This document shows positions 1-54,553 of a DNA stretch of 54,553 nucleotides, one piece after another; position 1 is the stretch's first letter; every line of letters begins with the position of its first letter. The translations under genes were made by a program, and so were the position numbers. This DNA comes from a virus. Location: positions 1-54,553 of the IMG/VR virus record IMGVR_UViG_3300050821_005055; one strand, given 5' to 3'. The notes under the pieces are model-generated. The model was not told the origin of the DNA and made no database searches. It worked only from the letters and a program-made list of their open reading frames with translations.

Positions 1-98
1 GGATGTACATTCGCAGGAATACGGACTGGTCCCGGACGTCCACCATCTCCGAGACAGTCACTCGCATGTGCGGCAAGTTCGGGTGGTCAGTATGAAAA
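1..98. repeat. 98-bp terminal direct repeat, left copy
   Basis: Bases 1-98 are identical to 54456-54553. The match stops only where the contig stops, so this is a circular-overlap or terminal-redundancy signature rather than an internal repeat. A length of 98 is close to a common assembler k-mer, so it is probably an assembly overlap and not a true packaged repeat. Confidence 0.95.
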
Positions 99-106
99 AT
101 TACCAC
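1..106 (-). CDS. 5' end of the gene that crosses the contig join (continues at 54553-53770)
   Basis: Once the repeat is collapsed, the minus-strand frame ending at 53770 reads through the join. It extends upstream to a GTG at 104-106, giving a start of MVIFHTDHPNLPHMRV and a protein of about 263 residues. Only a TTG start is available inside the right copy of the repeat, so an annotation confined to the linear contig would lose the first ten residues. The SD before this GTG is weak, so the exact start is open. The gene follows the 70-residue gene at 156-368 on the same strand. Confidence 0.6.
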   Translation of the reverse strand, partial: MVIFHTDHPNLPHMRVTVSEMVDVRDQSVFLRMYI

Positions 107-155
107 GCGCTCAGTGAGCGACTGCGTACAACGAATTTGTATTCTGCGTCCCAAG

Positions 156-368
156 TTATTTCTTTCCTCTGGGCTTCTTGTAACCGTACGGCCTACCAAA
201 CCGCGCTTCATGTGCAGCCTTCAGATTGTTAATGACCGCTGCGCGCTTCTTCGGAGATCGGGATTTCCCGAGTTTAGACATACGTGCGCGTAACTCTTGC
301 CTTCTCTTTTCCGCGTCCTTCGCCAGAGCTTCCGCGATGACTCTCTGTTTTTCTTGTTCGTCCATCAT
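156..368 (-). CDS. Small basic helical protein of unknown function (70 aa)
   Basis: Starts MMDEQEKQRVIAEALAKDAE and ends in a lysine/arginine-rich tail (GRPYGYKKPRGKK). It looks like a short charged helix followed by a basic C-terminus, so nucleic-acid contact is possible but not shown. A longer open frame runs upstream to 974 but is antisense to a convincing plus-strand gene, so I start at the ATG pair 363-368. No SD is visible. It is the first gene of the leftward group that crosses the join, and the region to its right is divergent. I do not recognise the family. Confidence 0.6.
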   Translation of the reverse strand: MMDEQEKQRVIAEALAKDAEKRRQELRARMSKLGKSRSPKKRAAVINNLKAAHEARFGRPYGYKKPRGKK

Positions 369-437
369 GTCGCCACTTTGCCTGAACAAACGCAGTTTGT
401 CAATACCGCTTGCAAGTTCCGCGAAGCAAAGCCTAAG
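369..437. promoter_or_regulatory. Divergent control region with a palindrome
   Basis: Between the minus-strand start at 368 and the plus-strand ATG at 438 lies the inverted repeat ACAAAC-GCA-GTTTGT at 386-400. On the minus strand a consensus -35 (TTGACA, 398-403) overlaps it, followed 17 bp later by a poor -10 (CAAAGT, 375-380). This would start transcription at about the first base of the 368 gene, giving a near-leaderless message. TTGACAAACT also occurs in the better promoter at 49651-49679. The role is inferred. Confidence 0.35.
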
Positions 438-893
438 ATGGCCTTCGTGCAAGACATTCTCCCCACCGCACGCGAGATACGCGCTAAAGAGAAAGCGGAA
501 CAACGCGCTCGTGCCCAAGCTGAATACGAAGAACGCTATGAAGCGAGGCGGCTCCTCTTCGGCATCGGTGAAGGCAAGGCCAAGAACCTGACACCGAAAC
601 AACGCGCGTTCTGTATCGCGGTAATCCGCAAGTCTTATCACGGCTACCTCCACGATCTCGCTGTCGGCTTCTCGCGCTGGAACAAGAGCGAAACCGGGCA
701 TATGCAAGGAAAGAAGTGGCGGAAGAAATTGAATCCTAACCGAGGCAAGGACCACACGCTTACCTTTTTCGAATACCGTAAAATCTGGTGGAAGGGCAAC
801 AAGGCCGTGTACCGCCGGAGAGATTGCCCGAAGATGGTGAAGCAGAAGTTCGAGGAGATGCAACGTGGCGAACGTGCCCCAATGCCCCAATAG
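438..893 (+). CDS. Hypothetical basic phage protein (151 aa)
   Basis: The protein from ATG 438 begins MAFVQDILPTAREIRAKEKA. It has a charged helical N-terminal third, then LTPKQRAFCIAVIRKSYHGYL, then a Trp- and Lys-rich C-terminal part (FFEYRKIWWKGNKAVYRR). No family is recognised. The frame is open further upstream, with a possible TTG at about 379 and an ATG-type start at 297. Those extensions would run over the divergent control region and the 70-residue gene, so 438 is preferred although its SD is poor. First gene of the rightward late operon; its last 29 bases overlap the next gene. Confidence 0.65.
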   Translation: MAFVQDILPTAREIRAKEKAEQRARAQAEYEERYEARRLLFGIGEGKAKNLTPKQRAFCIAVIRKSYHGYLHDLAVGFSRWNKSETGHMQGKKWRKKLNPNRGKDHTLTFFEYRKIWWKGNKAVYRRRDCPKMVKQKFEEMQRGERAPMPQ

Positions 894-1107
894 TGTGAAG
901 GGGAATGGCTGCCCCAAGAGCAACCCTGTGATCGAAAAAGAAGGCGATGACTTCTGGAGTTTCCGCTGCCTCACCTGTAAAGTCGTCTATGTCGTTTCGA
1001 AGGAAGGAATCAGAGACAAGTCAAGATTCGAAAACGCTGTGAAACTCCGCAAGCAAGCCGAAGAAGAATATCAACGCCGCATGAAGAAAGTGAAGATATT
1101 TTGCTAA
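865..1107 (+). CDS. Small zinc-ribbon-like protein (80 aa)
   Basis: Four cysteines in two pairs (C-x8-C near residues 7-16, then RCLTC near 34-37) suggest a treble-clef or zinc-ribbon fold, followed by a charged C-terminal helix. The GTG start at 865 is chosen because GAGGAG lies 7 bases upstream. It overlaps both neighbours, which indicates coupled translation. Function unknown; one of about fifteen small CxxC proteins in this genome. Confidence 0.65.
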   Translation: MANVPQCPNSVKGNGCPKSNPVIEKEGDDFWSFRCLTCKVVYVVSKEGIRDKSRFENAVKLRKQAEEEYQRRMKKVKIFC

Positions 1108-1664
1108 CCTGTTTAGTCTCGGAATGTAGCAATCAAGTGCACGCTCGCGGGTACTGTACTAAGCACTACCAGCGAGTCATGCTACACGGGAATCCGTACA
1201 CCGTTTTACCTTCTGGGGTCCCAACTTCAATCGAACCACGGTTCTGGCCGCGAGTAAATAAAGACGGTCCCATACCCTCCATACGTCCCGACCTAGGCCC
1301 TTGTTGGCTCTGGACAAGACGCCTCTTTGAAGGTGGGTATGGGCAGTTTTCAGTTAACGGGTTCCCTATCGGAGCGCATGTAATGGCATGGCGATTACTT
1401 CGCGGACCTGTTCCTTCAGGACTAACACTAGATCATCTTTGTAAAGTGCGACGCTGTGTAAACCCGCATCATATGGAAATAGTAACTAGAGGTGAAAATG
1501 CCCTAAGGGGTGATGGTCCTTGCGCGATTAATTCTCGTAAAACGCACTGTCACAATGGCCACATCTTATCCGGAGAAAATCTCTATCTGTATCCACGAAC
1601 AGGGCGAAGAGAATGTAGAACTTGTGTTAGAAATCATCACGCTCGCTATGCAGAGGCTTCATGA
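1101..1664 (+). CDS. HNH endonuclease with N-terminal zinc finger (187 aa)
   Basis: The C-terminal half has the HNH core seen in many phage homing endonucleases: LTLDHLCKVRRCVNPHHMEI. The N-terminus has a knuckle (C-x4-C ... GYCTKHYQR) common in this subgroup, and CW.W..GGYG precedes the core. The start appears to be TTG at 1101, overlapping the previous stop. Such enzymes nick or cut DNA and may either spread themselves or assist terminase at packaging sites. Its place just upstream of the terminase genes fits either role, and the sequence does not decide between them. Confidence 0.8.
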   Translation: MLTCLVSECSNQVHARGYCTKHYQRVMLHGNPYTVLPSGVPTSIEPRFWPRVNKDGPIPSIRPDLGPCWLWTRRLFEGGYGQFSVNGFPIGAHVMAWRLLRGPVPSGLTLDHLCKVRRCVNPHHMEIVTRGENALRGDGPCAINSRKTHCHNGHILSGENLYLYPRTGRRECRTCVRNHHARYAEAS

Positions 1665-2050
1665 GTCCACGCCCAAAAGTAAAAACTCCTCAGCCTTCCT
1701 CCGCCGAACAGTTCGCCCGAGCACGCGCGCTGAAAGGAAGCGCAGAACTTGCCGCAGCATTCGACATCCACGATGCTCCGCCAAGAGAACTAGTTCGCGT
1801 CGAGTCTCTTCCCGATCCTCCCGATGTCGTCGTGCCCGGAGCTCCCGCTCCTGAGCGCGAGTCTCCCATGAACATTGAGGAGACCTGCATCGCCATCTTC
1901 CGCGAGGAAGCCGATGAACTGGGAGAACGCCTAAAGAAATTCGGGATTGCCTTCCATCCCTCGCAGAGACAGTCGCTCGTCGATTACTGCATGGCGCTTA
2001 TCACGCCGAGTGCGAACATTGGCGGAGGAGCAATTCGTGGGCGTCGCTAA
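1661..2050 (+). CDS. Hypothetical protein, small-terminase candidate by position (129 aa)
   Basis: ATG overlaps the HNH stop (ATGA). The first half is Pro/Ala-rich and probably disordered. The second half (NIEETCIAIFREEADELGER...) is helical. It lies in the short run of genes just before the large terminase, where the small subunit is usually encoded, but I see no clear HTH. The gene at 2292 is an equal candidate. Confidence 0.6.
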   Translation: MSPRPKVKTPQPSSAEQFARARALKGSAELAAAFDIHDAPPRELVRVESLPDPPDVVVPGAPAPERESPMNIEETCIAIFREEADELGERLKKFGIAFHPSQRQSLVDYCMALITPSANIGGGAIRGRR

Positions 2051-2282
2051 CGTAATGGTTCCGAAGTTCTCGCAGTGTCAGAAGTTCCACTGCAAGTACC
2101 ACACGAAAGAGGACCGCTACTCCATCGCCTTCTTCCCGGACCATAAGCTTGTCGTGGTGAAGTGTATCGAGTGCCATCCGCCAATGGAGATTGTACGGTT
2201 CAAGGTAGCGCACGAAGATGCACCGAAAGGCGAGAATCACAGACTAGTCATGCCCAAGAGTTACAAAGTGAAACCATCTTAG
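2037..2282 (+). CDS. Small protein with CxxC and a beta-rich core (81 aa)
   Basis: Start chosen at GTG 2037, with GGAGGAG 7 bases upstream; the longer frame from 1947 would overlap the preceding gene by more than 100 bases. The protein contains CQKFHCKYH and KCIECHPP, four cysteines spaced for one zinc site. Function unknown. Confidence 0.7.
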   Translation: MGVANVMVPKFSQCQKFHCKYHTKEDRYSIAFFPDHKLVVVKCIECHPPMEIVRFKVAHEDAPKGENHRLVMPKSYKVKPS

Positions 2283-2291
2283 GAGAGAACT

Positions 2292-2735
2292 ATGCCAAGG
2301 GGAGTGTATCAGCGCACCGTCTATGCTGGAAAGCCTGTCAAGAGACACATCTCGAAAGTTAGGCAGGAAGCTGCTCTAGTGCGTTGGCAAAGCGTCAAGG
2401 AAGAACGCGAACAGTGGTTGAAACCATTCCGCGAATTGCCGATTGACCGTGCAATGCCTTACCTCGAAGACCTGAGAAAGATTTGCGAGGATGGGGGGCA
2501 CATTATGAACGAACGTATCAACCATCCCAGTTCGCCCGTGAAGTGCGCCGGGCCTCGATGCGGTAAAAACCTCGAAGGCACCAACCCAAGCGGCAGACCG
2601 AAATGGATTAAGACCATGTACATCAAAGACCCAAAGAACCCGGAGATCGGAAGGTCCATCTATTTCTGTTCCGAGTTGTGCGCGAATGGTTGGGCTCGCG
2701 CTCGCCAAGGCGCGATGGGAACTGACGGACGCTAA
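2292..2735 (+). CDS. Hypothetical zinc-binding protein upstream of terminase (147 aa)
   Basis: ATG follows AGGAGAG. The N-terminal 70 residues are basic and helical. The C-terminal half holds CAGPRCGKN and a second pair in YFCSELCANGW, a plausible zinc ribbon. It ends one base before the large terminase starts. DNA recognition for packaging is possible from position and charge, but that is inference. Confidence 0.65.
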   Translation: MPRGVYQRTVYAGKPVKRHISKVRQEAALVRWQSVKEEREQWLKPFRELPIDRAMPYLEDLRKICEDGGHIMNERINHPSSPVKCAGPRCGKNLEGTNPSGRPKWIKTMYIKDPKNPEIGRSIYFCSELCANGWARARQGAMGTDGR

Positions 2736-4490
2736 ATGGATTTGCAAAAAGCAGAACGGTTTCTCTCGCGGTTTTCTGTTAAGGACCGCGATTCACATAA
2801 AAGAGTTCCGTTTATTTTCAAGAAGAATCAGAAGATCATCCATGCCGCGGCCGCGAAACAACAAGAGGAAGGCAAGCCTGTAAGGATCATTGTCGATAAG
2901 GCCCGGCGTGTGGGAGTCTCCTCATGGTCTGAAGGTATCGGATTCTGTCATTGCTGCTGGCTTCCTGGCTCGCACTTTCTAATTGCCGCACATGAGTTCA
3001 AGTCCTCGAAAGCTCTTTTCCAGATTCCAAAAAACTTCGCAAAGCAGGCGAAGTTCCTAAACCTCCGTGACGTTGAGCGCGAGATTACTTTCCCGCATGA
3101 AGAGAGCGACGGACTCATGCAGATCGTGACCGCGGGTAAAGATACTTCCGGCCGCGGATTCACTCTCTCAGGGCTTCATCTTTCCGAGGCAGCGCACTAT
3201 AAGGGCGGCGGAGAAATCTACACTTCCGTTCTGCCGGCGGTCTCCGAGCACAAAGACACCATCATCGTCATCGAATCCACTCCGAACGGGCAGGACGGCG
3301 ACGGAGCCATCTTCTACGAAATGTGGATGGACGCCATCAACGGTAAGTCTGAGTACGTGGCGCAGTTCCTTTCCTGGCTCGATGACGAAGCCTGCGTTGC
3401 CGATGTCTCGATCGCGGAACGCGGTTCTCTGGACAAGGAAGAGAAGGGATTACTGAAGCGCGGCGCCACGATGGAGCAACTCGCATGGCGCAGATGGAAG
3501 ATCAATTCTCCGGAGTGTGGCGGCAGCGTCGAACTGTTCCACCAAGAGTTTCCGACGACGTGGGAAGAATCCTTCATCGTCTCCGGCTCTCCCGCATTCG
3601 AAGAGATCGAGCGTGCCTGGGCCGCGAAGAACAACAAGCCTCCGAAGTGGCAGGGGTTCATCGACGTCACTCACGACGGCAGCATGAAACTCCGAGAGCA
3701 CCACAACGGAGGACTCTGTATCTGGGAAGATCCGAAGCCCGGGCACTTCTACTATATCGGTGCGGACGCTGCGAGAGGCGACGACGAAAAGGACAGCCGG
3801 GACTTTGCCGCGAACGTGGGGTTCGATGGCAACACCGGACATCAAGCATTCCGCTTCATGGGCAAGGTCGTTCCTGAAGTTCATGCCTGCTATCTGAACT
3901 CATTGGGCCGTCACTACAACCGCGCGATGATAAACGGCGAACTGACCGGAGGCTACGGCTACCAGACACTTACGGGTGTCAGGGACATCCTCAAGTATCC
4001 GAATCTCTACCGCTGGAAGGGCAAGGACGACAAGGTAGGTTCATGGGCTACAGGAAAGAACGCGGTATGGTTCGAGACAACACAGCACACACGGGCAATG
4101 CTTTACGAATCAATGCGAGCGGCTTTGCGCGAAGGCGGAGGAACCAACGGAGAGTACGGAGTCGTGATCTTCGACAGCATTCTTGCAGCGCAGATTCGTA
4201 TGTCTACCAGAAAAGAAACTGGACGCATCGACATCAAGCAGGGAAACGATGACGTTTTGTTTTCCGCTATGCTCGCCAACATCGCCATGCGCCAATATGC
4301 ACCGCCCCGCACGATGAACCCCGCGGTGAGCCACGAAAAGGAAGAGGACGAAGAGGTACGGATGAAGATGGGCGCGAAGGGCGACGTGATTCTCGACGAA
4401 GCGAACCAGTCGCTTATCAACCATCACAAGAAAATTATGGATAGGGTGAAACGATTCCCCAACGAAGAGTTTGAAGAGGAAGTTGCCTGA
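2736..4490 (+). CDS. terL: Terminase large subunit (584 aa)
   Basis: ATPase and nuclease motor that packages DNA into the prohead. The ATPase half shows a variant Walker A, KARRVGVSS (residues 55-63), and a Walker B-type strand with a catalytic acid, GLHLSEAAHY (E151). STPNG near 181 fits the coupling motif, and EFPTTWEESFIVSG near 271-284 is typical of the family. The RNase H-like nuclease half shows GADAARGDDEKD (D344 and following acids) and a late acidic pair in GNDDVLFSAMLA. Length is normal for TerL. It abuts the preceding gene and overlaps the next by TGATG. Confidence 0.93.
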   Translation: MDLQKAERFLSRFSVKDRDSHKRVPFIFKKNQKIIHAAAAKQQEEGKPVRIIVDKARRVGVSSWSEGIGFCHCCWLPGSHFLIAAHEFKSSKALFQIPKNFAKQAKFLNLRDVEREITFPHEESDGLMQIVTAGKDTSGRGFTLSGLHLSEAAHYKGGGEIYTSVLPAVSEHKDTIIVIESTPNGQDGDGAIFYEMWMDAINGKSEYVAQFLSWLDDEACVADVSIAERGSLDKEEKGLLKRGATMEQLAWRRWKINSPECGGSVELFHQEFPTTWEESFIVSGSPAFEEIERAWAAKNNKPPKWQGFIDVTHDGSMKLREHHNGGLCIWEDPKPGHFYYIGADAARGDDEKDSRDFAANVGFDGNTGHQAFRFMGKVVPEVHACYLNSLGRHYNRAMINGELTGGYGYQTLTGVRDILKYPNLYRWKGKDDKVGSWATGKNAVWFETTQHTRAMLYESMRAALREGGGTNGEYGVVIFDSILAAQIRMSTRKETGRIDIKQGNDDVLFSAMLANIAMRQYAPPRTMNPAVSHEKEEDEEVRMKMGAKGDVILDEANQSLINHHKKIMDRVKRFPNEEFEEEVA

Positions 4491-4714
4491 TGGAAGTGCA
4501 TCACGCCTATTCGAATGCCGGGTATCTCTGTAGTTGGTGCGGTTGGATTATGGACGGCTCGAAAAGCGACCACTCCAAAGAACCTTTCGATTTTATTCTC
4601 ATCTGCAACAATCCAACCTGCCCACACGCGGGAATAAGGTATTTGCTCAAAAGAGAGCAAGGAATCAAACTCGAAGCATTGGAGGCAACGTGCCCAGTTA
4701 CAACCTCGATTTAA
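4490..4714 (+). CDS. Small zinc-ribbon protein (74 aa)
   Basis: ATG overlaps the terminase stop. CSWCGWIM near residue 14 and CNNPTCPHAG near residue 39 form a two-pair zinc ribbon. Function unknown. Its last 25 bases overlap the next gene. Confidence 0.7.
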   Translation: MEVHHAYSNAGYLCSWCGWIMDGSKSDHSKEPFDFILICNNPTCPHAGIRYLLKREQGIKLEALEATCPVTTSI

Positions 4715-5109
4715 GAGATCCGCAAGCCGTTCTACGAATCCTCGTCTGCCTAGTGGAACAATCCAAGAGCAAAGAACTTCAGTTCTGGGCCGAGGATTAC
4801 GATGGCCAGAATACCGGAAAGATTCTTCTTGTAGACTATCAGAAGCGTAAAGGCGTAATCTCTCTTCGAGTCACCTCTGACAACGGAGCGGCGATTCCAG
4901 TCGCTCCAGAAAGCCATGCGTGGACAAGGCCAGCCGAAGTCGCGCCACTCGAAAGACACCGCGTAGCAGCAGCGGAACAAGCGAAGAGGAGCCACGTCCC
5001 GACCGACGAGGACATGGCGGACGCGGAGGAGAGAGCAGCGAGAGCGCAGGAGTTATCGAAAGCAGTGGAAGAGGGCAAGACGCCCCTGAGAATCAGAACA
5101 ATGCCGTAG
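4690..5109 (+). CDS. Hypothetical protein with charged C-terminal helix (139 aa)
   Basis: Start chosen at GTG 4690 after GGAGG, giving MPSYNLDLRDPQAVLRIL; the frame is open further upstream over the previous gene. The first 75 residues look folded (LQFWAEDYDGQNTGKILLVDY); the rest is a polar, helical tail. Its last 190 bases overlap the next open frame, which is unusual here. Function unknown. Confidence 0.65.
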   Translation: MPSYNLDLRDPQAVLRILVCLVEQSKSKELQFWAEDYDGQNTGKILLVDYQKRKGVISLRVTSDNGAAIPVAPESHAWTRPAEVAPLERHRVAAAEQAKRSHVPTDEDMADAEERAARAQELSKAVEEGKTPLRIRTMP

Positions 5110-5402
5110 TACTACCCCCGGCGGGAAAGTCAGCGCGGGATATTCTTTCGCAGATGGGCTTGGAGTTCAACCGCATGCTCGAAGAGAATGGTCCCACCGA
5201 AGCATGGAAGATGCGGCAGCGCCGACTCAACGAGCACATGGGCATCCTCTGCGAAGTGATGAGCGTGAAGGACATCATGGAAGAGACGCGGCGGATCGGT
5301 GAATACCTGAAATCCGGTAGCGGCGGAGGAGCAGGCGGAACAGAAAGCCCTCTCGATGCTGTGAGAGAGTTTCTTGACGACAAGACGGGGAAACCAAACT
5401 GA
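4920..5402 (+). CDS. Hypothetical protein, start uncertain (160 aa at most)
   Basis: From about residue 65 (LPPAGKSARDILSQMGLEFN) the protein looks genuinely coding, ending LDAVREFLDDKTGKPN. The first 60 residues are a low-complexity Arg/Gly/Ser stretch read in a second frame over the preceding gene. The true start may therefore be the ATG at about 5154, or the two frames may be joined by frameshifting. Its last codons form the left copy of a 14-bp direct repeat. Confidence 0.55.
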   Translation: MDKASRSRATRKTPRSSSGTSEEEPRPDRRGHGGRGGESSESAGVIESSGRGQDAPENQNNAVVLPPAGKSARDILSQMGLEFNRMLEENGPTEAWKMRQRRLNEHMGILCEVMSVKDIMEETRRIGEYLKSGSGGGAGGTESPLDAVREFLDDKTGKPN

Positions 5403-5721
5403 CGGAGGAGGTCGCGTGAACTCAGCATGGTCATTTGTAAAAGTTGAGAGAATCAGAATCGATTCTCCGGTCGCCAATCCTTCTCCTGAAACTCTCCAAT
5501 ATGAAATACACAAACAGGAAGTGGCTAAGTCCATGCCTTTTCTACATTTCCACCAAGCCATCGGAGAACTAGAAGGCAAGTGGTACTACGCAAACGGAGC
5601 AAGTTCCAAAGAAGCATTGTGGAATCTAGCCGATGCTGCTGGTGTGTTCTTTTCTGGGCCTGACCCTGCTGATTATTTTTCAGATGAAAATATGATGAAG
5701 AGATTGCGGAAACCAAACTGA
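5389..5721 (+). repeat. Pair of 14-bp direct repeats bounding one gene
   Basis: GGAAACCAAACTGA occurs at 5389-5402 and again at 5708-5721. Both copies end a reading frame with ...KPN-stop. The gene at 5416-5721 lies exactly between them, so a single recombination would remove it cleanly and leave the upstream gene's C-terminus intact. Confidence 0.85.
5416..5721 (+). CDS. Hypothetical protein, probable inserted cassette (101 aa)
   Basis: GTG 5416 follows GGAGGAGG. The sequence is folded-looking (FVKVERIRIDSPVANPSPET ... FHQAIGELEGKWYYANG) with no motif I recognise. It sits between two identical 14-bp repeats, suggesting gain or loss by recombination. It ends on the ATGA overlap with the next gene. 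Confidence 0.65.
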   Translation: MNSAWSFVKVERIRIDSPVANPSPETLQYEIHKQEVAKSMPFLHFHQAIGELEGKWYYANGASSKEALWNLADAAGVFFSGPDPADYFSDENMMKRLRKPN

Positions 5722-5936
5722 TGAAACCTCCTGCTCCTCCCGCCCCGCCGAATCATTCCGTACCTGTCGGACACGCGCACAGTGGTCCACTGTGTTTTGA
5801 CTGCAAGATGCCGATGCAACTTTTCAACGAACTGACGGACGGAGGGAAAGTCATCGCGCGCTCCTACATCTGCCATTGCGGAGGCAGGGTGAAATACCAT
5901 AATGAGCACGCAGGACAATCCGGGAGACCCGCGTGA
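5721..5936 (+). CDS. Small zinc-ribbon protein (71 aa)
   Basis: A proline-rich N-terminus is followed by CFDCKMPM and ICHCGGRV, two cysteine pairs about 30 residues apart. ATG overlaps the previous stop, and its own stop overlaps the portal GTG (GTGA). Function unknown. Confidence 0.65.
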   Translation: MKPPAPPAPPNHSVPVGHAHSGPLCFDCKMPMQLFNELTDGGKVIARSYICHCGGRVKYHNEHAGQSGRPA

Positions 5937-7636
5937 GTTACACAAATTTCCGCACCGTCAAACCGACTGGTTCACCGAAAACAGAGAACGATACTTCTGG
6001 CAAGGACATTCGAAGCAGACAAATAGATGACCTGGTCCGTCAGTCGGAAGAAAAGCGCCGCGATATTTACGGCCCGAATCACGACACGGATTGCGAACGC
6101 TTTTACAATCTGTTTGAATCTTCTCGGCGCGCTCCCACGATGCGGCCGTCCATCAAAGCTCCGCAGTTGCAGTTACTTCTTTTAGCCGAAGCCGCCGACG
6201 CTACCGATACCAACATGCGCGTGTTCATCCACAAGAAGGATGAGCGCGACAAGGAAAAGGAAAAAGCCTTTCAGGAAAACTGGAAAAAGGAATTCTATAA
6301 TCTTCATCTCCTAATGTCTCAGGTGTACGCGCAATTCTCCGGCACTGCTTTCCTGCAAGTGGGCAACGATCCTTTCGCCAACCGCGGCAAAGGCAAAGTA
6401 TGGCTGCGAGCTAGAAAGCAAGGGCACGTCTACGTGGATTATTGTTCTCCGTGGCCGGAAGACTGGTCCTGGGTCATCATCGAAGACCATGTGTACCTCG
6501 ACAAGATCATGAAGGAAACGCCGGACCACGCCGACAATATCAACAAGGCAGCGGCGAAGACAGAGAGTATGGCCGGCGGTCCTGCAGGAACACTTGAAAT
6601 GCCTCCCGGCCCGATGACCATTACAGCGAGAGGACTCCCAAGCGAAAAGGAAGCGGACACCGATGGCTTGATGAAGCGGCGAACATGCTACTGCCTCGAC
6701 ACCACGATGCGTGCAGTCACGGAGAAGGAAGCCGCTCTCTTCACCGAAAAGAACCTTCCGGTTCCCGAGGCTCTCCCGAAATATCCGCAAGGCCGCATGA
6801 TCGTCGAGTGCGAAGGCACGATTCTATCGGACGGCGAATCGTGGATTCCCCTGCCCGATATGTGGCCGGTTGTTCCTGTGTGGGCGGTTCCTCCGTGGGA
6901 TACCGTGTGGTGTCCGGCGCCGATGAAGTATACGAAGAGTTTGCAGGATGCCGCCGAACAGCAGATGACCAACACGTTCGAGAATGCCAAGCGCCTGAAC
7001 TCCGGTATCGTTGTCATTCACGAAACCACCGGAGTGACGGCAAACAGTTTTGCAAACCTCGCCGGGGAGATTGTTGTCGTTGCGGCGAACTCGCCACCAG
7101 GCGCGGGCATTGACATCAAATTCCCTCCAGCGTTTCCCGCGCAGATGATTCAACTCCCGCAAACGTATCTCGGATTGCAGAAGGAATTGCGTGGAGCGAC
7201 CCCAGCGCGTCAGGGAAACATGGCTCCGGGTAACGTGGGACCGGATTTGTTCGAAGCGGCGGTATCGCAGTCGCAGGCAGGAACGAGACTGACCGCAAGA
7301 TTCTTTGCGTACTCCGTACAGAAAGCCGTTGAACTTCTTTTCTACACGATGAGCAAGTCGTTCACGGACGAACGGATATTCCGCGATGGAGACAAGGTAG
7401 CGAAGTGGCAGCCGGATAGCGCGTCGGAAAATTACGAAGTGAATGTGCCGGAAGGATCGGTGCGGCCGCTTTCTCAGTCTGCCCTACGAGCGATGGTGAT
7501 TGAATTGAAGAAAAATCAGATGATCGACACCAAGCACGCATTAGCCTGGCTGGACGTTCCCGACTACGAGGAAATAAGCGAGGCTCTCGACGCGGAATTG
7601 AAATTAGCTGCTATCGCAAAGGGAGTGAAGAAGTGA
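5933..7636 (+). CDS. Portal protein (567 aa)
   Basis: Forms the dodecameric ring at the capsid vertex through which DNA enters and leaves. Assigned from size, from its place after the terminase and before the scaffold and capsid, and from portal-like features. These are a polar N-terminus with SRQIDDLVRQSEEKRR, an aromatic-rich wing region, LPDMWPVVPVWAVPP (a strand-loop typical of portals) and a long C-terminal helical stem. Starts GTG 5933, coupled to the gene before it. Confidence 0.8.
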   Translation: MSYTNFRTVKPTGSPKTENDTSGKDIRSRQIDDLVRQSEEKRRDIYGPNHDTDCERFYNLFESSRRAPTMRPSIKAPQLQLLLLAEAADATDTNMRVFIHKKDERDKEKEKAFQENWKKEFYNLHLLMSQVYAQFSGTAFLQVGNDPFANRGKGKVWLRARKQGHVYVDYCSPWPEDWSWVIIEDHVYLDKIMKETPDHADNINKAAAKTESMAGGPAGTLEMPPGPMTITARGLPSEKEADTDGLMKRRTCYCLDTTMRAVTEKEAALFTEKNLPVPEALPKYPQGRMIVECEGTILSDGESWIPLPDMWPVVPVWAVPPWDTVWCPAPMKYTKSLQDAAEQQMTNTFENAKRLNSGIVVIHETTGVTANSFANLAGEIVVVAANSPPGAGIDIKFPPAFPAQMIQLPQTYLGLQKELRGATPARQGNMAPGNVGPDLFEAAVSQSQAGTRLTARFFAYSVQKAVELLFYTMSKSFTDERIFRDGDKVAKWQPDSASENYEVNVPEGSVRPLSQSALRAMVIELKKNQMIDTKHALAWLDVPDYEEISEALDAELKLAAIAKGVKK

Positions 7637-8040
7637 TGTCTCTTGAAATGAACTATCTTCCGCCCTGTCCAATCGGCAATCCAATGCCGTCGGTGACAGA
7701 ATATGAGTTTGCGGGATGTAAATTTCTGGACCACTCAGAGGGGGCGAATTCTATCTTCGACCCGATGGTAATGCAGGGAACGCGCCATGCGTTTCTAACC
7801 TTCCATGCCGAGTTGATGAATCCAGAAAAAGAGGGAGAGGTACATGCATTCAAAGGATACAATCCGGACTTCCATCGGTTCGGTGATGGTCGTAAGTATG
7901 CGGCTGCGTGGTTAATTTCGCACTGGTATGAGCACGCTTTGAAACTGTGTCGCTGCCAACTCGGTTACGGCGAGAGTCATCATTTCACCCATGCTTTCAT
8001 TTCTACTCTTCTATTTTTGGAGACCTACCTCGATGAATGA
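7636..8040 (+). CDS. Hypothetical His-rich protein (134 aa)
   Basis: ATG 7636 overlaps the portal stop as TGATG. The C-terminal half is rich in His and aromatics (AAAWLISHWYEHALKLC, GYGESHHFTHAF), which could bind metal. No family recognised. The stop overlaps the next gene's start. Confidence 0.6.
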   Translation: MSLEMNYLPPCPIGNPMPSVTEYEFAGCKFLDHSEGANSIFDPMVMQGTRHAFLTFHAELMNPEKEGEVHAFKGYNPDFHRFGDGRKYAAAWLISHWYEHALKLCRCQLGYGESHHFTHAFISTLLFLETYLDE

Positions 8041-8245
8041 GGAGACTCATACCACGCTTCTTCCTCATGCCGCTACCCCGGTTCACTGGCGGTCTACCAC
8101 GTTTGCCGCGAAACTATACGGGAGAACCGAAAGGCAAATCAGGAAGTGGTGCGCGTCAGGACGATTCGCTGAGTCGGGTATTCCTGTCTATCAAGACAGT
8201 CGGAAACGCTGGTGGATAGCGACTGATTGCGGCGATATCACCTAA
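8033..8245 (+). CDS. Winged-helix/excisionase-like DNA-binding protein (70 aa)
   Basis: The ATG at 8033 follows GGAG. The core TTFAAKLYGRTERQIRKW then GIPVYQDSRKRWWI fits the MerR/excisionase-type pattern: a helix, a recognition helix with R-Q-I-R-K-W, and a beta-wing that carries the substrate-reading arginines. A DNA-binding role in a phage head operon could be regulatory or linked to packaging; the sequence does not tell which. Confidence 0.6.
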   Translation: MNEETHTTLLPHAATPVHWRSTTFAAKLYGRTERQIRKWCASGRFAESGIPVYQDSRKRWWIATDCGDIT

Positions 8246-8311
8246 AAACTTTTTGAATCGCGGAACCTCTCTCATTGACAGTAAAGAACTTACGCTCCCA
8301 CACTCCCATTC

Positions 8312-8554
8312 GTGGAGAAATTCGGAATCATTGAATTGGACACGTTTAACCACGGGGAATATATCCTCGCGCAAATCGCCGTCGATGAAGTGCCTTCCGT
8401 TCCGTTTCACGTTCACAAATCCGTGAGAGAGAAATTCCCGAAGGAAGAAGATTTTCTCGCCTATCTCGGTCGCATGGCGAAAGCCTGTATCCAGCGATGC
8501 GGCGACGCGCGCAATCCATTTCCGCAAGAACTTGTTGAAGGAGCAAACTCGTGA
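8312..8554 (+). CDS. Hypothetical protein (80 aa)
   Basis: Starts with GTG 8312 and no obvious SD. It is acidic and well mixed (IIELDTFNHGEYILAQIAVD), ending KACIQRCGDARNPFPQELVE. The final codons contain GAAGGAG, the SD for the arginine-rich gene that overlaps its stop. Function unknown. Confidence 0.6.
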   Translation: MEKFGIIELDTFNHGEYILAQIAVDEVPSVPFHVHKSVREKFPKEEDFLAYLGRMAKACIQRCGDARNPFPQELVEGANS

Positions 8555-8646
8555 GAAACCGTCGAATGGGAAAGACTGGCGTGAAGGGCCGCAAGGACCA
8601 CGAGACTTCGACGCGGCGCGGGCGAAGGCGCGGCGGAAGGTACTGA
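8551..8646 (+). CDS. Arginine-rich microprotein (31 aa)
   Basis: GTG 8551 overlaps the previous stop (GTGA) and has GAAGGAG 7 bases upstream. It encodes MRNRRMGKTGVKGRKD and ends TRRGRRRGGRY: 13 of 31 residues are Arg or Lys. It is protamine-like in composition and could bind DNA or RNA. A 62-residue frame from TTG 8532 overlaps it, but that start has a poorer signal and runs further into the previous gene. Confidence 0.55.
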   Translation: MRNRRMGKTGVKGRKDHETSTRRGRRRGGRY

Positions 8647-8647
8647 G

Positions 8648-8743
8648 ATGCCCAGAGGCTACCACGGGCATAGACCTCCAGCGCGTGTTCGCGGAAGGTC
8701 GAAAAGCAGGTCAAGGCTGAGAAGTGGAAGAGGAAGATTTTGA
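8648..8743 (+). CDS. Arginine/serine-rich microprotein (31 aa)
   Basis: ATG 8648 lies one base after the previous stop, with GGAAGG upstream. The product starts MPRGYHGHRPPARVRG and ends RSGRGRF, with repeated RS pairs. It is almost wholly positive and surely unstructured alone. Same size and chemistry as the gene before it. Confidence 0.5.
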   Translation: MPRGYHGHRPPARVRGRSKSRSRLRSGRGRF

Positions 8744-8752
8744 GTTTGTTTC

Positions 8753-8797
8753 GTAGCGGTTATTTGCGATCCGCCGGGCAACTGGCGTAACCGTTAC
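8753..8797 (+). other. Stem-loop upstream of a microprotein
   Basis: 8753-8762 pairs with 8788-8797 (nine of ten positions), with a possible inner CGCC/GGCG helix. It lies between two microprotein genes and just before the SD of the 8814 gene. It could stabilise the message or control access to that SD. Confidence 0.4.
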
Positions 8798-8813
8798 GAG
8801 GAAAGGAGCGCAT

Positions 8814-8861
8814 ATGGCACGCAAAGGTCGGAAGCACCGCCGCGGCGGGCGCCGGAAGTAG
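8814..8861 (+). CDS. Very small lysine/arginine peptide (15 aa)
   Basis: GAGGAAAGGAG precedes ATG 8814 at ideal spacing. The peptide is MARKGRKHRRGGRRK, ten basic residues (counting His) of fifteen. The strong ribosome site on so short a frame is the main reason to believe it. It may help condense or neutralise DNA, or bind RNA; both are inference. Confidence 0.5.
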   Translation: MARKGRKHRRGGRRK

Positions 8862-8900
8862 TTAGGAACGGCGCAAGGAACCAAACGTTTCTGGCGGTAC

Positions 8901-8923
8901 GGGGAAGGGCAAAAACCTTCCCC
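8901..8923 (+). other. Perfect 8-bp hairpin
   Basis: GGGGAAGG at 8901-8908 pairs with CCTTCCCC at 8916-8923 around a 7-base loop. No T-run follows, so it is not a standard terminator. It may be a pause, processing or message-stability element ahead of the 8945 gene. Confidence 0.5.
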
Positions 8924-8944
8924 ACTACCGAGAAAGAGGAGAAC

Positions 8945-9133
8945 ATGCCGGACAAAATGAAGAGTGGCGGATTCGACGAACTGATTACTCCCATCAACGA
9001 AGAGGGCAACCGCACATCGAACGACCCGGACACGGCCAACGTGCCGTCAGCGATTGATCCTCCGGACCCGATGGGACTCACGCACGGAATCTTCAAGGGC
9101 ACGACCCGCAAGGGCGCACCGCCGAAGGGATAA
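8945..9133 (+). CDS. Hypothetical acidic protein (62 aa)
   Basis: AGAGGAG precedes the ATG. It is polar and probably disordered (DELITPINEEGNRTSNDPDT), ending in a basic tail GTTRKGAPPKG. Lies in the head-gene block; function unknown. Confidence 0.6.
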   Translation: MPDKMKSGGFDELITPINEEGNRTSNDPDTANVPSAIDPPDPMGLTHGIFKGTTRKGAPPKG

Positions 9134-9141
9134 GCAATTGA

Positions 9142-9558
9142 ATGGCAGCCGGAATCAATCCGCAAGCAATTCTCCAGATGCTCAAGGCCCGCGCTGGCGG
9201 GGCAGGAGCGCCAGGGCAGGCTACAGGTGCACCCGGAGCGGAAGAGTCGGTAGGGCCAGCCTCGCGGGAATTGCAGAGCGCGGATCCCGAATACGCTCTG
9301 AAGATGGTGAACCAACTCAAGAAGCAAATCGCGGAGATGCTTCCCACCTTGGCCTTCCGCGCGCCAGCGGCTTCTCGAGCTCTCATGTCCACATTCAAGG
9401 GACTCGACGCGGCCATCAAGGAACTGCAGCAGGCCAACGCCACGCTCCAAGCCGTAGGCGGTCCAATCAAGATGTCAGGAGTACCCAGTTCGCAGCCGCC
9501 CGGGGGAAGCAGCGGAGCTCCAGAGTTAGGCAAGATGGCATCACCCGGAATGGGTTAA
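9142..9558 (+). CDS. Hypothetical Ala/Gly-rich virion-region protein (138 aa)
   Basis: It begins MAAGINPQAILQMLKARAGG. A central amphipathic helix (YALKMVNQLKKQIAEMLP, then FKGLDAAIKELQQANATL) is flanked by Gly/Pro/Ser-rich tails. Its placement just before the scaffold candidate suggests a head-assembly or minor capsid role, but no family is recognised. Confidence 0.6.
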   Translation: MAAGINPQAILQMLKARAGGAGAPGQATGAPGAEESVGPASRELQSADPEYALKMVNQLKKQIAEMLPTLAFRAPAASRALMSTFKGLDAAIKELQQANATLQAVGGPIKMSGVPSSQPPGGSSGAPELGKMASPGMG

Positions 9559-9574
9559 TTGAGGAGAGAGACTG

Positions 9575-10330
9575 ATGGGAAAAACTTTAGCCGAATTGAT
9601 CGAAGATGCAGCCTCAGCAGATGACCTTCAGTTCAAGATGCCGGATGGCACCGAGTTTCGACTTGGCGACGTTCGCATGTTCAAAAAGGGCAAGCAGTCG
9701 GAAGAGGCGGCACTGAAAGCCAAGCGCGAAGAGGCCGAGCGCGTTGCAAAGGAAGCAGAAGGTATCCTCGCTTCGCTTCAGGCGGCAGCCAAGGAAATCG
9801 AGAAGAACACCAAGAAGGAAGAACCGAAGGGCACCGACTGGCGGAAGAACCCTCTCTACGAGGAATTAGTTCCCGTCATCGAAGCGGTTGAGAAGGCCGC
9901 GAATATCGCCAACGAGAATGCCGCGAACCTCAAGAAATCCTTGGATCAGTCTCAGGCCATCTACGCGCTCGAACGGATGCGGCGCCAGTGGGCAGAGGCC
10001 AAGGTTAAGCCCAAGGACAAGAAATTCGAGGAAGTGGTCACGGAAGTTTTGGCCGCGAAGGAACTTGATGCGATGGGGCTCCCAACGCTCGAGAACTACC
10101 TGTACCGCACAAGCGAGCCCGACCGCATGAAAGCGGCGGTGGATGAAGCCATCGCCACTGCCCGCAAGGAATGGGAAAAGACCGCAAGGGCAGCGGCGAT
10201 CCCGAAGCCTGGCGCAACGCACATCCGCGCCGCTGCCAAAGACGCGCCCATCAAGGACTTGAAAGACCTCACCTCGGAACTTGTCGCTAACGATCCAGAA
10301 ATCGTGGCTCTCAATGAAGGAGTAAACTGA
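9575..10330 (+). CDS. Scaffold protein candidate (251 aa)
   Basis: It is highly charged and almost wholly helical, with a coiled-coil stretch at about residues 45-80 (KREEAERVAKEAEGILASL) and another near 110-140. It ends in a short acidic tail. Scaffolds guide capsid assembly from inside the prohead and are removed or expelled later. Size, composition and position between portal and major capsid all fit. AGGAGAG precedes the ATG. Confidence 0.65.
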   Translation: MGKTLAELIEDAASADDLQFKMPDGTEFRLGDVRMFKKGKQSEEAALKAKREEAERVAKEAEGILASLQAAAKEIEKNTKKEEPKGTDWRKNPLYEELVPVIEAVEKAANIANENAANLKKSLDQSQAIYALERMRRQWAEAKVKPKDKKFEEVVTEVLAAKELDAMGLPTLENYLYRTSEPDRMKAAVDEAIATARKEWEKTARAAAIPKPGATHIRAAAKDAPIKDLKDLTSELVANDPEIVALNEGVN

Positions 10331-10331
10331 A

Positions 10332-10700
10332 ATGACACCTACTCCTCCGAAAGCTCCCCCGGCTCCTCCGCCGGCGAGTAAGATCGCCACTCCCGTTCCT
10401 GCCGTGGCAGTTCCAGAGGAACGTTTGGCGCAACCGCTTGAAGCACGCTTCCCCCGTCTCTACAACGACTTCGAAACCGTGAACACCAAGGGCAAGATCG
10501 AGGATGTCTTTGTCCCGAAGACTGTTCCTCCGACACTTGGCGACGTCATTCATGCGGTGTGCCAGTCGCACGGCACAACCGACCGCGGCCTCATCGGAGA
10601 CTTGACCGGTTCCATAACTGAATTCCTGGGAGTCGAAACGGTGAAGCAGCGTGCCGTTCCTCCGCCGGTAGTACCGCCAGCAACTCCGGTGAAGGCTTGA
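10332..10700 (+). CDS. Small structural-region protein, paralogue A (122 aa)
   Basis: A proline-rich linker (about residues 1-30) is followed by a domain beginning LEARFPRLYNDFETVN and continuing TLGDVIHAVCQSHGTTDRGL. The same domain, without the linker, forms the next gene. The C-terminus is again proline-rich. Function unknown; the flanking disordered arms suggest an attached or decoration role. Confidence 0.6.
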   Translation: MTPTPPKAPPAPPPASKIATPVPAVAVPEERLAQPLEARFPRLYNDFETVNTKGKIEDVFVPKTVPPTLGDVIHAVCQSHGTTDRGLIGDLTGSITEFLGVETVKQRAVPPPVVPPATPVKA

Positions 10701-10903
10701 GCGAATCGCTCCAAGAACGTTTCCCCGACCTGTACTTCGACACCAAGCAGGTCGAGGAGAGAACGCCGAAGAAGGTTCAGCCGTCGTTCGGGGAGATCGT
10801 GGCGAAGATTTTAGTGGGCCACGGTATCAACGACAACGGGATTGCCAGCGATATAGCGGAGGCGGCTAAGGATTATTTTGCGGTGCCGGCACCCAAGGTT
10901 TGA
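10697..10903 (+). CDS. Small structural-region protein, paralogue B (68 aa)
   Basis: TTG 10697 overlaps the previous stop (TTGA). It reads LQERFPDLYFDTKQVEE ... SFGEIVAKILVGHGINDNGI, aligning position by position with the domain of the gene before it. This is a tandem duplication that has since diverged. Its 3' end is overlapped by the convergent HNH gene. Confidence 0.6.
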   Translation: MSESLQERFPDLYFDTKQVEERTPKKVQPSFGEIVAKILVGHGINDNGIASDIAEAAKDYFAVPAPKV

Positions 10904-11511
10904 TGAGGACAATGACCGTACTTACCAATAGCGAAGTTGCAGTTCATACAGAGCAAGCGGTACGGCCCTTTGGGAAATCCTTGCTTTTCCAAGCGGGCGT
11001 AGAATCCCGCTCCGGCGTTCTTGGCCCGGTCCTTGGTCCCACCGCCGTCAATGTGGTCAATGGTCAAGAATTCAAAGTGCGAATCCGAGCAGCACTCGCA
11101 CTTTCCGCCATAGGCGGCAATCACTCGTTCCTTCAACTCTCGGTAATACCTGCGATAGTATTCCTTTCGGTTTTGGTTGGTCTTTTGTTTTGCCAAGAGT
11201 TCCTCCCTGTTTTCGGCGTAATATTCGCGGGCGTAAGTTCGCTGAGATTCTGGATCTTCGTGGTAGCGCTTTTTTCGAAAGTATTTCCTCTCCTCTTTGT
11301 GGGTCTCGTAGTACTCAGCGCTCTTCTTCTCGAAGTAATCGGGATGCGCTTCCTTGAACTTGTCTTGTGCGCGCTGATAGGCGGAAGAGTCTTTCCTTCT
11401 GCTTCGCAGCGTGGCTTCGATGGCTTTTTCTCTGTGCCTCTCGTAGTAGCGAGCCGCACGCTTTCTACGGCTTTCGATTGCTTGAGGAGAGTTTGGGTCT
11501 TTGTACGGCAT
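10873..11511 (-). CDS. HNH homing endonuclease, antisense beside the capsid-gene intron (212 aa)
   Basis: Residues about 1-125 are a basic, Tyr/Arg/Lys-rich helical region (RRKRAARYYERHREKAI and similar repeats). The C-terminal HNH domain has YGGKCECCSDS, FLTIDHIDGGG and LLCMNCNFAIGKYGHCPH, i.e. two zinc-binding CxxC pairs and the catalytic DHI. It points against the late operon, begins 43 bases upstream of the capsid start and overlaps the previous gene by 31 bases. The group I intron that splits the capsid gene has no room for an ORF, so this freestanding enzyme may be its mobility partner. Confidence 0.88.
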   Translation of the reverse strand: MPYKDPNSPQAIESRRKRAARYYERHREKAIEATLRSRRKDSSAYQRAQDKFKEAHPDYFEKKSAEYYETHKEERKYFRKKRYHEDPESQRTYAREYYAENREELLAKQKTNQNRKEYYRRYYRELKERVIAAYGGKCECCSDSHFEFLTIDHIDGGGTKDRAKNAGAGFYARLEKQGFPKGPYRLLCMNCNFAIGKYGHCPHQTLGAGTAK

Positions 11512-11554
11512 TTGTTGAATGGTAGTTTACACCAGTTGTTGAAAGGATGTCAAC

Positions 11555-12771
11555 ATGGCAAGCGTAACGGGCACAGGTATAGCAACACCTCCAGCCCAGT
11601 TGGTGAACACCGTCAACTAGTCTTGGGCGGCCCTCAACAGCAATGTTGGGGTGAAAAATTCTCTCTGATCGACTTGGATGCTGAAACGCAAACAGGGCGG
11701 AAGGCAGAAGTTTGCCACCGTGAACGACTAAGCGAGAGAACATCCCTTGCGGATGGTGCGATAGTCTGGTCTTCCGGGAATAGTAACCGGAAGAGAGCGG
11801 CAGAAATGACCGTTCCCTGCTTCGTATAAGCAGAGTAACAATATCGTCAAGCGTTAGTCCAAAAGTATATCGCCCCTGTTCTTGGCGATCAAGTACTATT
11901 ACCATGCCCCGCAATGTGGGCTCTTGTCCGTCGCGGCAAGAAGATGGCAGGCGGAGCACTCGTCTATCCGGAGTTCTTCCAGGAAGAGACGACTGGTGGC
12001 GCGTACTACGGCGCGCAATTGCTGAATACCGCGCTGCAAGACGTGGTGCAGCCCGCCGAGCAGCAGTGGAAGTTCTACTACGAAGCGGTAGTGCTTCCCT
12101 ATACCGACATCATTCTTGGACGCGGCGGCTACGCGGGCGTGGACATCGTGCGCCAGAAGTTCCAGACGGCGGCCGGTTCGTTCATGCAGAAGTTGGCGCG
12201 TTCTCTGTGGGGCGTCGCTCCGCAGAATACGGCTCTGGACATCGACTCGATTGATTCCTGGATCGGGCTGACGACGAACGTGGTCGCTGGTATCGACCGC
12301 TCCGTAGCGGCGAATGCGTTCTGGAAGCCGCAGGCGAACGTAGCGGGCGGCGGCACCGCGCTCACGATCGCCAATGCCGATGCTCTGTACTGGTCCACGG
12401 TATTCGGGTATGACGAACCGGACCTGATGATTATGGACAACACGCGCTATGCCGGATTCAAGGGCGCGTTTCAGGCGACGACTCGTTTCACCGAAAACAT
12501 CCAGGACAAAGAAGCCTTGCAACAGGGCTTCCGCTATCACTTCCTGTTCAACAACTGCGTGGTGCTTGCAGACCGCAACTGCCTGCCGAACGTGGCGTAC
12601 GTGATAAACAGCAAGTACATGTTCCCGGTGTTTCATGAGGCGGATTACTTTGTGGTCGATCCTTGGATAAAACCCAGCAACCAAAGAGTACTGGTCTCCA
12701 ACATCTACCTTACGTGGAACCTTGCAGATCTTTCGCCAAGAATGGGCGGAAAAGTAGTCAACCTGCTCTAA
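11555..12771 (+). CDS. Major capsid protein, split by a group I intron (exons 11555-11613 and 11847-12771; 327 aa)
   Basis: Exon 1 has a good SD (AAAGGAT) and encodes MASVTGTGIATPPAQLVNT. The frame then meets TAG at 11618, inside the intron. Joining 11613 to 11847 restores one frame through VQALVQKYIAPVLGDQVLL to the stop, total 984 bases. The protein looks like an HK97-fold shell protein: an N-terminal arm, a long helical spine region (about VRQKFQTAAGSFMQKLARS), and Gly/Ala-rich strands later. Its place between scaffold and small head genes supports this. Without splicing only a 21-residue peptide is made. An ATG at 11914 is a false start left by the intron. Confidence 0.85.
11614..11846 (+). 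ncRNA. Group I self-splicing intron (233 nt)
   Basis: The core is readable. P7 is GACTA (11726-11730) with TAGTC (11762-11766). P3 is TTCTCTC (11659-11665) with GAGAGAA (11734-11740). P8 is CATCC/GGATG (11741-11755). P9 is CTTCCGG/CCGGAAG (11771-11793). P9.1 is CTGCTT/AAGCAG (11817-11833). P2 is CCCTCAAC/GTTGGGG. The internal guide CTTGG-GCGG (from 11623) pairs with exon 1 end CCGT (P1, with the required U-G) and with exon 2 start TCAAG (P10). The intron ends in G at 11846. No ORF inside. Confidence 0.93.
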
Positions 12772-12783
12772 GGGAGAAACGCA

Positions 12784-13230
12784 ATGAGTATCGTAAATTC
12801 AGTTGCAACATACACCGGGCAGGGCTGCGAACTGATTCAGGTTCCGAACGTTGTCATCTTGACGGCGGCCCCGCAGACCGTGCGCGTGCCTCTTGCTGGA
12901 AGCATTTCTCCGGCGGTGACGCGCGGCTACTGGCGAGCGAAGATTTACAACCAGACCGTTGCCATTTCGTTCGCTTCGATACAGCTAAACGCATCGGACG
13001 GAACGAACACGGTCACCGTTGATGAGTTTGCTCCCCCGGCGGCCATTGCCATTACCGCGACGGCATGGGTTGATTGCATGGGCGAGTTCCTCTTCGATAC
13101 GTCGGTGGCTGGCGGCGGCGCGACCGGAACGCTTCTGAACTTTGGCGCCACGTTCTTCAACTATCTTGTCACCACAACTGGCGCGGGCGGCACGGCAAGC
13201 GGCGACTTCGAAATCGCGGCCGAACCGTAG
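12784..13230 (+). CDS. Head decoration or minor structural protein candidate (148 aa)
   Basis: AGGGAGAAACGC precedes the ATG. The protein is beta-rich, Thr/Ala/Gly-heavy with few charges (VVILTAAPQTVRVPLAGS, ATAWVDCMGEFLFDTS), typical of capsid decoration proteins. It directly follows the capsid gene. No cleavage signal or membrane segment. The exact role is inferred. Confidence 0.6.
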   Translation: MSIVNSVATYTGQGCELIQVPNVVILTAAPQTVRVPLAGSISPAVTRGYWRAKIYNQTVAISFASIQLNASDGTNTVTVDEFAPPAAIAITATAWVDCMGEFLFDTSVAGGGATGTLLNFGATFFNYLVTTTGAGGTASGDFEIAAEP

Positions 13231-13261
13231 AACGAGTTTTCATCCGGCAGTACCTCTCCTC

Positions 13262-13301
13262 GGGGGCTGGGGCGTAAAACCCTCAGCCCCTTAGTATTTT
13301 A
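13262..13301 (+). terminator. Hairpin with T-rich tail after the capsid block
   Basis: GGGGCTG (13263-13269) pairs with CAGCCCC (13284-13290), extended by inner G-C pairs, followed by TTAGTATTTTA. It would end or attenuate transcription after the capsid and decoration genes, as many phages do to give more capsid message than tail message. Confidence 0.65.
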
Positions 13302-13311
13302 GGAGCAAAAA

Positions 13312-14604
13312 TTGCTAGTCGGTGATCTGATTCAGGACGTCCGCGAAAGTATTTCGGACCAGCCCCAGGTCTTGCCTACGCCTGTCGCTCAACTTGTGGC
13401 CGGGGTAGTGGCCGCTGTCGGCTCAACGCTTCCCGCTGGAAACTACTTCCTGAACTACACGTTTAGGACTCCGTGGGGAGAGACGCTGCCTGGTACTGAA
13501 AGTGCCGCCGTTGGCCCGGTGGGAGCGAATCAAGGCATTCAGGTGACGGTGCCCGCTGCCTTGCCTCCGAGTGCTTCCGTCATCCGCGTGTACTTCACAC
13601 TTGCCGGGGGTGCAGCGGGGAGCGAACAGCAATTTGTCGAATCTTCCGTTCTGCCCTTTACCATCTCCGCTCCGGGTGCTGCAGGAGTTCCTCCCGGAAG
13701 GAATTCCGCCTACTTACCCGACATGGACGGAGACGCCATCAATGCCGCATCCTTGTTTCGCTGGATTAACCGCGGCCTCGAGCTCGCCTCGCAAGTATGC
13801 GGAGGACTCCTCGACTATTCCGGTATAGGCTCCATCTCCGGCCAGCCGCAGTACATCATTCCCGGTGAATGGAAACGCATCTCTTCCTGTTGGTACGACG
13901 GGTATCCGCTCGACATGGACGACGCGGGTAACTATTTCAGAAGGAACGCCATTACCGCTTCGGTCCTTTCTTCTGTAGCCCTTTCACTATTTACCGACCG
14001 CATGATGTTTGAAGTGTGGCCGCAGCCTGCAAGAACAGCGGCGCAGACGACACTTGCGGCTCCGCTGGCTCTTACCGATACACAGGCGGTCCTAACATCC
14101 ACGGCGGGGTTTCTCTTGACCAACGGCTTCGCGCAGATCGGGAATGAAATCGTTTCCTATTCGAGCATCGTCGGAAACACGCTGAAGAACTTAGTGAGAG
14201 GACTCTCAGGCACCACGGTTGCGGTTGCTGCAGCAGGGGTAGCGGTCAACGAACTGAATCTGTTCTGGCAGGGCTGGCGGATGTACGCTCCGGTATTCAA
14301 GCCCGGGGATTCACTCGTTACGCTTCCGATTCCCGTTGGATGGGGTTCTCTGCTTTTCAAATACGGCCTCGGCAGAGCGAAACTCGCGGAGCAGAACGTA
14401 GGCGATTATTCGAAACTCGAAGATGACTTCATCAAGAAACTGAGCGATTGGTACAGGACCAACCGCATTGTCGTGGGGCCGAAACAAGTTACTGGTGGCT
14501 GGCAGTCTCCGAATGAGTTGGAGACTTGGGGCTCGGGCCAGGGGGGCGGGTTCGTCATCCCGGCCTTGCTATTTTTTCTTTTTGTGATGAGGCATTTAGT
14601 TTAA
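13312..14604 (+). CDS. Head-tail adaptor-like protein with inserted beta domain (430 aa)
   Basis: TTG 13312 follows TAGGAG. The ends match the helical adaptor pattern: N-terminal LVGDLIQDVRESISDQPQVL and C-terminal FKYGLGRAKLAEQNVGDYSKLEDD. Between them is a Fn3/Ig-like beta insert (about residues 25-120) and a Thr/Ala-rich domain (about 245-310). The adaptor ring sits under the portal and seats the tail. It is longer than a typical adaptor (about 200 residues) because of these inserts. Confidence 0.6.
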   Translation: MLVGDLIQDVRESISDQPQVLPTPVAQLVAGVVAAVGSTLPAGNYFLNYTFRTPWGETLPGTESAAVGPVGANQGIQVTVPAALPPSASVIRVYFTLAGGAAGSEQQFVESSVLPFTISAPGAAGVPPGRNSAYLPDMDGDAINAASLFRWINRGLELASQVCGGLLDYSGIGSISGQPQYIIPGEWKRISSCWYDGYPLDMDDAGNYFRRNAITASVLSSVALSLFTDRMMFEVWPQPARTAAQTTLAAPLALTDTQAVLTSTAGFLLTNGFAQIGNEIVSYSSIVGNTLKNLVRGLSGTTVAVAAAGVAVNELNLFWQGWRMYAPVFKPGDSLVTLPIPVGWGSLLFKYGLGRAKLAEQNVGDYSKLEDDFIKKLSDWYRTNRIVVGPKQVTGGWQSPNELETWGSGQGGGFVIPALLFFLFVMRHLV

Positions 14605-17447
14605 TGAGCGCGACTTACAAACCGCTTCCAACCAAGCCGATGCTCAAGGGGATGAATGCGTGCACCGACTATGCGACACAGCCGCCAGGAACTTTTCCTC
14701 GAGGATCGAATTTGTTGCTCAACAAGCGCGGAGCTCTGGATGTCTGCGACGGCTCGCAACTCGTTCATGCGTTCAATGGACAGGTGCAAGCGGGACGCGG
14801 GAGAGATATGTGCAATTTCCTGTTCTCTCCAACAGGAGCCGCACGCTACTACTTGTCGTTGATGAAGGCGCTCGATATTCCGCTTGGCGCTCCGCTAAAT
14901 CTGAGCATTGTGACGGCGGCTGGCGGGACGCTTCCTGCCGCGACGTACTTCTATAAAGTCACGGCGATTGACGGCGCGGGCGGAGAAACGACCGTCTCGA
15001 ACGAAGTAAGCCAAGTCACACCTCTCAACAACAAAAACACGCTGAACTGGAACGTGGTTCCGAATGCTACCGGATACCGCGTCTACCGCGGCACGGTGAC
15101 AAATACTGAAATCCTGATGATTGGCACGGATATACCAGTGGCTCAGGCTGTTCCTGGCTCGCTCACAGTTCAATTTGTAGATACAGGGACCGATACTGCC
15201 GGAGCGGTCTATAACGTCACTTCGGCAAGAATTACCGGAGTCCCTCAGTTCGGGGGCTTGTTCATCTACAACGCGACGTTTACCGTTCCTTCGACCGTTG
15301 GCTTGAGCCTTGGATTGATCTTTAACTATGTTGCGGGAACGAATGCGCTGTTCAATACAGCATGGACCATCGGCGGAATTATCTCGAGTACGCAGTTCAG
15401 CGCTAGCCATTCCGGAGCGCAAATTGTCGGACTTATCACCGGCTCGACAACGACAGGAGGCACCTTTAGCGCCGGAGTGAATCCTCCAGTAGCGGACACT
15501 ACACAGCAAACGGCCCTGTTTCAGATGCCTGTTATTGCGGGGAATCCGGCACCGTTGCCAGTCTCTTACAACAATTCGAATATCGTTGCGCTGTTTCCCG
15601 CCGACCCGCTGATCTATGAAGGCGGTGGTGGTGGTGGATCCGGCGGCGGTGGTGGCACAGGCGGAGGAGGCTCGGGCGGTGGATCCGGCGGAGGTTCTTC
15701 TCCAACGCCGGCGGGCGGTATCCCCGGAAACGTTTCGACCATTCCGATGATGGTTGAGTTCACGAATCGCGTGGTTCTGGCTCTTGGCAACGGCTTCCCT
15801 CCGCAACTGTTTTCGGATTCGACCGGAACGCTTACGAATCCGGCGACGATTGCGGCCATCTCCGCTATCTCGGTGGATGCTTTCGGAGTTGTGACGGTGA
15901 CGACTTCGGTTCCTCATGGATTAGTGGCAGCGCAGTCCGGAGCCAACGTGGTCATCGCGGGAGTGGCGAACGCTCTCTATAACGGAGTATTTACAACGAT
16001 TGTCGTGGTGGACGCCACGCACTACAAGGTTTTCAATCGCGCGGCTATCGGGCAAGCGGCCTCCGCCGGCGGGACTTCCACGACGACGACGGTTCCGATC
16101 ACCAACTCTTTCGTTCCCGCCTTCCCTGCATGGGCGGCGAGCATCGAGTACAACGTCAATGCCGTAACCGTTCCGACCGTCTCGAACGGGTTTTACTACG
16201 TGGCGATCCAGGGCGGAGTATCAGGGAGCATACAGCCGACCTTTCCGGCAGGAGTAGGCCAGCAGGTAGGCGATGGCTCGATCCTGTGGCGGAATGCCGG
16301 TCCCATCAATACGGCCGCTCCCGCGCCTCCCGGCGCCGCGCACGCCACCGTCTATGCGGGTTCTTTATGGCTGTTCAATACTTCAGCGACGAATACCGCG
16401 TCAGGACTCGACGGGCCATGCTCTCTCCGTATGAGCGATGTGAACAATCCCGGTTCATGGAATCCCATCAACCAAGCGTTTCTCGACAAGGATGACGGCA
16501 CGGAAGGAATGGGGCTGGCTTCCTTCACCATCACCGCTCAAGGCATTCCTCCGGAAGGAAGCCTTGTGGCGTTCAAGAACTATTCGAGTTATCAGATTGT
16601 CGGAGTCTTCGGATCTCCGAACCTGACGATTCAGAGAATCAAGTCGGACATGGGCTGCCTCTCTCCGCGCAGCATTCAGTTCGTTCCCGGCTTTGGTATC
16701 GCGCGCTTCGCTCACTTGGGATTTGCCATGTTTGATGGAGTAGAAGACCGGATTATCAGCGAAGATATACGGCCATTCCTTTTTGGGACTGCGGACTTTT
16801 CAGAAAGCGACATCGTGGTTCTCGATTCGAACTTTCAGGCGGCCATGTGGGGATTCCAGACCGCTAATCCTCCGATGTTCTGCAATGCCATCCCTATCGG
16901 AAATTCGCAAGGCCAGTTGACACGAATCCTGTGCTACGACTTGGTGCTAAAGGCTTGGGCCGCTCCTGTCGATTTGCCATTTCCGATTTCGACCGGGGCG
17001 CAGTTCAGGACCGTTACGGCGAATCCCGTCACGATCTTGGGAGGGTTCTCGGATGGGCTTCTATCTCGCTGGCAGGCCGGGGACCAGGTGTGGGATTTCG
17101 GAGCAACAGGAGCGAGAAACCCTTCCGCTGTGAATTGGAGCGTCAAACTTCCGGAAGCGGTATCGCAGACCGCCGATCAGAAGATGAATTGCCGGAGAGT
17201 GGCGATTCGCGGGATTGCGACGAACTCCAGCGGAAAGATTACTGTCGTTCCGGTCGTAAATGGGACGAACAAGCCGAGTCAGTCTTACAACATTCCGTTG
17301 TCCGGCGACTTTGAGGTATTTTGTTCGTTCATGCGCGACGGCTTGCGCTTCTCTGCGATAATCAGCGGGAGCGGTCAGTTGGAACTGAACCGTTTCAGTT
17401 TCCATTGCACACCAAAGGAGGTCGGTGCCGCGGCCCTGATTTCATAA
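14604..17447 (+). CDS. Tail nozzle-like structural protein with Gly/Ser linker (947 aa)
   Basis: Starts ATG 14604 on a TAATG overlap; the longer frame from 14526 would run over the adaptor. The N-terminus (PLPTKPMLKGMNACTDYATQ ... LLNKRGALDVCDGSQ) and late segments (GCLSPRSIQFVPGFG, ILCYDLVLKAW) resemble the beta-propeller nozzle proteins of short-tailed phages. A Fn3-like segment (GGTLPAATYFYKVTAIDGAG, then ATGYRVYRGT) lies near 110-160. A natural run of about 27 Gly/Ser residues starts at about residue 340 and probably tethers two domains. The sequence is rich in Thr, Ala and Gly. Confidence 0.65.
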   Translation: MSATYKPLPTKPMLKGMNACTDYATQPPGTFPRGSNLLLNKRGALDVCDGSQLVHAFNGQVQAGRGRDMCNFLFSPTGAARYYLSLMKALDIPLGAPLNLSIVTAAGGTLPAATYFYKVTAIDGAGGETTVSNEVSQVTPLNNKNTLNWNVVPNATGYRVYRGTVTNTEILMIGTDIPVAQAVPGSLTVQFVDTGTDTAGAVYNVTSARITGVPQFGGLFIYNATFTVPSTVGLSLGLIFNYVAGTNALFNTAWTIGGIISSTQFSASHSGAQIVGLITGSTTTGGTFSAGVNPPVADTTQQTALFQMPVIAGNPAPLPVSYNNSNIVALFPADPLIYEGGGGGGSGGGGGTGGGGSGGGSGGGSSPTPAGGIPGNVSTIPMMVEFTNRVVLALGNGFPPQLFSDSTGTLTNPATIAAISAISVDAFGVVTVTTSVPHGLVAAQSGANVVIAGVANALYNGVFTTIVVVDATHYKVFNRAAIGQAASAGGTSTTTTVPITNSFVPAFPAWAASIEYNVNAVTVPTVSNGFYYVAIQGGVSGSIQPTFPAGVGQQVGDGSILWRNAGPINTAAPAPPGAAHATVYAGSLWLFNTSATNTASGLDGPCSLRMSDVNNPGSWNPINQAFLDKDDGTEGMGLASFTITAQGIPPEGSLVAFKNYSSYQIVGVFGSPNLTIQRIKSDMGCLSPRSIQFVPGFGIARFAHLGFAMFDGVEDRIISEDIRPFLFGTADFSESDIVVLDSNFQAAMWGFQTANPPMFCNAIPIGNSQGQLTRILCYDLVLKAWAAPVDLPFPISTGAQFRTVTANPVTILGGFSDGLLSRWQAGDQVWDFGATGARNPSAVNWSVKLPEAVSQTADQKMNCRRVAIRGIATNSSGKITVVPVVNGTNKPSQSYNIPLSGDFEVFCSFMRDGLRFSAIISGSGQLELNRFSFHCTPKEVGAAALIS

Positions 17448-17448
17448 T

Positions 17449-17826
17449 ATGGAAGTCAGAAACTACAAAATCGGAGAAGATTTACCGGAGCAACTCAGGA
17501 CCGGATTCGAAAGCGGGAAGTGTACAGACCCCGCTTGGATCTGGGTTGTCGAGAGAGATGGGCGTATCGTCGCTTCGCTCATTGCCTGTCCAGCGCACAT
17601 CGTCGTGATTCTGCTACGGATTGTGGCGACACCTGACGCGCATCCGCTCGATGTAAGGGCCTTGCTCCTCAAAGCCACGCTGGACATCAAGGCCAGAGGC
17701 TACAACGGATATATGGTGTGGGCCGACCCGAATCGCCAGAACGAAAAGTCACTCATTGACATCGTGCTTGCTTCGGGCGGCGTGCAACTTCCTGGTACTC
17801 AAGTAGCCTGCGCGGGGCGACTATAA
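17449..17826 (+). CDS. GNAT-like acetyltransferase, or a virion protein with that fold (125 aa)
   Basis: The order of elements fits the GNAT fold: WVVERDGRIVASLI (strands 2-3), HIVVILLRIVATPDAHPLDV (strand 4 and the acyl-CoA loop region), KATLDIKARGYNGYMVW (helix 3 and strand 5). The glycine-rich R/Q-x-x-G-x-G/A loop is not clear, so activity is uncertain. Similar small GNAT-like genes are common next to tail genes in short-tailed phages. Confidence 0.5.
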   Translation: MEVRNYKIGEDLPEQLRTGFESGKCTDPAWIWVVERDGRIVASLIACPAHIVVILLRIVATPDAHPLDVRALLLKATLDIKARGYNGYMVWADPNRQNEKSLIDIVLASGGVQLPGTQVACAGRL

Positions 17827-18191
17827 TGCCGCAAGCCCTCGCTCTGCTTCCTTTGCTGATCGCCGGGGCTGGCGTGGGCACGTCCATCTATTCGATGGAG
17901 AATGCTCCGGGTACGCCAAAGCCTGTACCGCCCACACAAGCGCAGACGGATGCAACCGCGGCGAATACCAGAAAGACTCAGGAAGCGGCACTCTCGCAGC
18001 AGTTACCGGGCCTTCAGGCGCAAACCGGAGGCTCTCTGTCGCCGGAGGCTCTCTTGCAACTCTCGACGCTGCTTTCAGGGCAAGCAGGAACGCCCGGTAT
18101 CGGATCATCCGTACAGGATTTGATTTCGAAGATGAATACTGGCGGGACTCCAAACAGTCCGGGGCTGACTCCCGGTGGAGCGTTTGCGTAG
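17826..18191 (+). CDS. Small hydrophobic ejection-type protein (121 aa)
   Basis: ATG overlaps the previous stop (TAATG). The N-terminal 25 residues are hydrophobic (ALALLPLLIAGAGVGTSIYS); the rest is Gln/Thr/Pro-rich. This layout and the location after the nozzle gene match the small internal proteins that short-tailed phages eject into the cell envelope with the DNA. No catalytic motif. Confidence 0.5.
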   Translation: MPQALALLPLLIAGAGVGTSIYSMENAPGTPKPVPPTQAQTDATAANTRKTQEAALSQQLPGLQAQTGGSLSPEALLQLSTLLSGQAGTPGIGSSVQDLISKMNTGGTPNSPGLTPGGAFA

Positions 18192-18199
18192 GAGACTCT

Positions 18200-18820
18200 A
18201 TGCCTGGAATAGCCGGAAGTATCGGAGACATTTTCAAGACAGCCGCTCCCGCTATCGGTGGAATCACCGCCGGAGCTGGGCTCGTCGGAAACGTGCTCAA
18301 CTCCATCCAGCGCGGCAAAGAAGTGGGTAATTTACAATCCGCCGAGAAGAAGTTTGCGAATCTCACTCCGGAACAACTCTCCGGTATGGTGACGAAGGCG
18401 GAACAGCCGCTTGGAACGGATTTACTGCAGAACGTTGGAAATCTCGTACAAGCGGACCTTGGAACGAGAGGGTTGTCTCAGGCTCCCGGCATCTTCGCGG
18501 CGGAGGAAAGTCAGGCGCTCGCTCCCTATAAACTACAGGAGCAGCAGCAGGCTTTGCAGTTGATTATGAAGCAACTCGGATTGCCGATCGAGTATGCCAC
18601 GGCGATTCTGCAAGGGATGGGAGGACCAAGCAATATCTCTCCGCTCCTGCAACTCTTGATGCAAGGAACGAACACCCCGAATCAGGTTCCAAAAAGCGTG
18701 CCTGGCGGGGATGACACCGCGTCTCTCATTCAGCAGATCATTGCGTCCCAAGTGCCGATGACTCCCGGGATTGTTCCTGATACCAGTGCGGGAGCGGGTA
18801 CAGGGGGAGGGCTTGACTGA
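18200..18820 (+). CDS. Ejection-type internal virion protein candidate (206 aa)
   Basis: TAGGAG precedes the ATG. The N-terminus has a Gly/Ala-rich amphipathic or membrane-active stretch (AAPAIGGITAGAGLVGNVLN), then helical Gln/Leu-rich sequence (LQEQQQALQLIMKQLG) and a low-complexity Gly/Thr tail. It belongs to the run 17826-22304, read together as a set that may form a channel across the host envelope. Inference from composition and order. Confidence 0.55.
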   Translation: MPGIAGSIGDIFKTAAPAIGGITAGAGLVGNVLNSIQRGKEVGNLQSAEKKFANLTPEQLSGMVTKAEQPLGTDLLQNVGNLVQADLGTRGLSQAPGIFAAEESQALAPYKLQEQQQALQLIMKQLGLPIEYATAILQGMGGPSNISPLLQLLMQGTNTPNQVPKSVPGGDDTASLIQQIIASQVPMTPGIVPDTSAGAGTGGGLD

Positions 18821-19980
18821 TGGGCCTCGCGGGACTCACTGGCGCGTTACAGGGCATAGGCGAAGCGGGCGGGCAGGTTGCGCAAGGGAAACTCGATGCT
18901 CAGGCCGCAAAGCTGAAGGCCCTTATGGACTCGTTCAAGATGCAGAGCGAGACCGTCAATATCGCTGACACCCAGGAACGTTTGCGGAGACTGAAGTTAC
19001 AGCCCGATACCGAAGAGGATGCTCTCAGCCGCAGACTCGCCGGTTACGAAAAGGTTCTTGGCAAGCCGCTTACCCCACAGCAGAAAGAGGCTCTGATTCT
19101 AGGGACTCCTCCGCAAACAGGAGAAACAATCGAGGACGCTGAAAAACATCTTGGCCGGAAACTGACGGAAGAGGAAATGCAGCGTTGGTACAAGATTGCC
19201 CCTCCCAAGGGACCGGCTGGACGCGCTCCGAAGGTGGACAAGACCTACGATCCATCAGGGCACTTGCGGACGGCCTACCTTGACCCAGAGACGGCGGAAG
19301 TCGTGGCGTGGGGTCCGCTCGTACCTGAACGGGAAGCCTTTCATTACATTACAGATACAGAAGGCAATGTACATGCAGTACGAATGCCCACGGTCAGGGC
19401 TGTGACACCCGGGGAAATTCGCCAGAGCGAGAAAGCCGCGAAACAGTGGGAAGAGATTGCTCCGAAAGAGCATAAACCGCTTCCAAAAACGATGGTAAAG
19501 CCCACAGGAACGGCACAGGGAGGCACAGGAGCACCCAAGAGCGACGTTATCGGGCAAACGGCTCCGAAGTACACTCCTCCCCTACAGAACGCCCTAAAGA
19601 GCGCCCAGGCGGGCTATAAGAACTGGCTCGCTTCCATGAAGAACTCGGAGTTTCACACTCCCAAGACGGACCTCGCTATCGTCTTTTCGGCTGTGCGGTC
19701 GCAGGTCGAAGGCGCCGGCCGCATGACGAATACTGAGCTCGAGCGCGAATTGAAAGCGGGCAGTTTCGGGGACCGATTCCAGCGATGGTACAAAGGAGCC
19801 ACGGAAGGCACTTTGCCGGACGATCAGAGACAGGACTTAATTAACGTGATTCGAGATTCCTGGCTGGCATCGGCGGAGACGGCGCGTGCCGCATGGCAGT
19901 CGGACATGCCCGACAAGGAAATGCCCATTTACATCAAGGCCGATAATCTCGATGATCTAGCCGTGAAGGTTAAGCACTGA
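18820..19980 (+). CDS. Ejection-type internal virion protein candidate (386 aa)
   Basis: Starts on the TGATG overlap. The first 70 residues are helical (ALQGIGEAGGQVAQGKLDAQ), the middle is Pro-rich and charged, and LGRKLTEEEMQRWYKIAPP lies near 110. The C-terminus is folded (IVFSAVRSQVEGAGRMTNTE). No transglycosylase or peptidase motif is seen. Overlaps the next gene by one base. Confidence 0.55.
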   Translation: MGLAGLTGALQGIGEAGGQVAQGKLDAQAAKLKALMDSFKMQSETVNIADTQERLRRLKLQPDTEEDALSRRLAGYEKVLGKPLTPQQKEALILGTPPQTGETIEDAEKHLGRKLTEEEMQRWYKIAPPKGPAGRAPKVDKTYDPSGHLRTAYLDPETAEVVAWGPLVPEREAFHYITDTEGNVHAVRMPTVRAVTPGEIRQSEKAAKQWEEIAPKEHKPLPKTMVKPTGTAQGGTGAPKSDVIGQTAPKYTPPLQNALKSAQAGYKNWLASMKNSEFHTPKTDLAIVFSAVRSQVEGAGRMTNTELERELKAGSFGDRFQRWYKGATEGTLPDDQRQDLINVIRDSWLASAETARAAWQSDMPDKEMPIYIKADNLDDLAVKVKH

Positions 19981-22304
19981 TGGCTCAGGAAGCTCAAGAG
20001 ACGGTCAATGTCCGCACCCCGGGAGGGAAGGTCATTCCCATCCTGAAGTCGGATCTCGCTACGGCCATCAAAAGAGGGGCTGTTCCAGTGAATACTGCGG
20101 CGGAGGCGGCGAAGTCTGGGGACGTTCCACGTGGAACACAAGGCGCTGGCCCGACACTGTGGGAAGCCGCCAACAAGCCTATCGGCAAGGACGTCAACAA
20201 ACCCCTTCAGGGCATCAATCATCAGATGGACGACTGGATCGCCAAGAACGCTCCGGAAGGCACCCCAGATGCCGTCCTGAAGGCCGTCGTACAGGGAGCG
20301 AACTTGCCTTTCGACATCATGGGAGCGGTCGAAGAGGCTGGCCGCAGAACTCTGTCTCCTATCGGGGTTGCTACTCTCGGGCTGGCCTCTAAACTCCAAG
20401 CCTTACGTGAGTCCGCAACCGCTCCGAAGTTGTTGAAAACAGCCGTGGGAGCCGCTGAGACAGGCGCAGGAGCAGCATTTGGAGCATCGGGCATCAAGGA
20501 AGCAGCCACGAAGAAGAAGGGCGAAGGCCGTCTTGATGAGTTTGAGCGCCGCTTGAGTGCATTGGGACAAGGAATTATGGGGCTTGCGCCAGTCGCTCAT
20601 GCTGTCGGGCCATCCGTGAAAGAGGGAGCAAAAACTGGCTCTCAGGAATTACTCGGTATCGGTGAGAAGTCCGTAGATCGCGCGCGCACGGCTGCAGAAA
20701 GCGAAACAGCGGAGAAGTTGCAGAAGTTCGGGAAGTCCAAGGCGGAGCGCGAAGCCGAAGTAGCGGAACAGAAGGCCGAGAAGGAAAAACGGGACACACA
20801 AACCCTCAAAGAGCACAAGGAACTACAGGAACAAGAGAAAGCCCGGGCGCGCGGCGAATATGAAGCCGCCGAAGTGAAGCGCAAGGCTGAAACCGATGCA
20901 GCCAAGAAGAAATTCGCGGAAGATACGGCCGCGGCCGCTAAAGAGAGAGTCGCGCAGTCAAAAACGGAGACCGCGCGCCGCAGTTACGAAGATTTGAGAG
21001 ACCGCCACGCGGAAAGCACCGCAGAGAATCTCGACAAAGCCGAAAAGACAGAGAAACTATCTCTCGATGCCCGCTACGAGGACTTTCGCAAGAAGATTCT
21101 CGGGGTATCGAAGGAATTTCCGAACGGAACGCTGGAAGCCGATCTTTCTTCGGTTGGCGAGGCTGTAGTGAACGCAAGGAAGAATATCCTGAAGGGTTCA
21201 GCGGAAAGCATCAAGCAGTTCAACGACATTCTTGGGAAATTGAAGGACTTTATCGAGACTCCCGAAGGCGATTTGAAGCCTCTACCTGGCCAAAAGATTA
21301 CTGCCGATCAGTTGAACGGGTATGTGACGGAGTTGAACGAGAAGCTCTATGACTCTGGAGCGGCGGGCGATGTCAGGGATGCCCTGAAACACGTCCGGGA
21401 TGCCGCAGTAGGCAGCGTAACGGACTCCATCGGCAAGGGTCATGGGAAAACAGCCGTGAAAGCCTATTCTGAACTGAAAGGCGACTATAACGATTACATG
21501 GACACTTGGCGGGACACCGCTTCAGGGTCTCCGCTTCCCGCTATCAGGAAACTGCTTCGACAGCCGATGGCGGCTAAGAGAGGGATTCCCGTCTACCGCG
21601 AGGTTGCCAAGATTCTCGAGGGCGCACGTGGAGAAAAGGCTATTCCGGTCATCGCGCGCAAGAGAGCGTTCGGAGCCGATCCTGCGCTAGCCGCAAAACT
21701 CCGCAAAACAGGCGAAAGAATTTCCGCACTTCCCAAGACGAAGGGTGTTCCTGAAGTGGCAAGGCCGGAATATCCAGCCCCGATCACCAAGGCCAAAATC
21801 AATCCGCCGAAACCGCCAGAGATCGAACCCTTCAAGGCTCGCGGGAAGGACCCGGAGCGGCCGGAGACGAAACCGTTTAGCGCGGAAGAGTTCAGGAAAG
21901 AAAAAATAGGGCAGAAGGCCGAGAGTTTGAGTAATCTGTCCATGTGGGACATCGCGGCAATGTCGGCGGCTATTGAGGAAGTGTTCAGAGGGAAGTTCGG
22001 TACAGCGGCGGCGGCAGGATCTATTCCGGTCATCAAGCGATTACTCGCAAGGGGACTGAGCAACGAAGGCGTGATTGACTGGCTATCGAAGGACAAGCCC
22101 GTCCCGGAGCGCCGTTCACCGTCTAGCAAGTCTGGTGGACCGGCAGGGGTAGAGAGACGGTCGGCGTCGGATAAGGCGATGCAACGGGAAGTTTTGCGAG
22201 AGTCCATCGCCAACGCCGAGAAGCAGAAAGCCGCAAAAGGTGACCCGGGCGGCATCATTGCTCGACAGATAGCAGATTTTCGGGAGATGTTAGCAGGCTT
22301 GTAG
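19980..22304 (+). CDS. Large coiled-coil ejection-type protein (774 aa)
   Basis: Residues about 230-350 form one long Lys/Glu/Ala coiled coil (KAEREAEVAEQKAEKEKRDT, continuing to KTETARRSYEDLRDRH). On either side are Ala/Gly-rich helical regions, including a mildly hydrophobic stretch near 80-170. It is too short and in the wrong place for a tape measure. A long DNA-ejection protein fits better, given the three related-context genes upstream. No enzymatic motif recognised. Confidence 0.55.
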   Translation: MAQEAQETVNVRTPGGKVIPILKSDLATAIKRGAVPVNTAAEAAKSGDVPRGTQGAGPTLWEAANKPIGKDVNKPLQGINHQMDDWIAKNAPEGTPDAVLKAVVQGANLPFDIMGAVEEAGRRTLSPIGVATLGLASKLQALRESATAPKLLKTAVGAAETGAGAAFGASGIKEAATKKKGEGRLDEFERRLSALGQGIMGLAPVAHAVGPSVKEGAKTGSQELLGIGEKSVDRARTAAESETAEKLQKFGKSKAEREAEVAEQKAEKEKRDTQTLKEHKELQEQEKARARGEYEAAEVKRKAETDAAKKKFAEDTAAAAKERVAQSKTETARRSYEDLRDRHAESTAENLDKAEKTEKLSLDARYEDFRKKILGVSKEFPNGTLEADLSSVGEAVVNARKNILKGSAESIKQFNDILGKLKDFIETPEGDLKPLPGQKITADQLNGYVTELNEKLYDSGAAGDVRDALKHVRDAAVGSVTDSIGKGHGKTAVKAYSELKGDYNDYMDTWRDTASGSPLPAIRKLLRQPMAAKRGIPVYREVAKILEGARGEKAIPVIARKRAFGADPALAAKLRKTGERISALPKTKGVPEVARPEYPAPITKAKINPPKPPEIEPFKARGKDPERPETKPFSAEEFRKEKIGQKAESLSNLSMWDIAAMSAAIEEVFRGKFGTAAAAGSIPVIKRLLARGLSNEGVIDWLSKDKPVPERRSPSSKSGGPAGVERRSASDKAMQREVLRESIANAEKQKAAKGDPGGIIARQIADFREMLAGL

Positions 22305-22316
22305 AATGGAGGAACC

Positions 22317-22457
22317 ATGAACCCATCTGAGGACTACGGCGAAGCACTAGAAGAGGGCGCAAAAGAGGTTCAGGGCCGGATTCACAAAGGCCGTAAAGGT
22401 GGCAAGAAATCGAAGCGCCACTCGAAACGTAAAGGACGTCGTAAGGGCGGACGGTGA
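22317..22457 (+). CDS. Microprotein with acidic head and basic tail (46 aa)
   Basis: TGGAGGAACC sits before ATG 22317. The first 20 residues are acidic (MNPSEDYGEALEEGAKEVQG). The last 26 are almost all Lys, Arg and Gly and end KGRRKGGR. This resembles the 8551-8861 peptides, but with an added acidic arm. The stop overlaps the next start. Function unknown; nucleic-acid binding is inferred. Confidence 0.6.
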   Translation: MNPSEDYGEALEEGAKEVQGRIHKGRKGGKKSKRHSKRKGRRKGGR

Positions 22458-22555
22458 GCGATAGAACGTTTGAGCGGTTTATTCAGATCACGAAGGTCGT
22501 TCTGCTAGCTGGCATTCTTGCCGTGCTCGCAGAATGGAGATTCTTTCATCACTAA
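22454..22555 (+). CDS. Tiny single-pass membrane protein (33 aa)
   Basis: GTG 22454 overlaps the previous stop (GTGA). MSDRTFERFIQITK is followed by a 16-residue hydrophobic span (VVLLAGILAVLAEW) and a short RFFHH tail. Coupled translation supports it. Could act at the envelope during ejection or lysis. Confidence 0.5.
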   Translation: MSDRTFERFIQITKVVLLAGILAVLAEWRFFHH

Positions 22556-22566
22556 AGGAGAACATC

Positions 22567-22812
22567 ATGCCGCACAATTTGAAGTCCAAAGAAGAAGCAA
22601 CGGCGCGGGCCAGCAACTTTGAACGCAGGCTGGGAGAGACGATGGACACCGAGACTGACCCGGAAATGTATACAGGCAATACTGCTGGCGCTGAGGAATT
22701 GCCCTATAACGAAAAGTTTCCTCTGATCGACATTTTCAACGAGTCAAACATGAAACCCGGCGGAAAGCGCGTCCGCGACGGGCAACTGCAAGCAGGTCGT
22801 GACAACGAGTAG
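22567..22812 (+). CDS. Hypothetical acidic protein (81 aa)
   Basis: AAAGGAGAACATC precedes ATG 22567. It is polar and charged (NLKSKEEATARASNFERRLG, then TDPEMYTGNTAGAEELPY), ending in a basic stretch GGKRVRDGQLQAGRDN. No fold recognised. It lies between the ejection genes and the fibre block. Confidence 0.6.
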   Translation: MPHNLKSKEEATARASNFERRLGETMDTETDPEMYTGNTAGAEELPYNEKFPLIDIFNESNMKPGGKRVRDGQLQAGRDNE

Positions 22813-22820
22813 GTGACTCT

Positions 22821-25205
22821 ATGCGTCGATGGCTTCTAGGGATACTGGCGTTCCTTGCGTTGGGACAGGTTGCTCGGGCTCAATTCACGACCGTTTCAGC
22901 AACCGTGAAAGATCCATCTTCGAACTTGTACGTCAGTTGCCGAGGGAACATAGACTTTGTTCCAAGCCCGACCGCCACTCAGGTTCCTCTACTCAGTGGT
23001 TCGACATTCCAGACCTCGGTTCCGATAGCCTCGTGTGATAGTTTTGCGAATTTCACTGCCGTTCTCGCGGACAATCTAGTTGTAAGTGATGGCCATACCG
23101 GAGCGACGGCAAGTGCTTGGAAGTTTTCCATCTGTTCCTCCGGCACTCCTCCGGTCTGTTTCAATGCAGTACTGACCATCACTGGGGCCACACAGAATAT
23201 CACCGCAGCATTACAGGCGGTATCGGCTCCTCTTCCTGGAAGCGTGGTCACATCGTCAACGAATCTTCAAGGACCTGGTTTCATAGCTGGAACATTCAGC
23301 GGGACGCATACCGAGACTGGCGTTGTCACGTTTTCGAATGCCTCAAGCACCTTCGCGGGGAATGCAGCGACGGCTACAAGCGCGACAACGTCAACGGCAG
23401 CGACGAATGCCACGAACCTTGTGGGACCTGGAACAGCCACGGGGAATTACACCCACAGCGGGACAGAGACGTTCGCACAATTGAATGGCTGTCAGGGCGT
23501 GAATGCCTTGCAGACCTTGCCGCAAGCCATCGCTGCGGTATCAAATCCTGGTTGCATCCTCGTTTCTATCAACTATGCGCTTGCCGCGAGCGCGGTTGTT
23601 CCCTCTGGCGTCACCCTGGGATTTCAGGGCAATGGCGGAATCACAACTACAGGATTCACGCTGACCGTTAATGGACCAATTATCGCTCCGCCAGTACAGA
23701 TATTCTTTGGGACTGGTACGCTTGCACTGGGAGGCTTGGCGAATCCGCTCCATGCTGTCTGGTTCCCAGGGGCGGATATACTCGCTCAGATTGGGAATGC
23801 TTATGCCGCTTCCTCTACGACTTTTGCGACGATCTTGGTAGACCCGCAAAGCACAGGAGCTTGCTGGGTCGCAACTTCCACAGCCAACCTCAACGTCGCT
23901 GGTAAAGCTGCCATCGTTCAAGGCACGGTTCCGCCTATGGTCAGCAGCGCAAACGTCGTAACCGGCTCCTGCATCGACTACACGCCGACAACGGCAACCA
24001 GCGCGTTCGAACTCGATTGGACGCCAACAACAGGCGGCGAGTTCCCGACTGGGGCTGGCATTCGAGACTTGGCGCTAATCAATGGAACCACGTTCACGAA
24101 TGGCGGCTCTGGCAGTTTAGCGACGGGATTCTACATTGGACGCAACAATGCTGGCACGCGCAAGGGTCTTTATTCCAACGTCACGGTCATGGGCTTCGGG
24201 AACAACTTTGTAAAAGCAGACAACAGCGGTCTTGGATGGGGTATCCTGTGGTTCCATGACAGTATTTCCCACGGAAATGTCGGGATTAACTACAGCCTGA
24301 TAACCAGCGCAGGCAGTGAAAACGATACAATCCAAGATTCCAATCTTATTGTCAACGGGACTGGCGTCAAGTTCAACGATAACGGCTTGGGCGGATCACT
24401 TACCATCATTGGTGGGTCAGTTGACGCGAACACGGTCTGCGGCATCAACCTTGGTTCCGGCACTAGCCTGGCAATCCTGAATTCTACAGGTGTCCACTAT
24501 GAAAACAACGGGACAGCAAACGTTCAGTATGTTTGCAGCGGAAGCCTTTCCTCGCAGGTATTTCTAACTGGCGGGGATATTTTGGACGATACGTCGGGCG
24601 GCTCGACGGCACAATCTTTCTTCAGCTTCGGCCACGGCTCGATGATGGGATTTACATTTGCTGCCGGAAGTGGCGGGCGCACATACTCCAGCTTGCCGTT
24701 CAATATTGGTTCTTATGGGCGCGTAGACATCATCAACACAGCTACCACGGCTTTCCCAACTCTTGCATCGCTCGTCAACACCTTTACCACCCGCGTCACG
24801 GAAACGAAGTCGGGAACGACGGGAAGAGACAGCCTCGCTCAACTTTACATCAACAACGCGAACGGCACGCAAACTCTTCTAATTTCCAATGCCGCCCCGA
24901 CGATTGCGGCAGGTGGATGCGGAGGGTCGGCTGCGAGCATCTCGAACAATAATGGCACCGGCGCTTTTTGGATAAACACAGGCACGGCTCCGACAGCGGC
25001 TGGCTGCACCGTCACACTTCCAACGGCCTCGGCCGGCTGGAATTGTTTCGTCACAGACATCACGACCAATTCAACCAGCGTGTTCCTGCAAAAGCAAACT
25101 GGCGGCTCTACAACGACGGCAATCCTTCAGAATTTCAGCGACGTTGCTGTAGCGACCGCACCAACAGCAAATGACATTTACAGGGTGAGCTGCCATGCCG
25201 ATTAA
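22821..25205 (+). CDS. Exported tail fibre or spike 1 (794 aa)
   Basis: The N-terminus MRRWLLGILAFLALGQVARA followed by Q21 is a textbook Sec signal peptide (RR, hydrophobic core, A-R-A cleavage). Residues about 22-140 form a module with the motif AWKFSICSSGTPPVCF, shared with the fibre at 25395. Thr/Ala/Ser/Gly repeats follow, then a right-handed beta-helix-like region (about 330-640, short Asn/Gly-turn repeats such as VMGFGNNFVKADNSG). The C-terminus is a compact beta domain ending NDIYRVSCHAD. It should bind the host surface; why a virion fibre carries an export signal is unclear. Confidence 0.7.
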   Translation: MRRWLLGILAFLALGQVARAQFTTVSATVKDPSSNLYVSCRGNIDFVPSPTATQVPLLSGSTFQTSVPIASCDSFANFTAVLADNLVVSDGHTGATASAWKFSICSSGTPPVCFNAVLTITGATQNITAALQAVSAPLPGSVVTSSTNLQGPGFIAGTFSGTHTETGVVTFSNASSTFAGNAATATSATTSTAATNATNLVGPGTATGNYTHSGTETFAQLNGCQGVNALQTLPQAIAAVSNPGCILVSINYALAASAVVPSGVTLGFQGNGGITTTGFTLTVNGPIIAPPVQIFFGTGTLALGGLANPLHAVWFPGADILAQIGNAYAASSTTFATILVDPQSTGACWVATSTANLNVAGKAAIVQGTVPPMVSSANVVTGSCIDYTPTTATSAFELDWTPTTGGEFPTGAGIRDLALINGTTFTNGGSGSLATGFYIGRNNAGTRKGLYSNVTVMGFGNNFVKADNSGLGWGILWFHDSISHGNVGINYSLITSAGSENDTIQDSNLIVNGTGVKFNDNGLGGSLTIIGGSVDANTVCGINLGSGTSLAILNSTGVHYENNGTANVQYVCSGSLSSQVFLTGGDILDDTSGGSTAQSFFSFGHGSMMGFTFAAGSGGRTYSSLPFNIGSYGRVDIINTATTAFPTLASLVNTFTTRVTETKSGTTGRDSLAQLYINNANGTQTLLISNAAPTIAAGGCGGSAASISNNNGTGAFWINTGTAPTAAGCTVTLPTASAGWNCFVTDITTNSTSVFLQKQTGGSTTTAILQNFSDVAVATAPTANDIYRVSCHAD

Positions 25206-25209
25206 TTGC

Positions 25210-25398
25210 ATGAAACATAAACTACTGATTCTCTTTCTTTTGCTCTTGTCGGCCAGCCGACTATCCGCTCAGACCCAGGTCGGCGGCGGCGGCTCCGGCT
25301 CGGGGTTCCCGGTAACGACACCGGTTACGGTGAATGTCGTGGCGATTGTCACTTTGACTCCCGTTGCCAAGACTTACAACGTAAGGGTGGTGCCATGA
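25210..25398 (+). CDS. Small exported protein (62 aa)
   Basis: From ATG 25210 the first 20 residues (MKHKLLILFLLLLSASRLSA, then Q21) are a Sec signal peptide. The mature part is only about 42 residues, Gly/Val/Thr-rich (GGGGSGSGFPVTTPVTVNVV). An ATG at 25195 would add five residues and overlap the fibre more. It lies between two fibres, so it may be a chaperone, a linker or a periplasmic accessory. Unknown. Confidence 0.6.
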   Translation: MKHKLLILFLLLLSASRLSAQTQVGGGGSGSGFPVTTPVTVNVVAIVTLTPVAKTYNVRVVP

Positions 25399-28148
25399 GA
25401 CGAATATTCTTCTTGATCGCGCTTCTACTCCTCGCAACAGCGGGCGCCAGCGGGCAGAACAGCTATACAACTGTTACTGCGGTCGTAGTCGATAACAGCG
25501 CCGCAGCCACACCATATGCGCTTGGCACATTCAACGTCACGCTGTTGAATACGACAGGACAGCAGGCGACCTTTGGTGGGAGTGCCTCGTTCCAGCAGGT
25601 CTACAGCGGCCAATCTCTATCTGCGACCGGGGCTATGTCTATCGTTCTTCCCTCAACAGCGGTAATGAGTCCTCCGGGATTAGAGTGGAAGTTTTCCATC
25701 TGCGCTAACCCTCAGCAGATCGCAAGCATCTTTCCACTTCCCCCGCTGCCCTGCTTTTCTTTCACGTCTACAGGAACACTTATCAGTGGGGCTTCTGTAG
25801 ATATCTCCGCTCAACTTAAGGCAGTAGCGGCGACGATCCCTCTTGCAGGCGGCTCCGGCGGGGGCATCACGAATCCGATCACAACTGGCGTGACAGTGGG
25901 GACGGGAGGGTCGGTATCGGCTACGGGGACGGGGACGATTACGGCTACAACAGTAGCAGGCTACCAAGGCAAACTTTTCAATGCTACGGACCCGGCGTAT
26001 GGGCTTAGCACCTCTAACACAGCGGCTCAAAACAATACAGCCTTAACTGCTCTGTCTACCGCAGTGAATGCCTACACGCCAGCTAATCCACAGGACCGCC
26101 CAGTTGTGTACATCCCAGGAGGCAATGCTGGGGCCGCAGCGACCTATGCCTATTCAGGTGGCCTTGTTTTTACGCAGGCCATGACGCTTGAATGCGGCCC
26201 CGGCGCGATGCTGAACTATACGGGAAGTGCCCACGCCGCTGATTTTGGCCCTACAGGTCTGACCTTCAGTGGAGGTACAACGAATGCGACCACTGCCCAA
26301 CTCACATCTCAGTACATCGTGAATGGTTGTGGCTGGACTGGCGGAGCGTCCTTCACTCAGGGATTATTTTTCAATCCGATGGTTTTTTCTCCTCAAGTCT
26401 CCTACAACATGTTTTATAATTTCGGTCCTAATGCTTCGGCAACCGCCTACGCCATATACATAAGCATAAACATCTCAGACGTTGCCATCGGGCCGCGCAA
26501 TCAATTTATCAATCTGGACGGTGTGGCCAGAAATGGTGTTCGTGTAGATGACACCAGCGGTTTTAGCGACCAAGCGCATATCTTTCAGAATTCTAGTTAC
26601 AACGGGCTATCAGTATCAGGAGTTTCAGTTAGTAATAACGTACCTACAGGTGTACTATTTTGGGTTTCTGGCAACGGTTCCTTAGTCGATGGAAACGACC
26701 TAGGATTCTGTGCACCTTGCGTCCGCGTAGGTCCTGGCGTTGGGTCAGGCGTAGTCAATGGTACGCGAGTGGTCCATAATTACATGGAGGGACCACAAGG
26801 TACAGCAACCATCCCATTGATTCAATACGGCGACCCTGGTTCTGCGGTATTTGTTGATTCGCCGTTCTTTCTCGGCAATTTCATGTTCACGAATGGCTCA
26901 GCACCATGTTTTGGGCCTTCAAGTGCGACGACGGGCATCTCAAATGCCATGATTGCTAACACTCGGATCTCCGGATGCGCCCTTCCACTCGTTGTTGAAA
27001 ACAATGTGGCAGGACAAATAGGAAATAGCTTTTGGGATGTGATTGGCTGCTCCACTGGTCAGTGCAACCCAAACCAAATCGTAACTGTATCCGGCAACGT
27101 GACGCCTTGGGGCCAGCCTAACTATTCATTATATTTGCCAGACGGCACGACGGCACAAGCTGCTATGGGATTCGCTTCCACCACAGGCGGAGGAACTCCA
27201 GGAGATTTTGGACTAAGGAAGCGGGTAGATACTGCTTCCCCATCACTTGAACTGATTGGTACACCAACTGGGGGTAGCACGGTAGGATTCAGGGTTTCAT
27301 CACAAACAGCAGGCAGCAATTACGTGGAGTTTGGACTGAATGTCCAGCCAGACGCCGGGACATTTCCTGATTCTGGGTTTACGGTTCGACACTATTTGGC
27401 CTCTGTTCTTGCTGAAGATGCGCTCCTCAGCAACGAGAACAATCGCGCCATCACGTTCTACACGACTACTGGGGGGTCCCGAACCAAGAAATTGAGCATT
27501 CTAAATGCAGGCCAATTATCTCACATCGAAAGCGCGGCACCATCCGGGACTGCCGGGAGCACAATACTTTATCCGAATTCAACAGATCACACTTATCACT
27601 ATAATGCCAACAATAACGGCGACAGTGCTTTTACGGGCGCATGGAACTGTACGAATGTAACGCCTGTGACGGTGAGCGCAAACGTCTCGACTGACCAAAA
27701 CTTGATGACTTGCACGGTTCCGGCAGGGACTTTGAATCGTGTCAACCGTACGCTGAAGATTTGGCTGTCAGGCGTGTTTTCAACTCCTGCTGCGTCTACT
27801 GCCGTCATCAACGTCAAAATCAAGTTAGGAGCACTCACGCTTGCCACTTACACAAGCACCGCGCTTGGCGGGGTTGCGGCTACGAATGATCAATTCAACG
27901 TCACAGCATACAACACCGTCCAGACGGCAGGAGCAACTGCGGCTTTCGAAGCGCACGGAGTGATGGTGATTGACTTGGGTGTTGGGAACACGGTCGCCGA
28001 TAGTTCGTTCGCGGACGTGAACACAGCTACGGTGAGCAGTGTGGATACGACGGCTTCTCAGACACTTCAAATCACCATTGGATTCTCGACGGCCAGCGCG
28101 AGCAACACTGCGACACAGCGGCAACTTATCGTGGAAACGGTGAACTAA
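25395..28148 (+). CDS. Exported tail fibre or spike 2, beta-helix type (917 aa)
   Basis: It begins with the signal peptide MRRIFFLIALLLLATAGASG, then Q21. The N-terminal module carries LEWKFSICANPQQ and Cys-rich FPLPPLPCFSF, homologous in layout to the fibre at 22821. From about 190 to 580 it looks like a pectate-lyase-type beta-helix (VVYIPGGNAG entry motif, then stacked turns with NNV/NGV). A C-terminal beta domain follows (about 750-917). Such folds often bind or cut surface polysaccharide, but no catalytic pair is obvious. ATGA overlap with the small gene before it. Confidence 0.7.
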   Translation: MRRIFFLIALLLLATAGASGQNSYTTVTAVVVDNSAAATPYALGTFNVTLLNTTGQQATFGGSASFQQVYSGQSLSATGAMSIVLPSTAVMSPPGLEWKFSICANPQQIASIFPLPPLPCFSFTSTGTLISGASVDISAQLKAVAATIPLAGGSGGGITNPITTGVTVGTGGSVSATGTGTITATTVAGYQGKLFNATDPAYGLSTSNTAAQNNTALTALSTAVNAYTPANPQDRPVVYIPGGNAGAAATYAYSGGLVFTQAMTLECGPGAMLNYTGSAHAADFGPTGLTFSGGTTNATTAQLTSQYIVNGCGWTGGASFTQGLFFNPMVFSPQVSYNMFYNFGPNASATAYAIYISINISDVAIGPRNQFINLDGVARNGVRVDDTSGFSDQAHIFQNSSYNGLSVSGVSVSNNVPTGVLFWVSGNGSLVDGNDLGFCAPCVRVGPGVGSGVVNGTRVVHNYMEGPQGTATIPLIQYGDPGSAVFVDSPFFLGNFMFTNGSAPCFGPSSATTGISNAMIANTRISGCALPLVVENNVAGQIGNSFWDVIGCSTGQCNPNQIVTVSGNVTPWGQPNYSLYLPDGTTAQAAMGFASTTGGGTPGDFGLRKRVDTASPSLELIGTPTGGSTVGFRVSSQTAGSNYVEFGLNVQPDAGTFPDSGFTVRHYLASVLAEDALLSNENNRAITFYTTTGGSRTKKLSILNAGQLSHIESAAPSGTAGSTILYPNSTDHTYHYNANNNGDSAFTGAWNCTNVTPVTVSANVSTDQNLMTCTVPAGTLNRVNRTLKIWLSGVFSTPAASTAVINVKIKLGALTLATYTSTALGGVAATNDQFNVTAYNTVQTAGATAAFEAHGVMVIDLGVGNTVADSSFADVNTATVSSVDTTASQTLQITIGFSTASASNTATQRQLIVETVN

Positions 28149-28291
28149 TGATTTTCTTCCGCAGCAGAGGCCCTTATCGCAAAAGTACACGCGGGGAATT
28201 GTGCTTCGCGGTTTTGTACGTGGGTAGTGTATTTATTCTCGTTTGGTGGCTGCAACATTGGGTGCGCGGAATTTGTATAGGAACAACCTAA
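28148..28291 (+). CDS. Small membrane protein (47 aa)
   Basis: ATG overlaps the fibre stop (TAATG). A basic head (MIFFRSRGPYRKSTRGEL) is followed by a hydrophobic span (FAVLYVGSVFILVWWLQHW). Single-pass with the basic end predicted inside. Unknown role. Confidence 0.5.
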   Translation: MIFFRSRGPYRKSTRGELCFAVLYVGSVFILVWWLQHWVRGICIGTT

Positions 28292-28310
28292 TGAATGTGG
28301 AGGGGATTTC

Positions 28311-28409
28311 ATGGACGCCTTATATTTTCTGGCAGGGATTGGTTTTGGAGTGTTGATTGGTTGGCTCATGTTCAAATATGGGCCGCAGCAACTAGGGGGT
28401 AGGTGGTGA
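28311..28409 (+). CDS. Small membrane protein (32 aa)
   Basis: GGAGGGG precedes ATG 28311. MDALYFLAGIGFGVLIGWLM is one glycine-rich membrane span, followed by FKYGPQQLGGRW. The stop overlaps the next start. The glycine spacing suggests helix packing or self-association. Confidence 0.5.
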   Translation: MDALYFLAGIGFGVLIGWLMFKYGPQQLGGRW

Positions 28410-29143
28410 AACGCTATCTACTTCTCTTCGCTCTTTTCCTCTGCGCTCTTACTAGAACCCCTTCGGCGCAGTCACAGGCACTATCTCTTCCCCGCCAAAA
28501 GCCAGTGACCTGCTCGGCCAACGGATCCCCGCAGACAAGCTGTTACTTTTTGATGCCTCCAAATTCAACGGCCTTCCTGTTTGCGAGGTTTAGCGCTAGC
28601 GGCCAAGTAACTGGCAGTCGTGGCGAAACGTGGACCCGTGACCAATGCGTGACTTTTACGGGGGATTGCGAATTCCATGCTAACTTCGGCAACTTTTGTT
28701 CGCCATCATGCCTAGCTGGAGATACGCTGGCCTTTTCGGGCGACCAATTTACAGACGTAATTATCCTCGTCTACGATGGGACCTGGAACTTTGATGCTGG
28801 CAATTTCGGCACCTACGCGAATCAGAACTCAGTCTTTCCAGACTGCACAAACGGCGGCGACTGCCCTTATGCTTGGACGCTACCCATCGAAACTGAGGCA
28901 GGAGCGCTAATCCATTCTTGGGGTGAAAGTTGCCCGCCCAACAGCGGGGGCGTTATACGGCCCGGTCCGGGCTTTACGCTGGAGGCTCGTTCAACCTGCC
29001 TTTTTGTCGAGGACATGATTGCACCGACAACTGGCGTGTACATAGGCTCCTGGATGGGTCGCAACGCAGACGGCACAGAAAGCGGAGGAGGCCACTGGCT
29101 TGCTGGTGTGGCGGCTTATAAGAGACAAGTGAATCAGCAATGA
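28406..29143 (+). CDS. Exported cysteine-rich protein (245 aa)
   Basis: GTG 28406 is preferred (another GTG lies one codon upstream). The signal peptide MKRYLLLFALFLCALTRTPS ends at A21, followed by Q. The mature part has about a dozen cysteines in close groups (GDCEFHANFGNFCSPSC, PDCTNGGDCPYAW), so disulphide bonds in the periplasm or outside are expected. Beta-rich, possibly lectin-like (GHWLAGVAAYKRQ at the end). No family recognised. Third long member of the exported block. Confidence 0.65.
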   Translation: MKRYLLLFALFLCALTRTPSAQSQALSLPRQKPVTCSANGSPQTSCYFLMPPNSTAFLFARFSASGQVTGSRGETWTRDQCVTFTGDCEFHANFGNFCSPSCLAGDTLAFSGDQFTDVIILVYDGTWNFDAGNFGTYANQNSVFPDCTNGGDCPYAWTLPIETEAGALIHSWGESCPPNSGGVIRPGPGFTLEARSTCLFVEDMIAPTTGVYIGSWMGRNADGTESGGGHWLAGVAAYKRQVNQQ

Positions 29144-29154
29144 AGGAGGACTCC

Positions 29155-29754
29155 ATGAAGAAAATGTTTTTGCTCGGCTTGCTGCTTCTGCCAGCCAGCA
29201 ACTTAGCCCAGACTTCTCTTCTTCAAGCATCCTCTGCCATCTCTCAGACAGCGGTCGTCTCTGTGACCCTGAACAATCAAATCGCCGGAGATGACAACCT
29301 CGTGGCAGTGAGCTTTTGTGAAAGTGCCTGTTCTCTAGACCCTGGGAACGACAAAGTAAGAGTTTCTGATACTCTGGGGAACTACTGCGAATTCCAAGGC
29401 TCCGTCACGAATGCCAATCAGCAATTATCTCTCTGGCGCTGCTCCCATATAAAAGCCGCGGCATCGAACACCGTGCGAGCCTATATATTCTTAGGGCCGA
29501 ACGAGCCTGCCGGCGCGACGATCAATTCTTCCATGTCCGCGTCGGAATGGTCCCCTCTCGGCGCGCGGATTCTAGCGCCACAGCCAGGAGATTTCACCTT
29601 TTCCGTAGCGATCGGAGCCAATGGAGGCCCAAGCACGAACGCTTTGGTGGTAAACCCTTGGAACGGCTTTATCGTCTCGCAGGCTGGCCCAGGGCCTCTT
29701 GTATGGGTATGCCCGGCACCTCTGGCGAGTATGACGGTGGGATTCAGACCATGA
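29155..29754 (+). CDS. Exported beta-sandwich protein (199 aa)
   Basis: Start at ATG 29155 with AAGGAGGA just upstream. Signal peptide MKKMFLLGLLLLPASNLA, then Q19. The mature domain follows the pattern GDDNLVAVSF ... VRVSDTLGNYCEFQG ... LSLWRCSHIKAA ... SASEWSPLG, an adhesin-like beta sandwich often seen in secreted environmental proteins. Two Cys pairs could form disulphides. The stop overlaps the LuxR-type gene (ATGA). Confidence 0.65.
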   Translation: MKKMFLLGLLLLPASNLAQTSLLQASSAISQTAVVSVTLNNQIAGDDNLVAVSFCESACSLDPGNDKVRVSDTLGNYCEFQGSVTNANQQLSLWRCSHIKAAASNTVRAYIFLGPNEPAGATINSSMSASEWSPLGARILAPQPGDFTFSVAIGANGGPSTNALVVNPWNGFIVSQAGPGPLVWVCPAPLASMTVGFRP

Positions 29755-30074
29755 AACGCGTTTCAGTCGAATGCCGCAACGGGCAGTACGCTATCGTGGT
29801 GCGTATCCCGATTGACGTGCAGTTCGAAAAGGGCTGTATCACCATAAAGGAAAGCGACCTGCCGTTCGCCTTGACGAGCCGGGAGAAGCAGGTTCTCACA
29901 GGAATCTGCAATTCGAAATGCAACAAGGAAATCGCTAAGGACTTGAACGTGTCAGACAGAACGGTAAAATTCCATGTGTCGAGCCTCTTGACAAAGGCCC
30001 AAGTGAGCAGCAGGTACGAACTGGCGGAGCGGTATCGGTATAATTCGAAGTCAGGGGATGTGGGGATTCAATGA
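29751..30074 (+). CDS. Orphan LuxR/GerE-type HTH regulator (107 aa)
   Basis: Residues 40-95 read LTSREKQVLTGICNSKCNKE, then IAKDLNVSDRTVKFHVSSLL and a YELAERY end, a full LuxR-family HTH with the conserved N-K-E-I-A and T-V-K-x-H residues. The 38 residues before it are a small beta region, not a receiver or autoinducer domain. The start at 29751 is fixed by the ATGA overlap. It may switch late genes, or act on the host genes that govern surface traits; both are inference. Confidence 0.8.
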   Translation: MKRVSVECRNGQYAIVVRIPIDVQFEKGCITIKESDLPFALTSREKQVLTGICNSKCNKEIAKDLNVSDRTVKFHVSSLLTKAQVSSRYELAERYRYNSKSGDVGIQ

Positions 30075-30520
30075 TCGCACTTATAGACCCAACGGTGCTG
30101 CATGACATCGTGGCTCTGACGAATACGATTCTTCTGTGGCTGACGCCTCTTTTGCTGGCTTGGGTAGTCCGCATTCAAATCAAGAATGGAAAACTGACCC
30201 GGGAGGAAGCGGATGCAGCGAAGATCGCCGCGATTGAAGTAGCTAAAAAGGTGCAAGAAGTAGTGACAGTTGCGGCTGACAGCGCCAAAGAAAATAAGGA
30301 GCAGGGAGAAAAGATTCTCTCCCAAGGACACGACATCCATACGCTCGTAAACAGCCAGACTGGTATCATGCTGACAACTATTTATGAGCAGTCCATCAGG
30401 CTCTACAAACTCACGGGTGATCCTGTTGATGGACAAAAGGTGGACGCAGCTAAAAAGAAACTTTCTGAACATGAGGAAAAACAGCACGTTGTAGATGTCA
30501 GAGAATCGGAAAAGAAATAG
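30071..30520 (+). CDS. Membrane-anchored coiled-coil protein, spanin or lysis candidate (149 aa)
   Basis: One membrane span near the N-terminus (ALTNTILLWLTPLLLAWVV) is followed by a charged helix (residues about 40-100, REEADAAKIAAIEVAKKVQE) and a lysine-rich end. This is the shape of an inner-membrane spanin or envelope tether, and it heads the lysis region. ATGA overlap with the regulator. No outer-membrane partner lipoprotein was found next to it. Confidence 0.5.
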   Translation: MIALIDPTVLHDIVALTNTILLWLTPLLLAWVVRIQIKNGKLTREEADAAKIAAIEVAKKVQEVVTVAADSAKENKEQGEKILSQGHDIHTLVNSQTGIMLTTIYEQSIRLYKLTGDPVDGQKVDAAKKKLSEHEEKQHVVDVRESEKK

Positions 30521-30531
30521 GGAGCCCGTGC

Positions 30532-30711
30532 TTGCAACTGGAAATCATTGTTCTCTCACTAGTCGTGGTCGGCTTGCTGCTCTATCAGGTCATCTATTCC
30601 TCGAAACTCAAGGACATCGAGAAGCGGCGCATCAGCGTCATCGTGATTATTGTGGTGACGCTCTGGCTCGTCAGTCAGATTTTCATGTACTTCGCGAAGG
30701 GGACTTCGTGA
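30532..30711 (+). CDS. Two-span holin candidate (59 aa)
   Basis: TTG 30532 after AGGGAG. MQLEIIVLSLVVVGLLLYQV, a short charged turn (SSKLKDIEKRR) and a second hydrophobic span (ISVIVIIVVTLWLVSQIF) make a classic two-span small holin. A 111-residue frame (30495) overlaps it, but that frame has no hydrophobic pattern and looks like a shadow. It directly precedes the next gene and the endolysin. Confidence 0.6.
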   Translation: MQLEIIVLSLVVVGLLLYQVIYSSKLKDIEKRRISVIVIIVVTLWLVSQIFMYFAKGTS

Positions 30712-30894
30712 ATGCGATGCGAGCGCAACAACTGCGCGTGCGGGAATGCCGAAATTGCCCCGGAGAAGATGTACTACGTCACGCTTGGAGCGCGACAGGT
30801 TCCGGTTCCCTATTGCAAGAAAGCCATTGAGGAGATGGAGAAGGAAAACGCGGCTTATCCGAAACAGAATCAGTGGTACAAGAAGAAGGGGTGA
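30712..30894 (+). CDS. Small cysteine-rich protein (60 aa)
   Basis: MRCERNNCACGNAEI and a later PVPYCKKAIEEM give four cysteines that can bind zinc. The ATG starts immediately after the holin stop. Cytosolic, no signal. Unknown role inside the lysis region. Confidence 0.55.
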   Translation: MRCERNNCACGNAEIAPEKMYYVTLGARQVPVPYCKKAIEEMEKENAAYPKQNQWYKKKG

Positions 30895-30896
30895 GA

Positions 30897-31364
30897 ATGG
30901 ATTCAATCAGTGAGGAAAGACTGGCCCTCGTTCATCCGGAACTCTCGCGTCGTATCCACCAGCTCGCGGATATGGTTTCCTTTCCGTTCCTCGTAACGCA
31001 AGGGCTTCGCACCTTCGCACAACAGGATGCGCTCTACGCGGAAGGGCGCACAGCCCCCGGGAGGATCGTCACCGAGGCTCGTGGCGGCTACTCCATGCAC
31101 AATTTCGGTCTAGCCGTGGATGTCGCTCCCACAGACGGGCTCGGAGGCATCGACTGGAACGGGAAAGACGCCAAGTGGGAGGAGATTCTTGCCAAAGCCT
31201 CTTCCTGTGGGCTAGCGGAAGGCGCTGCGTGGCGAACGTTCCCGGATGAGCCTCACCTATACCCCCAAGAGGTTCCAGCCTCTCCTACGGACGCTATGCG
31301 CGCTCTTTTCGTAGAAAGTGGTTTACAGGCAGTCTGGGATTCCTTTACATTGGTGCCACTATGA
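30897..31364 (+). CDS. Endolysin, M15-type L,D-endopeptidase (155 aa)
   Basis: It cuts the peptide stems of peptidoglycan to release progeny. FLVTQGLRTFAQQDALYAEG (31-50) and YSMHNFGLAVDVAP (65-78) contain the family S-x-H-x-x-G-x-A-x-D signature. H68, D75 and H120 (in FPDEPHLY) are the expected zinc ligands. ATG 30897 is chosen over upstream frames because AAGAAGGGG lies just before it. No signal peptide, so it needs a holin. Length matches single-domain phage enzymes of this class. Confidence 0.9.
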   Translation: MDSISEERLALVHPELSRRIHQLADMVSFPFLVTQGLRTFAQQDALYAEGRTAPGRIVTEARGGYSMHNFGLAVDVAPTDGLGGIDWNGKDAKWEEILAKASSCGLAEGAAWRTFPDEPHLYPQEVPASPTDAMRALFVESGLQAVWDSFTLVPL

Positions 31365-31669
31365 GCCTCTCAAGTATCTGGGCCTACATCGCAGCGCATC
31401 CCAAAACATCTACAGCAGTCGCCTTCTACATCTGGAGCGCAGCGATTGGCTCTCTGCCGGCGCCGGACATCCACTCAGGGAAGTTCTATCAATTCATATT
31501 CTCTTTTTTGAACACGCTTGGAGCCAATCTTTCTCGAGCGTTCAGCCCAAGACTCCCAATCGCTATGGCACAAGCGCAAGGCGTCAGTGTCGCCCAGGAC
31601 CGGGATGCGCGCGGCTTGCCTGCGGTGACGAAGCCTCCCGCTCCTGTTGCTCCACCAAATGTGCGGTAA
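31361..31669 (+). CDS. Small membrane-associated protein of the lysis region (102 aa)
   Basis: AYIAAHPKTSTAVAFYIWSA and PAPDIHSGKFYQFIFSFLNT form two moderately hydrophobic helices, then a Pro/Ala-rich tail ends PPAPVAPPNVR. Genes of this layout recur next to phage endolysins; their job is not firmly known. ATGA overlap with the endolysin. Confidence 0.55.
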   Translation: MSLSSIWAYIAAHPKTSTAVAFYIWSAAIGSLPAPDIHSGKFYQFIFSFLNTLGANLSRAFSPRLPIAMAQAQGVSVAQDRDARGLPAVTKPPAPVAPPNVR

Positions 31670-31708
31670 GCGACAGACGTGGCGAGGCGAGAAAGGTAGG
31701 ATGAATCT

Positions 31709-31900
31709 ATGCTGGTTACATTGCTGGTCGGTGTGATCGTGGCAGGTTTGATTTACTACCTGCTGACCATGTTGCCCATCCCGCAGCCGTTCAAGAACGT
31801 GGTGATGATTATTTTCATCATCATCTGCATCATCTGGCTGCTTTCCTTCACCGGGCTTCTTGGAGGGCCGTATTGGGGTGGGGGACATCGGCTGCCATGA
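31709..31900 (+). CDS. Two-span holin candidate (63 aa)
   Basis: MLVTLLVGVIVAGLIYYLLT and NVVMIIFIIICIIWLLSFTG are two strong membrane spans joined by the turn MLPIPQPFK. The pattern, with an aromatic and Pro turn, matches a widespread family of small phage holins. GGTAGGAT lies upstream. It ends on the ATGA overlap with the next gene. Confidence 0.7.
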   Translation: MLVTLLVGVIVAGLIYYLLTMLPIPQPFKNVVMIIFIIICIIWLLSFTGLLGGPYWGGGHRLP

Positions 31901-32331
31901 ACAGAGAAGATAAGGCGCTCGAGCGCATCGCGGGAGCGATCGAGGATTTCGTAAAGTTCATCAAGGGGTTTCTTGCTGTACAGGCTTCTGGGTTCAAAAT
32001 CTATCAAATTATCGGAGGCATCATGCAGGCTGATATCAGAGGAATCGTAAAAGGGGCGGTTGGCACCTTCACGGGCGTACCGACTCCGGCAGGCGGTCTC
32101 ACCACGGGCGTTCCGACATGGAGTTCGGACGACCCGAATACCACTCTCACGCCTTCTGCGGACGGGAGTTCGGTGTCGGTGGCGACGTCGGCTACGGATA
32201 CAGCGGCTTCGTTCAATCTCACGCAAAGCGGCGCGGACGGCGCGGGCAAGCCGATCAGTTCGACCGTGAACGTGCCTCTGACGGGCGCGGGTCCGGTGCA
32301 AGCGGTTGGCTTCGATATCAAGCAGATTTAG
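31897..32331 (+). CDS. Protein with helical head and Ig-like domain (144 aa)
   Basis: ATG 31897 overlaps the holin stop. The N-terminal 45 residues are helical (ALERIAGAIEDFVKFIKGFL). Residues about 60-140 form an Ig-like beta domain (GVPTWSSDDPNTTLTPSADG, then TAASFNLTQSGADGAGK). Ig-like domains in phages often decorate virions and bind carbohydrate weakly. It is the last sizeable gene of the rightward operon. Confidence 0.6.
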   Translation: MNREDKALERIAGAIEDFVKFIKGFLAVQASGFKIYQIIGGIMQADIRGIVKGAVGTFTGVPTPAGGLTTGVPTWSSDDPNTTLTPSADGSSVSVATSATDTAASFNLTQSGADGAGKPISSTVNVPLTGAGPVQAVGFDIKQI

Positions 32332-32355
32332 TGCTCTCTCCGAAGTGCCCCGAAG

Positions 32356-32387
32356 GGGACTATCGCCACTACCACGGCGGTAGTCCC
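32356..32387 (+). terminator. 12-bp hairpin closing the late operon
   Basis: GGGACTATCGCC (32356-32367) pairs fully with GGCGGTAGTCCC (32376-32387) around an 8-base loop, with one G-T pair. A pyrimidine run TCTCTCCT follows. It lies where two operons converge, so it may stop transcription in both directions. Confidence 0.7.
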
Positions 32388-32395
32388 TCTCTCCT

Positions 32396-32512
32396 ATGTT
32401 CAAACTTACCAAAACGGTATTCGTGTGGGTGCTGGCCTCGGCTATCGTAGGCGGGCTGCTAGGTGCAGGACTCGGATTGCTTGCAAAATGGGAGTTAGGA
32501 ACGTGGAGTTAG
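32396..32512 (+). CDS. Tiny glycine-zipper membrane protein (38 aa)
   Basis: MFKLTKTVFVWVLASAIVGG, then LLGAGLGLLAKW: a single span with Gly every 3-4 residues. No good SD, and it lies after the terminator hairpin. Its last four bases overlap the convergent methyltransferase. Only moderately supported. Confidence 0.4.
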   Translation: MFKLTKTVFVWVLASAIVGGLLGAGLGLLAKWELGTWS

Positions 32513-33537
32513 AAGGCTAGGACTTCCTGACTCAGCCGCTTTGCTGCTATCTCGCAGTACTTCTCTTCGATTTCTATGCCGACTCCTCGAGAGTGGTTTT
32601 TCTTCGCCACAAGTAGGGTTGTTCCAGTTCCCGCGAAAGGGTCAAGCACGCAGTCCCCGGGCCCGGCGCCCGCCAGAATGCACGGCAGAATCAATTCCTC
32701 TGGATAGGTTGCTGTGTGGTCGCCTTCACCTTGCGCTGGAACGACGGTCCAAACTGTTCGCTTGTTGCGCTCTGTCACCGGCAAGCAGACCGCAGTCTCA
32801 AAACTCGGATTACTTTTCTCTATGCCAGGTGTCCCGGCTGCTGCCTTGCGCCCAACCGCTTTCATCGGGCCATTCGTTTTCGCTCCGCCGTTCGCGCGAT
32901 GTGAGCCAATTTGTGCCGCGAGATTATGACTGAGACGCATGTGCGTGTTTTTGCTGACTGGCTCGAGCGTGGCTTCCTGGTTGTAGTAATACTTCTCGGA
33001 CCGGGAAAGCAAAAAGATGTATTCATGCGCTCCGGTAGGGCGGTCAGTAACCGACTCAGGCATCGTATTCGGCTTACTCCAAATGATGTCGCGCCGCAGA
33101 TACCAGCCATCCTCCTGAAGCCGAAAGGCGAGACGCCAGGGTAGACCGATGAGGTCTTTCTTTTTCAGATTCCAGCACGCGGGAGGCTTTCGATCTCGAG
33201 GACCGCCGCATACCGCAGAGTGGTTGTAATCTTGCGAGATTCCGCCGCCGCCCCATCCGTGACCGCCCGCAGCGTAAGTATCGCCACAGTTCACCCACAG
33301 CGTTCCGTCCTCCGCAAGAATCCTTTGCACGTCCAAAAATATCGCACCGAGTTTTTCCAGCCATTCCGCCGGCGTCTCTTCCTGACCGATGCCTTCGGCC
33401 TCTCCGTAATCGCGGAGTCCCCAATAAGGCGGGGAAGTCACGCAACAGCGAATAGAATCACTCTCCAGCGTCGGCAGCACTTCTCTGCAATCTCCGTGGT
33501 AGATGGTGATGCCCGCGTGGGAATAGTACGGCTTCAC
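32509..33537 (-). CDS. DNA methyltransferase, beta class (342 aa)
   Basis: Motif IV TSPPYW (residues 34-39) comes before motif I VLDPFAGTGTTLLVA (about 295-309), the order of the beta class. TSPPYW is most typical of N4-cytosine enzymes, though N6-adenine is possible. GTLWVNCGDTYAAG and RRDIIWSKPN are further conserved blocks; the middle region (about 175-265) should hold the target-recognition part. No paired restriction gene is present, so it probably shields phage DNA from host restriction. Starts GTGA over the protease stop. Last gene of the leftward operon. Confidence 0.88.
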   Translation of the reverse strand: MKPYYSHAGITIYHGDCREVLPTLESDSIRCCVTSPPYWGLRDYGEAEGIGQEETPAEWLEKLGAIFLDVQRILAEDGTLWVNCGDTYAAGGHGWGGGGISQDYNHSAVCGGPRDRKPPACWNLKKKDLIGLPWRLAFRLQEDGWYLRRDIIWSKPNTMPESVTDRPTGAHEYIFLLSRSEKYYYNQEATLEPVSKNTHMRLSHNLAAQIGSHRANGGAKTNGPMKAVGRKAAAGTPGIEKSNPSFETAVCLPVTERNKRTVWTVVPAQGEGDHTATYPEELILPCILAGAGPGDCVLDPFAGTGTTLLVAKKNHSRGVGIEIEEKYCEIAAKRLSQEVLAF

Positions 33538-34319
33538 TTACGCTTGCCCATTAATCCGAGGTCGGCAAGTAACTCTTGGACGCCAAACCCGACCGGAGTG
33601 ACGCCTTTGTTGTTGAAAATGTCAGGAGAGAGCACGGCATAGACTTCCGTGAAGTATTTCATGAAGAACGCCCAAGTCATCTTCTGGACATGCCCCCAGG
33701 TGATGCAGTAGAGGTATTGAGAGTCGTATCCAACGATATAAACGCAGTGGCCGCCTTGGATGCCTCCGTCGTTCGCAACAACGTCCCACGGCTGTCCTGC
33801 GTTGAATTGGTCCATCGCCACGGCTGGGAAGTCGAATCCAGCATCCACCCCGATGAAGAGATAGATGGCCTGGCACACCTGCTCCTGATTCGAGAGATTG
33901 ACGGCCGCGTAGCCTAGGATCTTGCGGCCAAGCATTCCTACGTTCCGGCGATAATTGAGCGCATCCAGCATCACAGTGCCTTGGTCTGTGGACGGATCGG
34001 CGGGGTTATAGCCGGTGATTGCGGAATAGTCCGCGATAATCTGCCCGTCCGAGGCGATGAACTCGTCGCCATCGTAGGCCGTCCACAACATCACTTCATG
34101 CCCTGCTGCAGCGATCACGCAATCGCCTACGGTATCGTTCTTCATCATCGGCCAGAAAGCAATCTTGCCCTCCCAGTGCTTTACTGCCGGTGGAATGGGC
34201 GGAGCTCCTGCAGGAACGTAGTCCGCGAGGAGAATGGTGCGTGGGTCGTGGCGCCGGGGCTTCTTCCCAAGCATTCCTGCTTTGCGCGGCGGTCTCTGCC
34301 CGAACATTAGGTCAGTCAT
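33534..34319 (-). CDS. Papain-like cysteine peptidase (261 aa)
   Basis: MKNDTVGDCVIAAAGHEVML gives the nucleophile C67 at the start of a helix. GGHCVYIVGYDSQYLYCITWG gives H191 and the W-G that follows the third catalytic position. The usual Asn before W-G is replaced (T-W-G), so activity needs testing. No signal peptide. ATG 34319 has GGAGG upstream. It overlaps the phosphatase gene and lies next to the methyltransferase, forming one accessory cassette. Confidence 0.7.
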   Translation of the reverse strand: MTDLMFGQRPPRKAGMLGKKPRRHDPRTILLADYVPAGAPPIPPAVKHWEGKIAFWPMMKNDTVGDCVIAAAGHEVMLWTAYDGDEFIASDGQIIADYSAITGYNPADPSTDQGTVMLDALNYRRNVGMLGRKILGYAAVNLSNQEQVCQAIYLFIGVDAGFDFPAVAMDQFNAGQPWDVVANDGGIQGGHCVYIVGYDSQYLYCITWGHVQKMTWAFFMKYFTEVYAVLSPDIFNNKGVTPVGFGVQELLADLGLMGKRK

Positions 34320-34752
34320 CCATCCCTCCAAAAATCTCCCAAGTCTTGTTCAATCCCGCATTCAGCGGCCAGCCACGATAACCCAATTTCTTTGCCTCCG
34401 CCCAAGCATCGGCCCTTGTCCAGTTGTAGACCTTGACCCGGTAACACGCAATGATAAGCCCGGTACGGTCCTGTCCATGCTCGCAGTGAACCAGGCAGGG
34501 CTTCGGCGCTGCAGCAATCTCTCTCAGGATGGTGTCTATCAGCCCTTTGGGACGGAGACCTGTGAAATAAATCTCCTTGAATGAGATGGGAATGGAAATG
34601 ACCGGAACAGGAGTGAGTTCCGCCATCTCCTTCTGGTCCTCGGCTAACCCCTCGAGCGAAACGACCGATTTGAAGAAGGCTTTGATGCCAGCGAAGTCAG
34701 GGGCTCCCGGTCGAGAGCCCCTCCAGACGGTGAGATCAACGGGCAGAAGCAC
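34312..34752 (-). CDS. Dual-specificity/tyrosine-type phosphatase (146 aa)
   Basis: The P-loop VHCEHGQDRTG (C90 to R96, C-x5-R then T/S) is the diagnostic signature of cysteine phosphatases. An upstream segment (VWRGSRPGAPDFAGIK) matches the N-terminal 'RGSRP' block of DSP-like enzymes in phages and bacteria. The general acid is probably in the segment before the P-loop. It could act on phosphoproteins or phosphoinositide-like or nucleotide substrates. GTG start overlaps the previous gene's stop. Confidence 0.85.
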   Translation of the reverse strand: MLLPVDLTVWRGSRPGAPDFAGIKAFFKSVVSLEGLAEDQKEMAELTPVPVISIPISFKEIYFTGLRPKGLIDTILREIAAAPKPCLVHCEHGQDRTGLIIACYRVKVYNWTRADAWAEAKKLGYRGWPLNAGLNKTWEIFGGMDD

Positions 34753-35423
34753 TACAACTTTTCCCAGAAGGACAGTTTCAATCGTGCGGACGGAGGAATG
34801 ACTACCCCTGCGCTCGGTCCACCATCGAGAACGCTGTTGAAATCACGCTTGAAAGCGCGCCGGGTACGATCCTTCGGAATAACTACGGCAGTGGTGCTTC
34901 CTACGAGGAAGGTATGTCCGAGTACGACAGTGCGCTTGAGGCTCGAAGCCGCCGGCAACTGATTCATGAATGCCGCAATCGTCGAGAGCACGACCTGGGC
35001 GATGCCTACGATGATAGCGAGCAAGCCTCCGGAGACGTTGAGTGAGGCGAGAAAATTCTTAAAATTGTCCACCACGTCCTTGAACGCCGTTTCGATCTTG
35101 GCGAGAGCGCCGACCGGAGCGGGAACTGTGCTCTGATACTCCTTGATTGCTCCAGTGAGAGCGGTGAGTCCTGCTTCGATGAGACTGACGTACACTTGAA
35201 GACCGGGAATGAGGATGACTCCGTTTGCCGCAAGTACAGCGAGAATAGAATTCACTGCGGCCTCTCCAACGGGAATCCAGTTCAAAATATCGTTGAACAC
35301 GCTGCCGCATCCTGCTTCCATCTCTGCTACGCCCAAGAGTGCCGCACCTTGGGCCAGCCGAAGCCCTACGACGGTTAAAGCGGCTCTCTGTATGAATGGC
35401 CTTCTGTCTAGTTGGATTTGCAT
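34752..35423 (-). CDS. Exported or membrane-anchored protein with Tat-like leader (223 aa)
   Basis: The leader reads MQIQLDRRPFIQRAALTVVG: a twin arginine followed by x-F-I, then a hydrophobic stretch to about residue 33, then EAGC39GS, which could be a weak lipobox. Later there is a second hydrophobic region (GLLAIIVGIAQVVLSTIAAF, about 130-150). The rest is helical. AAAGGAGCG precedes the ATG. It may sit in the envelope as partner or substrate of the neighbouring phosphatase and protease; that is inference. Confidence 0.6.
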   Translation of the reverse strand: MQIQLDRRPFIQRAALTVVGLRLAQGAALLGVAEMEAGCGSVFNDILNWIPVGEAAVNSILAVLAANGVILIPGLQVYVSLIEAGLTALTGAIKEYQSTVPAPVGALAKIETAFKDVVDNFKNFLASLNVSGGLLAIIVGIAQVVLSTIAAFMNQLPAASSLKRTVVLGHTFLVGSTTAVVIPKDRTRRAFKRDFNSVLDGGPSAGVVIPPSARLKLSFWEKL

Positions 35424-35450
35424 TATTCGCTCCTTTCGGTAAGCCTACTC

Positions 35451-35645
35451 TCAAAACAACTTCGGTTCACGCTTTTCTTTCTCAGCCTGCTCTTTGCGTT
35501 TCAACTGTGCCTTGGTGAATTCTTGGGCGTGGTGCTCGAGGCAGTGGGCCAGTCTGCCATCGAACACCCGATGCTGTGTTGTCCGGCCACAGGTCTTACA
35601 CCAGTAGGGTGCCTCAGTCGTGTCTTTAGGGTAGTGATGCGGCAC
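35451..35645 (-). CDS. Small zinc-finger protein (64 aa)
   Basis: WCKTCGRTTQHRVFDGRLAH then CLEHHAQEF gives a C2-CH type zinc site, followed by a basic helix (KAQLKRKEQAEKEKREPKL). Typical of small phage early proteins; function unknown. Confidence 0.65.
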   Translation of the reverse strand: MPHHYPKDTTEAPYWCKTCGRTTQHRVFDGRLAHCLEHHAQEFTKAQLKRKEQAEKEKREPKLF

Positions 35646-35648
35646 GGC

Positions 35649-36275
35649 TCAGTCCGATGCTTCTTCCTCTTCTCCGAACGCCATTTGCGATTCCTTCATG
35701 GAGATCCAGAGCGTTTCATCGAAATTGTTGTGGCAGAAGCGGTCCACGTCGTCAGTGTAGGCGGTTAAGAACCTCATCTGCAGGCGGATGACCTTCCTCT
35801 CTTTTCCTTTACCCTTCTGGGTGACCCGGGAGATTACTGCGCGCGGCATCGCTGCGACTACTTCGAGGTCCACAGCAGCATCCGGAGCGATCGAGAGTTC
35901 AAGGTTTTGTGAACCCATACCAGAGGGTTCCGTTCGCTTCACAGAGCCCTTCTTGAAGTGACGCCACTCATCCTCGACTTCCCGCGGGAGCCGACCTTCG
36001 TGGGCTTCCTCGAGCTCGAGCGAGAAGTCCATGAATACTACGGCGTTTCTGTCCTTACTGCGGTCAGGGACGAATCTGACGAAGTGCACAGCCATCTTAC
36101 CGTGCTGAACGGCCGGCGTGGGCTGCTTCGGTACGGTCAAGAGTTCCGGTTGCTCGGCTTCCTTCTTCACTGGCTTATCGAAGTCCTCTTCCGGGTCGAT
36201 CTTCGGGCCCACACCACGCTTGCCAGTGCGCTTCGGTGCTTTTGTCGGAAGATGCGCTTTAGCTTTCTTGCTCAA
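35649..36275 (-). CDS. Hypothetical early protein with basic tail region (208 aa)
   Basis: The first 55 residues are Lys/Pro-rich and disordered (MSKKAKAHLPTKAPKRTGKR). The rest looks like one alpha/beta domain (HFVRFVPDRSKDRNAVVFMD, LELSIAPDAAVDLEVVAAMP). It ends in an acidic tail, SQMAFGEEEEASD, as seen in ssDNA-binding proteins, which would suit the replication operon; I cannot confirm an OB fold by eye. Confidence 0.6.
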   Translation of the reverse strand: MSKKAKAHLPTKAPKRTGKRGVGPKIDPEEDFDKPVKKEAEQPELLTVPKQPTPAVQHGKMAVHFVRFVPDRSKDRNAVVFMDFSLELEEAHEGRLPREVEDEWRHFKKGSVKRTEPSGMGSQNLELSIAPDAAVDLEVVAAMPRAVISRVTQKGKGKERKVIRLQMRFLTAYTDDVDRFCHNNFDETLWISMKESQMAFGEEEEASD

Positions 36276-36378
36276 CGGCGGCCTCCTTTGTCTCCACAGG
36301 GCCGTGATCCTCCGGTGGTTCAGGTGGCTGTGGTTGCGGTGCTGGCTTCTGCTTCTTGTCTTTCTTTTGTTTCTTCAT
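36259..36378 (-). CDS. Lys/Pro-rich microprotein (39 aa)
   Basis: AGGAGAGTAACC before ATG 36378. Reads MKKQKKDKKQKPAPQPQPPE and ends TKEAAVEQES: a basic block followed by a proline block and an acidic end. It overlaps the next gene by 17 bases. Unlikely to fold on its own. Confidence 0.5.
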   Translation of the reverse strand: MKKQKKDKKQKPAPQPQPPEPPEDHGPVETKEAAVEQES

Positions 36379-36412
36379 GGTTACTCTCCTCGTTTTAGAA
36401 TGGGCCTGACTG

Positions 36413-36628
36413 CTAAAACTGGATACTTCCATCTACGTCCGGTTGAACACAGATAATCTTTTCAACCGTGTCATACACAAGTAGACCTCGCGTATTGCCT
36501 ACTGCTCTTTGCTTTCTGACTTCTGCGCGGGCATCTTCAAGGTCGTCCGTGTCCAATACCTTCACATACTGCAACCCCCAAGTGCCGTGAATGGGCTTGT
36601 TATATCCGACCTCGTATCGTCCGCTCAC
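36413..36628 (-). CDS. Hypothetical protein (71 aa)
   Basis: Start set at GTG 36628, which overlaps the previous stop (GTGA) and has GGAG upstream; the longer frame from 36667 lacks support. Compact alpha/beta sequence (GRYEVGYNKPIHGTWGLQYV, then RGLLVYDTVEKIICVQPDVD). Function unknown. Confidence 0.6.
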   Translation of the reverse strand: MSGRYEVGYNKPIHGTWGLQYVKVLDTDDLEDARAEVRKQRAVGNTRGLLVYDTVEKIICVQPDVDGSIQF

Positions 36629-36816
36629 GGCTGCTCCGGCTGGCGCAAGTTTCTGTCGTGAACCCACATCTCCACATCACTTTCAAGTTGCATCGGCAAC
36701 CGAACCTTTGTGAGCCTGACTTTGTAGAGCCGCTTATCGGCCCAATGAGCGTCGATCACTGTTGCTCGCACCATTACTTCATCGCCTTCAGTCGCAAATA
36801 CATTCGGTTCGCTCAT
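36625..36816 (-). CDS. Hypothetical small beta protein (63 aa)
   Basis: EGDEVMVRATVIDAHWADKR and LYKVRLTKVRLPMQLESDVE suggest a small OB- or SH3-like beta barrel. It follows a terminator-like hairpin, so it may be driven separately. Function unknown. Confidence 0.6.
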   Translation of the reverse strand: MSEPNVFATEGDEVMVRATVIDAHWADKRLYKVRLTKVRLPMQLESDVEMWVHDRNLRQPEQP

Positions 36817-36835
36817 TGCATTCTCCTAAAACCGG

Positions 36836-36878
36836 GAGGGGCTGTCGCGTCTACACGCCTTGCCCTTAACAGCCCCTC
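36836..36878 (-). terminator. Terminator-like hairpin inside the leftward operon
   Basis: ACAGCCCCTC (36869-36878) pairs with GAGGGGCTGT (36836-36845), a 10-bp stem with a 23-base loop. On the minus strand it is followed by CCGGTTTTAG. It lies between the 36914 and 36816 genes and may attenuate expression of the distal cassette. Confidence 0.6.
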
Positions 36879-36913
36879 TGCGCGCGTCGTTTTGCCTTTA
36901 TAGGAAATCGCGC

Positions 36914-37393
36914 TCAAATCGGAATCTCTTCGTCTTCCTCTTGCGGGCAATCCTCTTCGTGTCCCACTTCGGGATTACCGCCACAGCACTCAAATACCCG
37001 TTGCGCTGGAGTCTCTAAGAGTTTTGTGTTGTCCGGCATCTCCAAGAGTATCAACGGACGCCGCAAGAGACTCTCGATCGCTTTCCGTGCCGTCGCCTCA
37101 GTGCATGGCGTGATGGAGTAGATTGCTCCGGGACCGATAAGCCGCGTCTTCGCCGGCGACGCTGGCCGCTTGACCTTCGCGCCAGCGGGAGCCCACCGTG
37201 TCCCTTTATCCCCTTCGCTGGCGTATTCAGGAGACTCTAGGACGTACTCCCGCTCAGGAAGCTCCGGAGTGTCACAACGGAAGAGAACGGCTGCTCCGTA
37301 GGCTTCTGTGGTGACAAACCCTACTTCCTTGGCGTGCCCAAACATCTCGACTACTGCCCAACCCTCAAAGGTTCCTGTCTTTGGTTCCGTCAT
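36914..37393 (-). CDS. Hypothetical early protein (159 aa)
   Basis: TGATG overlap with the gene before it. FEGWAVVEMFGHAKEVGFVT, then GAAVLFRCDTPELPEREYVL, then PGAIYSITPCTEATARKAIE. The tail VFECCGGNPEVGHEEDCPQE is Cys/Glu-rich. I do not recognise a named family; the 'GWAVVE.FGH....G' opening recurs in phage genomes. Confidence 0.65.
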   Translation of the reverse strand: MTEPKTGTFEGWAVVEMFGHAKEVGFVTTEAYGAAVLFRCDTPELPEREYVLESPEYASEGDKGTRWAPAGAKVKRPASPAKTRLIGPGAIYSITPCTEATARKAIESLLRRPLILLEMPDNTKLLETPAQRVFECCGGNPEVGHEEDCPQEEDEEIPI

Positions 37394-37560
37394 CGGTATC
37401 TCCCGTAATCGTCTTCTCTGGCTGACTCTTGAGCTTCTTCATCCATCTGGCGGTACATAGCCCTAACTTCCCGAGAACATTCAGACTCGCCGCACGATTC
37501 AGGCTCTCGCGGATTGTCTCGTCCTTCTCCAATGTCAGTGCCACACCAAGCACAGTGCAT
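37390..37560 (-). CDS. Small zinc-finger protein (56 aa)
   Basis: GGAGGGATAA precedes ATG 37560. MHCAWCGTDIGEGRDN and ESCGESECSREVRAM give two Cys pairs, then a charged helix ending EDDYGRYR. A 69-residue frame over the same bases (37365-37574) lacks this pattern and is a shadow. Ends TGATG into the next gene. Confidence 0.7.
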   Translation of the reverse strand: MHCAWCGTDIGEGRDNPREPESCGESECSREVRAMYRQMDEEAQESAREDDYGRYR

Positions 37561-37570
37561 TTATCCCTCC

Positions 37571-37741
37571 TCACAGGAAGTCTTCCTCTACTTCGTACTC
37601 TTTTACCTTCTCTCGTTCACTCTTCTGCAACCGACCTTTCGCGTATTCAATCGCCTGAGCCGCGGTCGGCGCGCTAAACTCGGTCTCAGGTACCGGGATC
37701 GTCCGAATTGCTCCGCTTTTGAATCTGACGATGACTTTCAC
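37571..37741 (-). CDS. Hypothetical small protein (56 aa)
   Basis: GTG 37741 overlaps the previous stop (GTGA) with AGAGGA upstream. Reads MKVIVRFKSGAIRTIPVPET, then TAAQAIEYAKGRLQKSEREK and an acidic end. It looks like a small beta-alpha unit. Function unknown. Confidence 0.6.
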   Translation of the reverse strand: MKVIVRFKSGAIRTIPVPETEFSAPTAAQAIEYAKGRLQKSEREKVKEYEVEEDFL

Positions 37742-38574
37742 AGTGGGGTCCTCTTGTAAGCGTTCTCCGCTTCTACCTTCTCAATCTCCCGCTTGTGAGC
37801 AAAGAATCGGCCAGGTACCTTGATACGGTTGGATTGGCAAATCTCTATTGCCCGTTCCATCGTGTCCGCCCAAGCGGTTCCGTCCTTGTGATTCTCGTAC
37901 TCCTGAGTCCAAATTTGTTTGAATTTAGGACCTCCGAAGGGTTGACATTCGAAGGAATTGAAGGCGGCGACGGTGGCGGCGGAGTCCCGCCTCTTCTCTC
38001 CATCTTCCTCTTCTCTTATCTTCTCTCCCTCTACTGGTAACTTCAGCGTGTTTTCGGGTGTAACTTCCTGCGCACTTTGTCGTGTTTTTGTGCGCACCTT
38101 TTCAGAACGGCTCAATTTCTGGCGTTGGTATTCAGACTGATATTTGTCCCAATTTGAGATACTTATAACGAAGCAATCAGAGGAAGGTTCATCGATTAAG
38201 ATGTGTCCGTGGCGTTCAAGGATTGTCAGGGCCTCGCGCAATCCCCCAGGCTGAAAACTGAGCACTCCGGCAAGGTAGGAGATAGGGTAGCCGATCTTCT
38301 TGTCGTTCTCTCCGACACCCGGGTAAATCATGCCCGGGAAGCGCGAACGTCCGGCGAGCGCGAGGAGGTCAACCCAGAGGAGCCTTTGTTCGGGAGTCAG
38401 TTCAAAGCGGGTAGTGCCGTCAAGCCATTCTCCAACCCAAAGTTTAACCCAATGGCGACGCGTAGTTTTATAGGACAAGAGCCCCTCCACAGAAGAGGCA
38501 GAGCGGAGTATCTGTGGTACTCCGCCCCGGTCCCACCGAAGCTGTAACACCTCGTGGGTGTGAGTGCAAAGCAT
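37738..38574 (-). CDS. Replisome-organiser-like replication initiator (278 aa)
   Basis: The N-terminal region, TRRHWVKLWVGEWLDGTTRF then LTPEQRLLWVDLLALAGRSR and IGYPISYLAGVL, matches the winged-helix replisome-organiser proteins of phages. These bind origin DNA and bring in the host helicase loader. A charged linker (about 150-200) leads to a DnaD-like helical end (KFKQIWTQEYENHKDGTAWA). ATG 38574 has GGAG upstream; a TTG at 38478 preceded by GAGGGG is an alternative. No phage helicase or polymerase is encoded, so host recruitment fits. Confidence 0.65.
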   Translation of the reverse strand: MLCTHTHEVLQLRWDRGGVPQILRSASSVEGLLSYKTTRRHWVKLWVGEWLDGTTRFELTPEQRLLWVDLLALAGRSRFPGMIYPGVGENDKKIGYPISYLAGVLSFQPGGLREALTILERHGHILIDEPSSDCFVISISNWDKYQSEYQRQKLSRSEKVRTKTRQSAQEVTPENTLKLPVEGEKIREEEDGEKRRDSAATVAAFNSFECQPFGGPKFKQIWTQEYENHKDGTAWADTMERAIEICQSNRIKVPGRFFAHKREIEKVEAENAYKRTPL

Positions 38575-38577
38575 AAT

Positions 38578-38745
38578 TTACTCCATGTCCTTCGTCAACC
38601 GGAGAAATTGGTTCTCCGCCTCAATAATGCAGACCGGGCAACCCTTCCCGTCGAACCACACAGTCTTGGGGTGGCGCGCGCAGGCCTTCAGTTGCTTCTC
38701 CTCCTGAATCGCCTCTCCGAGCTTCTCGCGTGAGTCGGTTTTCAT
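38578..38745 (-). CDS. Small zinc-binding protein (55 aa)
   Basis: ATG 38745 overlaps the previous stop (GATGA). KQLKACARHPKTVWFDGKGC then PVCIIEAENQFLRLT has C-x2-H ... C-x2-C spacing. The last codons supply the SD (GGAG) for the replication gene downstream. Function unknown. Confidence 0.6.
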   Translation of the reverse strand: MKTDSREKLGEAIQEEKQLKACARHPKTVWFDGKGCPVCIIEAENQFLRLTKDME

Positions 38746-38972
38746 CGGTTAAACTCCCTTCCGATACCTACGCAATCTGGCCAGTATTGGCACTCTTTCC
38801 CGATATAGTCACCGTGCGCTTGACAGGTTCCTCCGCGCTGGCATTCCCCTTCGTGGCGACGCGGGAGAACGCAAGAGAAGTACAGCGTCCCAGAGAGATG
38901 TTGAATCGGCCTGCCACACTTACCCGAAAGCGGATTGAACATTTGTAGAGGAAATTCGTCCAGTGCGTTCAT
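38742..38972 (-). CDS. Small Cys/His-rich protein (76 aa)
   Basis: GKCGRPIQHLSGTLYFSCVL, RHEGECQRGGTC and KECQYWPDC place about six cysteines and several histidines close together, enough for one or two metal sites. Function unknown. Confidence 0.6.
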   Translation of the reverse strand: MNALDEFPLQMFNPLSGKCGRPIQHLSGTLYFSCVLPRRHEGECQRGGTCQAHGDYIGKECQYWPDCVGIGREFNR

Positions 38973-39259
38973 CAGTCCGCTACCTCCACTTCGAAATGGA
39001 ATTCGTCAGGGTCGATACAGACGTCGGTGTGCTCGCACTTCCAGATATCGGTTGTCAACTTGTGGTCTGCGACCGCTTCCTCGTAAGTGACAAAACGGAC
39101 GAAACGTAAGGGCAGTCCAGCGTACATCTGTACTTCGCCAGGTCTGGGCTCGTTTGGTGCGTGCATGATGAATCTTCCAGAGCGCTCGATCGTGCGGCGA
39201 ATCAGGACTTGCGCGTCCTCGTCGCTCATCGTTTCTCCGGTTTCCATGTCTTCAATCAT
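38972..39259 (-). CDS. Hypothetical protein (95 aa)
   Basis: Start at ATG 39259 by the ATGA overlap with the small membrane gene; the longer frame from 39406 would read over it. MIEDMETGETMSDEDAQVLI then RRTIERSGRFIMHAPNEPRP and CEHTDVCIDPDEFHFEVEVA. Mixed alpha/beta, unknown function. Confidence 0.6.
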   Translation of the reverse strand: MIEDMETGETMSDEDAQVLIRRTIERSGRFIMHAPNEPRPGEVQMYAGLPLRFVRFVTYEEAVADHKLTTDIWKCEHTDVCIDPDEFHFEVEVAD

Positions 39260-39366
39260 TCTTCCCGCCTTCCATAAAGCCACTGGTCTATAAACCAGAG
39301 AACGTAAACCAGCACGAACGGGCAGAGCAGGATGCTCAGTACTTCGAGAGGGGTCAGCCCGTTCAT
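39256..39366 (-). CDS. Tiny membrane protein (36 aa)
   Basis: MNGLTPLEVLSILLCPFVLV then YVLWFIDQWLYGRREE: one membrane span with a positive C-terminal end. Both ends overlap neighbours by ATGA, strong evidence that it is translated. Confidence 0.55.
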   Translation of the reverse strand: MNGLTPLEVLSILLCPFVLVYVLWFIDQWLYGRREE

Positions 39367-39587
39367 TCCGCACCGGAGACAAACTTCTCAAGAGCCTTGA
39401 TGACACGTCTAGCCATCGGCACCGTCAAGTGTGCTCCGCTGATCGCCTCGCCTAGATGAATCTTTGCGGCCGGGAAGATGTAGACAAGCCGCCGACCGAT
39501 GGAGCTCGACCTCTGTACCTTCACCGTCTCTCCGTCTACATCCTTGAACTCCGCGTACATTGCGAACCCTCGTTCATTTCGTTTCAT
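39363..39587 (-). CDS. Hypothetical protein (74 aa)
   Basis: MYAEFKDVDGETVKVQRSSS then RLVYIFPAAKIHLGEAISGA and LTVPMARRVIKALEKFVSGA. A small beta sheet followed by a helix. Unknown; overlaps the HNH gene before it by 14 bases. Confidence 0.6.
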   Translation of the reverse strand: MKRNERGFAMYAEFKDVDGETVKVQRSSSIGRRLVYIFPAAKIHLGEAISGAHLTVPMARRVIKALEKFVSGAE

Positions 39588-40023
39588 GTTTTGGTCCTTT
39601 CACCGACTCGCACAGAGCTTTCATCGCCTTGTCCAGGAGCGCCAGGTCGAAGCCTAAGCGGTTGAGCTCCTGCTTATACCCCACAAGGTCGCCGCGGAAG
39701 ATTCGCCACTCGATCGCGGTCTTCTGCGCGTGGGCCCGAGAACTGAGCACCACTAAGTTTTCTAAAACGTGAGGGTCCGCGCCGACGACAAATTTTCTAA
39801 TCCAGCGTTCCGGGAAAAGGTGATCCACGGCTCGACGGTAAACGACCTTCAGATGGTCCTTCAGGTGGCAACTCGGCATTCGACAAAGGTGCTCTACGAA
39901 ACTGAGCGGCTCTCCTGATACCTCGCACTTATCGCCGGCGCGCGCGAATGCAGCATCCCGTTGCTGGATCCAATATCGGCCGCGGTTGTACTTCCGGCCG
40001 CTGCGTATATGTGGTTTCTTCAT
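39574..40023 (-). CDS. HNH-type endonuclease (149 aa)
   Basis: CEVSGEPL then LCRMPSCHLKDHL give zinc-binding cysteines, RRAVDHLFPERWIRK supplies the catalytic D-H, and LENLVVLSSRAHAQKT ends the beta-beta-alpha metal fold. Differs from the three other HNH genes here and fits neatly into the operon by overlaps, so it may have been taken over for phage replication or recombination rather than being selfish. Confidence 0.75.
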   Translation of the reverse strand: MKKPHIRSGRKYNRGRYWIQQRDAAFARAGDKCEVSGEPLSFVEHLCRMPSCHLKDHLKVVYRRAVDHLFPERWIRKFVVGADPHVLENLVVLSSRAHAQKTAIEWRIFRGDLVGYKQELNRLGFDLALLDKAMKALCESVKGPKHETK

Positions 40024-40026
40024 GGC

Positions 40027-40158
40027 TTACCAGTTACTCAAGAATGCGTAAGTGACTACGACAAAATAGGCCGTCAGCAAGACGGTCCAGAAAACAGGGT
40101 GTCGGCACCAAATCTCTAGCGCTTTCATCCAAAGCAATTTTTCTTGTTCGGGTGTCAT
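40027..40158 (-). CDS. Tiny membrane protein (43 aa)
   Basis: MTPEQEKLLWMKALEIWCRH, then the span PVFWTVLLTAYFVVVTYAFL, ending SNW. ATGA overlap with the upstream gene. One of seven membrane proteins under 60 residues in this genome. Confidence 0.55.
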   Translation of the reverse strand: MTPEQEKLLWMKALEIWCRHPVFWTVLLTAYFVVVTYAFLSNW

Positions 40159-40505
40159 TGCGGCCCTCTGCTCAGACGTGCTCTGTACGGATCGGCACTG
40201 GCTCTACTGACATGCTGGCGCTTCGGTGTAGGCAGACTGGCTCTGTACTTTCTGCCACACCTCCCGCAAAGAGAAGTACCCACGACTGACTTCTTGTGGC
40301 AGATGCGGCAAAGCGTCGGATCCGTTCGATTCGGTTCATAGAGAACGTCAACGACAGTGCAACCAAGTACCGGACAGCGGAGAATGATCCTCTCGCGTTC
40401 GCTGCGCGTCTTGCTGTGATGGCTCTCTTCATTGGTGGCGACGAACATCGGAACATGCTCTTTATGTGGCACCAACTCTACTGAAACGTGTAATCGGCAG
40501 TGCAT
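40155..40505 (-). CDS. Zinc-ribbon protein with basic tail (116 aa)
   Basis: GGGAG seven bases before ATG 40505. The middle reads IILRCPVLGCTVVDVLYEPN then LCRICHKKSVVGTSLCGRCG: three CxxC-type pairs. A basic tail (RKYRASLPTPKRQHVSRASA) follows. Nucleic-acid contact is likely; function unknown. Confidence 0.6.
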   Translation of the reverse strand: MHCRLHVSVELVPHKEHVPMFVATNEESHHSKTRSERERIILRCPVLGCTVVDVLYEPNRTDPTLCRICHKKSVVGTSLCGRCGRKYRASLPTPKRQHVSRASADPYRARLSRGPQ

Positions 40506-40549
40506 CAGTGATCTCCCACCAGGCCGCTTCCCTCTACTGGATTGGTCAT
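40505..40549 (-). CDS. Possible 14-residue coupling peptide
   Basis: MTNPVEGSGLVGDH starts on an ATGA overlap with the gene before it and stops on a TGATG overlap with the gene after it. It may be a real peptide or just a translational bridge that carries ribosomes across the gap. Confidence 0.3.
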   Translation of the reverse strand: MTNPVEGSGLVGDH

Positions 40550-40737
40550 GGCTCTCTCACGTACCCTTTTGCGCGATACTGCCAAGTCTTGTCAGGACGC
40601 GCCATCTGCAAGCTTTTCGCGTGAGTCCGCGCCTGCCTCCCCGTGTCATACGGTCCCGCGTCATCGTCCCAAGTCGGTTCCCAATCGCTCCAGCCATACT
40701 CAGTTTTGATGCGACGCTCCACTATCCAGACTTTCAT
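40546..40737 (-). CDS. Hypothetical small protein (63 aa)
   Basis: MKVWIVERRIKTEYGWSDWE then ARTHAKSLQMARPDKTWQYR: Trp- and Arg-rich beta/alpha sequence, ending RAKGYVREP. TGATG overlap with the gene before it. Unknown. Confidence 0.6.
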   Translation of the reverse strand: MKVWIVERRIKTEYGWSDWEPTWDDDAGPYDTGRQARTHAKSLQMARPDKTWQYRAKGYVREP

Positions 40738-40907
40738 CGTCCCTCCCCGCCACGCTCGACCGCCGCAACCTCACTCAACAAGTCGTAAATGGCTTCCCAG
40801 CAACGATTGTATTTCTCAGTGCTCGGACGGTGCGGCGCGTCCCACGGCACAAGAGCTTGCATAACTGCTTCTGTTTGCCGCCCAGCTTCATTGTCCGGTG
40901 TCTGCAT
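40734..40907 (-). CDS. Hypothetical small protein (57 aa)
   Basis: MQTPDNEAGRQTEAVMQALV then HRPSTEKYNRCWEAIYDLLS: acidic, helical. Overlaps the upstream gene by 20 bases. Unknown. Confidence 0.5.
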   Translation of the reverse strand: MQTPDNEAGRQTEAVMQALVPWDAPHRPSTEKYNRCWEAIYDLLSEVAAVERGGEGR

Positions 40908-41061
40908 TGAGTCGCTCCAACTCTCTCTGCGTAGAAGGCAGTAACTTATCCCATTTCAACTTCGCCTCAAGGTCATGCAATTCCCATGAACGCGCTGGGT
41001 AGGCTTTCACAAGCAGAGCGTATCTTTTTTGCTTAGAAAGGCTGTTCCAAAGTTCCTTCAT
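40888..41061 (-). CDS. Hypothetical small helical protein (57 aa)
   Basis: GGAGGAGAGG sits directly before ATG 41061. MKELWNSLSKQKRYALLVKA, then LHDLEAKLKWDKLLPSTQRE. Basic and helical. Unknown. Confidence 0.55.
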   Translation of the reverse strand: MKELWNSLSKQKRYALLVKAYPARSWELHDLEAKLKWDKLLPSTQRELERLNADTGQ

Positions 41062-41095
41062 CCTCTCCTCCTACTGAATCCGTCGCTTCCAAGGC

Positions 41096-41548
41096 TCAGT
41101 TCACCGTGATTTGCGCTGCTCCGCCAATCGTCTCGTTCTGATTGTGCGGTCCTGTATGCTCGGACTGATAACTGGCGCTGTTGAGCGTGACTGTTCGGCC
41201 ACCGACTTGCCCGCTTTGCGCTGAAGTCACAACCACGGAAGTGTATTGGTTGCTGTCTCCGTCTGGGTCTTTGGAGTACGTGACAGAGCAGGCCAGAGGA
41301 ATCGTGCCGCTTGATTGCTGGCTGGTCGTGGCGTAGTTGAAAACAACGGAGTAGCTGCCAGTGCTTCCGTCACAAGTCAGGAACACAACCGTCTGGCCGA
41401 TGATTGGATTCGACGCTGGCCCGAAGCCGAACATCGCTCGTGTCGCTACGCCGATATTCACTTTGACGTAGGTGGAGTTGAAAGTGCCGCTGGATTGCGC
41501 TGCCAGGGTGATTGCGCTGAACAGTAGGACTGCGATTAGCTTCCTCAT
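41096..41548 (-). CDS. Early exported protein (150 aa)
   Basis: MRKLIAVLLFSAITLAA followed by Q18 is a Sec signal peptide. The mature protein is a Ser/Thr/Gly/Val-rich beta sandwich with two cysteines (VVFLTCDGSTGSYSVVFNYA, then IPLACSVTYSKDPDGDSNQY), likely bridged. Exported proteins made early often block a second phage at the envelope. That role is inferred, not shown. GAGGAAAA precedes the ATG. Confidence 0.7.
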   Translation of the reverse strand: MRKLIAVLLFSAITLAAQSSGTFNSTYVKVNIGVATRAMFGFGPASNPIIGQTVVFLTCDGSTGSYSVVFNYATTSQQSSGTIPLACSVTYSKDPDGDSNQYTSVVVTSAQSGQVGGRTVTLNSASYQSEHTGPHNQNETIGGAAQITVN

Positions 41549-41596
41549 TTTTCCTCCTCAGATTTTGGGGACAAACTTTCTTGTTCGCTCACTGTT

Positions 41597-42073
41597 TCAC
41601 CTCTTCTTTTCTGGCTCTACTCCTGCTAAGTGGGCAATCTCTTTATCCGACAAGTCCGCAAATACCGAGAGCAGGAAATTCCACAGATCCTCGCTGGTCC
41701 GTAATTTCGCAACTCGCACTAATCTAGTCACCAAACTTTCTTCCTGGTCCTCGCTCGCTTCTGAACTCATCACGGCATCGGCTAGGCGACGGCTGACTCT
41801 CCATCTGAGCATTCGCTCCGGCTCATGGTGTCCGTTGCGCTTCGCGGCGCTATACGCTTTCAGCGTCCCATTCTGTCCAAGAGCCACTATCGCTTGCTGT
41901 GCCCATCCGCTCTCTCTCGCGTAATTTACCGCAGCAAACTTCTGTTTCAGAACCGCGGCATTCACGCTCGCCTCACGCGCCACTGTCTCCGGGTCGGCAC
42001 CGGAGAAGGCCAGCGTTACCACCGCTTGCCATTGCTCCTTAGCGCTAGATGCGAATTGTTCTTTAGCGTTCAT
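41597..42073 (-). CDS. Hypothetical helical protein, possible DNA-binding (158 aa)
   Basis: ATG 42073 is fixed by the ATGA overlap; a longer frame exists upstream but runs over the previous gene. AVVTLAFSGADPETVAREAS then VNAAVLKQKFAAVNYARESG resembles an HTH with a long second helix, followed by SDKEIAHLAGVEPEKKR at the end. Regulatory or replication role possible. Confidence 0.6.
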   Translation of the reverse strand: MNAKEQFASSAKEQWQAVVTLAFSGADPETVAREASVNAAVLKQKFAAVNYARESGWAQQAIVALGQNGTLKAYSAAKRNGHHEPERMLRWRVSRRLADAVMSSEASEDQEESLVTRLVRVAKLRTSEDLWNFLLSVFADLSDKEIAHLAGVEPEKKR

Positions 42074-42729
42074 GCAGGTATGTACTTGTCGAATCTCTCC
42101 CGGCACTCCATGAGATATTTCATCGCGCCGTCTTGCTGCTGCGCGACGGAAACTAACGCGGGGAGTCCGCTCTCGATCGAAGCGAGTACTTCTTCGCGTG
42201 TGGCGAATTTTCCCTTCGAATACCATTCCACACTGTCAGGCTCGCCCATGTGCAGGAGAGGCTTGCCGTGACCGTCGTTGAACACGCTATAGTCTTTACA
42301 TACCCACAGCATTGTGACTCCGGGGTTCCTTGTGAGCGCAAAGCCAGGTGCGTTCGACATGTCTCCGGTAATTACGTTGTCCACTCGGCGGATCGCTTCG
42401 GGATTATTCAGAAAGGGACAGTTTCTCGCAGAGTAGCGCGCGCACTCTTGATGCGACGGTGGCTCAGAGGAAGTCCGGTTAATACCGCACATCGGTCCTG
42501 CGACGAATACCAGCCAGCGGCCAAGGCGTTCTCCGCACGTCCAGCAGAGTTTCTCCTTTACGGCGCGCACCCACTTCTTCGGGTCCATCGCTCGGAACTC
42601 CGGCTTGCCGTCAATCCAATCGACGAACCAAGGCACAGGGTAGCCGCGGTCATCGATCGGGAGTGTTTGCATCCTTGACGGTGGCGTTTCTAACTCTGAC
42701 CTCAGAACATTCTTGTACGGACATTCCAT
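42070..42729 (-). CDS. Conserved phage protein with Cys cluster (219 aa)
   Basis: GGAGGAAAC before the ATG. KEKLCWTCGERLGRWLVFVA then GPMCGINRTSSEPPSHQECA and ARYSARNCPFLNNPEAI form a Cys/His cluster. The second half (ALTRNPGVTMLWVCKDYSVF) is alpha/beta. I know similar proteins in environmental genomes but no assigned role. It precedes the recombination gene block. Confidence 0.6.
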   Translation of the reverse strand: MECPYKNVLRSELETPPSRMQTLPIDDRGYPVPWFVDWIDGKPEFRAMDPKKWVRAVKEKLCWTCGERLGRWLVFVAGPMCGINRTSSEPPSHQECARYSARNCPFLNNPEAIRRVDNVITGDMSNAPGFALTRNPGVTMLWVCKDYSVFNDGHGKPLLHMGEPDSVEWYSKGKFATREEVLASIESGLPALVSVAQQQDGAMKYLMECRERFDKYIPA

Positions 42730-42737
42730 GTTTCCTC

Positions 42738-44228
42738 CTAGAAGAGTGTCTTTCCTGGTTGCTGTTCGGAGCGTTGGATTACGGGAGTAATACCGTCTTC
42801 GTCGTACTCCCGGTTAGCGATTCTCTTGAATCCGAGAATGGTCGGCCCGTACCCCGCGCTCTCCTTCACGTATATCTCGCAGTCTTTCCCCTTAGCTGTA
42901 CCGATGAGCGGGAAAAGTTTATGATCGAAAGCGGAACCCCACACTTTTCCTTTTTCCAGTTTCAGAAGCACAGTCATCATAGGCTGTTTTTTCTTTGTCA
43001 TTTTGTCGGCAAAGTTCTCGATCGTGGCGTGAAGAATAACCGGAGCGGAAGGACTGGTTGAGCCAGTCCCCCCTCCCTTGCTCCGGGGTTTTCCGGGGTC
43101 GTCATGGCGCTGCTTTGGAGGCACCCCGGAAGATTGTTGAGGAAGTATCTCTACTACCTCGAAGTTTTTCTCAATCGCTACCGCCTTGATGCGTTCGGCG
43201 TCTTCCACAAAGCAGCACCACCAATCATTCTTACGCTTGAGCCTCAAGTCCTGAGGGAAGTAAATCACAATCTCTTGGATATCGCCGCGGACGTAGGGCA
43301 TGGTCTTATCTTCCGTGTAATCGAACTCGATACGGCCTACATACTTCCAAGGCTCTGCGGGAACAGGCGGAGGAACGTTGTCCTTCCGGTATTCGCTCTC
43401 CGGGATCTTCCCAGACTTCGCTGGAGGCTTACCAGAGGGGCTAGGCGGCTTCGCCGGCGGCTCAGGCGGGGCTTTTGGCCCTTCGGGGGTATTCAGAGGC
43501 ATCTCCCCTGCCAATTTCGCCTCTAGTACCTTCTGTGAGGCTTCGTGAGAGCCGCGGCGGTATTGAGGCTCCTGCCCTTCGTGGTAGTAGATACGCCCAT
43601 CTCGCGTCACGCCCCCCACAACCTCCATTGTGTCCAGTTCGGACTCGTCCAAGAAAGCCAGTCCGCAAATCGACAGGGTAGCGCGGCGCTTGGCCTTCGT
43701 CTCGCACTTCATCTCGGCGTTGCACAGGTCTTTACCATCGAAGTCAATGCGCTTGCCGTCCTTGATCTTGTAGAGCGGTACGCTACCGCTTGCGGAGTCC
43801 GTGCGGCCGGTCTTGTCCTTGACGTCGGCCTCGACAGTCACAATGTCGGCCGTCCTTGAACGGCGCAATGGAGGGATTACGGACACTCCATGAATCTTCC
43901 GGAGTTGCTCCGTGCAAGACTTGTTCGCATAGAGCGATAGTTTCGCAGAGCCTCCATCGAATTCTCTGAAAAGAATGTAAGAGAACGGCATTGTCAACGG
44001 ATTCAGCCCAAGCGAATCACACACGCGCTTGTAGTAGTCCACGCGGTCCTGCGGCGTCAGAGAACTCAAGTCCCCAAGGATGAGAACCTTCTCGATCGCT
44101 TCAGGAATCGAGAGTACCTGCGGCTTAACAGGAACGATTGCCGTCTCAGGCGGTTTTCTTGGCTTTCGCTTGCTTGATGCTCTTGCGGAGCTCTTTCGAG
44201 AGATCCGGGTTTGGGATTGTTTCGCCAT
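42738..44228 (-). CDS. RecT/Bet-like single-strand annealing protein with extra C-terminal domain (496 aa)
   Basis: Residues about 40-200 carry LTPQDRVDYYKRVCDSLGLN, then LTMPFSYILFREFDGG and LSLYANKSCTEQLRKIHGVS. This is the pattern of phage annealing recombinases, with CNAEMKCETKAKRRATLSIC near the end of that domain. A proline-rich linker (about 245-290) leads to an unusual C-terminal half (WKYVGRIEFDYTEDKTMPYV, then VILHATIENFADKMTKKKQP) that looks OB-like. Such proteins pair DNA ends during recombination-dependent replication. ATG has AAAGGA upstream and overlaps the KTSC gene by 83 bases. Confidence 0.6.
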   Translation of the reverse strand: MAKQSQTRISRKSSARASSKRKPRKPPETAIVPVKPQVLSIPEAIEKVLILGDLSSLTPQDRVDYYKRVCDSLGLNPLTMPFSYILFREFDGGSAKLSLYANKSCTEQLRKIHGVSVIPPLRRSRTADIVTVEADVKDKTGRTDSASGSVPLYKIKDGKRIDFDGKDLCNAEMKCETKAKRRATLSICGLAFLDESELDTMEVVGGVTRDGRIYYHEGQEPQYRRGSHEASQKVLEAKLAGEMPLNTPEGPKAPPEPPAKPPSPSGKPPAKSGKIPESEYRKDNVPPPVPAEPWKYVGRIEFDYTEDKTMPYVRGDIQEIVIYFPQDLRLKRKNDWWCCFVEDAERIKAVAIEKNFEVVEILPQQSSGVPPKQRHDDPGKPRSKGGGTGSTSPSAPVILHATIENFADKMTKKKQPMMTVLLKLEKGKVWGSAFDHKLFPLIGTAKGKDCEIYVKESAGYGPTILGFKRIANREYDEDGITPVIQRSEQQPGKTLF

Positions 44229-44541
44229 GACTCACATCCTTTCTGACTTTGTGACACCAGCAGGGACACTGGTCTGGACCGGGACCGGCAGGAATAGAGC
44301 ATCCAACCTGAGTGCATCCGTTCGTGTGCAACCGCGTGTACTCGAATGCTCCACGGATGCGGTTTGCGATGAAGGAACCGAGAGACTCGGCCTTGATGAA
44401 TTCCAGGTAGATGCTCTCTGGCACTCCAGCGTAGTCGTATATCCCTCCACTGGAGAATTCGATCTCCAAGACTTGCGCGGCCTTGTCATAGCCGTAGGAC
44501 CGAACCTGTTTCGATCTTCCGGCTGTCTTAATTCGTTCCAT
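44146..44541 (-). CDS. KTSC-domain protein with Cys-rich tail (131 aa)
   Basis: The first 70 residues match the KTSC domain: SYGYDKAAQVLEIEFSSGGI, YDYAGVPESIYLEFIKAESL and GSFIANRIRGAFEYTRL. Its role is unclear, but it is often found beside recombination or lysyl-tRNA-like genes. After it comes a Cys-rich segment (CTQVGCSIPAGPGPDQCPCW) and a basic helix. The long overlap with the next gene suggests joint expression. Confidence 0.7.
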   Translation of the reverse strand: MERIKTAGRSKQVRSYGYDKAAQVLEIEFSSGGIYDYAGVPESIYLEFIKAESLGSFIANRIRGAFEYTRLHTNGCTQVGCSIPAGPGPDQCPCWCHKVRKDVSHGETIPNPDLSKELRKSIKQAKAKKTA

Positions 44542-44776
44542 GACTGTCTCTCCTCTCCAAGTCGTCGAGTCTTGCTCTCAGCATCGCCAGGTACTCGTCG
44601 CACTCGGACATAACCGCTTCTTTGGCCTGCGGCCCTTCGGTTTCCATAATGGAGAATGCCGCTATCATCCCACCATAGAAGGCGTCTCGCGCTTCGGAGA
44701 TAGTCTGTATTGACAGGTCTTCGCGGAGCGCCTTGAGGTATTCTAGCCATCTGTCCAGCACGAAGCGTTGCGGCAT
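44528..44776 (-). CDS. Hypothetical helical protein (82 aa)
   Basis: Start at ATG 44776, between the upstream stop at 44781 and this gene. MPQRFVLDRWLEYLKALRED then ISEARDAFYGGMIAAFSIME and EYLAMLRARLDDLERRD: a compact helical bundle. Unknown; it ends in overlap with the KTSC gene. Confidence 0.6.
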   Translation of the reverse strand: MPQRFVLDRWLEYLKALREDLSIQTISEARDAFYGGMIAAFSIMETEGPQAKEAVMSECDEYLAMLRARLDDLERRDSHGTN

Positions 44777-44780
44777 GGCG

Positions 44781-45611
44781 TCACGTCCTGTCTTCAGTCC
44801 AGACTCGGATCCCACCTACCTCACTCATGCTCTTTTCTACGTCCTGGTCATCTCGCACCTTGCGACCGATGGCCTGCTCGTCGGGACAGCGGAATGCACT
44901 CTTCACCTGGTCAGGGTTTACGACCTCGAAGCAATACACGATCCGCCGGCGGCTTCCGGCTACTGTGGGCAGGTTAGGCTTCACCGTAACAGACTCCACG
45001 TTCTGTGCTGCCTCGACCTGCTCCCGGGCCGCAACTTCCTTCTCTCTCTTGGCTCTCTCTTCGGCTTCCTTCTGTAACCGCTTGGCCTCGGCTGCCTTGA
45101 TCTCCCCGGCCTTGCGTGCGGCTTCAATCTCTTTCTCGCGCTGCTTCCGGTCGGCCTCGGCCTGCTTCTCGGCTTCCTTGCGTCTCTCGGCGGCTTCCTT
45201 CTCCGCGGCTAAGCGCCTCTCTTCGTTGATTCGACGCTGCTCTGCTTCTGCAGCCAGCCTCTCCGCTCGAGCGTGCGCGTCCATCTTCGCCGTGATGGTC
45301 TGGTCAATCGCATCAAACTGCTGCTCCGCCTCGCTGTGCTTCGTTCTCAGGAAGTCCACTACTCGCTTGGCAACCTCCTGGAACGGCGCCAACTTAAACC
45401 GCGGAACCTTGCGTCGACTCCGCACATCGGCTCTCAGTGCCCCGGCCTCTGCGAACTCTGCGGCATTCGTGACCTTGAGTGCCTCGGCCTTGGCTCTGAG
45501 CTCTGGGACGATCTGCAATTCGTCTTGGAGCTCCGACAAGGCTAGTGAGAGACTCTTCTGATCCACAAGCGGGACTATTTGCACTTCGGGTTTGATTATT
45601 TTGGTTGCCAT
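44781..45611 (-). CDS. Coiled-coil protein associated with recombination (276 aa)
   Basis: ATG 45611 has GGAGG upstream; the longer open frame to 46070 has no coding look. Residues 20-100 are helical (LSLALSELQDELQIVPELRA). About 105-210 is an unbroken Glu/Lys/Ala/Arg coiled coil (ERRLAAEKEAAERRKEAEKQ). The end domain (SRRRIVYCFEVVNPDQVKSA, then GGIRVWTED) is the typical C-terminus of a phage family found next to RecT-like genes. Its exact job is not known. Confidence 0.65.
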   Translation of the reverse strand: MATKIIKPEVQIVPLVDQKSLSLALSELQDELQIVPELRAKAEALKVTNAAEFAEAGALRADVRSRRKVPRFKLAPFQEVAKRVVDFLRTKHSEAEQQFDAIDQTITAKMDAHARAERLAAEAEQRRINEERRLAAEKEAAERRKEAEKQAEADRKQREKEIEAARKAGEIKAAEAKRLQKEAEERAKREKEVAAREQVEAAQNVESVTVKPNLPTVAGSRRRIVYCFEVVNPDQVKSAFRCPDEQAIGRKVRDDQDVEKSMSEVGGIRVWTEDRT

Positions 45612-45805
45612 CACCGCACCTCCTCTACTCTCCGAATGAGAACGCGCGTCTTGACGAGATGATACTCGGCAACCTCTATCGCCTTGTTGTTCTCGTCTAC
45701 CGACTCCAACTCCGTCAGGTTCACGTTCAGACTTGGAGACTCTGCGGTTGAGTGTTCGTAGTGAGATACAAAGATTGTCATTGGGAACGGCAATTTCTCT
45801 TCCAT
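45611..45805 (-). CDS. Hypothetical small beta protein (64 aa)
   Basis: GAGGAGGATAAG before the ATG. MEEKLPFPMTIFVSHYEHST then ESVDENNKAIEVAEYHLVKT and RVLIRRVEEVR. Unknown. Its last base overlaps the first of the next gene. Confidence 0.6.
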   Translation of the reverse strand: MEEKLPFPMTIFVSHYEHSTAESPSLNVNLTELESVDENNKAIEVAEYHLVKTRVLIRRVEEVR

Positions 45806-45891
45806 GACTTCTTATCCTCCTCTTTCTGTCTTTCGTTGAAACGTCGTTACTGTGCTCTGAATCGTCAAGCCTGTCAAGGGAATAATGCAAT

Positions 45892-46281
45892 CTACAAAAC
45901 TTCCTCCCGCAAAGTCCACCGTTTCGCCTTGCCGCGTGGTCCTCTCTTGCCCCACCCATGCAAGAGCGTGATACCTCCAGCGTTCTTCCACTCCTGAAAC
46001 TCTGGTATAGAGAGAATCTTGTCTTTGTGTTTCGAGAAAGAGGAATGGTCTGTGGTCTGGATGAGAGCAATCTCTTTCACGCAGGCGATATAATCTCCGC
46101 CCTCTTTATCGTGCTCTACATGTCGGGACCGGCAAGCTAGCAAATCGCCAAAATTAAACGCATCTATCCTTCGCGGGAACGGCATACCGCCTCGCGCTGG
46201 AAGGAACTTCTCGACGATACACACGGTCCAGCCGTTCTTTCGAAGATAGGCGAGGCTTCTCTGTGTAGGTTTACTCGCCAC
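45892..46281 (-). CDS. PD-(D/E)XK-like nuclease or resolvase (129 aa)
   Basis: SLAYLRKNGWTVCIVEKFLP, then FPRRIDAFNFGDLLAC with the acidic D in F-x-F-G-D, then EIALIQTTDHSSFSKHKDKI (the E/Q-x-T strand), then ITLLHGWGKRGPRGKAKRWT. This is the pattern of a common phage nuclease with a restriction-enzyme fold; the second metal ligand is Q or T instead of the usual E-x-K, so cleavage is likely but not certain. GTG start. Fits with the annealing protein as an end-processing enzyme. Confidence 0.6.
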   Translation of the reverse strand: MASKPTQRSLAYLRKNGWTVCIVEKFLPARGGMPFPRRIDAFNFGDLLACRSRHVEHDKEGGDYIACVKEIALIQTTDHSSFSKHKDKILSIPEFQEWKNAGGITLLHGWGKRGPRGKAKRWTLREEVL

Positions 46282-46282
46282 G

Positions 46283-46399
46283 CTACACCGCCAGCCATAA
46301 CGCCAGAAACAATCCGATCGCCACGGCTGCGACGGCAGAGGCAAAGAGGATGCTCCGCCAGTCAGAACGCAACACATCCCATACGGTCTCTTCCTTCAC
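46283..46399 (-). CDS. Tiny membrane protein (38 aa)
   Basis: GTG 46399 overlaps the previous stop (GTGA) with GAGGAGG upstream. MKEETVWDVLRSDWRSIL, then the span FASAVAAVAIGLFLALWL, ending AV. Single-pass with a cytosolic head. Confidence 0.55.
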   Translation of the reverse strand: MKEETVWDVLRSDWRSILFASAVAAVAIGLFLALWLAV

Positions 46400-46614
46400 A
46401 AGTCCTCCTCTAACTGCTTCCTCAGATACTCCGCTGCGTGTCTCCCGTTGGCATCGGCTTTTCGTACAAAGGCTTTCCTCTGTCCATCTAATCGAAACCC
46501 GCAACTACGTATCCGGTCCAGTGTCAACCTAGCGGGAGTCGAGTGGAGCCGGAGTACGATAACCCCCGGCTCCTCGGAAAACTCCCACTGTGTGGACGTA
46601 AACAGGTTCCGCAT
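46396..46614 (-). CDS. Hypothetical small protein (72 aa)
   Basis: MRNLFTSTQWEFSEEPGVIV then RLHSTPARLTLDRIRSCGFR and RKAFVRKADANGRHAAEYLR. It looks like a beta strand pair and a helix, maybe a small nucleic-acid-binding fold. Ends by overlap with the membrane peptide gene. Confidence 0.6.
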   Translation of the reverse strand: MRNLFTSTQWEFSEEPGVIVLRLHSTPARLTLDRIRSCGFRLDGQRKAFVRKADANGRHAAEYLRKQLEEDL

Positions 46615-46618
46615 GGAC

Positions 46619-47146
46619 CTAGTAGTCCTCTGGGAACATCAGGGTTATCCCACCGTTATCATTCGGCATGAGCCACAGGACAGACGCGCCGGCGAATGCG
46701 CCAGGGTCTTCCGCTGAGAGCTTCTCGATGACGTCGTTGTGTTCCAGAGCCCAGAGCTTGTATATCCCGCCCCCGGTGTTCTCCTCATAGACGCGGGTTG
46801 CTTGGGTTGCGTGCGTGCGAATCAGCGCGGATGACATGGCCAGGGCCTTCCTGTCCGCTATCATTTCGTCAAACTTCTGTTGGGCACCATCCTTGCCGTG
46901 CTCGGCTATCAGTTTGAGCGCGTCTGTCTTGCTGATCTTGCTGGCCTGAAACCATCCCATCAAGTCTACGGGCCAGCAAGACGGCGGCTGTGCGCCTTTC
47001 GGAGCCTTCTCTGCAAGCCAGTCCCAGACGGCACGGCTTACTCTGTCTTTCCTTCCAATTGCGACTAGCACGCCATCCTCGACGGCTTGCCCATCGGTAT
47101 AGATTGAAACTACTTCTGCTTCATCGAACGGGTTCGGGTAGTCCAT
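46619..47146 (-). CDS. Conserved phage protein of unknown function (175 aa)
   Basis: Starts MDYPNPFDEAEVVSIYTDGQ, then AVEDGVLVAIGRKDRVSRAV: the 'Y-T-x-x-Q-A-V-x-D-G-V-L-V' opening is widespread in phages and plasmids. The end is GGGIYKLWALEHNDVIEKLS and LWLMPNDNGGITLMFPED. Folded, cytosolic, no catalytic motif seen. Confidence 0.65.
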   Translation of the reverse strand: MDYPNPFDEAEVVSIYTDGQAVEDGVLVAIGRKDRVSRAVWDWLAEKAPKGAQPPSCWPVDLMGWFQASKISKTDALKLIAEHGKDGAQQKFDEMIADRKALAMSSALIRTHATQATRVYEENTGGGIYKLWALEHNDVIEKLSAEDPGAFAGASVLWLMPNDNGGITLMFPEDY

Positions 47147-47188
47147 GACTTTGTACCTTTCCGACCGTAGGGTTACGGTCTATGCTGC

Positions 47189-47671
47189 CTATCTTCTTTT
47201 CCTTGCGTTGATCCTGTCTTTGTTCTTTTGGTAGTAGGCCGATTGTGCCGCGCGATTCTTGGCCCAGTTTCGAAAGTAACTACGCTTCGCATTCTCGCGG
47301 CGACACTCCCGGCAATGGCGATGCCCGATGGGGTCCACATACAGGTTGCCCCCCGTATAGGGGTGTCCCAGTGGGCAGGATTCTTTGAGTAGGTTGAGTA
47401 CGCTTGGCTTGTCCGGATGTTTGTCCGGATCTGTAGGTGTGACGTGCTCAGGGTTCGCGCACTTGCGGACGCGGCAACTGTGATGTAGTTCTGACGGTAA
47501 CTCTTTCTCTCCGATGAATTGATAGGCCCATCGGTGAGCAAGCCACATCTTACCGTCTCGGAATGTCCCATAGCCTGCATCATTACAGCGACCTTGCCAA
47601 AGCCAACACCCGTTTTCGTCCTTGCGTACAAAAGACATAAAACGTCTGAGTGTTTCGGGTTGTGTCCTCAT
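47189..47671 (-). CDS. HNH homing endonuclease (160 aa)
   Basis: GCWLWQGRCNDAGYGTFRDG, AHRWAYQFIGEKELPSELHH, CRVRKCANPEHVTPT and CPLGHPYTGGNLYVD then HRHCRECRRENAKR are the standard blocks of this HNH type: a W-x-W N-terminus, the H-H catalytic pair, and a C-terminal zinc site. Same subtype as the gene at 1101. Freestanding between two replication genes with small gaps on each side, so it is probably a mobile insertion. Confidence 0.85.
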   Translation of the reverse strand: MRTQPETLRRFMSFVRKDENGCWLWQGRCNDAGYGTFRDGKMWLAHRWAYQFIGEKELPSELHHSCRVRKCANPEHVTPTDPDKHPDKPSVLNLLKESCPLGHPYTGGNLYVDPIGHRHCRECRRENAKRSYFRNWAKNRAAQSAYYQKNKDRINARKRR

Positions 47672-47691
47672 ATCCAGTCATTGTATCAGAC

Positions 47692-48348
47692 TCAGGCGGC
47701 CAATAGTTCTACTTCTAAAGTATTCAAGGCATCGCGTACATTGTTGGCCGAATCCTTTGCGATGCGCTCAAAGTCTATCTTTCCATCGGCTCCCGTTTCG
47801 GCTTTCCAAACTTGAGCAAGAAAAGAGGCGAGCTCGCTACGCAAGCCATAAGAGGAAAACTCCAAAATTCTGCAGCGGCTGAGGAATCTTTGCTCCAATC
47901 GGTCACACGCATTCGCTGTAAAAACCCAGATTGTTGAGGGTGCTGGACTAGTTGAGTCGAGTTTCGAGAGTAACGATAACTGTGCGGCGTTGGAGCATTG
48001 ATCCGCTTCGTCAACTATCACGACGTGCCAGCCACTAGGACCGAATAGCGGGATATTCCAGCATAGGCGCCAAGTGTTTTGCACGGTCTCCGCATTGCAT
48101 TGTTGGGAAGGAATAAAGTGCATGTCCGCCTGCAGTTCTTCCGCCAGGGCGCGCGCCATCGTTGTCTTGCCTAACCCCGATCCGCCTATCAGCAACCACG
48201 CGCACGATACCGGCCTCTTGGCGAATGCAGAGAGTACTTTCCTCTGTTTCTCTAAACCGATGAATGCATCTATAGTCCGCGGCCGGTATTTCTCCGCAAG
48301 CGGGAGAGGAAACGAAAGAGAGTTTTGAGGATCCGGGAAGAGACTCAC
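47692..48348 (-). CDS. AAA+ ATPase of the clamp-loader type (218 aa)
   Basis: LAEKYRPRTIDAFIGLEKQR is the DnaX/RFC-type opening. Walker A is GGSGLGKTT (55-63) and Walker B is VVIVDEADQ (109-117). The sensor region is TIWVFTANACDRLEQRFLSR with the S-R-C arginine finger. It ends in the small helical lid at about 180-218 and lacks the C-terminal collar domain of full clamp loaders (usually 300 residues or more). With no phage polymerase or clamp present, it may load or divert the host clamp. Confidence 0.85.
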   Translation of the reverse strand: MSLFPDPQNSLSFPLPLAEKYRPRTIDAFIGLEKQRKVLSAFAKRPVSCAWLLIGGSGLGKTTMARALAEELQADMHFIPSQQCNAETVQNTWRLCWNIPLFGPSGWHVVIVDEADQCSNAAQLSLLSKLDSTSPAPSTIWVFTANACDRLEQRFLSRCRILEFSSYGLRSELASFLAQVWKAETGADGKIDFERIAKDSANNVRDALNTLEVELLAA

Positions 48349-48737
48349 GATTGCACCTCTTTCCAGCCCTTATGCCATGCGGCCGAATGCGCGCCATTGT
48401 ACGGCCGATCTAGTTTCACGATTGCGACTCCGTTTCGATTTAGCACGATCCGGCCGGCGAGTGTAATACCACCAAAATATCCCCCAAGCATAGACGGAAG
48501 GAAGCACGTAACACGCTGGCCAGGTACGGCGCCTACTTCGCGCATAGCCTCTCTTTGTTCGCGGGAGTAACCTTGCCAGTGTTCCGATAACTGCAGTTTT
48601 CTTTCGGCTCTGCGAGCGTAGACACTCGCGTTATAGCAATTCGCGCAAGTAAAGAGGATCTCGCCTTTGCCCATGTTCACTTCGCAAGGTTTCGGAGAAT
48701 GGGAACACGCGCGGAGAATATCGGTTTGAGCTCCCAT
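48345..48737 (-). CDS. Hypothetical protein with zinc-finger segment (130 aa)
   Basis: Start at ATG 48737 after GGAAGG; the frame is open further but overlaps the gene before it. ILRACSHSPKPCEVNMGKGE then ILFTCANCYNASVYARRAER hold C-x2-C and other Cys residues. The second half reads VTCFLPSMLGGYFGGITLAG. Overlaps the clamp-loader gene by 4 bases, so the two may be expressed as a pair. Confidence 0.6.
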   Translation of the reverse strand: MGAQTDILRACSHSPKPCEVNMGKGEILFTCANCYNASVYARRAERKLQLSEHWQGYSREQREAMREVGAVPGQRVTCFLPSMLGGYFGGITLAGRIVLNRNGVAIVKLDRPYNGAHSAAWHKGWKEVQS

Positions 48738-48738
48738 T

Positions 48739-48981
48739 TTAAAACCTTCCAGACATAACCGCGCGGTACAATTCCCTGTTTTCTTTGTGGCAAGCCAGCG
48801 CGTACTTGACACACTCAACGATCTGATCCTCTGGAACGTTCTTATTCTTGGCAAGGCGCCGGCGGATGTCGGCCTCTACTTCCGCATCGGACGTGCCCAC
48901 GTGGACATTTCCCATAATCCAGTGAATCGATCCTTTGGGAACAAAAGAAGGGACAGTCTTTTCGTAGTCTTCGAATGTCAT
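48739..48981 (-). CDS. Hypothetical acidic protein (80 aa)
   Basis: GGGGGAGGAT before ATG 48981. MTFEDYEKTVPSFVPKGSIH then EVEADIRRRLAKNKNVPEDQ and IVECVKYALACHKENRELYR. Helical C-terminal half. Unknown. Confidence 0.6.
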   Translation of the reverse strand: MTFEDYEKTVPSFVPKGSIHWIMGNVHVGTSDAEVEADIRRRLAKNKNVPEDQIVECVKYALACHKENRELYRAVMSGRF

Positions 48982-48982
48982 T

Positions 48983-49177
48983 TTAATATCCTCCCCCTTC
49001 GTCGCGGTCGGCGCATTCGTCGCACTGGTAATGCTTGCGAACATCCGCGGGAGTCAGCTTGTTAGGTTTTTTGCAGGTAGGACAGGGTAAATTGCGCGGA
49101 TTAAACCGAGTAGAACGGCGCAAAGCAGAGCGTCCGCCCGGATCTTGGAACATGCTCCGATCATCGTCTGAATACAT
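48983..49177 (-). CDS. Small zinc-ribbon protein (64 aa)
   Basis: NLPCPTCKKPNKLTPADVRK then HYQCDECADRDEGGGY: two clean CxxC pairs about 17 residues apart, a classic zinc ribbon. Its first base overlaps the stop of the ArdC-like gene. Confidence 0.7.
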   Translation of the reverse strand: MYSDDDRSMFQDPGGRSALRRSTRFNPRNLPCPTCKKPNKLTPADVRKHYQCDECADRDEGGGY

Positions 49178-49542
49178 TACTCACCTCCCGCGAAAGGAAC
49201 ATTCTCCGGAGTAGCGTCAAGCATGGAATCAGTCTGCGAAACGTGGAATACCGTAGTAGTCCACGGCCGGCGGAAAGAGCTCTTCTTACCTGTCACTTGC
49301 TCGCGTTTCTTGTCTTCGCAGACAATGAATGTCACGCATTTAACGCCATGCTCGCCTTTGCGGACCTGTCTTCCGAGAGCAAGCCAGGCATTGTACGTGA
49401 AGACATTCTCCCGCGGCTTGATCTGTTCTTCCGGAATACCGCGCGCCATAAAGCCAGTGAAGATTGAGGAATAGTTCGCTACCGATTGACCTTGAACAGC
49501 ACGAGATAAACTCTCTTGATTTAATGAGGAATTGCTCGCCAT
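49177..49542 (-). CDS. ArdC-like N-terminal domain protein, possible anti-restriction (121 aa)
   Basis: FMARGIPEEQIKPRENVFTY then NAWLALGRQVRKGEHGVKCV and PWTTTVFHVSQTD match the ssDNA-binding N-terminal domain of ArdC-type anti-restriction proteins (the 'Y-x-x-x-L-x-x-G-x-x-V-R-K-G-E' block). The metalloprotease domain of full ArdC is missing. First gene of the leftward early operon, where such proteins usually act, right after entry. GAGAGGAAAGG upstream. Confidence 0.7.
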   Translation of the reverse strand: MASNSSLNQESLSRAVQGQSVANYSSIFTGFMARGIPEEQIKPRENVFTYNAWLALGRQVRKGEHGVKCVTFIVCEDKKREQVTGKKSSFRRPWTTTVFHVSQTDSMLDATPENVPFAGGE

Positions 49543-49650
49543 GACTGTTTAACCTTTCCTCTCTCAAGGGATTGAGAGAACGTACCCATGCGTCAAACCT
49601 TACAAAACGTCAAACTTTCCTTTGTTTTCGAAGGATTCGCGCATGAACAG

Positions 49651-49679
49651 AATGTATTGCACTTCCGGAAGTTTGTCAA
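49651..49679 (-). promoter_or_regulatory. Leftward early promoter (sigma-70 type)
   Basis: On the minus strand TTGACA (49674-49679) and TACATT (49651-49656) are exactly 17 bases apart. The spacer holds a perfect palindrome, ACTTCCGGAAGT (49661-49672). A TGTATTGC element overlaps the -10 box. Transcription should start near 49644, about 100 bases before the ArdC-like gene. The best promoter I can see in the window. Confidence 0.7.
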
Positions 49680-49716
49680 GACATATTTTGTATTGCGCTA
49701 AAATAGATTGTATTGC
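49653..49716 (+). promoter_or_regulatory. Three TGTATTGC direct repeats, operator candidate
   Basis: TGTATTGC occurs at 49653-49660, 49689-49696 and 49709-49716. Spacings are 36 and 20 bp, close to whole helical turns for the second pair. One copy covers the -10 of the leftward promoter and two lie just before the ribbon-helix-helix gene, flanking TAAAAT (49699-49704), a possible -10 for that gene. Direct short repeats are the usual targets of such regulators. Confidence 0.6.
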
Positions 49717-49727
49717 ATGATATCCCT

Positions 49728-50093
49728 ATGAGAAGACTCTCCGGTAACCGTCAGGACGTATCATTGTATATACGGATGTTCGCTGATGAGCTCGAATCGA
49801 TCAAGGCAGCGGCCGCGAGTGAAGGCAAAACGGTATCAGAATATGTACGCGCTCGAGTGCTTTCCGGCAAGGTAGAGAATCCGCCGGCGAGCTCGCAAGT
49901 AGTGAAGGAAGATCCGCTAGAGAATCTTCGCGCGCCGATCGAGAAGCAATCGCCTGCCAAAGAGCGGCCGGTCGCGGTATCACGTAAAGAGAAGATTGCG
50001 CGCCAGGTCGAAACACCAAAGAGCAAGCGTAAAGTTTGTCCACACGGTTTTCTAATCGTCGCTGGCGCGACCGCTTGCACGCGCTGTTCGTAA
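49728..50093 (+). CDS. Ribbon-helix-helix regulator with C-terminal zinc site (121 aa)
   Basis: QDVSLYIRMFADELESIKAA then ASEGKTVSEYVRARVLSGK is the ribbon-helix-helix pattern: a DNA-contacting strand, helix 1, and the G-x-T/S turn into helix 2. A polar linker leads to a compact end, KVCPHGFLIVAGATACTRCS, with cysteines and His for one zinc. It sits divergently next to the early promoter and the three TGTATTGC repeats, so it probably controls that promoter and itself. ATG 49728 has no SD. Confidence 0.7.
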   Translation: MRRLSGNRQDVSLYIRMFADELESIKAAAASEGKTVSEYVRARVLSGKVENPPASSQVVKEDPLENLRAPIEKQSPAKERPVAVSRKEKIARQVETPKSKRKVCPHGFLIVAGATACTRCS

Positions 50094-50329
50094 TCCTCCC
50101 GCCGATCCACTGACAATCAATCGCCAAAGTAAAGCCAGGTAGAGACACGCGCACGCGAGCTCCTGAACATTGGCGCGCATTCGGCACAGCATCGGCAAGA
50201 GGAGCAACACGCGCATTTCCTGTCAGGAAAAGCCGGACCCTAGATTAGAAACGCGAACCCCCGCCTTAACAGAAAAAGCTCCGCGCGCACGAAATCGAGG
50301 GACCCATCGGCAGTCACCTTCTGTTTTTG

Positions 50330-50358
50330 TTGTAACGCTGTTAGGCTTCTGGTACCAT
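50330..50358 (+). promoter_or_regulatory. Possible promoter for the 50368 gene
   Basis: TTGTAA (50330-50335) and TACCAT (50353-50358) are 17 bases apart. Transcription would start within a few bases of the ATG at 50368, and no SD is present, so the message may be leaderless. The rest of 50094-50367 shows only GC-rich sequence with no gene I can support. Confidence 0.4.
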
Positions 50359-50367
50359 GCAGTTCTT

Positions 50368-50736
50368 ATGACCCCTGACCCCACGGCACCGACCCCGGCT
50401 ACCCCAAAGGCGGCGGAGACCCCGGCACCATCCGAAGGGGTATATCCCGCCGAGCCACCGAACGTTTCGGACCACGCGCCGAGCTACCGCCTGTACGTTA
50501 CGCCCGTCGTGAAGATGCAGAACTGGCCTGTGCTGTATAGTCTGCTGCGGGTGACGGCGGAGGAGAGGCCGGGGTTTTGCGCGCAGTGGCCTGTGATCGT
50601 GCCGTTCGGGACGGGGATTCAGGGGTTTCTGGACTGTGCGAATGCGGTGGCGGAGTACGCGAGGAAGGCGAGGCCGGAGTTGTTTTGGGACGAAGTGAAT
50701 TGCCGTAGGCTTACGGCGGAGAACATTCGGGGCTAA
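50368..50736 (+). CDS. Hypothetical protein with Pro/Ala-rich head (122 aa)
   Basis: The frame is open from 50170, but the coding look begins at ATG 50368 (MTPDPTAPTPATPKAAETPA). The folded part reads YRLYVTPVVKMQNWPVLYSL and PFGTGIQGFLDCANAVAEYA, an alpha/beta unit. Unknown. First of five tightly packed rightward genes. Confidence 0.55.
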   Translation: MTPDPTAPTPATPKAAETPAPSEGVYPAEPPNVSDHAPSYRLYVTPVVKMQNWPVLYSLLRVTAEERPGFCAQWPVIVPFGTGIQGFLDCANAVAEYARKARPELFWDEVNCRRLTAENIRG

Positions 50737-50758
50737 AAATTTTGACGAGGAGGGGTGG

Positions 50759-51202
50759 ATGGATAGTATCTTCCGGTCTGAGGTGTTTGCGGTCGGGAAG
50801 TGGATTCGGCATGAAGTGGGTGCTACGCCAGAGACGCTATTCAAGATGCTCACTGAGGCGTACATGTCCTGCACATTCGGGAATGATGAGCCGGTGCTGA
50901 TTCGGATGGGGCAGGGGTTCCACGACACTTTGGTAGCGCGGGTGAACGTGTCTAGGGACGCCACCAACGCCATGCGGTCTGGAGCGTATCTCGGGGACGC
51001 CTACCTGCCGGACAGGATTCCTGATATTGACGAGCGGCCGCTGCACCCGATCCTGAAGATGGACGTATTCATGGGCGCGAAGATTCTTCTGGATGAGCGG
51101 TTCGATTCGTGGAGCGCGCACATCTACCAGTGGGACCGCGAGAGTTATGAGTTGCCGATTCTCTTTGTCGGAGCCACGGTGAAGTTGGTGGATGGGCAAT
51201 GA
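50759..51202 (+). CDS. Hypothetical protein (147 aa)
   Basis: GAGGAGGGGTGG before the ATG. FGNDEPVLIRMGQGFHDTLV then RVNVSRDATNAMRSGAYLGD and ELPILFVGATVKLVDGQ. Mixed alpha/beta with several acids in the middle (DIDERPLHPILKMDVFMGAK). No family recognised. ATGA overlap with the next gene. Confidence 0.6.
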   Translation: MDSIFRSEVFAVGKWIRHEVGATPETLFKMLTEAYMSCTFGNDEPVLIRMGQGFHDTLVARVNVSRDATNAMRSGAYLGDAYLPDRIPDIDERPLHPILKMDVFMGAKILLDERFDSWSAHIYQWDRESYELPILFVGATVKLVDGQ

Positions 51203-51372
51203 TCGAACCTGACGAAAGGATTCCGATCAAGGAGTATTGGTGGGAGGTGGATGGGGAGGTGTGGGTGAGGCGCGAGTACTCCAACGGACGCATCGATTCC
51301 ATTCTGACGCCATTTAAGGAATTGCCGTTCATCAAGTTGCCTCTGCCACTGCCGGATTGGTGTAAGGCGTGA
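51199..51372 (+). CDS. Hypothetical small protein (57 aa)
   Basis: ATG overlaps the previous stop. MIEPDERIPIKEYWWEVDGE then VWVRREYSNGRIDSILTPFK, ending in a Leu/Pro-rich stretch. Both ends overlap neighbours (ATGA and GTGA), which supports translation. Confidence 0.55.
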   Translation: MIEPDERIPIKEYWWEVDGEVWVRREYSNGRIDSILTPFKELPFIKLPLPLPDWCKA

Positions 51373-51554
51373 AGGTTGTCCTGCGAGTCGCGTTTACGGT
51401 GAATAACAGCGTGTTCGCTCGCGTCGAATATCAGGAACGTCCGAGAGGGTTCCCTACGATGTTTGATTGGGCAGGGCAAAGAGTGGACGGTAGGAAGTTC
51501 TTCAAGATCGGGATTCATCAGCAACCGAACATCATGGAGGGGAAGAATGCCTGA
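51369..51554 (+). CDS. Hypothetical small protein (61 aa)
   Basis: GTG 51369 overlaps the previous stop. MKVVLRVAFTVNNSVFARVE then RGFPTMFDWAGQRVDGRKFF. Basic beta protein. Its end contains GGAGG, the SD for the next gene. Confidence 0.55.
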   Translation: MKVVLRVAFTVNNSVFARVEYQERPRGFPTMFDWAGQRVDGRKFFKIGIHQQPNIMEGKNA

Positions 51555-51789
51555 CGACGAGAAGCACGTACCGACCATCATCCTGAAACTGACCGATCCG
51601 TTGACGTTCAATCTCGAATGCGACATCGAAATGGACAAACTCCATCTCATGCGCGCGATGCTTACCGAAGCCCTGGAGACCGTGAAGACGCTGATTCAGG
51701 ATGGGGAAGCGGTTTCGTTCGCAAGTAAGATGAGCGCGGCTCAAGCCGCCTCTCGCGCCATGCAGAAGCAGCCGCGGCGGATTATTTGA
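51547..51789 (+). CDS. Hypothetical helical protein (80 aa)
   Basis: ATG 51547 after GGAGGGG. VPTIILKLTDPLTFNLECDI then MDKLHLMRAMLTEALETVKT: a short strand pair and a long amphipathic helix. It converges with the ASCH gene and overlaps it by 8 bases. Confidence 0.6.
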   Translation: MPDDEKHVPTIILKLTDPLTFNLECDIEMDKLHLMRAMLTEALETVKTLIQDGEAVSFASKMSAAQAASRAMQKQPRRII

Positions 51790-52171
51790 GAGGCAGGACC
51801 GGATACTCTTTCGTTTCGTCCCAATTCCAGATTTTTTGATGTCCCTTCACCTGAACGGGTAGGTCACACTTCTTGAGCATCGTCATCAAGATTCCAAAGC
51901 GGCCGGGGGTGAAGTCTCCGTACACGTCCGGCTTGGCAAGAGGATGCGGAAAGCGAACGCAGCCTTGCACGGAAACGATACAGAGGATAGCCCCTCGCGG
52001 AATAGTTTTCCAGTCGTAGCCAAAGTCCTCGCAGGCGTACTTGTCCACTTTCATCGCCGCATGAATCGCCAGCGGGCCACGGTGGAGCATCTCCCAATCC
52101 CGCGTCTCGATAGTCTTGCGCCCGTCGTAAATCAAAGAAGCCCACGGTTGCCAGAGTGAGAGTGCCTTCAT
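51782..52171 (-). CDS. ASCH-domain protein (129 aa)
   Basis: MKALSLWQPWASLIYDGRKT then IETRDWEMLHRGPLAIHAAM are the hallmark N-terminal blocks of ASCH domains, followed by GAILCIVSVQGCVRF and a Trp-rich end (HQKIWNWDETKEYPV). ASCH domains bind RNA or modified nucleosides; some hydrolyse modified bases. In a phage this could be RNA control or base metabolism. Last gene of the leftward group that begins at 368. Confidence 0.85.
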   Translation of the reverse strand: MKALSLWQPWASLIYDGRKTIETRDWEMLHRGPLAIHAAMKVDKYACEDFGYDWKTIPRGAILCIVSVQGCVRFPHPLAKPDVYGDFTPGRFGILMTMLKKCDLPVQVKGHQKIWNWDETKEYPVLPLK

Positions 52172-52380
52172 CGCTGAAATGCTCGCTTAAATTCTTGGAT
52201 CTTCTCTACCGGCCACGCGAACTTGACGCGCAGTGTAGAGTCTAGTTTCTCTTTGCGTTCCTCTACGTGTATCCACGGCGCCAGGCAGGATAGGCACAGG
52301 CCGGTAAGGTCGTGGACGCGGCCGATAGCTCCACACCCTTCGCATTTACTCTGTGGCAGCAGCCGGAGAACGAGAATCAT
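52168..52380 (-). CDS. Small zinc-ribbon protein (70 aa)
   Basis: SKCEGCGAIGRVHDLTGLCL then SCLAPWIHVEERKEKLDSTL: CxxC and C-x2-C pairs, with a basic C-terminal helix. Overlaps both neighbours. Unknown. Confidence 0.65.
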   Translation of the reverse strand: MILVLRLLPQSKCEGCGAIGRVHDLTGLCLSCLAPWIHVEERKEKLDSTLRVKFAWPVEKIQEFKRAFQR

Positions 52381-52528
52381 TGCGATGCCTCTCTAAATGC
52401 GACTCCCGGGATTCCTTGGCTTCCTCTTCCGTCACACAGGCCGCGAACGCTCCGCACTCCGCGCAAACACAACCCCAGGGTCGCGCCAGGTATTCCGGCT
52501 TGTAGAGGATTGTGACTTCGTGGTTCAT
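52346..52528 (-). CDS. Small Cys-containing protein (60 aa)
   Basis: MNHEVTILYKPEYLARPWGC then VCAECGAFAACVTEEEAKES and HLERHRND: C-x-C-x2-C plus His residues, a possible zinc finger. Unknown. Confidence 0.6.
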   Translation of the reverse strand: MNHEVTILYKPEYLARPWGCVCAECGAFAACVTEEEAKESRESHLERHRNDSRSPAAATE

Positions 52529-52965
52529 TGCAGTTTTTGAATCGCCTCGATCGCTGCGGTCAGGTCGTCGCGCTTGGCAGTCAATTCCTCGAGCAATGCC
52601 TGATAAGAGCCGTTCAACGTCATAGTGGGACGCTGTTTGGTTCCACGCTTCGCCCGTACCGGAGCCGCTCCGTTTGTCGGCTTGGTATGGTTGTAGATGG
52701 TCGCATCGCTCACCCCAAGTTCCTTGGCAATCTTGCTTACCAACTCTCCCGATGAACGGCGGGTCTGAATCCGGTTCCAGTCAATTTCCTTGCTCATCTC
52801 AGTTTTCTCCTCTTGCTTCGTCTCTCTCGGGGCCTCCATCTTGTTGCGCTTGCACGGTTCGCACATCGGCACGCCGTTCACCACGTAAAGCGCGGGAACG
52901 GAGATTCCTTCCTGGCTGCATGGTTTGCAAAGTTTCGGCCGGTTGTCGGCATCGAAGTGGTCCAT
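52525..52965 (-). CDS. Zinc-finger plus HTH regulator candidate (146 aa)
   Basis: The N-terminal part has two CxxC pairs (KLCKPCSQEGISVPALYVVN, then MCEPCKRNK). The middle is an HTH (SSGELVSKIAKELGVSDATI then YNHTKPTNG) with a basic tail and a C-terminal helix (YQALLEELTAKRDDLTAAIE). An internal ATG at 52797 has GAGGAG nine bases upstream and could make a second, finger-less form. Confidence 0.65.
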   Translation of the reverse strand: MDHFDADNRPKLCKPCSQEGISVPALYVVNGVPMCEPCKRNKMEAPRETKQEEKTEMSKEIDWNRIQTRRSSGELVSKIAKELGVSDATIYNHTKPTNGAAPVRAKRGTKQRPTMTLNGSYQALLEELTAKRDDLTAAIEAIQKLQ

Positions 52966-53441
52966 CAGGACATCTCCAAGTCCAGAGCGGTCACGATTTC
53001 GTCCATCGTCATGCCTTGCTCCATCGCCAGAAGAATCACGTTCTCGTCCACGCCTCGTTCAGCGGACAGTTCATAGGCCATGCGGCGCCGCTTGATCCAG
53101 TCTTTGCCGTGCGCGTTCTGAATCGCTTCAACCACCGTCATAATCAAGAGACCGTCCACGTAGTCCACTACCGAACCGCACATCGCGCAAGTCAGTACCA
53201 CCGTGCCGATGGGCCATATTTTCGGACAGCCGACATTCAGGAACTCGCATCCGCACTTCCCGCACGGTGGCGTTTCAGCACAGTGTCCACCGTAAGTAGC
53301 TCTGACGGGGACGAGGATTTCGATTCGGGGAGCGTCTCCGGCGAAGACGAGTTCGGGGTCTGTGCTGTCTCGGAAGTCAGAGAGTCTTGGGGCGCGCCCA
53401 CTACCTCTGCCGTCGCCATGTCCGGCCTCAACAGTTGCCAT
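52965..53441 (-). CDS. Zinc-ribbon protein with helical tail, start uncertain (158 aa at most)
   Basis: From about residue 40 it is clearly coding: ETPPCGKCGCEFLNVGCPKI then VVLTCAMCGSVVDYVDGLLI, two zinc-type Cys pairs, then a helical end (DENVILLAMEQGMTMDEIVT). The upstream part overlaps the next gene in a different frame for about 200 bases and looks less natural. The real start may therefore be non-standard, or the product may come from frameshifting out of the upstream gene. Confidence 0.5.
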   Translation of the reverse strand: MATVEAGHGDGRGSGRAPRLSDFRDSTDPELVFAGDAPRIEILVPVRATYGGHCAETPPCGKCGCEFLNVGCPKIWPIGTVVLTCAMCGSVVDYVDGLLIMTVVEAIQNAHGKDWIKRRRMAYELSAERGVDENVILLAMEQGMTMDEIVTALDLEMS

Positions 53442-53575
53442 CGGTATCGCTCGCAGGTTTTTGTCGCGCATTGAATGTATCGCTTGTCGGTCACGCAATC
53501 CTGAAGCTGCTCTCCGCACTTCAGGCAATACCACTTCTCCTTCTTGTAGACAAGGACTCTTCCCGGTGGCGGCAT
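53237..53575 (-). CDS. Zinc-ribbon protein with Ser/Pro/Thr-rich tail (112 aa)
   Basis: Start at ATG 53575 (TAATG overlap, GGAGGG upstream). VYKKEKWYCLKCGEQLQDCV then YIQCATKTCERYRWQLLRPD give four cysteines for zinc. From about residue 50 the protein is low complexity (TPNSSSPETLPESKSSSPSE). This tail is read over the start of the 52965 gene. Confidence 0.6.
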   Translation of the reverse strand: MPPPGRVLVYKKEKWYCLKCGEQLQDCVTDKRYIQCATKTCERYRWQLLRPDMATAEVVGAPQDSLTSETAQTPNSSSPETLPESKSSSPSELLTVDTVLKRHRAGSADASS

Positions 53576-53751
53576 TAGTCCACCCTCCGGATACCGTCCT
53601 TCGAGACCACGTAATACTCGTCCTCTAGCACTGGCGTTCCGTCCGAATCGAACAAGAGAAAGCAGTCGTGCTCCGCCGCCAGCAAGCGCAAGGTCTTGCC
53701 GTAGAGAAAGCACATATTCGTCTCCGTCAACTCGAATGGCAAAGTGCTCAT
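53575..53751 (-). CDS. Hypothetical small protein (58 aa)
   Basis: MSTLPFELTETNMCFLYGKT then LRLLAAEHDCFLLFDSDGTP and EYYVVSKDGIRRVD. A small beta-rich domain. TAATG overlap with the next gene; AAGG upstream. Unknown. Confidence 0.55.
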   Translation of the reverse strand: MSTLPFELTETNMCFLYGKTLRLLAAEHDCFLLFDSDGTPVLEDEYYVVSKDGIRRVD

Positions 53752-53769
53752 GCTTTTACCGGCACCTTC

Positions 53770-54553
53770 TCAGTCTTCGTCGTCTTCACCGGAATCTCCC
53801 GCTTCACTGGCAAAGGGATTTTCAACGGCTCCGCGATCCCTGTTCTCTTGCTCTTCCCAATGTCCATAGCCGTCCTCCTCTGGATTATAAATCTTCACCG
53901 GCTGATTGATGTAGATGGGCACATGGTACTTCTTCAGCGGCTCGATGAACTCCACTTGGTCTTCCGTAAGATGGAAACTCTTCGGGTAGGCGAACTGCGC
54001 GCGCCACCCGTCATTGCCGCGAACGTAGCGGCCCCACCCGTACACCATTCCCTTGATCTGCCCGTAATCTCTCGCGCCAATTGGTTTGTCCGTGGCGTAC
54101 ACGCCGCAAGTGTGATGCTCTCGCGGAACTGCCTTACAGCCCGTGTGACAGAGAGCGGTAATCGCCTTGTCCGGTTCCCACGCCAAGTCTTGTGACGGCG
54201 AGTGCAAGAGCCCGTCGGTCTTGTTCAGTCTCCAGCCTTTCCACCCGACCAAACACTCCATCATGTTCACTTCGAAGTCCGCTTCGAGCGGGGCATCGCG
54301 CTGCAATTTTTCCAGTCCCTCCGGATTCCAGATCGTCGGCGCCGCCGGGGTGTATACCCACTTCGGGTCCGGCATCATGGCAGCAATGTGCCGGTACACG
54401 TTCGGATGCGAGTAGTCGATGTCTTCCGGCATAACACCAGCCTTCACTAGTTCCCGGATGTACATTCGCAGGAATACGGACTGGTCCCGGACGTCCACCA
54501 TCTCCGAGACAGTCACTCGCATGTGCGGCAAGTTCGGGTGGTCAGTATGAAAA
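53770..54553 (-). CDS. Conserved protein of about 263 aa that crosses the contig join (3' part)
   Basis: The centre shows VGWKGWRLNKTDGLLHSPSQ, HTGCKAVPREHHTCGVYATD and QIKGMVYGWGRYVRGNDGWR then AQFAYPKSFHLTEDQVEFIE. The 'CGVYA ... V-x-G-W-G-R-V' layout occurs in a widespread bacterial and phage family with no known function. It ends in an acidic tail (ASEAGDSGEDDED). Cys and His in the middle could bind metal. The 5' end is at base 106 once the ends are joined; inside this contig only a TTG start is visible. Confidence 0.7.
   Translation of the reverse strand, partial: FHTDHPNLPHMRVTVSEMVDVRDQSVFLRMYIRELVKAGVMPEDIDYSHPNVYRHIAAMMPDPKWVYTPAAPTIWNPEGLEKLQRDAPLEADFEVNMMECLVGWKGWRLNKTDGLLHSPSQDLAWEPDKAITALCHTGCKAVPREHHTCGVYATDKPIGARDYGQIKGMVYGWGRYVRGNDGWRAQFAYPKSFHLTEDQVEFIEPLKKYHVPIYINQPVKIYNPEEDGYGHWEEQENRDRGAVENPFASEAGDSGEDDED
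54456..54553. repeat. 98-bp terminal direct repeat, right copy
   Basis: Identical to bases 1-98. When the copies are merged the genome is 54,455 bp and the gene at 53770 becomes complete. Confidence 0.95.

Follow-up and report, generated by a model that had tools for sequence, protein, structure and literature searches.

Five Signal-Peptide Genes between the Structural and Lysis Modules

The DNA analyzed here is a 54.5-kb virus record (IMG/VR IMGVR_UViG_3300050821_005055; 54,553 nucleotides), the whole of which is referred to below as the window. The large terminase gene (at 2736) and the major capsid gene (at 11914) are followed by tail-core genes (13312 and 14526), the gene for a probable ejection protein (19980), five consecutive genes whose products carry predicted signal peptides, and an endolysin gene (30873). 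Such a position between structural and lysis genes fits the receptor-binding fibers of tailed phages. The features discussed below are as follows.

13312..14604, plus strand: second tail-core family, no signal peptide (0/41); negative control
14526..17447, plus strand: tail-core family, no signal peptide (homologues 0/62); internal negative control
19980..22304, plus strand: 774-aa coiled protein, no signal peptide; weak match to a DNA-ejection pilot protein; final large gene before the fiber block
22821..25205, plus strand: fiber/spike protein 1, 794 aa; predicted signal peptide codons 22821-22880, MRRWLLGILAFLALGQVARA/QFTT; predicted β-sandwich N-domain at about residues 21-140, variable middle, exchangeable C-terminal module at residues 683-793
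25210..25398, plus strand: small protein, 62 aa; predicted signal peptide 25210-25269, MKHKLLILFLLLLSASRLSA/QTQV; mature part 42 aa
25395..28148, plus strand: fiber/spike protein 2, 917 aa; predicted signal peptide 25395-25454, MRRIFFLIALLLLATAGASG/QNSY; N-domain of the same family as that of fiber 1
28403/28406..29143, plus strand: Cys-rich protein, 246/245 aa, with tandem GTG starts; predicted signal peptide about 28403-28468; 10 mature cysteines
29155..29754, plus strand: 199-aa protein; probable signal peptide 29155-29208, MKKMFLLGLLLLPASNLA/QTSL, weaker, with N at −3
30873..31364, plus strand: endolysin (M15/VanY peptidase); lysis module, downstream of the fiber block

The product of the gene at 14526 is probably a tail tube/nozzle or internal virion protein. 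The five ORFs of the block, at 22821, 25210, 25395, 28406 (or 28403) and 29155, are all present as a preliminary description of this DNA had reported, and the two long proteins that it singled out are indeed 794 aa (22821-25205) and 917 aa (25395-28148) in length. That description also assigned Sec signals to all five products. Signal peptides were called here with a rule-based, home-made predictor, which looks for a basic n-region, an uncharged hydrophobic core and agreement with the −3/−1 rule, and whose score cut-off of 8 was set after the window and two relatives had been inspected but prior to analysis of the wider set. Four of the products pass this rule clearly, whereas the signal of the 29155 protein is probable rather than certain, because the N at −3 fails the strict rule when the protein is read from its own start, and the score from an upstream start is 7.8. 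The predicted cuts, in gene order GQVARA/QFTT, SRLSA/QTQV, AGASG/QNSY, TPSA/QSQA (or SQA/LSL) and SNLA/QTSL, fall at A- or G-ending sites, and at the preferred cut the +1 residue is Q in all five proteins. Chance passes were found in 40 of 1500 shuffled fiber N-termini, 4 of 2290 shuffled other genes and 0 of 948 internal fiber windows. Five signal peptides in succession are thus far beyond chance.

Signal Peptides Mark the Fiber-Like Proteins of the Whole Phage Group

Relatives were gathered by their major capsid protein (MCP), initially as 20 and then as 80 IMG/VR loci of 54-95% identity, and the set used comprises 36 contigs (34 found via the capsid protein and 2 via fiber similarity) and the window, giving 37 contigs and 1.9 Mb. 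Fiber-like proteins were defined as low-charge proteins of at least 300 aa that lie outside the core families and are complete in their contig. Across the 37 contigs, a signal peptide is predicted in 82 of 94 complete fiber-like proteins, compared with 2 of the 159 proteins in the capsid, tail-core, portal and terminase families, under a relaxed score (7.4) and a low-charge cut-off (13%) that were both picked after data inspection and with a core list that was also our choice. Two of the 12 fiber-like proteins without a rule-called signal have one by eye. Counts obtained with the strict rule (75/152 versus 2/383, the latter being other genes of at least 300 aa) agree with this contrast, and under the same rule five core families show 0/62, 0/41, 0/31, 0/33 and 0/37 members with a signal. 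The signals that the preliminary description reported are thus present in the window and extend, beyond what that description recognized, across the whole phage group. The preference for Q at +1 is likewise general, being observed in 70 of 93 phage proteins of the group.

The Long Proteins Have the Modular Layout of Receptor-Binding Fibers

Fiber 1 resembles its counterpart in the sister phage G008, whose MCP is 95% identical to that of the window, in residues 1-151 only (62%), and the remainder is unrelated. Its residues 683-793 match another phage at 75% identity, and the C-terminal module of fiber 2 is shared with another phage at 76%. Judged from these comparisons, a conserved N-domain, a replaced middle and an exchanged C-terminal module make up what is the usual layout of a receptor-binding fiber. 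The N-domain is predicted to be a β-sandwich (pLDDT 93), and the nearest viral matches to the model include tail-fiber domains of podo- and N4-like phages, the best BFVD E-value being a modest 2e-4. The same model gave no PDB match below 0.001, where only generic sandwich matches were obtained, and the domain has a weak match to a PHROG tail fiber (E 0.047). Other searches, of the full-length fiber-block proteins against Pfam and PHROGs profiles, of the fibers against a collection of 50,697 phage records, and by sequence against solved structures, returned no match. A full-length model of the 917-aa protein was discarded (mean pLDDT 35). One of 12 N-domain members matches PF13620 (carboxypeptidase-regulatory-like; E 5e-4), and bearing on the idea of an origin from host secreted proteins, an N-domain profile found no match in 200 kb of Granulicella DNA.

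Cysteine Patterns Point to an Oxidizing Compartment

Even cysteine numbers are preferred in the exported proteins of bacteria with disulfide chemistry (Dutton et al. 2008, cited in PMC7678975). In the phage group, 79 of 88 mature signal-peptide fibers have an even number of cysteines (p ~2e-15), and in the N-domain, alignment columns 21 and 60 hold cysteine together in 21 copies and are both without it in 19, with 0 exceptions (p 7.6e-12), though these p-values overstate independence because the sequences are related. When only one fiber per genome was taken, a mean of 29.5 of 32 counts were even (range 26-32, the minimum being 26). The control proteins of the same phages show no such preference, as even counts occur in 50 of 121 signal-less low-charge proteins and in 253 of 552 other proteins of at least 200 aa (41-46%). 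Cysteine density also differs, at 2.08 per 100 residues in the signal-peptide fibers compared with 0.80 in signal-less low-charge proteins. The mature parts of fibers 1 and 2 contain 14 and 12 cysteines, respectively. Of the 40 N-domain copies, 38 directly follow a signal-like segment; the remaining two have M at the start of the domain and contain zero cysteines in the entire protein (445 and 226 aa). Parity and covariation are distinct lines of evidence, which together indicate that these proteins evolved in an oxidizing compartment. Together with the predicted signals, the patterns make it very probable that the fiber-block proteins are exported.

Signal-Bearing Proteins in Cultured Phages

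Among cultured phages, Tunturi_1 is a podovirus of Tunturiibacter psychrotolerans (PMC11924767). Signals are predicted in its gp12, gp14 (a tail spike by annotation), gp16 and gp17 (a virion structural protein by annotation), which have 20, 20, 1 and 32 mature cysteines, respectively. In the siphovirus Tunturi_4, signals are predicted in gp114 and, when an upstream TTG is taken as the start codon, in gp111, with 20 and 12 mature cysteines. One signal-bearing protein of the window group shows 40-42% identity over ~600 aa to Tunturi_1 gp17 and Tunturi_4 gp114, both of which are annotated as virion structural protein. Tunturi_2, which was compared by its gp17 homologue alone, has a homologue that is 97% identical. 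Tunturi_1/2 and Tunturi_4 (PP887698, PP885685, PP885687; phages of Acidobacteriota) are thus like the window group in having large structural-annotated proteins with Sec signals, mostly even cysteine counts and a homologous 600-aa spike module, but their heads are unrelated in sequence searches and they lack the window's N-terminal domain. The fibers of Tunturi_3, a phage of the same host strain as Tunturi_1, are without signals; therefore, the host does not dictate the trait, and the idea that signal peptides are a strict host trait was ruled out. The paper describing the Tunturi phages makes no mention of signal peptides.

The second example comes from Mx8 and Mx9 (Myxoctovirus), whose MCPs are 28-29% identical to that of the window. 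Mx8 p64, the Mx9 homologue of which (Mx9_p14, 78% identical) is annotated as putative tail fiber protein, has a predicted signal, MRYLPSAAGLAVGVLLGVIISVSTPASA/TRN, and the residues that follow the cut align with the N-terminus of the signal-less fibers of BUCT555 (MPRNGSGTYLLP) and ppBjS10J-1. On this alignment, the predicted signal in Mx8/Mx9 is placed in front of an ordinary fiber N-terminus. The adjoining Mx8 p66 and Mx9_p15 likewise have signals. These phages share a signal-bearing tail fiber with the window but differ in that the fiber sequence is unrelated, they are temperate, the fiber has only 2 cysteines, and the fiber genes are located away from the main structural block.

Predicted Host

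A Granulicella plasmid (200 kb) shows Q at +1 in 9 of 13 predicted signals, compared with the 70 of 93 in the phage group. Because of this agreement and the spike module shared with the Tunturi phages, the host of the window phage is likely acidobacterial. This assignment is indirect, since scans of 84,980 bacterial and archaeal genomes with the MCP and the N-domain gave no relative and no provirus. The nearest cultured capsid relatives of the window phage, Mx8 and Mx9, infect Myxococcus.

A Proposed Two-Compartment Assembly Route

In the route that we propose, the five genes would form the receptor-binding (fiber/spike) block of a podovirus-like soil phage. Each product would be made as a precursor, pass across the inner membrane via Sec and lose its signal to signal peptidase I, in most cases at A|Q, and the larger products would then fold with disulfide bonds in the oxidizing periplasm. 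The signal-less heads and tail core would be assembled in the cytosol, and the conserved N-domain would dock the exported fibers on the tail core either as lysis breaches the inner membrane or in the lysate. From the position of the genes and the layout of the proteins, we infer that the fiber-block proteins are present in the virion, and we also infer signal cleavage and the time and place of docking. That the fibers leave the cytosol via Sec, are trimmed, acquire disulfide bonds in the periplasm and join virions at about the time of lysis is, in our judgment, somewhat better than an even proposition. The fuller picture, in which virions are built in two compartments that meet only at lysis, yielding oxidized and hardened fibers that possibly coat the surface of the infected cell in the interim, we hold to be evenly balanced. 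P22 tailspikes can be added in vitro to finished heads, to which the proposed late docking may be likened. We know of no precedent in tailed phages for docking after export.

The signal peptides and cysteine pairing, which suggest adaptation to the periplasm or the exterior, also suit exported proteins that are not part of the virion. Such proteins, with fiber-like folds, would be secreted or displayed on the infected cell and might be adhesins, superinfection blockers or enzymes that degrade polysaccharides, coating the cell or releasing progeny from the matrix. A host-encoded exported enzyme with a phage tailspike fold does exist, Pantoea WceF (PMC7949094), although it is a bacterial gene that uses a Tat signal and lies outside phage structural blocks; moreover, Mx8 p64 is outside the genes annotated as virion structural protein. 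However, sister phages carry signal-less copies of the N-domain, that of G009 being in a fiber-like gene soon after a large pre-fiber gene, and the N-terminal domain of the Mx8 fiber is common to signal-less fibers of other phages. Exchanged tips on a conserved N-domain are the usual arrangement of virion fibers, and no further receptor-binding candidate is evident in the group beyond the tail core. A role outside the virion is the principal alternative, and we consider it less likely than not. The preliminary description had listed periplasmic or outer-membrane assembly, secreted enzymes and a surface coat as options, with no preference among them. Export to an oxidizing compartment is borne out by the signals, the host-like A|Q sites and the cysteine pairing; the layout, the position between ejection and lysis genes and the signal added in Mx8/Mx9 favor late-assembling virion fibers, without establishing any single option.

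Readings without export fare worse. A hydrophobic N-terminus by itself cannot tell an anchor from a signal, and the segments might hold the fiber in the tail or a membrane. Their short cores are followed by A/G|Q sites, as in acidobacterial secreted proteins, copies of the domain without the segment occur, and cysteine parity and covariation would be unexpected in the cytosol; all of this makes anchoring very improbable. The predictor is home-made, with author-set thresholds (8, later 7.4, and 13% for charge, the latter two post hoc), so biased composition, wrong starts or an over-calling rule could be suspected of producing the pattern. Yet the null rates are 0.2-2.7% and 0/948, the cysteine test is independent evidence, and the trait recurs in cultured phages with annotated starts, which leaves chance or artefact scarcely credible.

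Relation to Known Systems

Tailed-phage fibers are assumed to be cytosolic, and the fibers and tailspikes of podoviruses (P22, T7, N4-like) are made in the cytosol and have no signal peptides. The window group is like these podoviruses in having a block that adjoins ejection and lysis genes, long low-charge proteins with variable tips, and a conserved N-terminal domain, the model of which resembles podo-/N4-like fiber domains, but differs in that its fiber-like proteins as a rule carry signal peptides and paired cysteines. Sec signals are used by the receptor-binding and coat proteins pIII and pVIII of filamentous phages; those phages assemble in the membrane and are extruded, whereas the window is from a tailed phage with lysis genes. 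We found no report of signal peptides on tail fibers in the literature searched, with most subscription papers and the Mx8/Mx9 literature outside the search. Whole soil phage groups, among them cultured phages that infect Acidobacteriota and Myxococcus, seem to depart from the cytosolic-fiber rule.

If the proposed route is correct, assembly in two compartments exists among tailed phages, and disulfide-rich fibers may have unusual stability. In that case, a signal peptide encoded by a phage would not necessarily mark a host-derived secreted enzyme, and care would be needed in annotating such proteins as auxiliary metabolic genes. That diversified phage proteins lack signal peptides has been cited in support of their phage origin (PMC6199706). 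The cultured Tunturi and Mx8 phages make the trait open to direct testing.

Shorter Products of the Block

The 62-aa protein resembles the N-terminal part of a signal-peptide protein of 401 aa in contig G024, and its start codon lies inside ORF 25195. The 199-aa protein, which has an odd cysteine count (5), has AAGGAGG just 5′ of its gene and a homologue in the sister phage G008. A small protein family adjoining the fibers has a signal in contigs G017 and G004 and none in G009 and G026.

Signal Peptides on Tail Fibres and a Small Protein Family

In the Myxococcus phages Mx8 and Mx9, a signal peptide stands at the start of the tail fibre (Mx8 p64, Mx9_p14), ahead of the fibre N-terminal domain, and the genes adjoining this fibre encode signals too. 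The same N-terminal domain is used by other phages without a signal peptide.

Mx8 36781-37854, p64, tail fibre
Mx9 1501-3310, Mx9_p14 and p15

Alongside the N-terminal domain of the fibres in the window's phage group, the presence or absence of the signal in a small protein family constitutes a second natural experiment: among four contigs of the window's phage group, two phages have the signal peptide and two others lack it.

G009 38238-38534, small-family member
G017 18421-18822, small-family member
G004 21529-21927, small-family member
G026 16339-16629, small-family member

The annotated start of gp111 in Tunturi_4 (PP885687), a siphovirus of Tunturiibacter, lies at 80433 of the record and is possibly misannotated; initiation at an upstream in-frame TTG, at 80076, would add a signal peptide.

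Phage Group and Neighboring Genes of the Window

The window's phage is a member of a large soil phage group, of which the phage collection contains no close isolate. Its capsid protein shares about 26-29% identity with those of Mx8/Mx9, BUCT555, and ppBjS10J-1.

11914-12771, capsid protein
29751-30074, plus strand, LuxR/GerE-type helix-turn-helix protein, 107 aa (Pfam E 2e-16)
32509-33537, minus strand, N6/N4 DNA methylase (Pfam E 3e-47)
37738-38574, minus strand, N-terminal phage replisome organiser match (Pfam E 2e-5)

The LuxR/GerE-type gene encodes a possible regulator and is directly flanked by the fibre block on one side and the lysis genes on the other. The methylase gene lies at an edge of the cluster of leftward genes.
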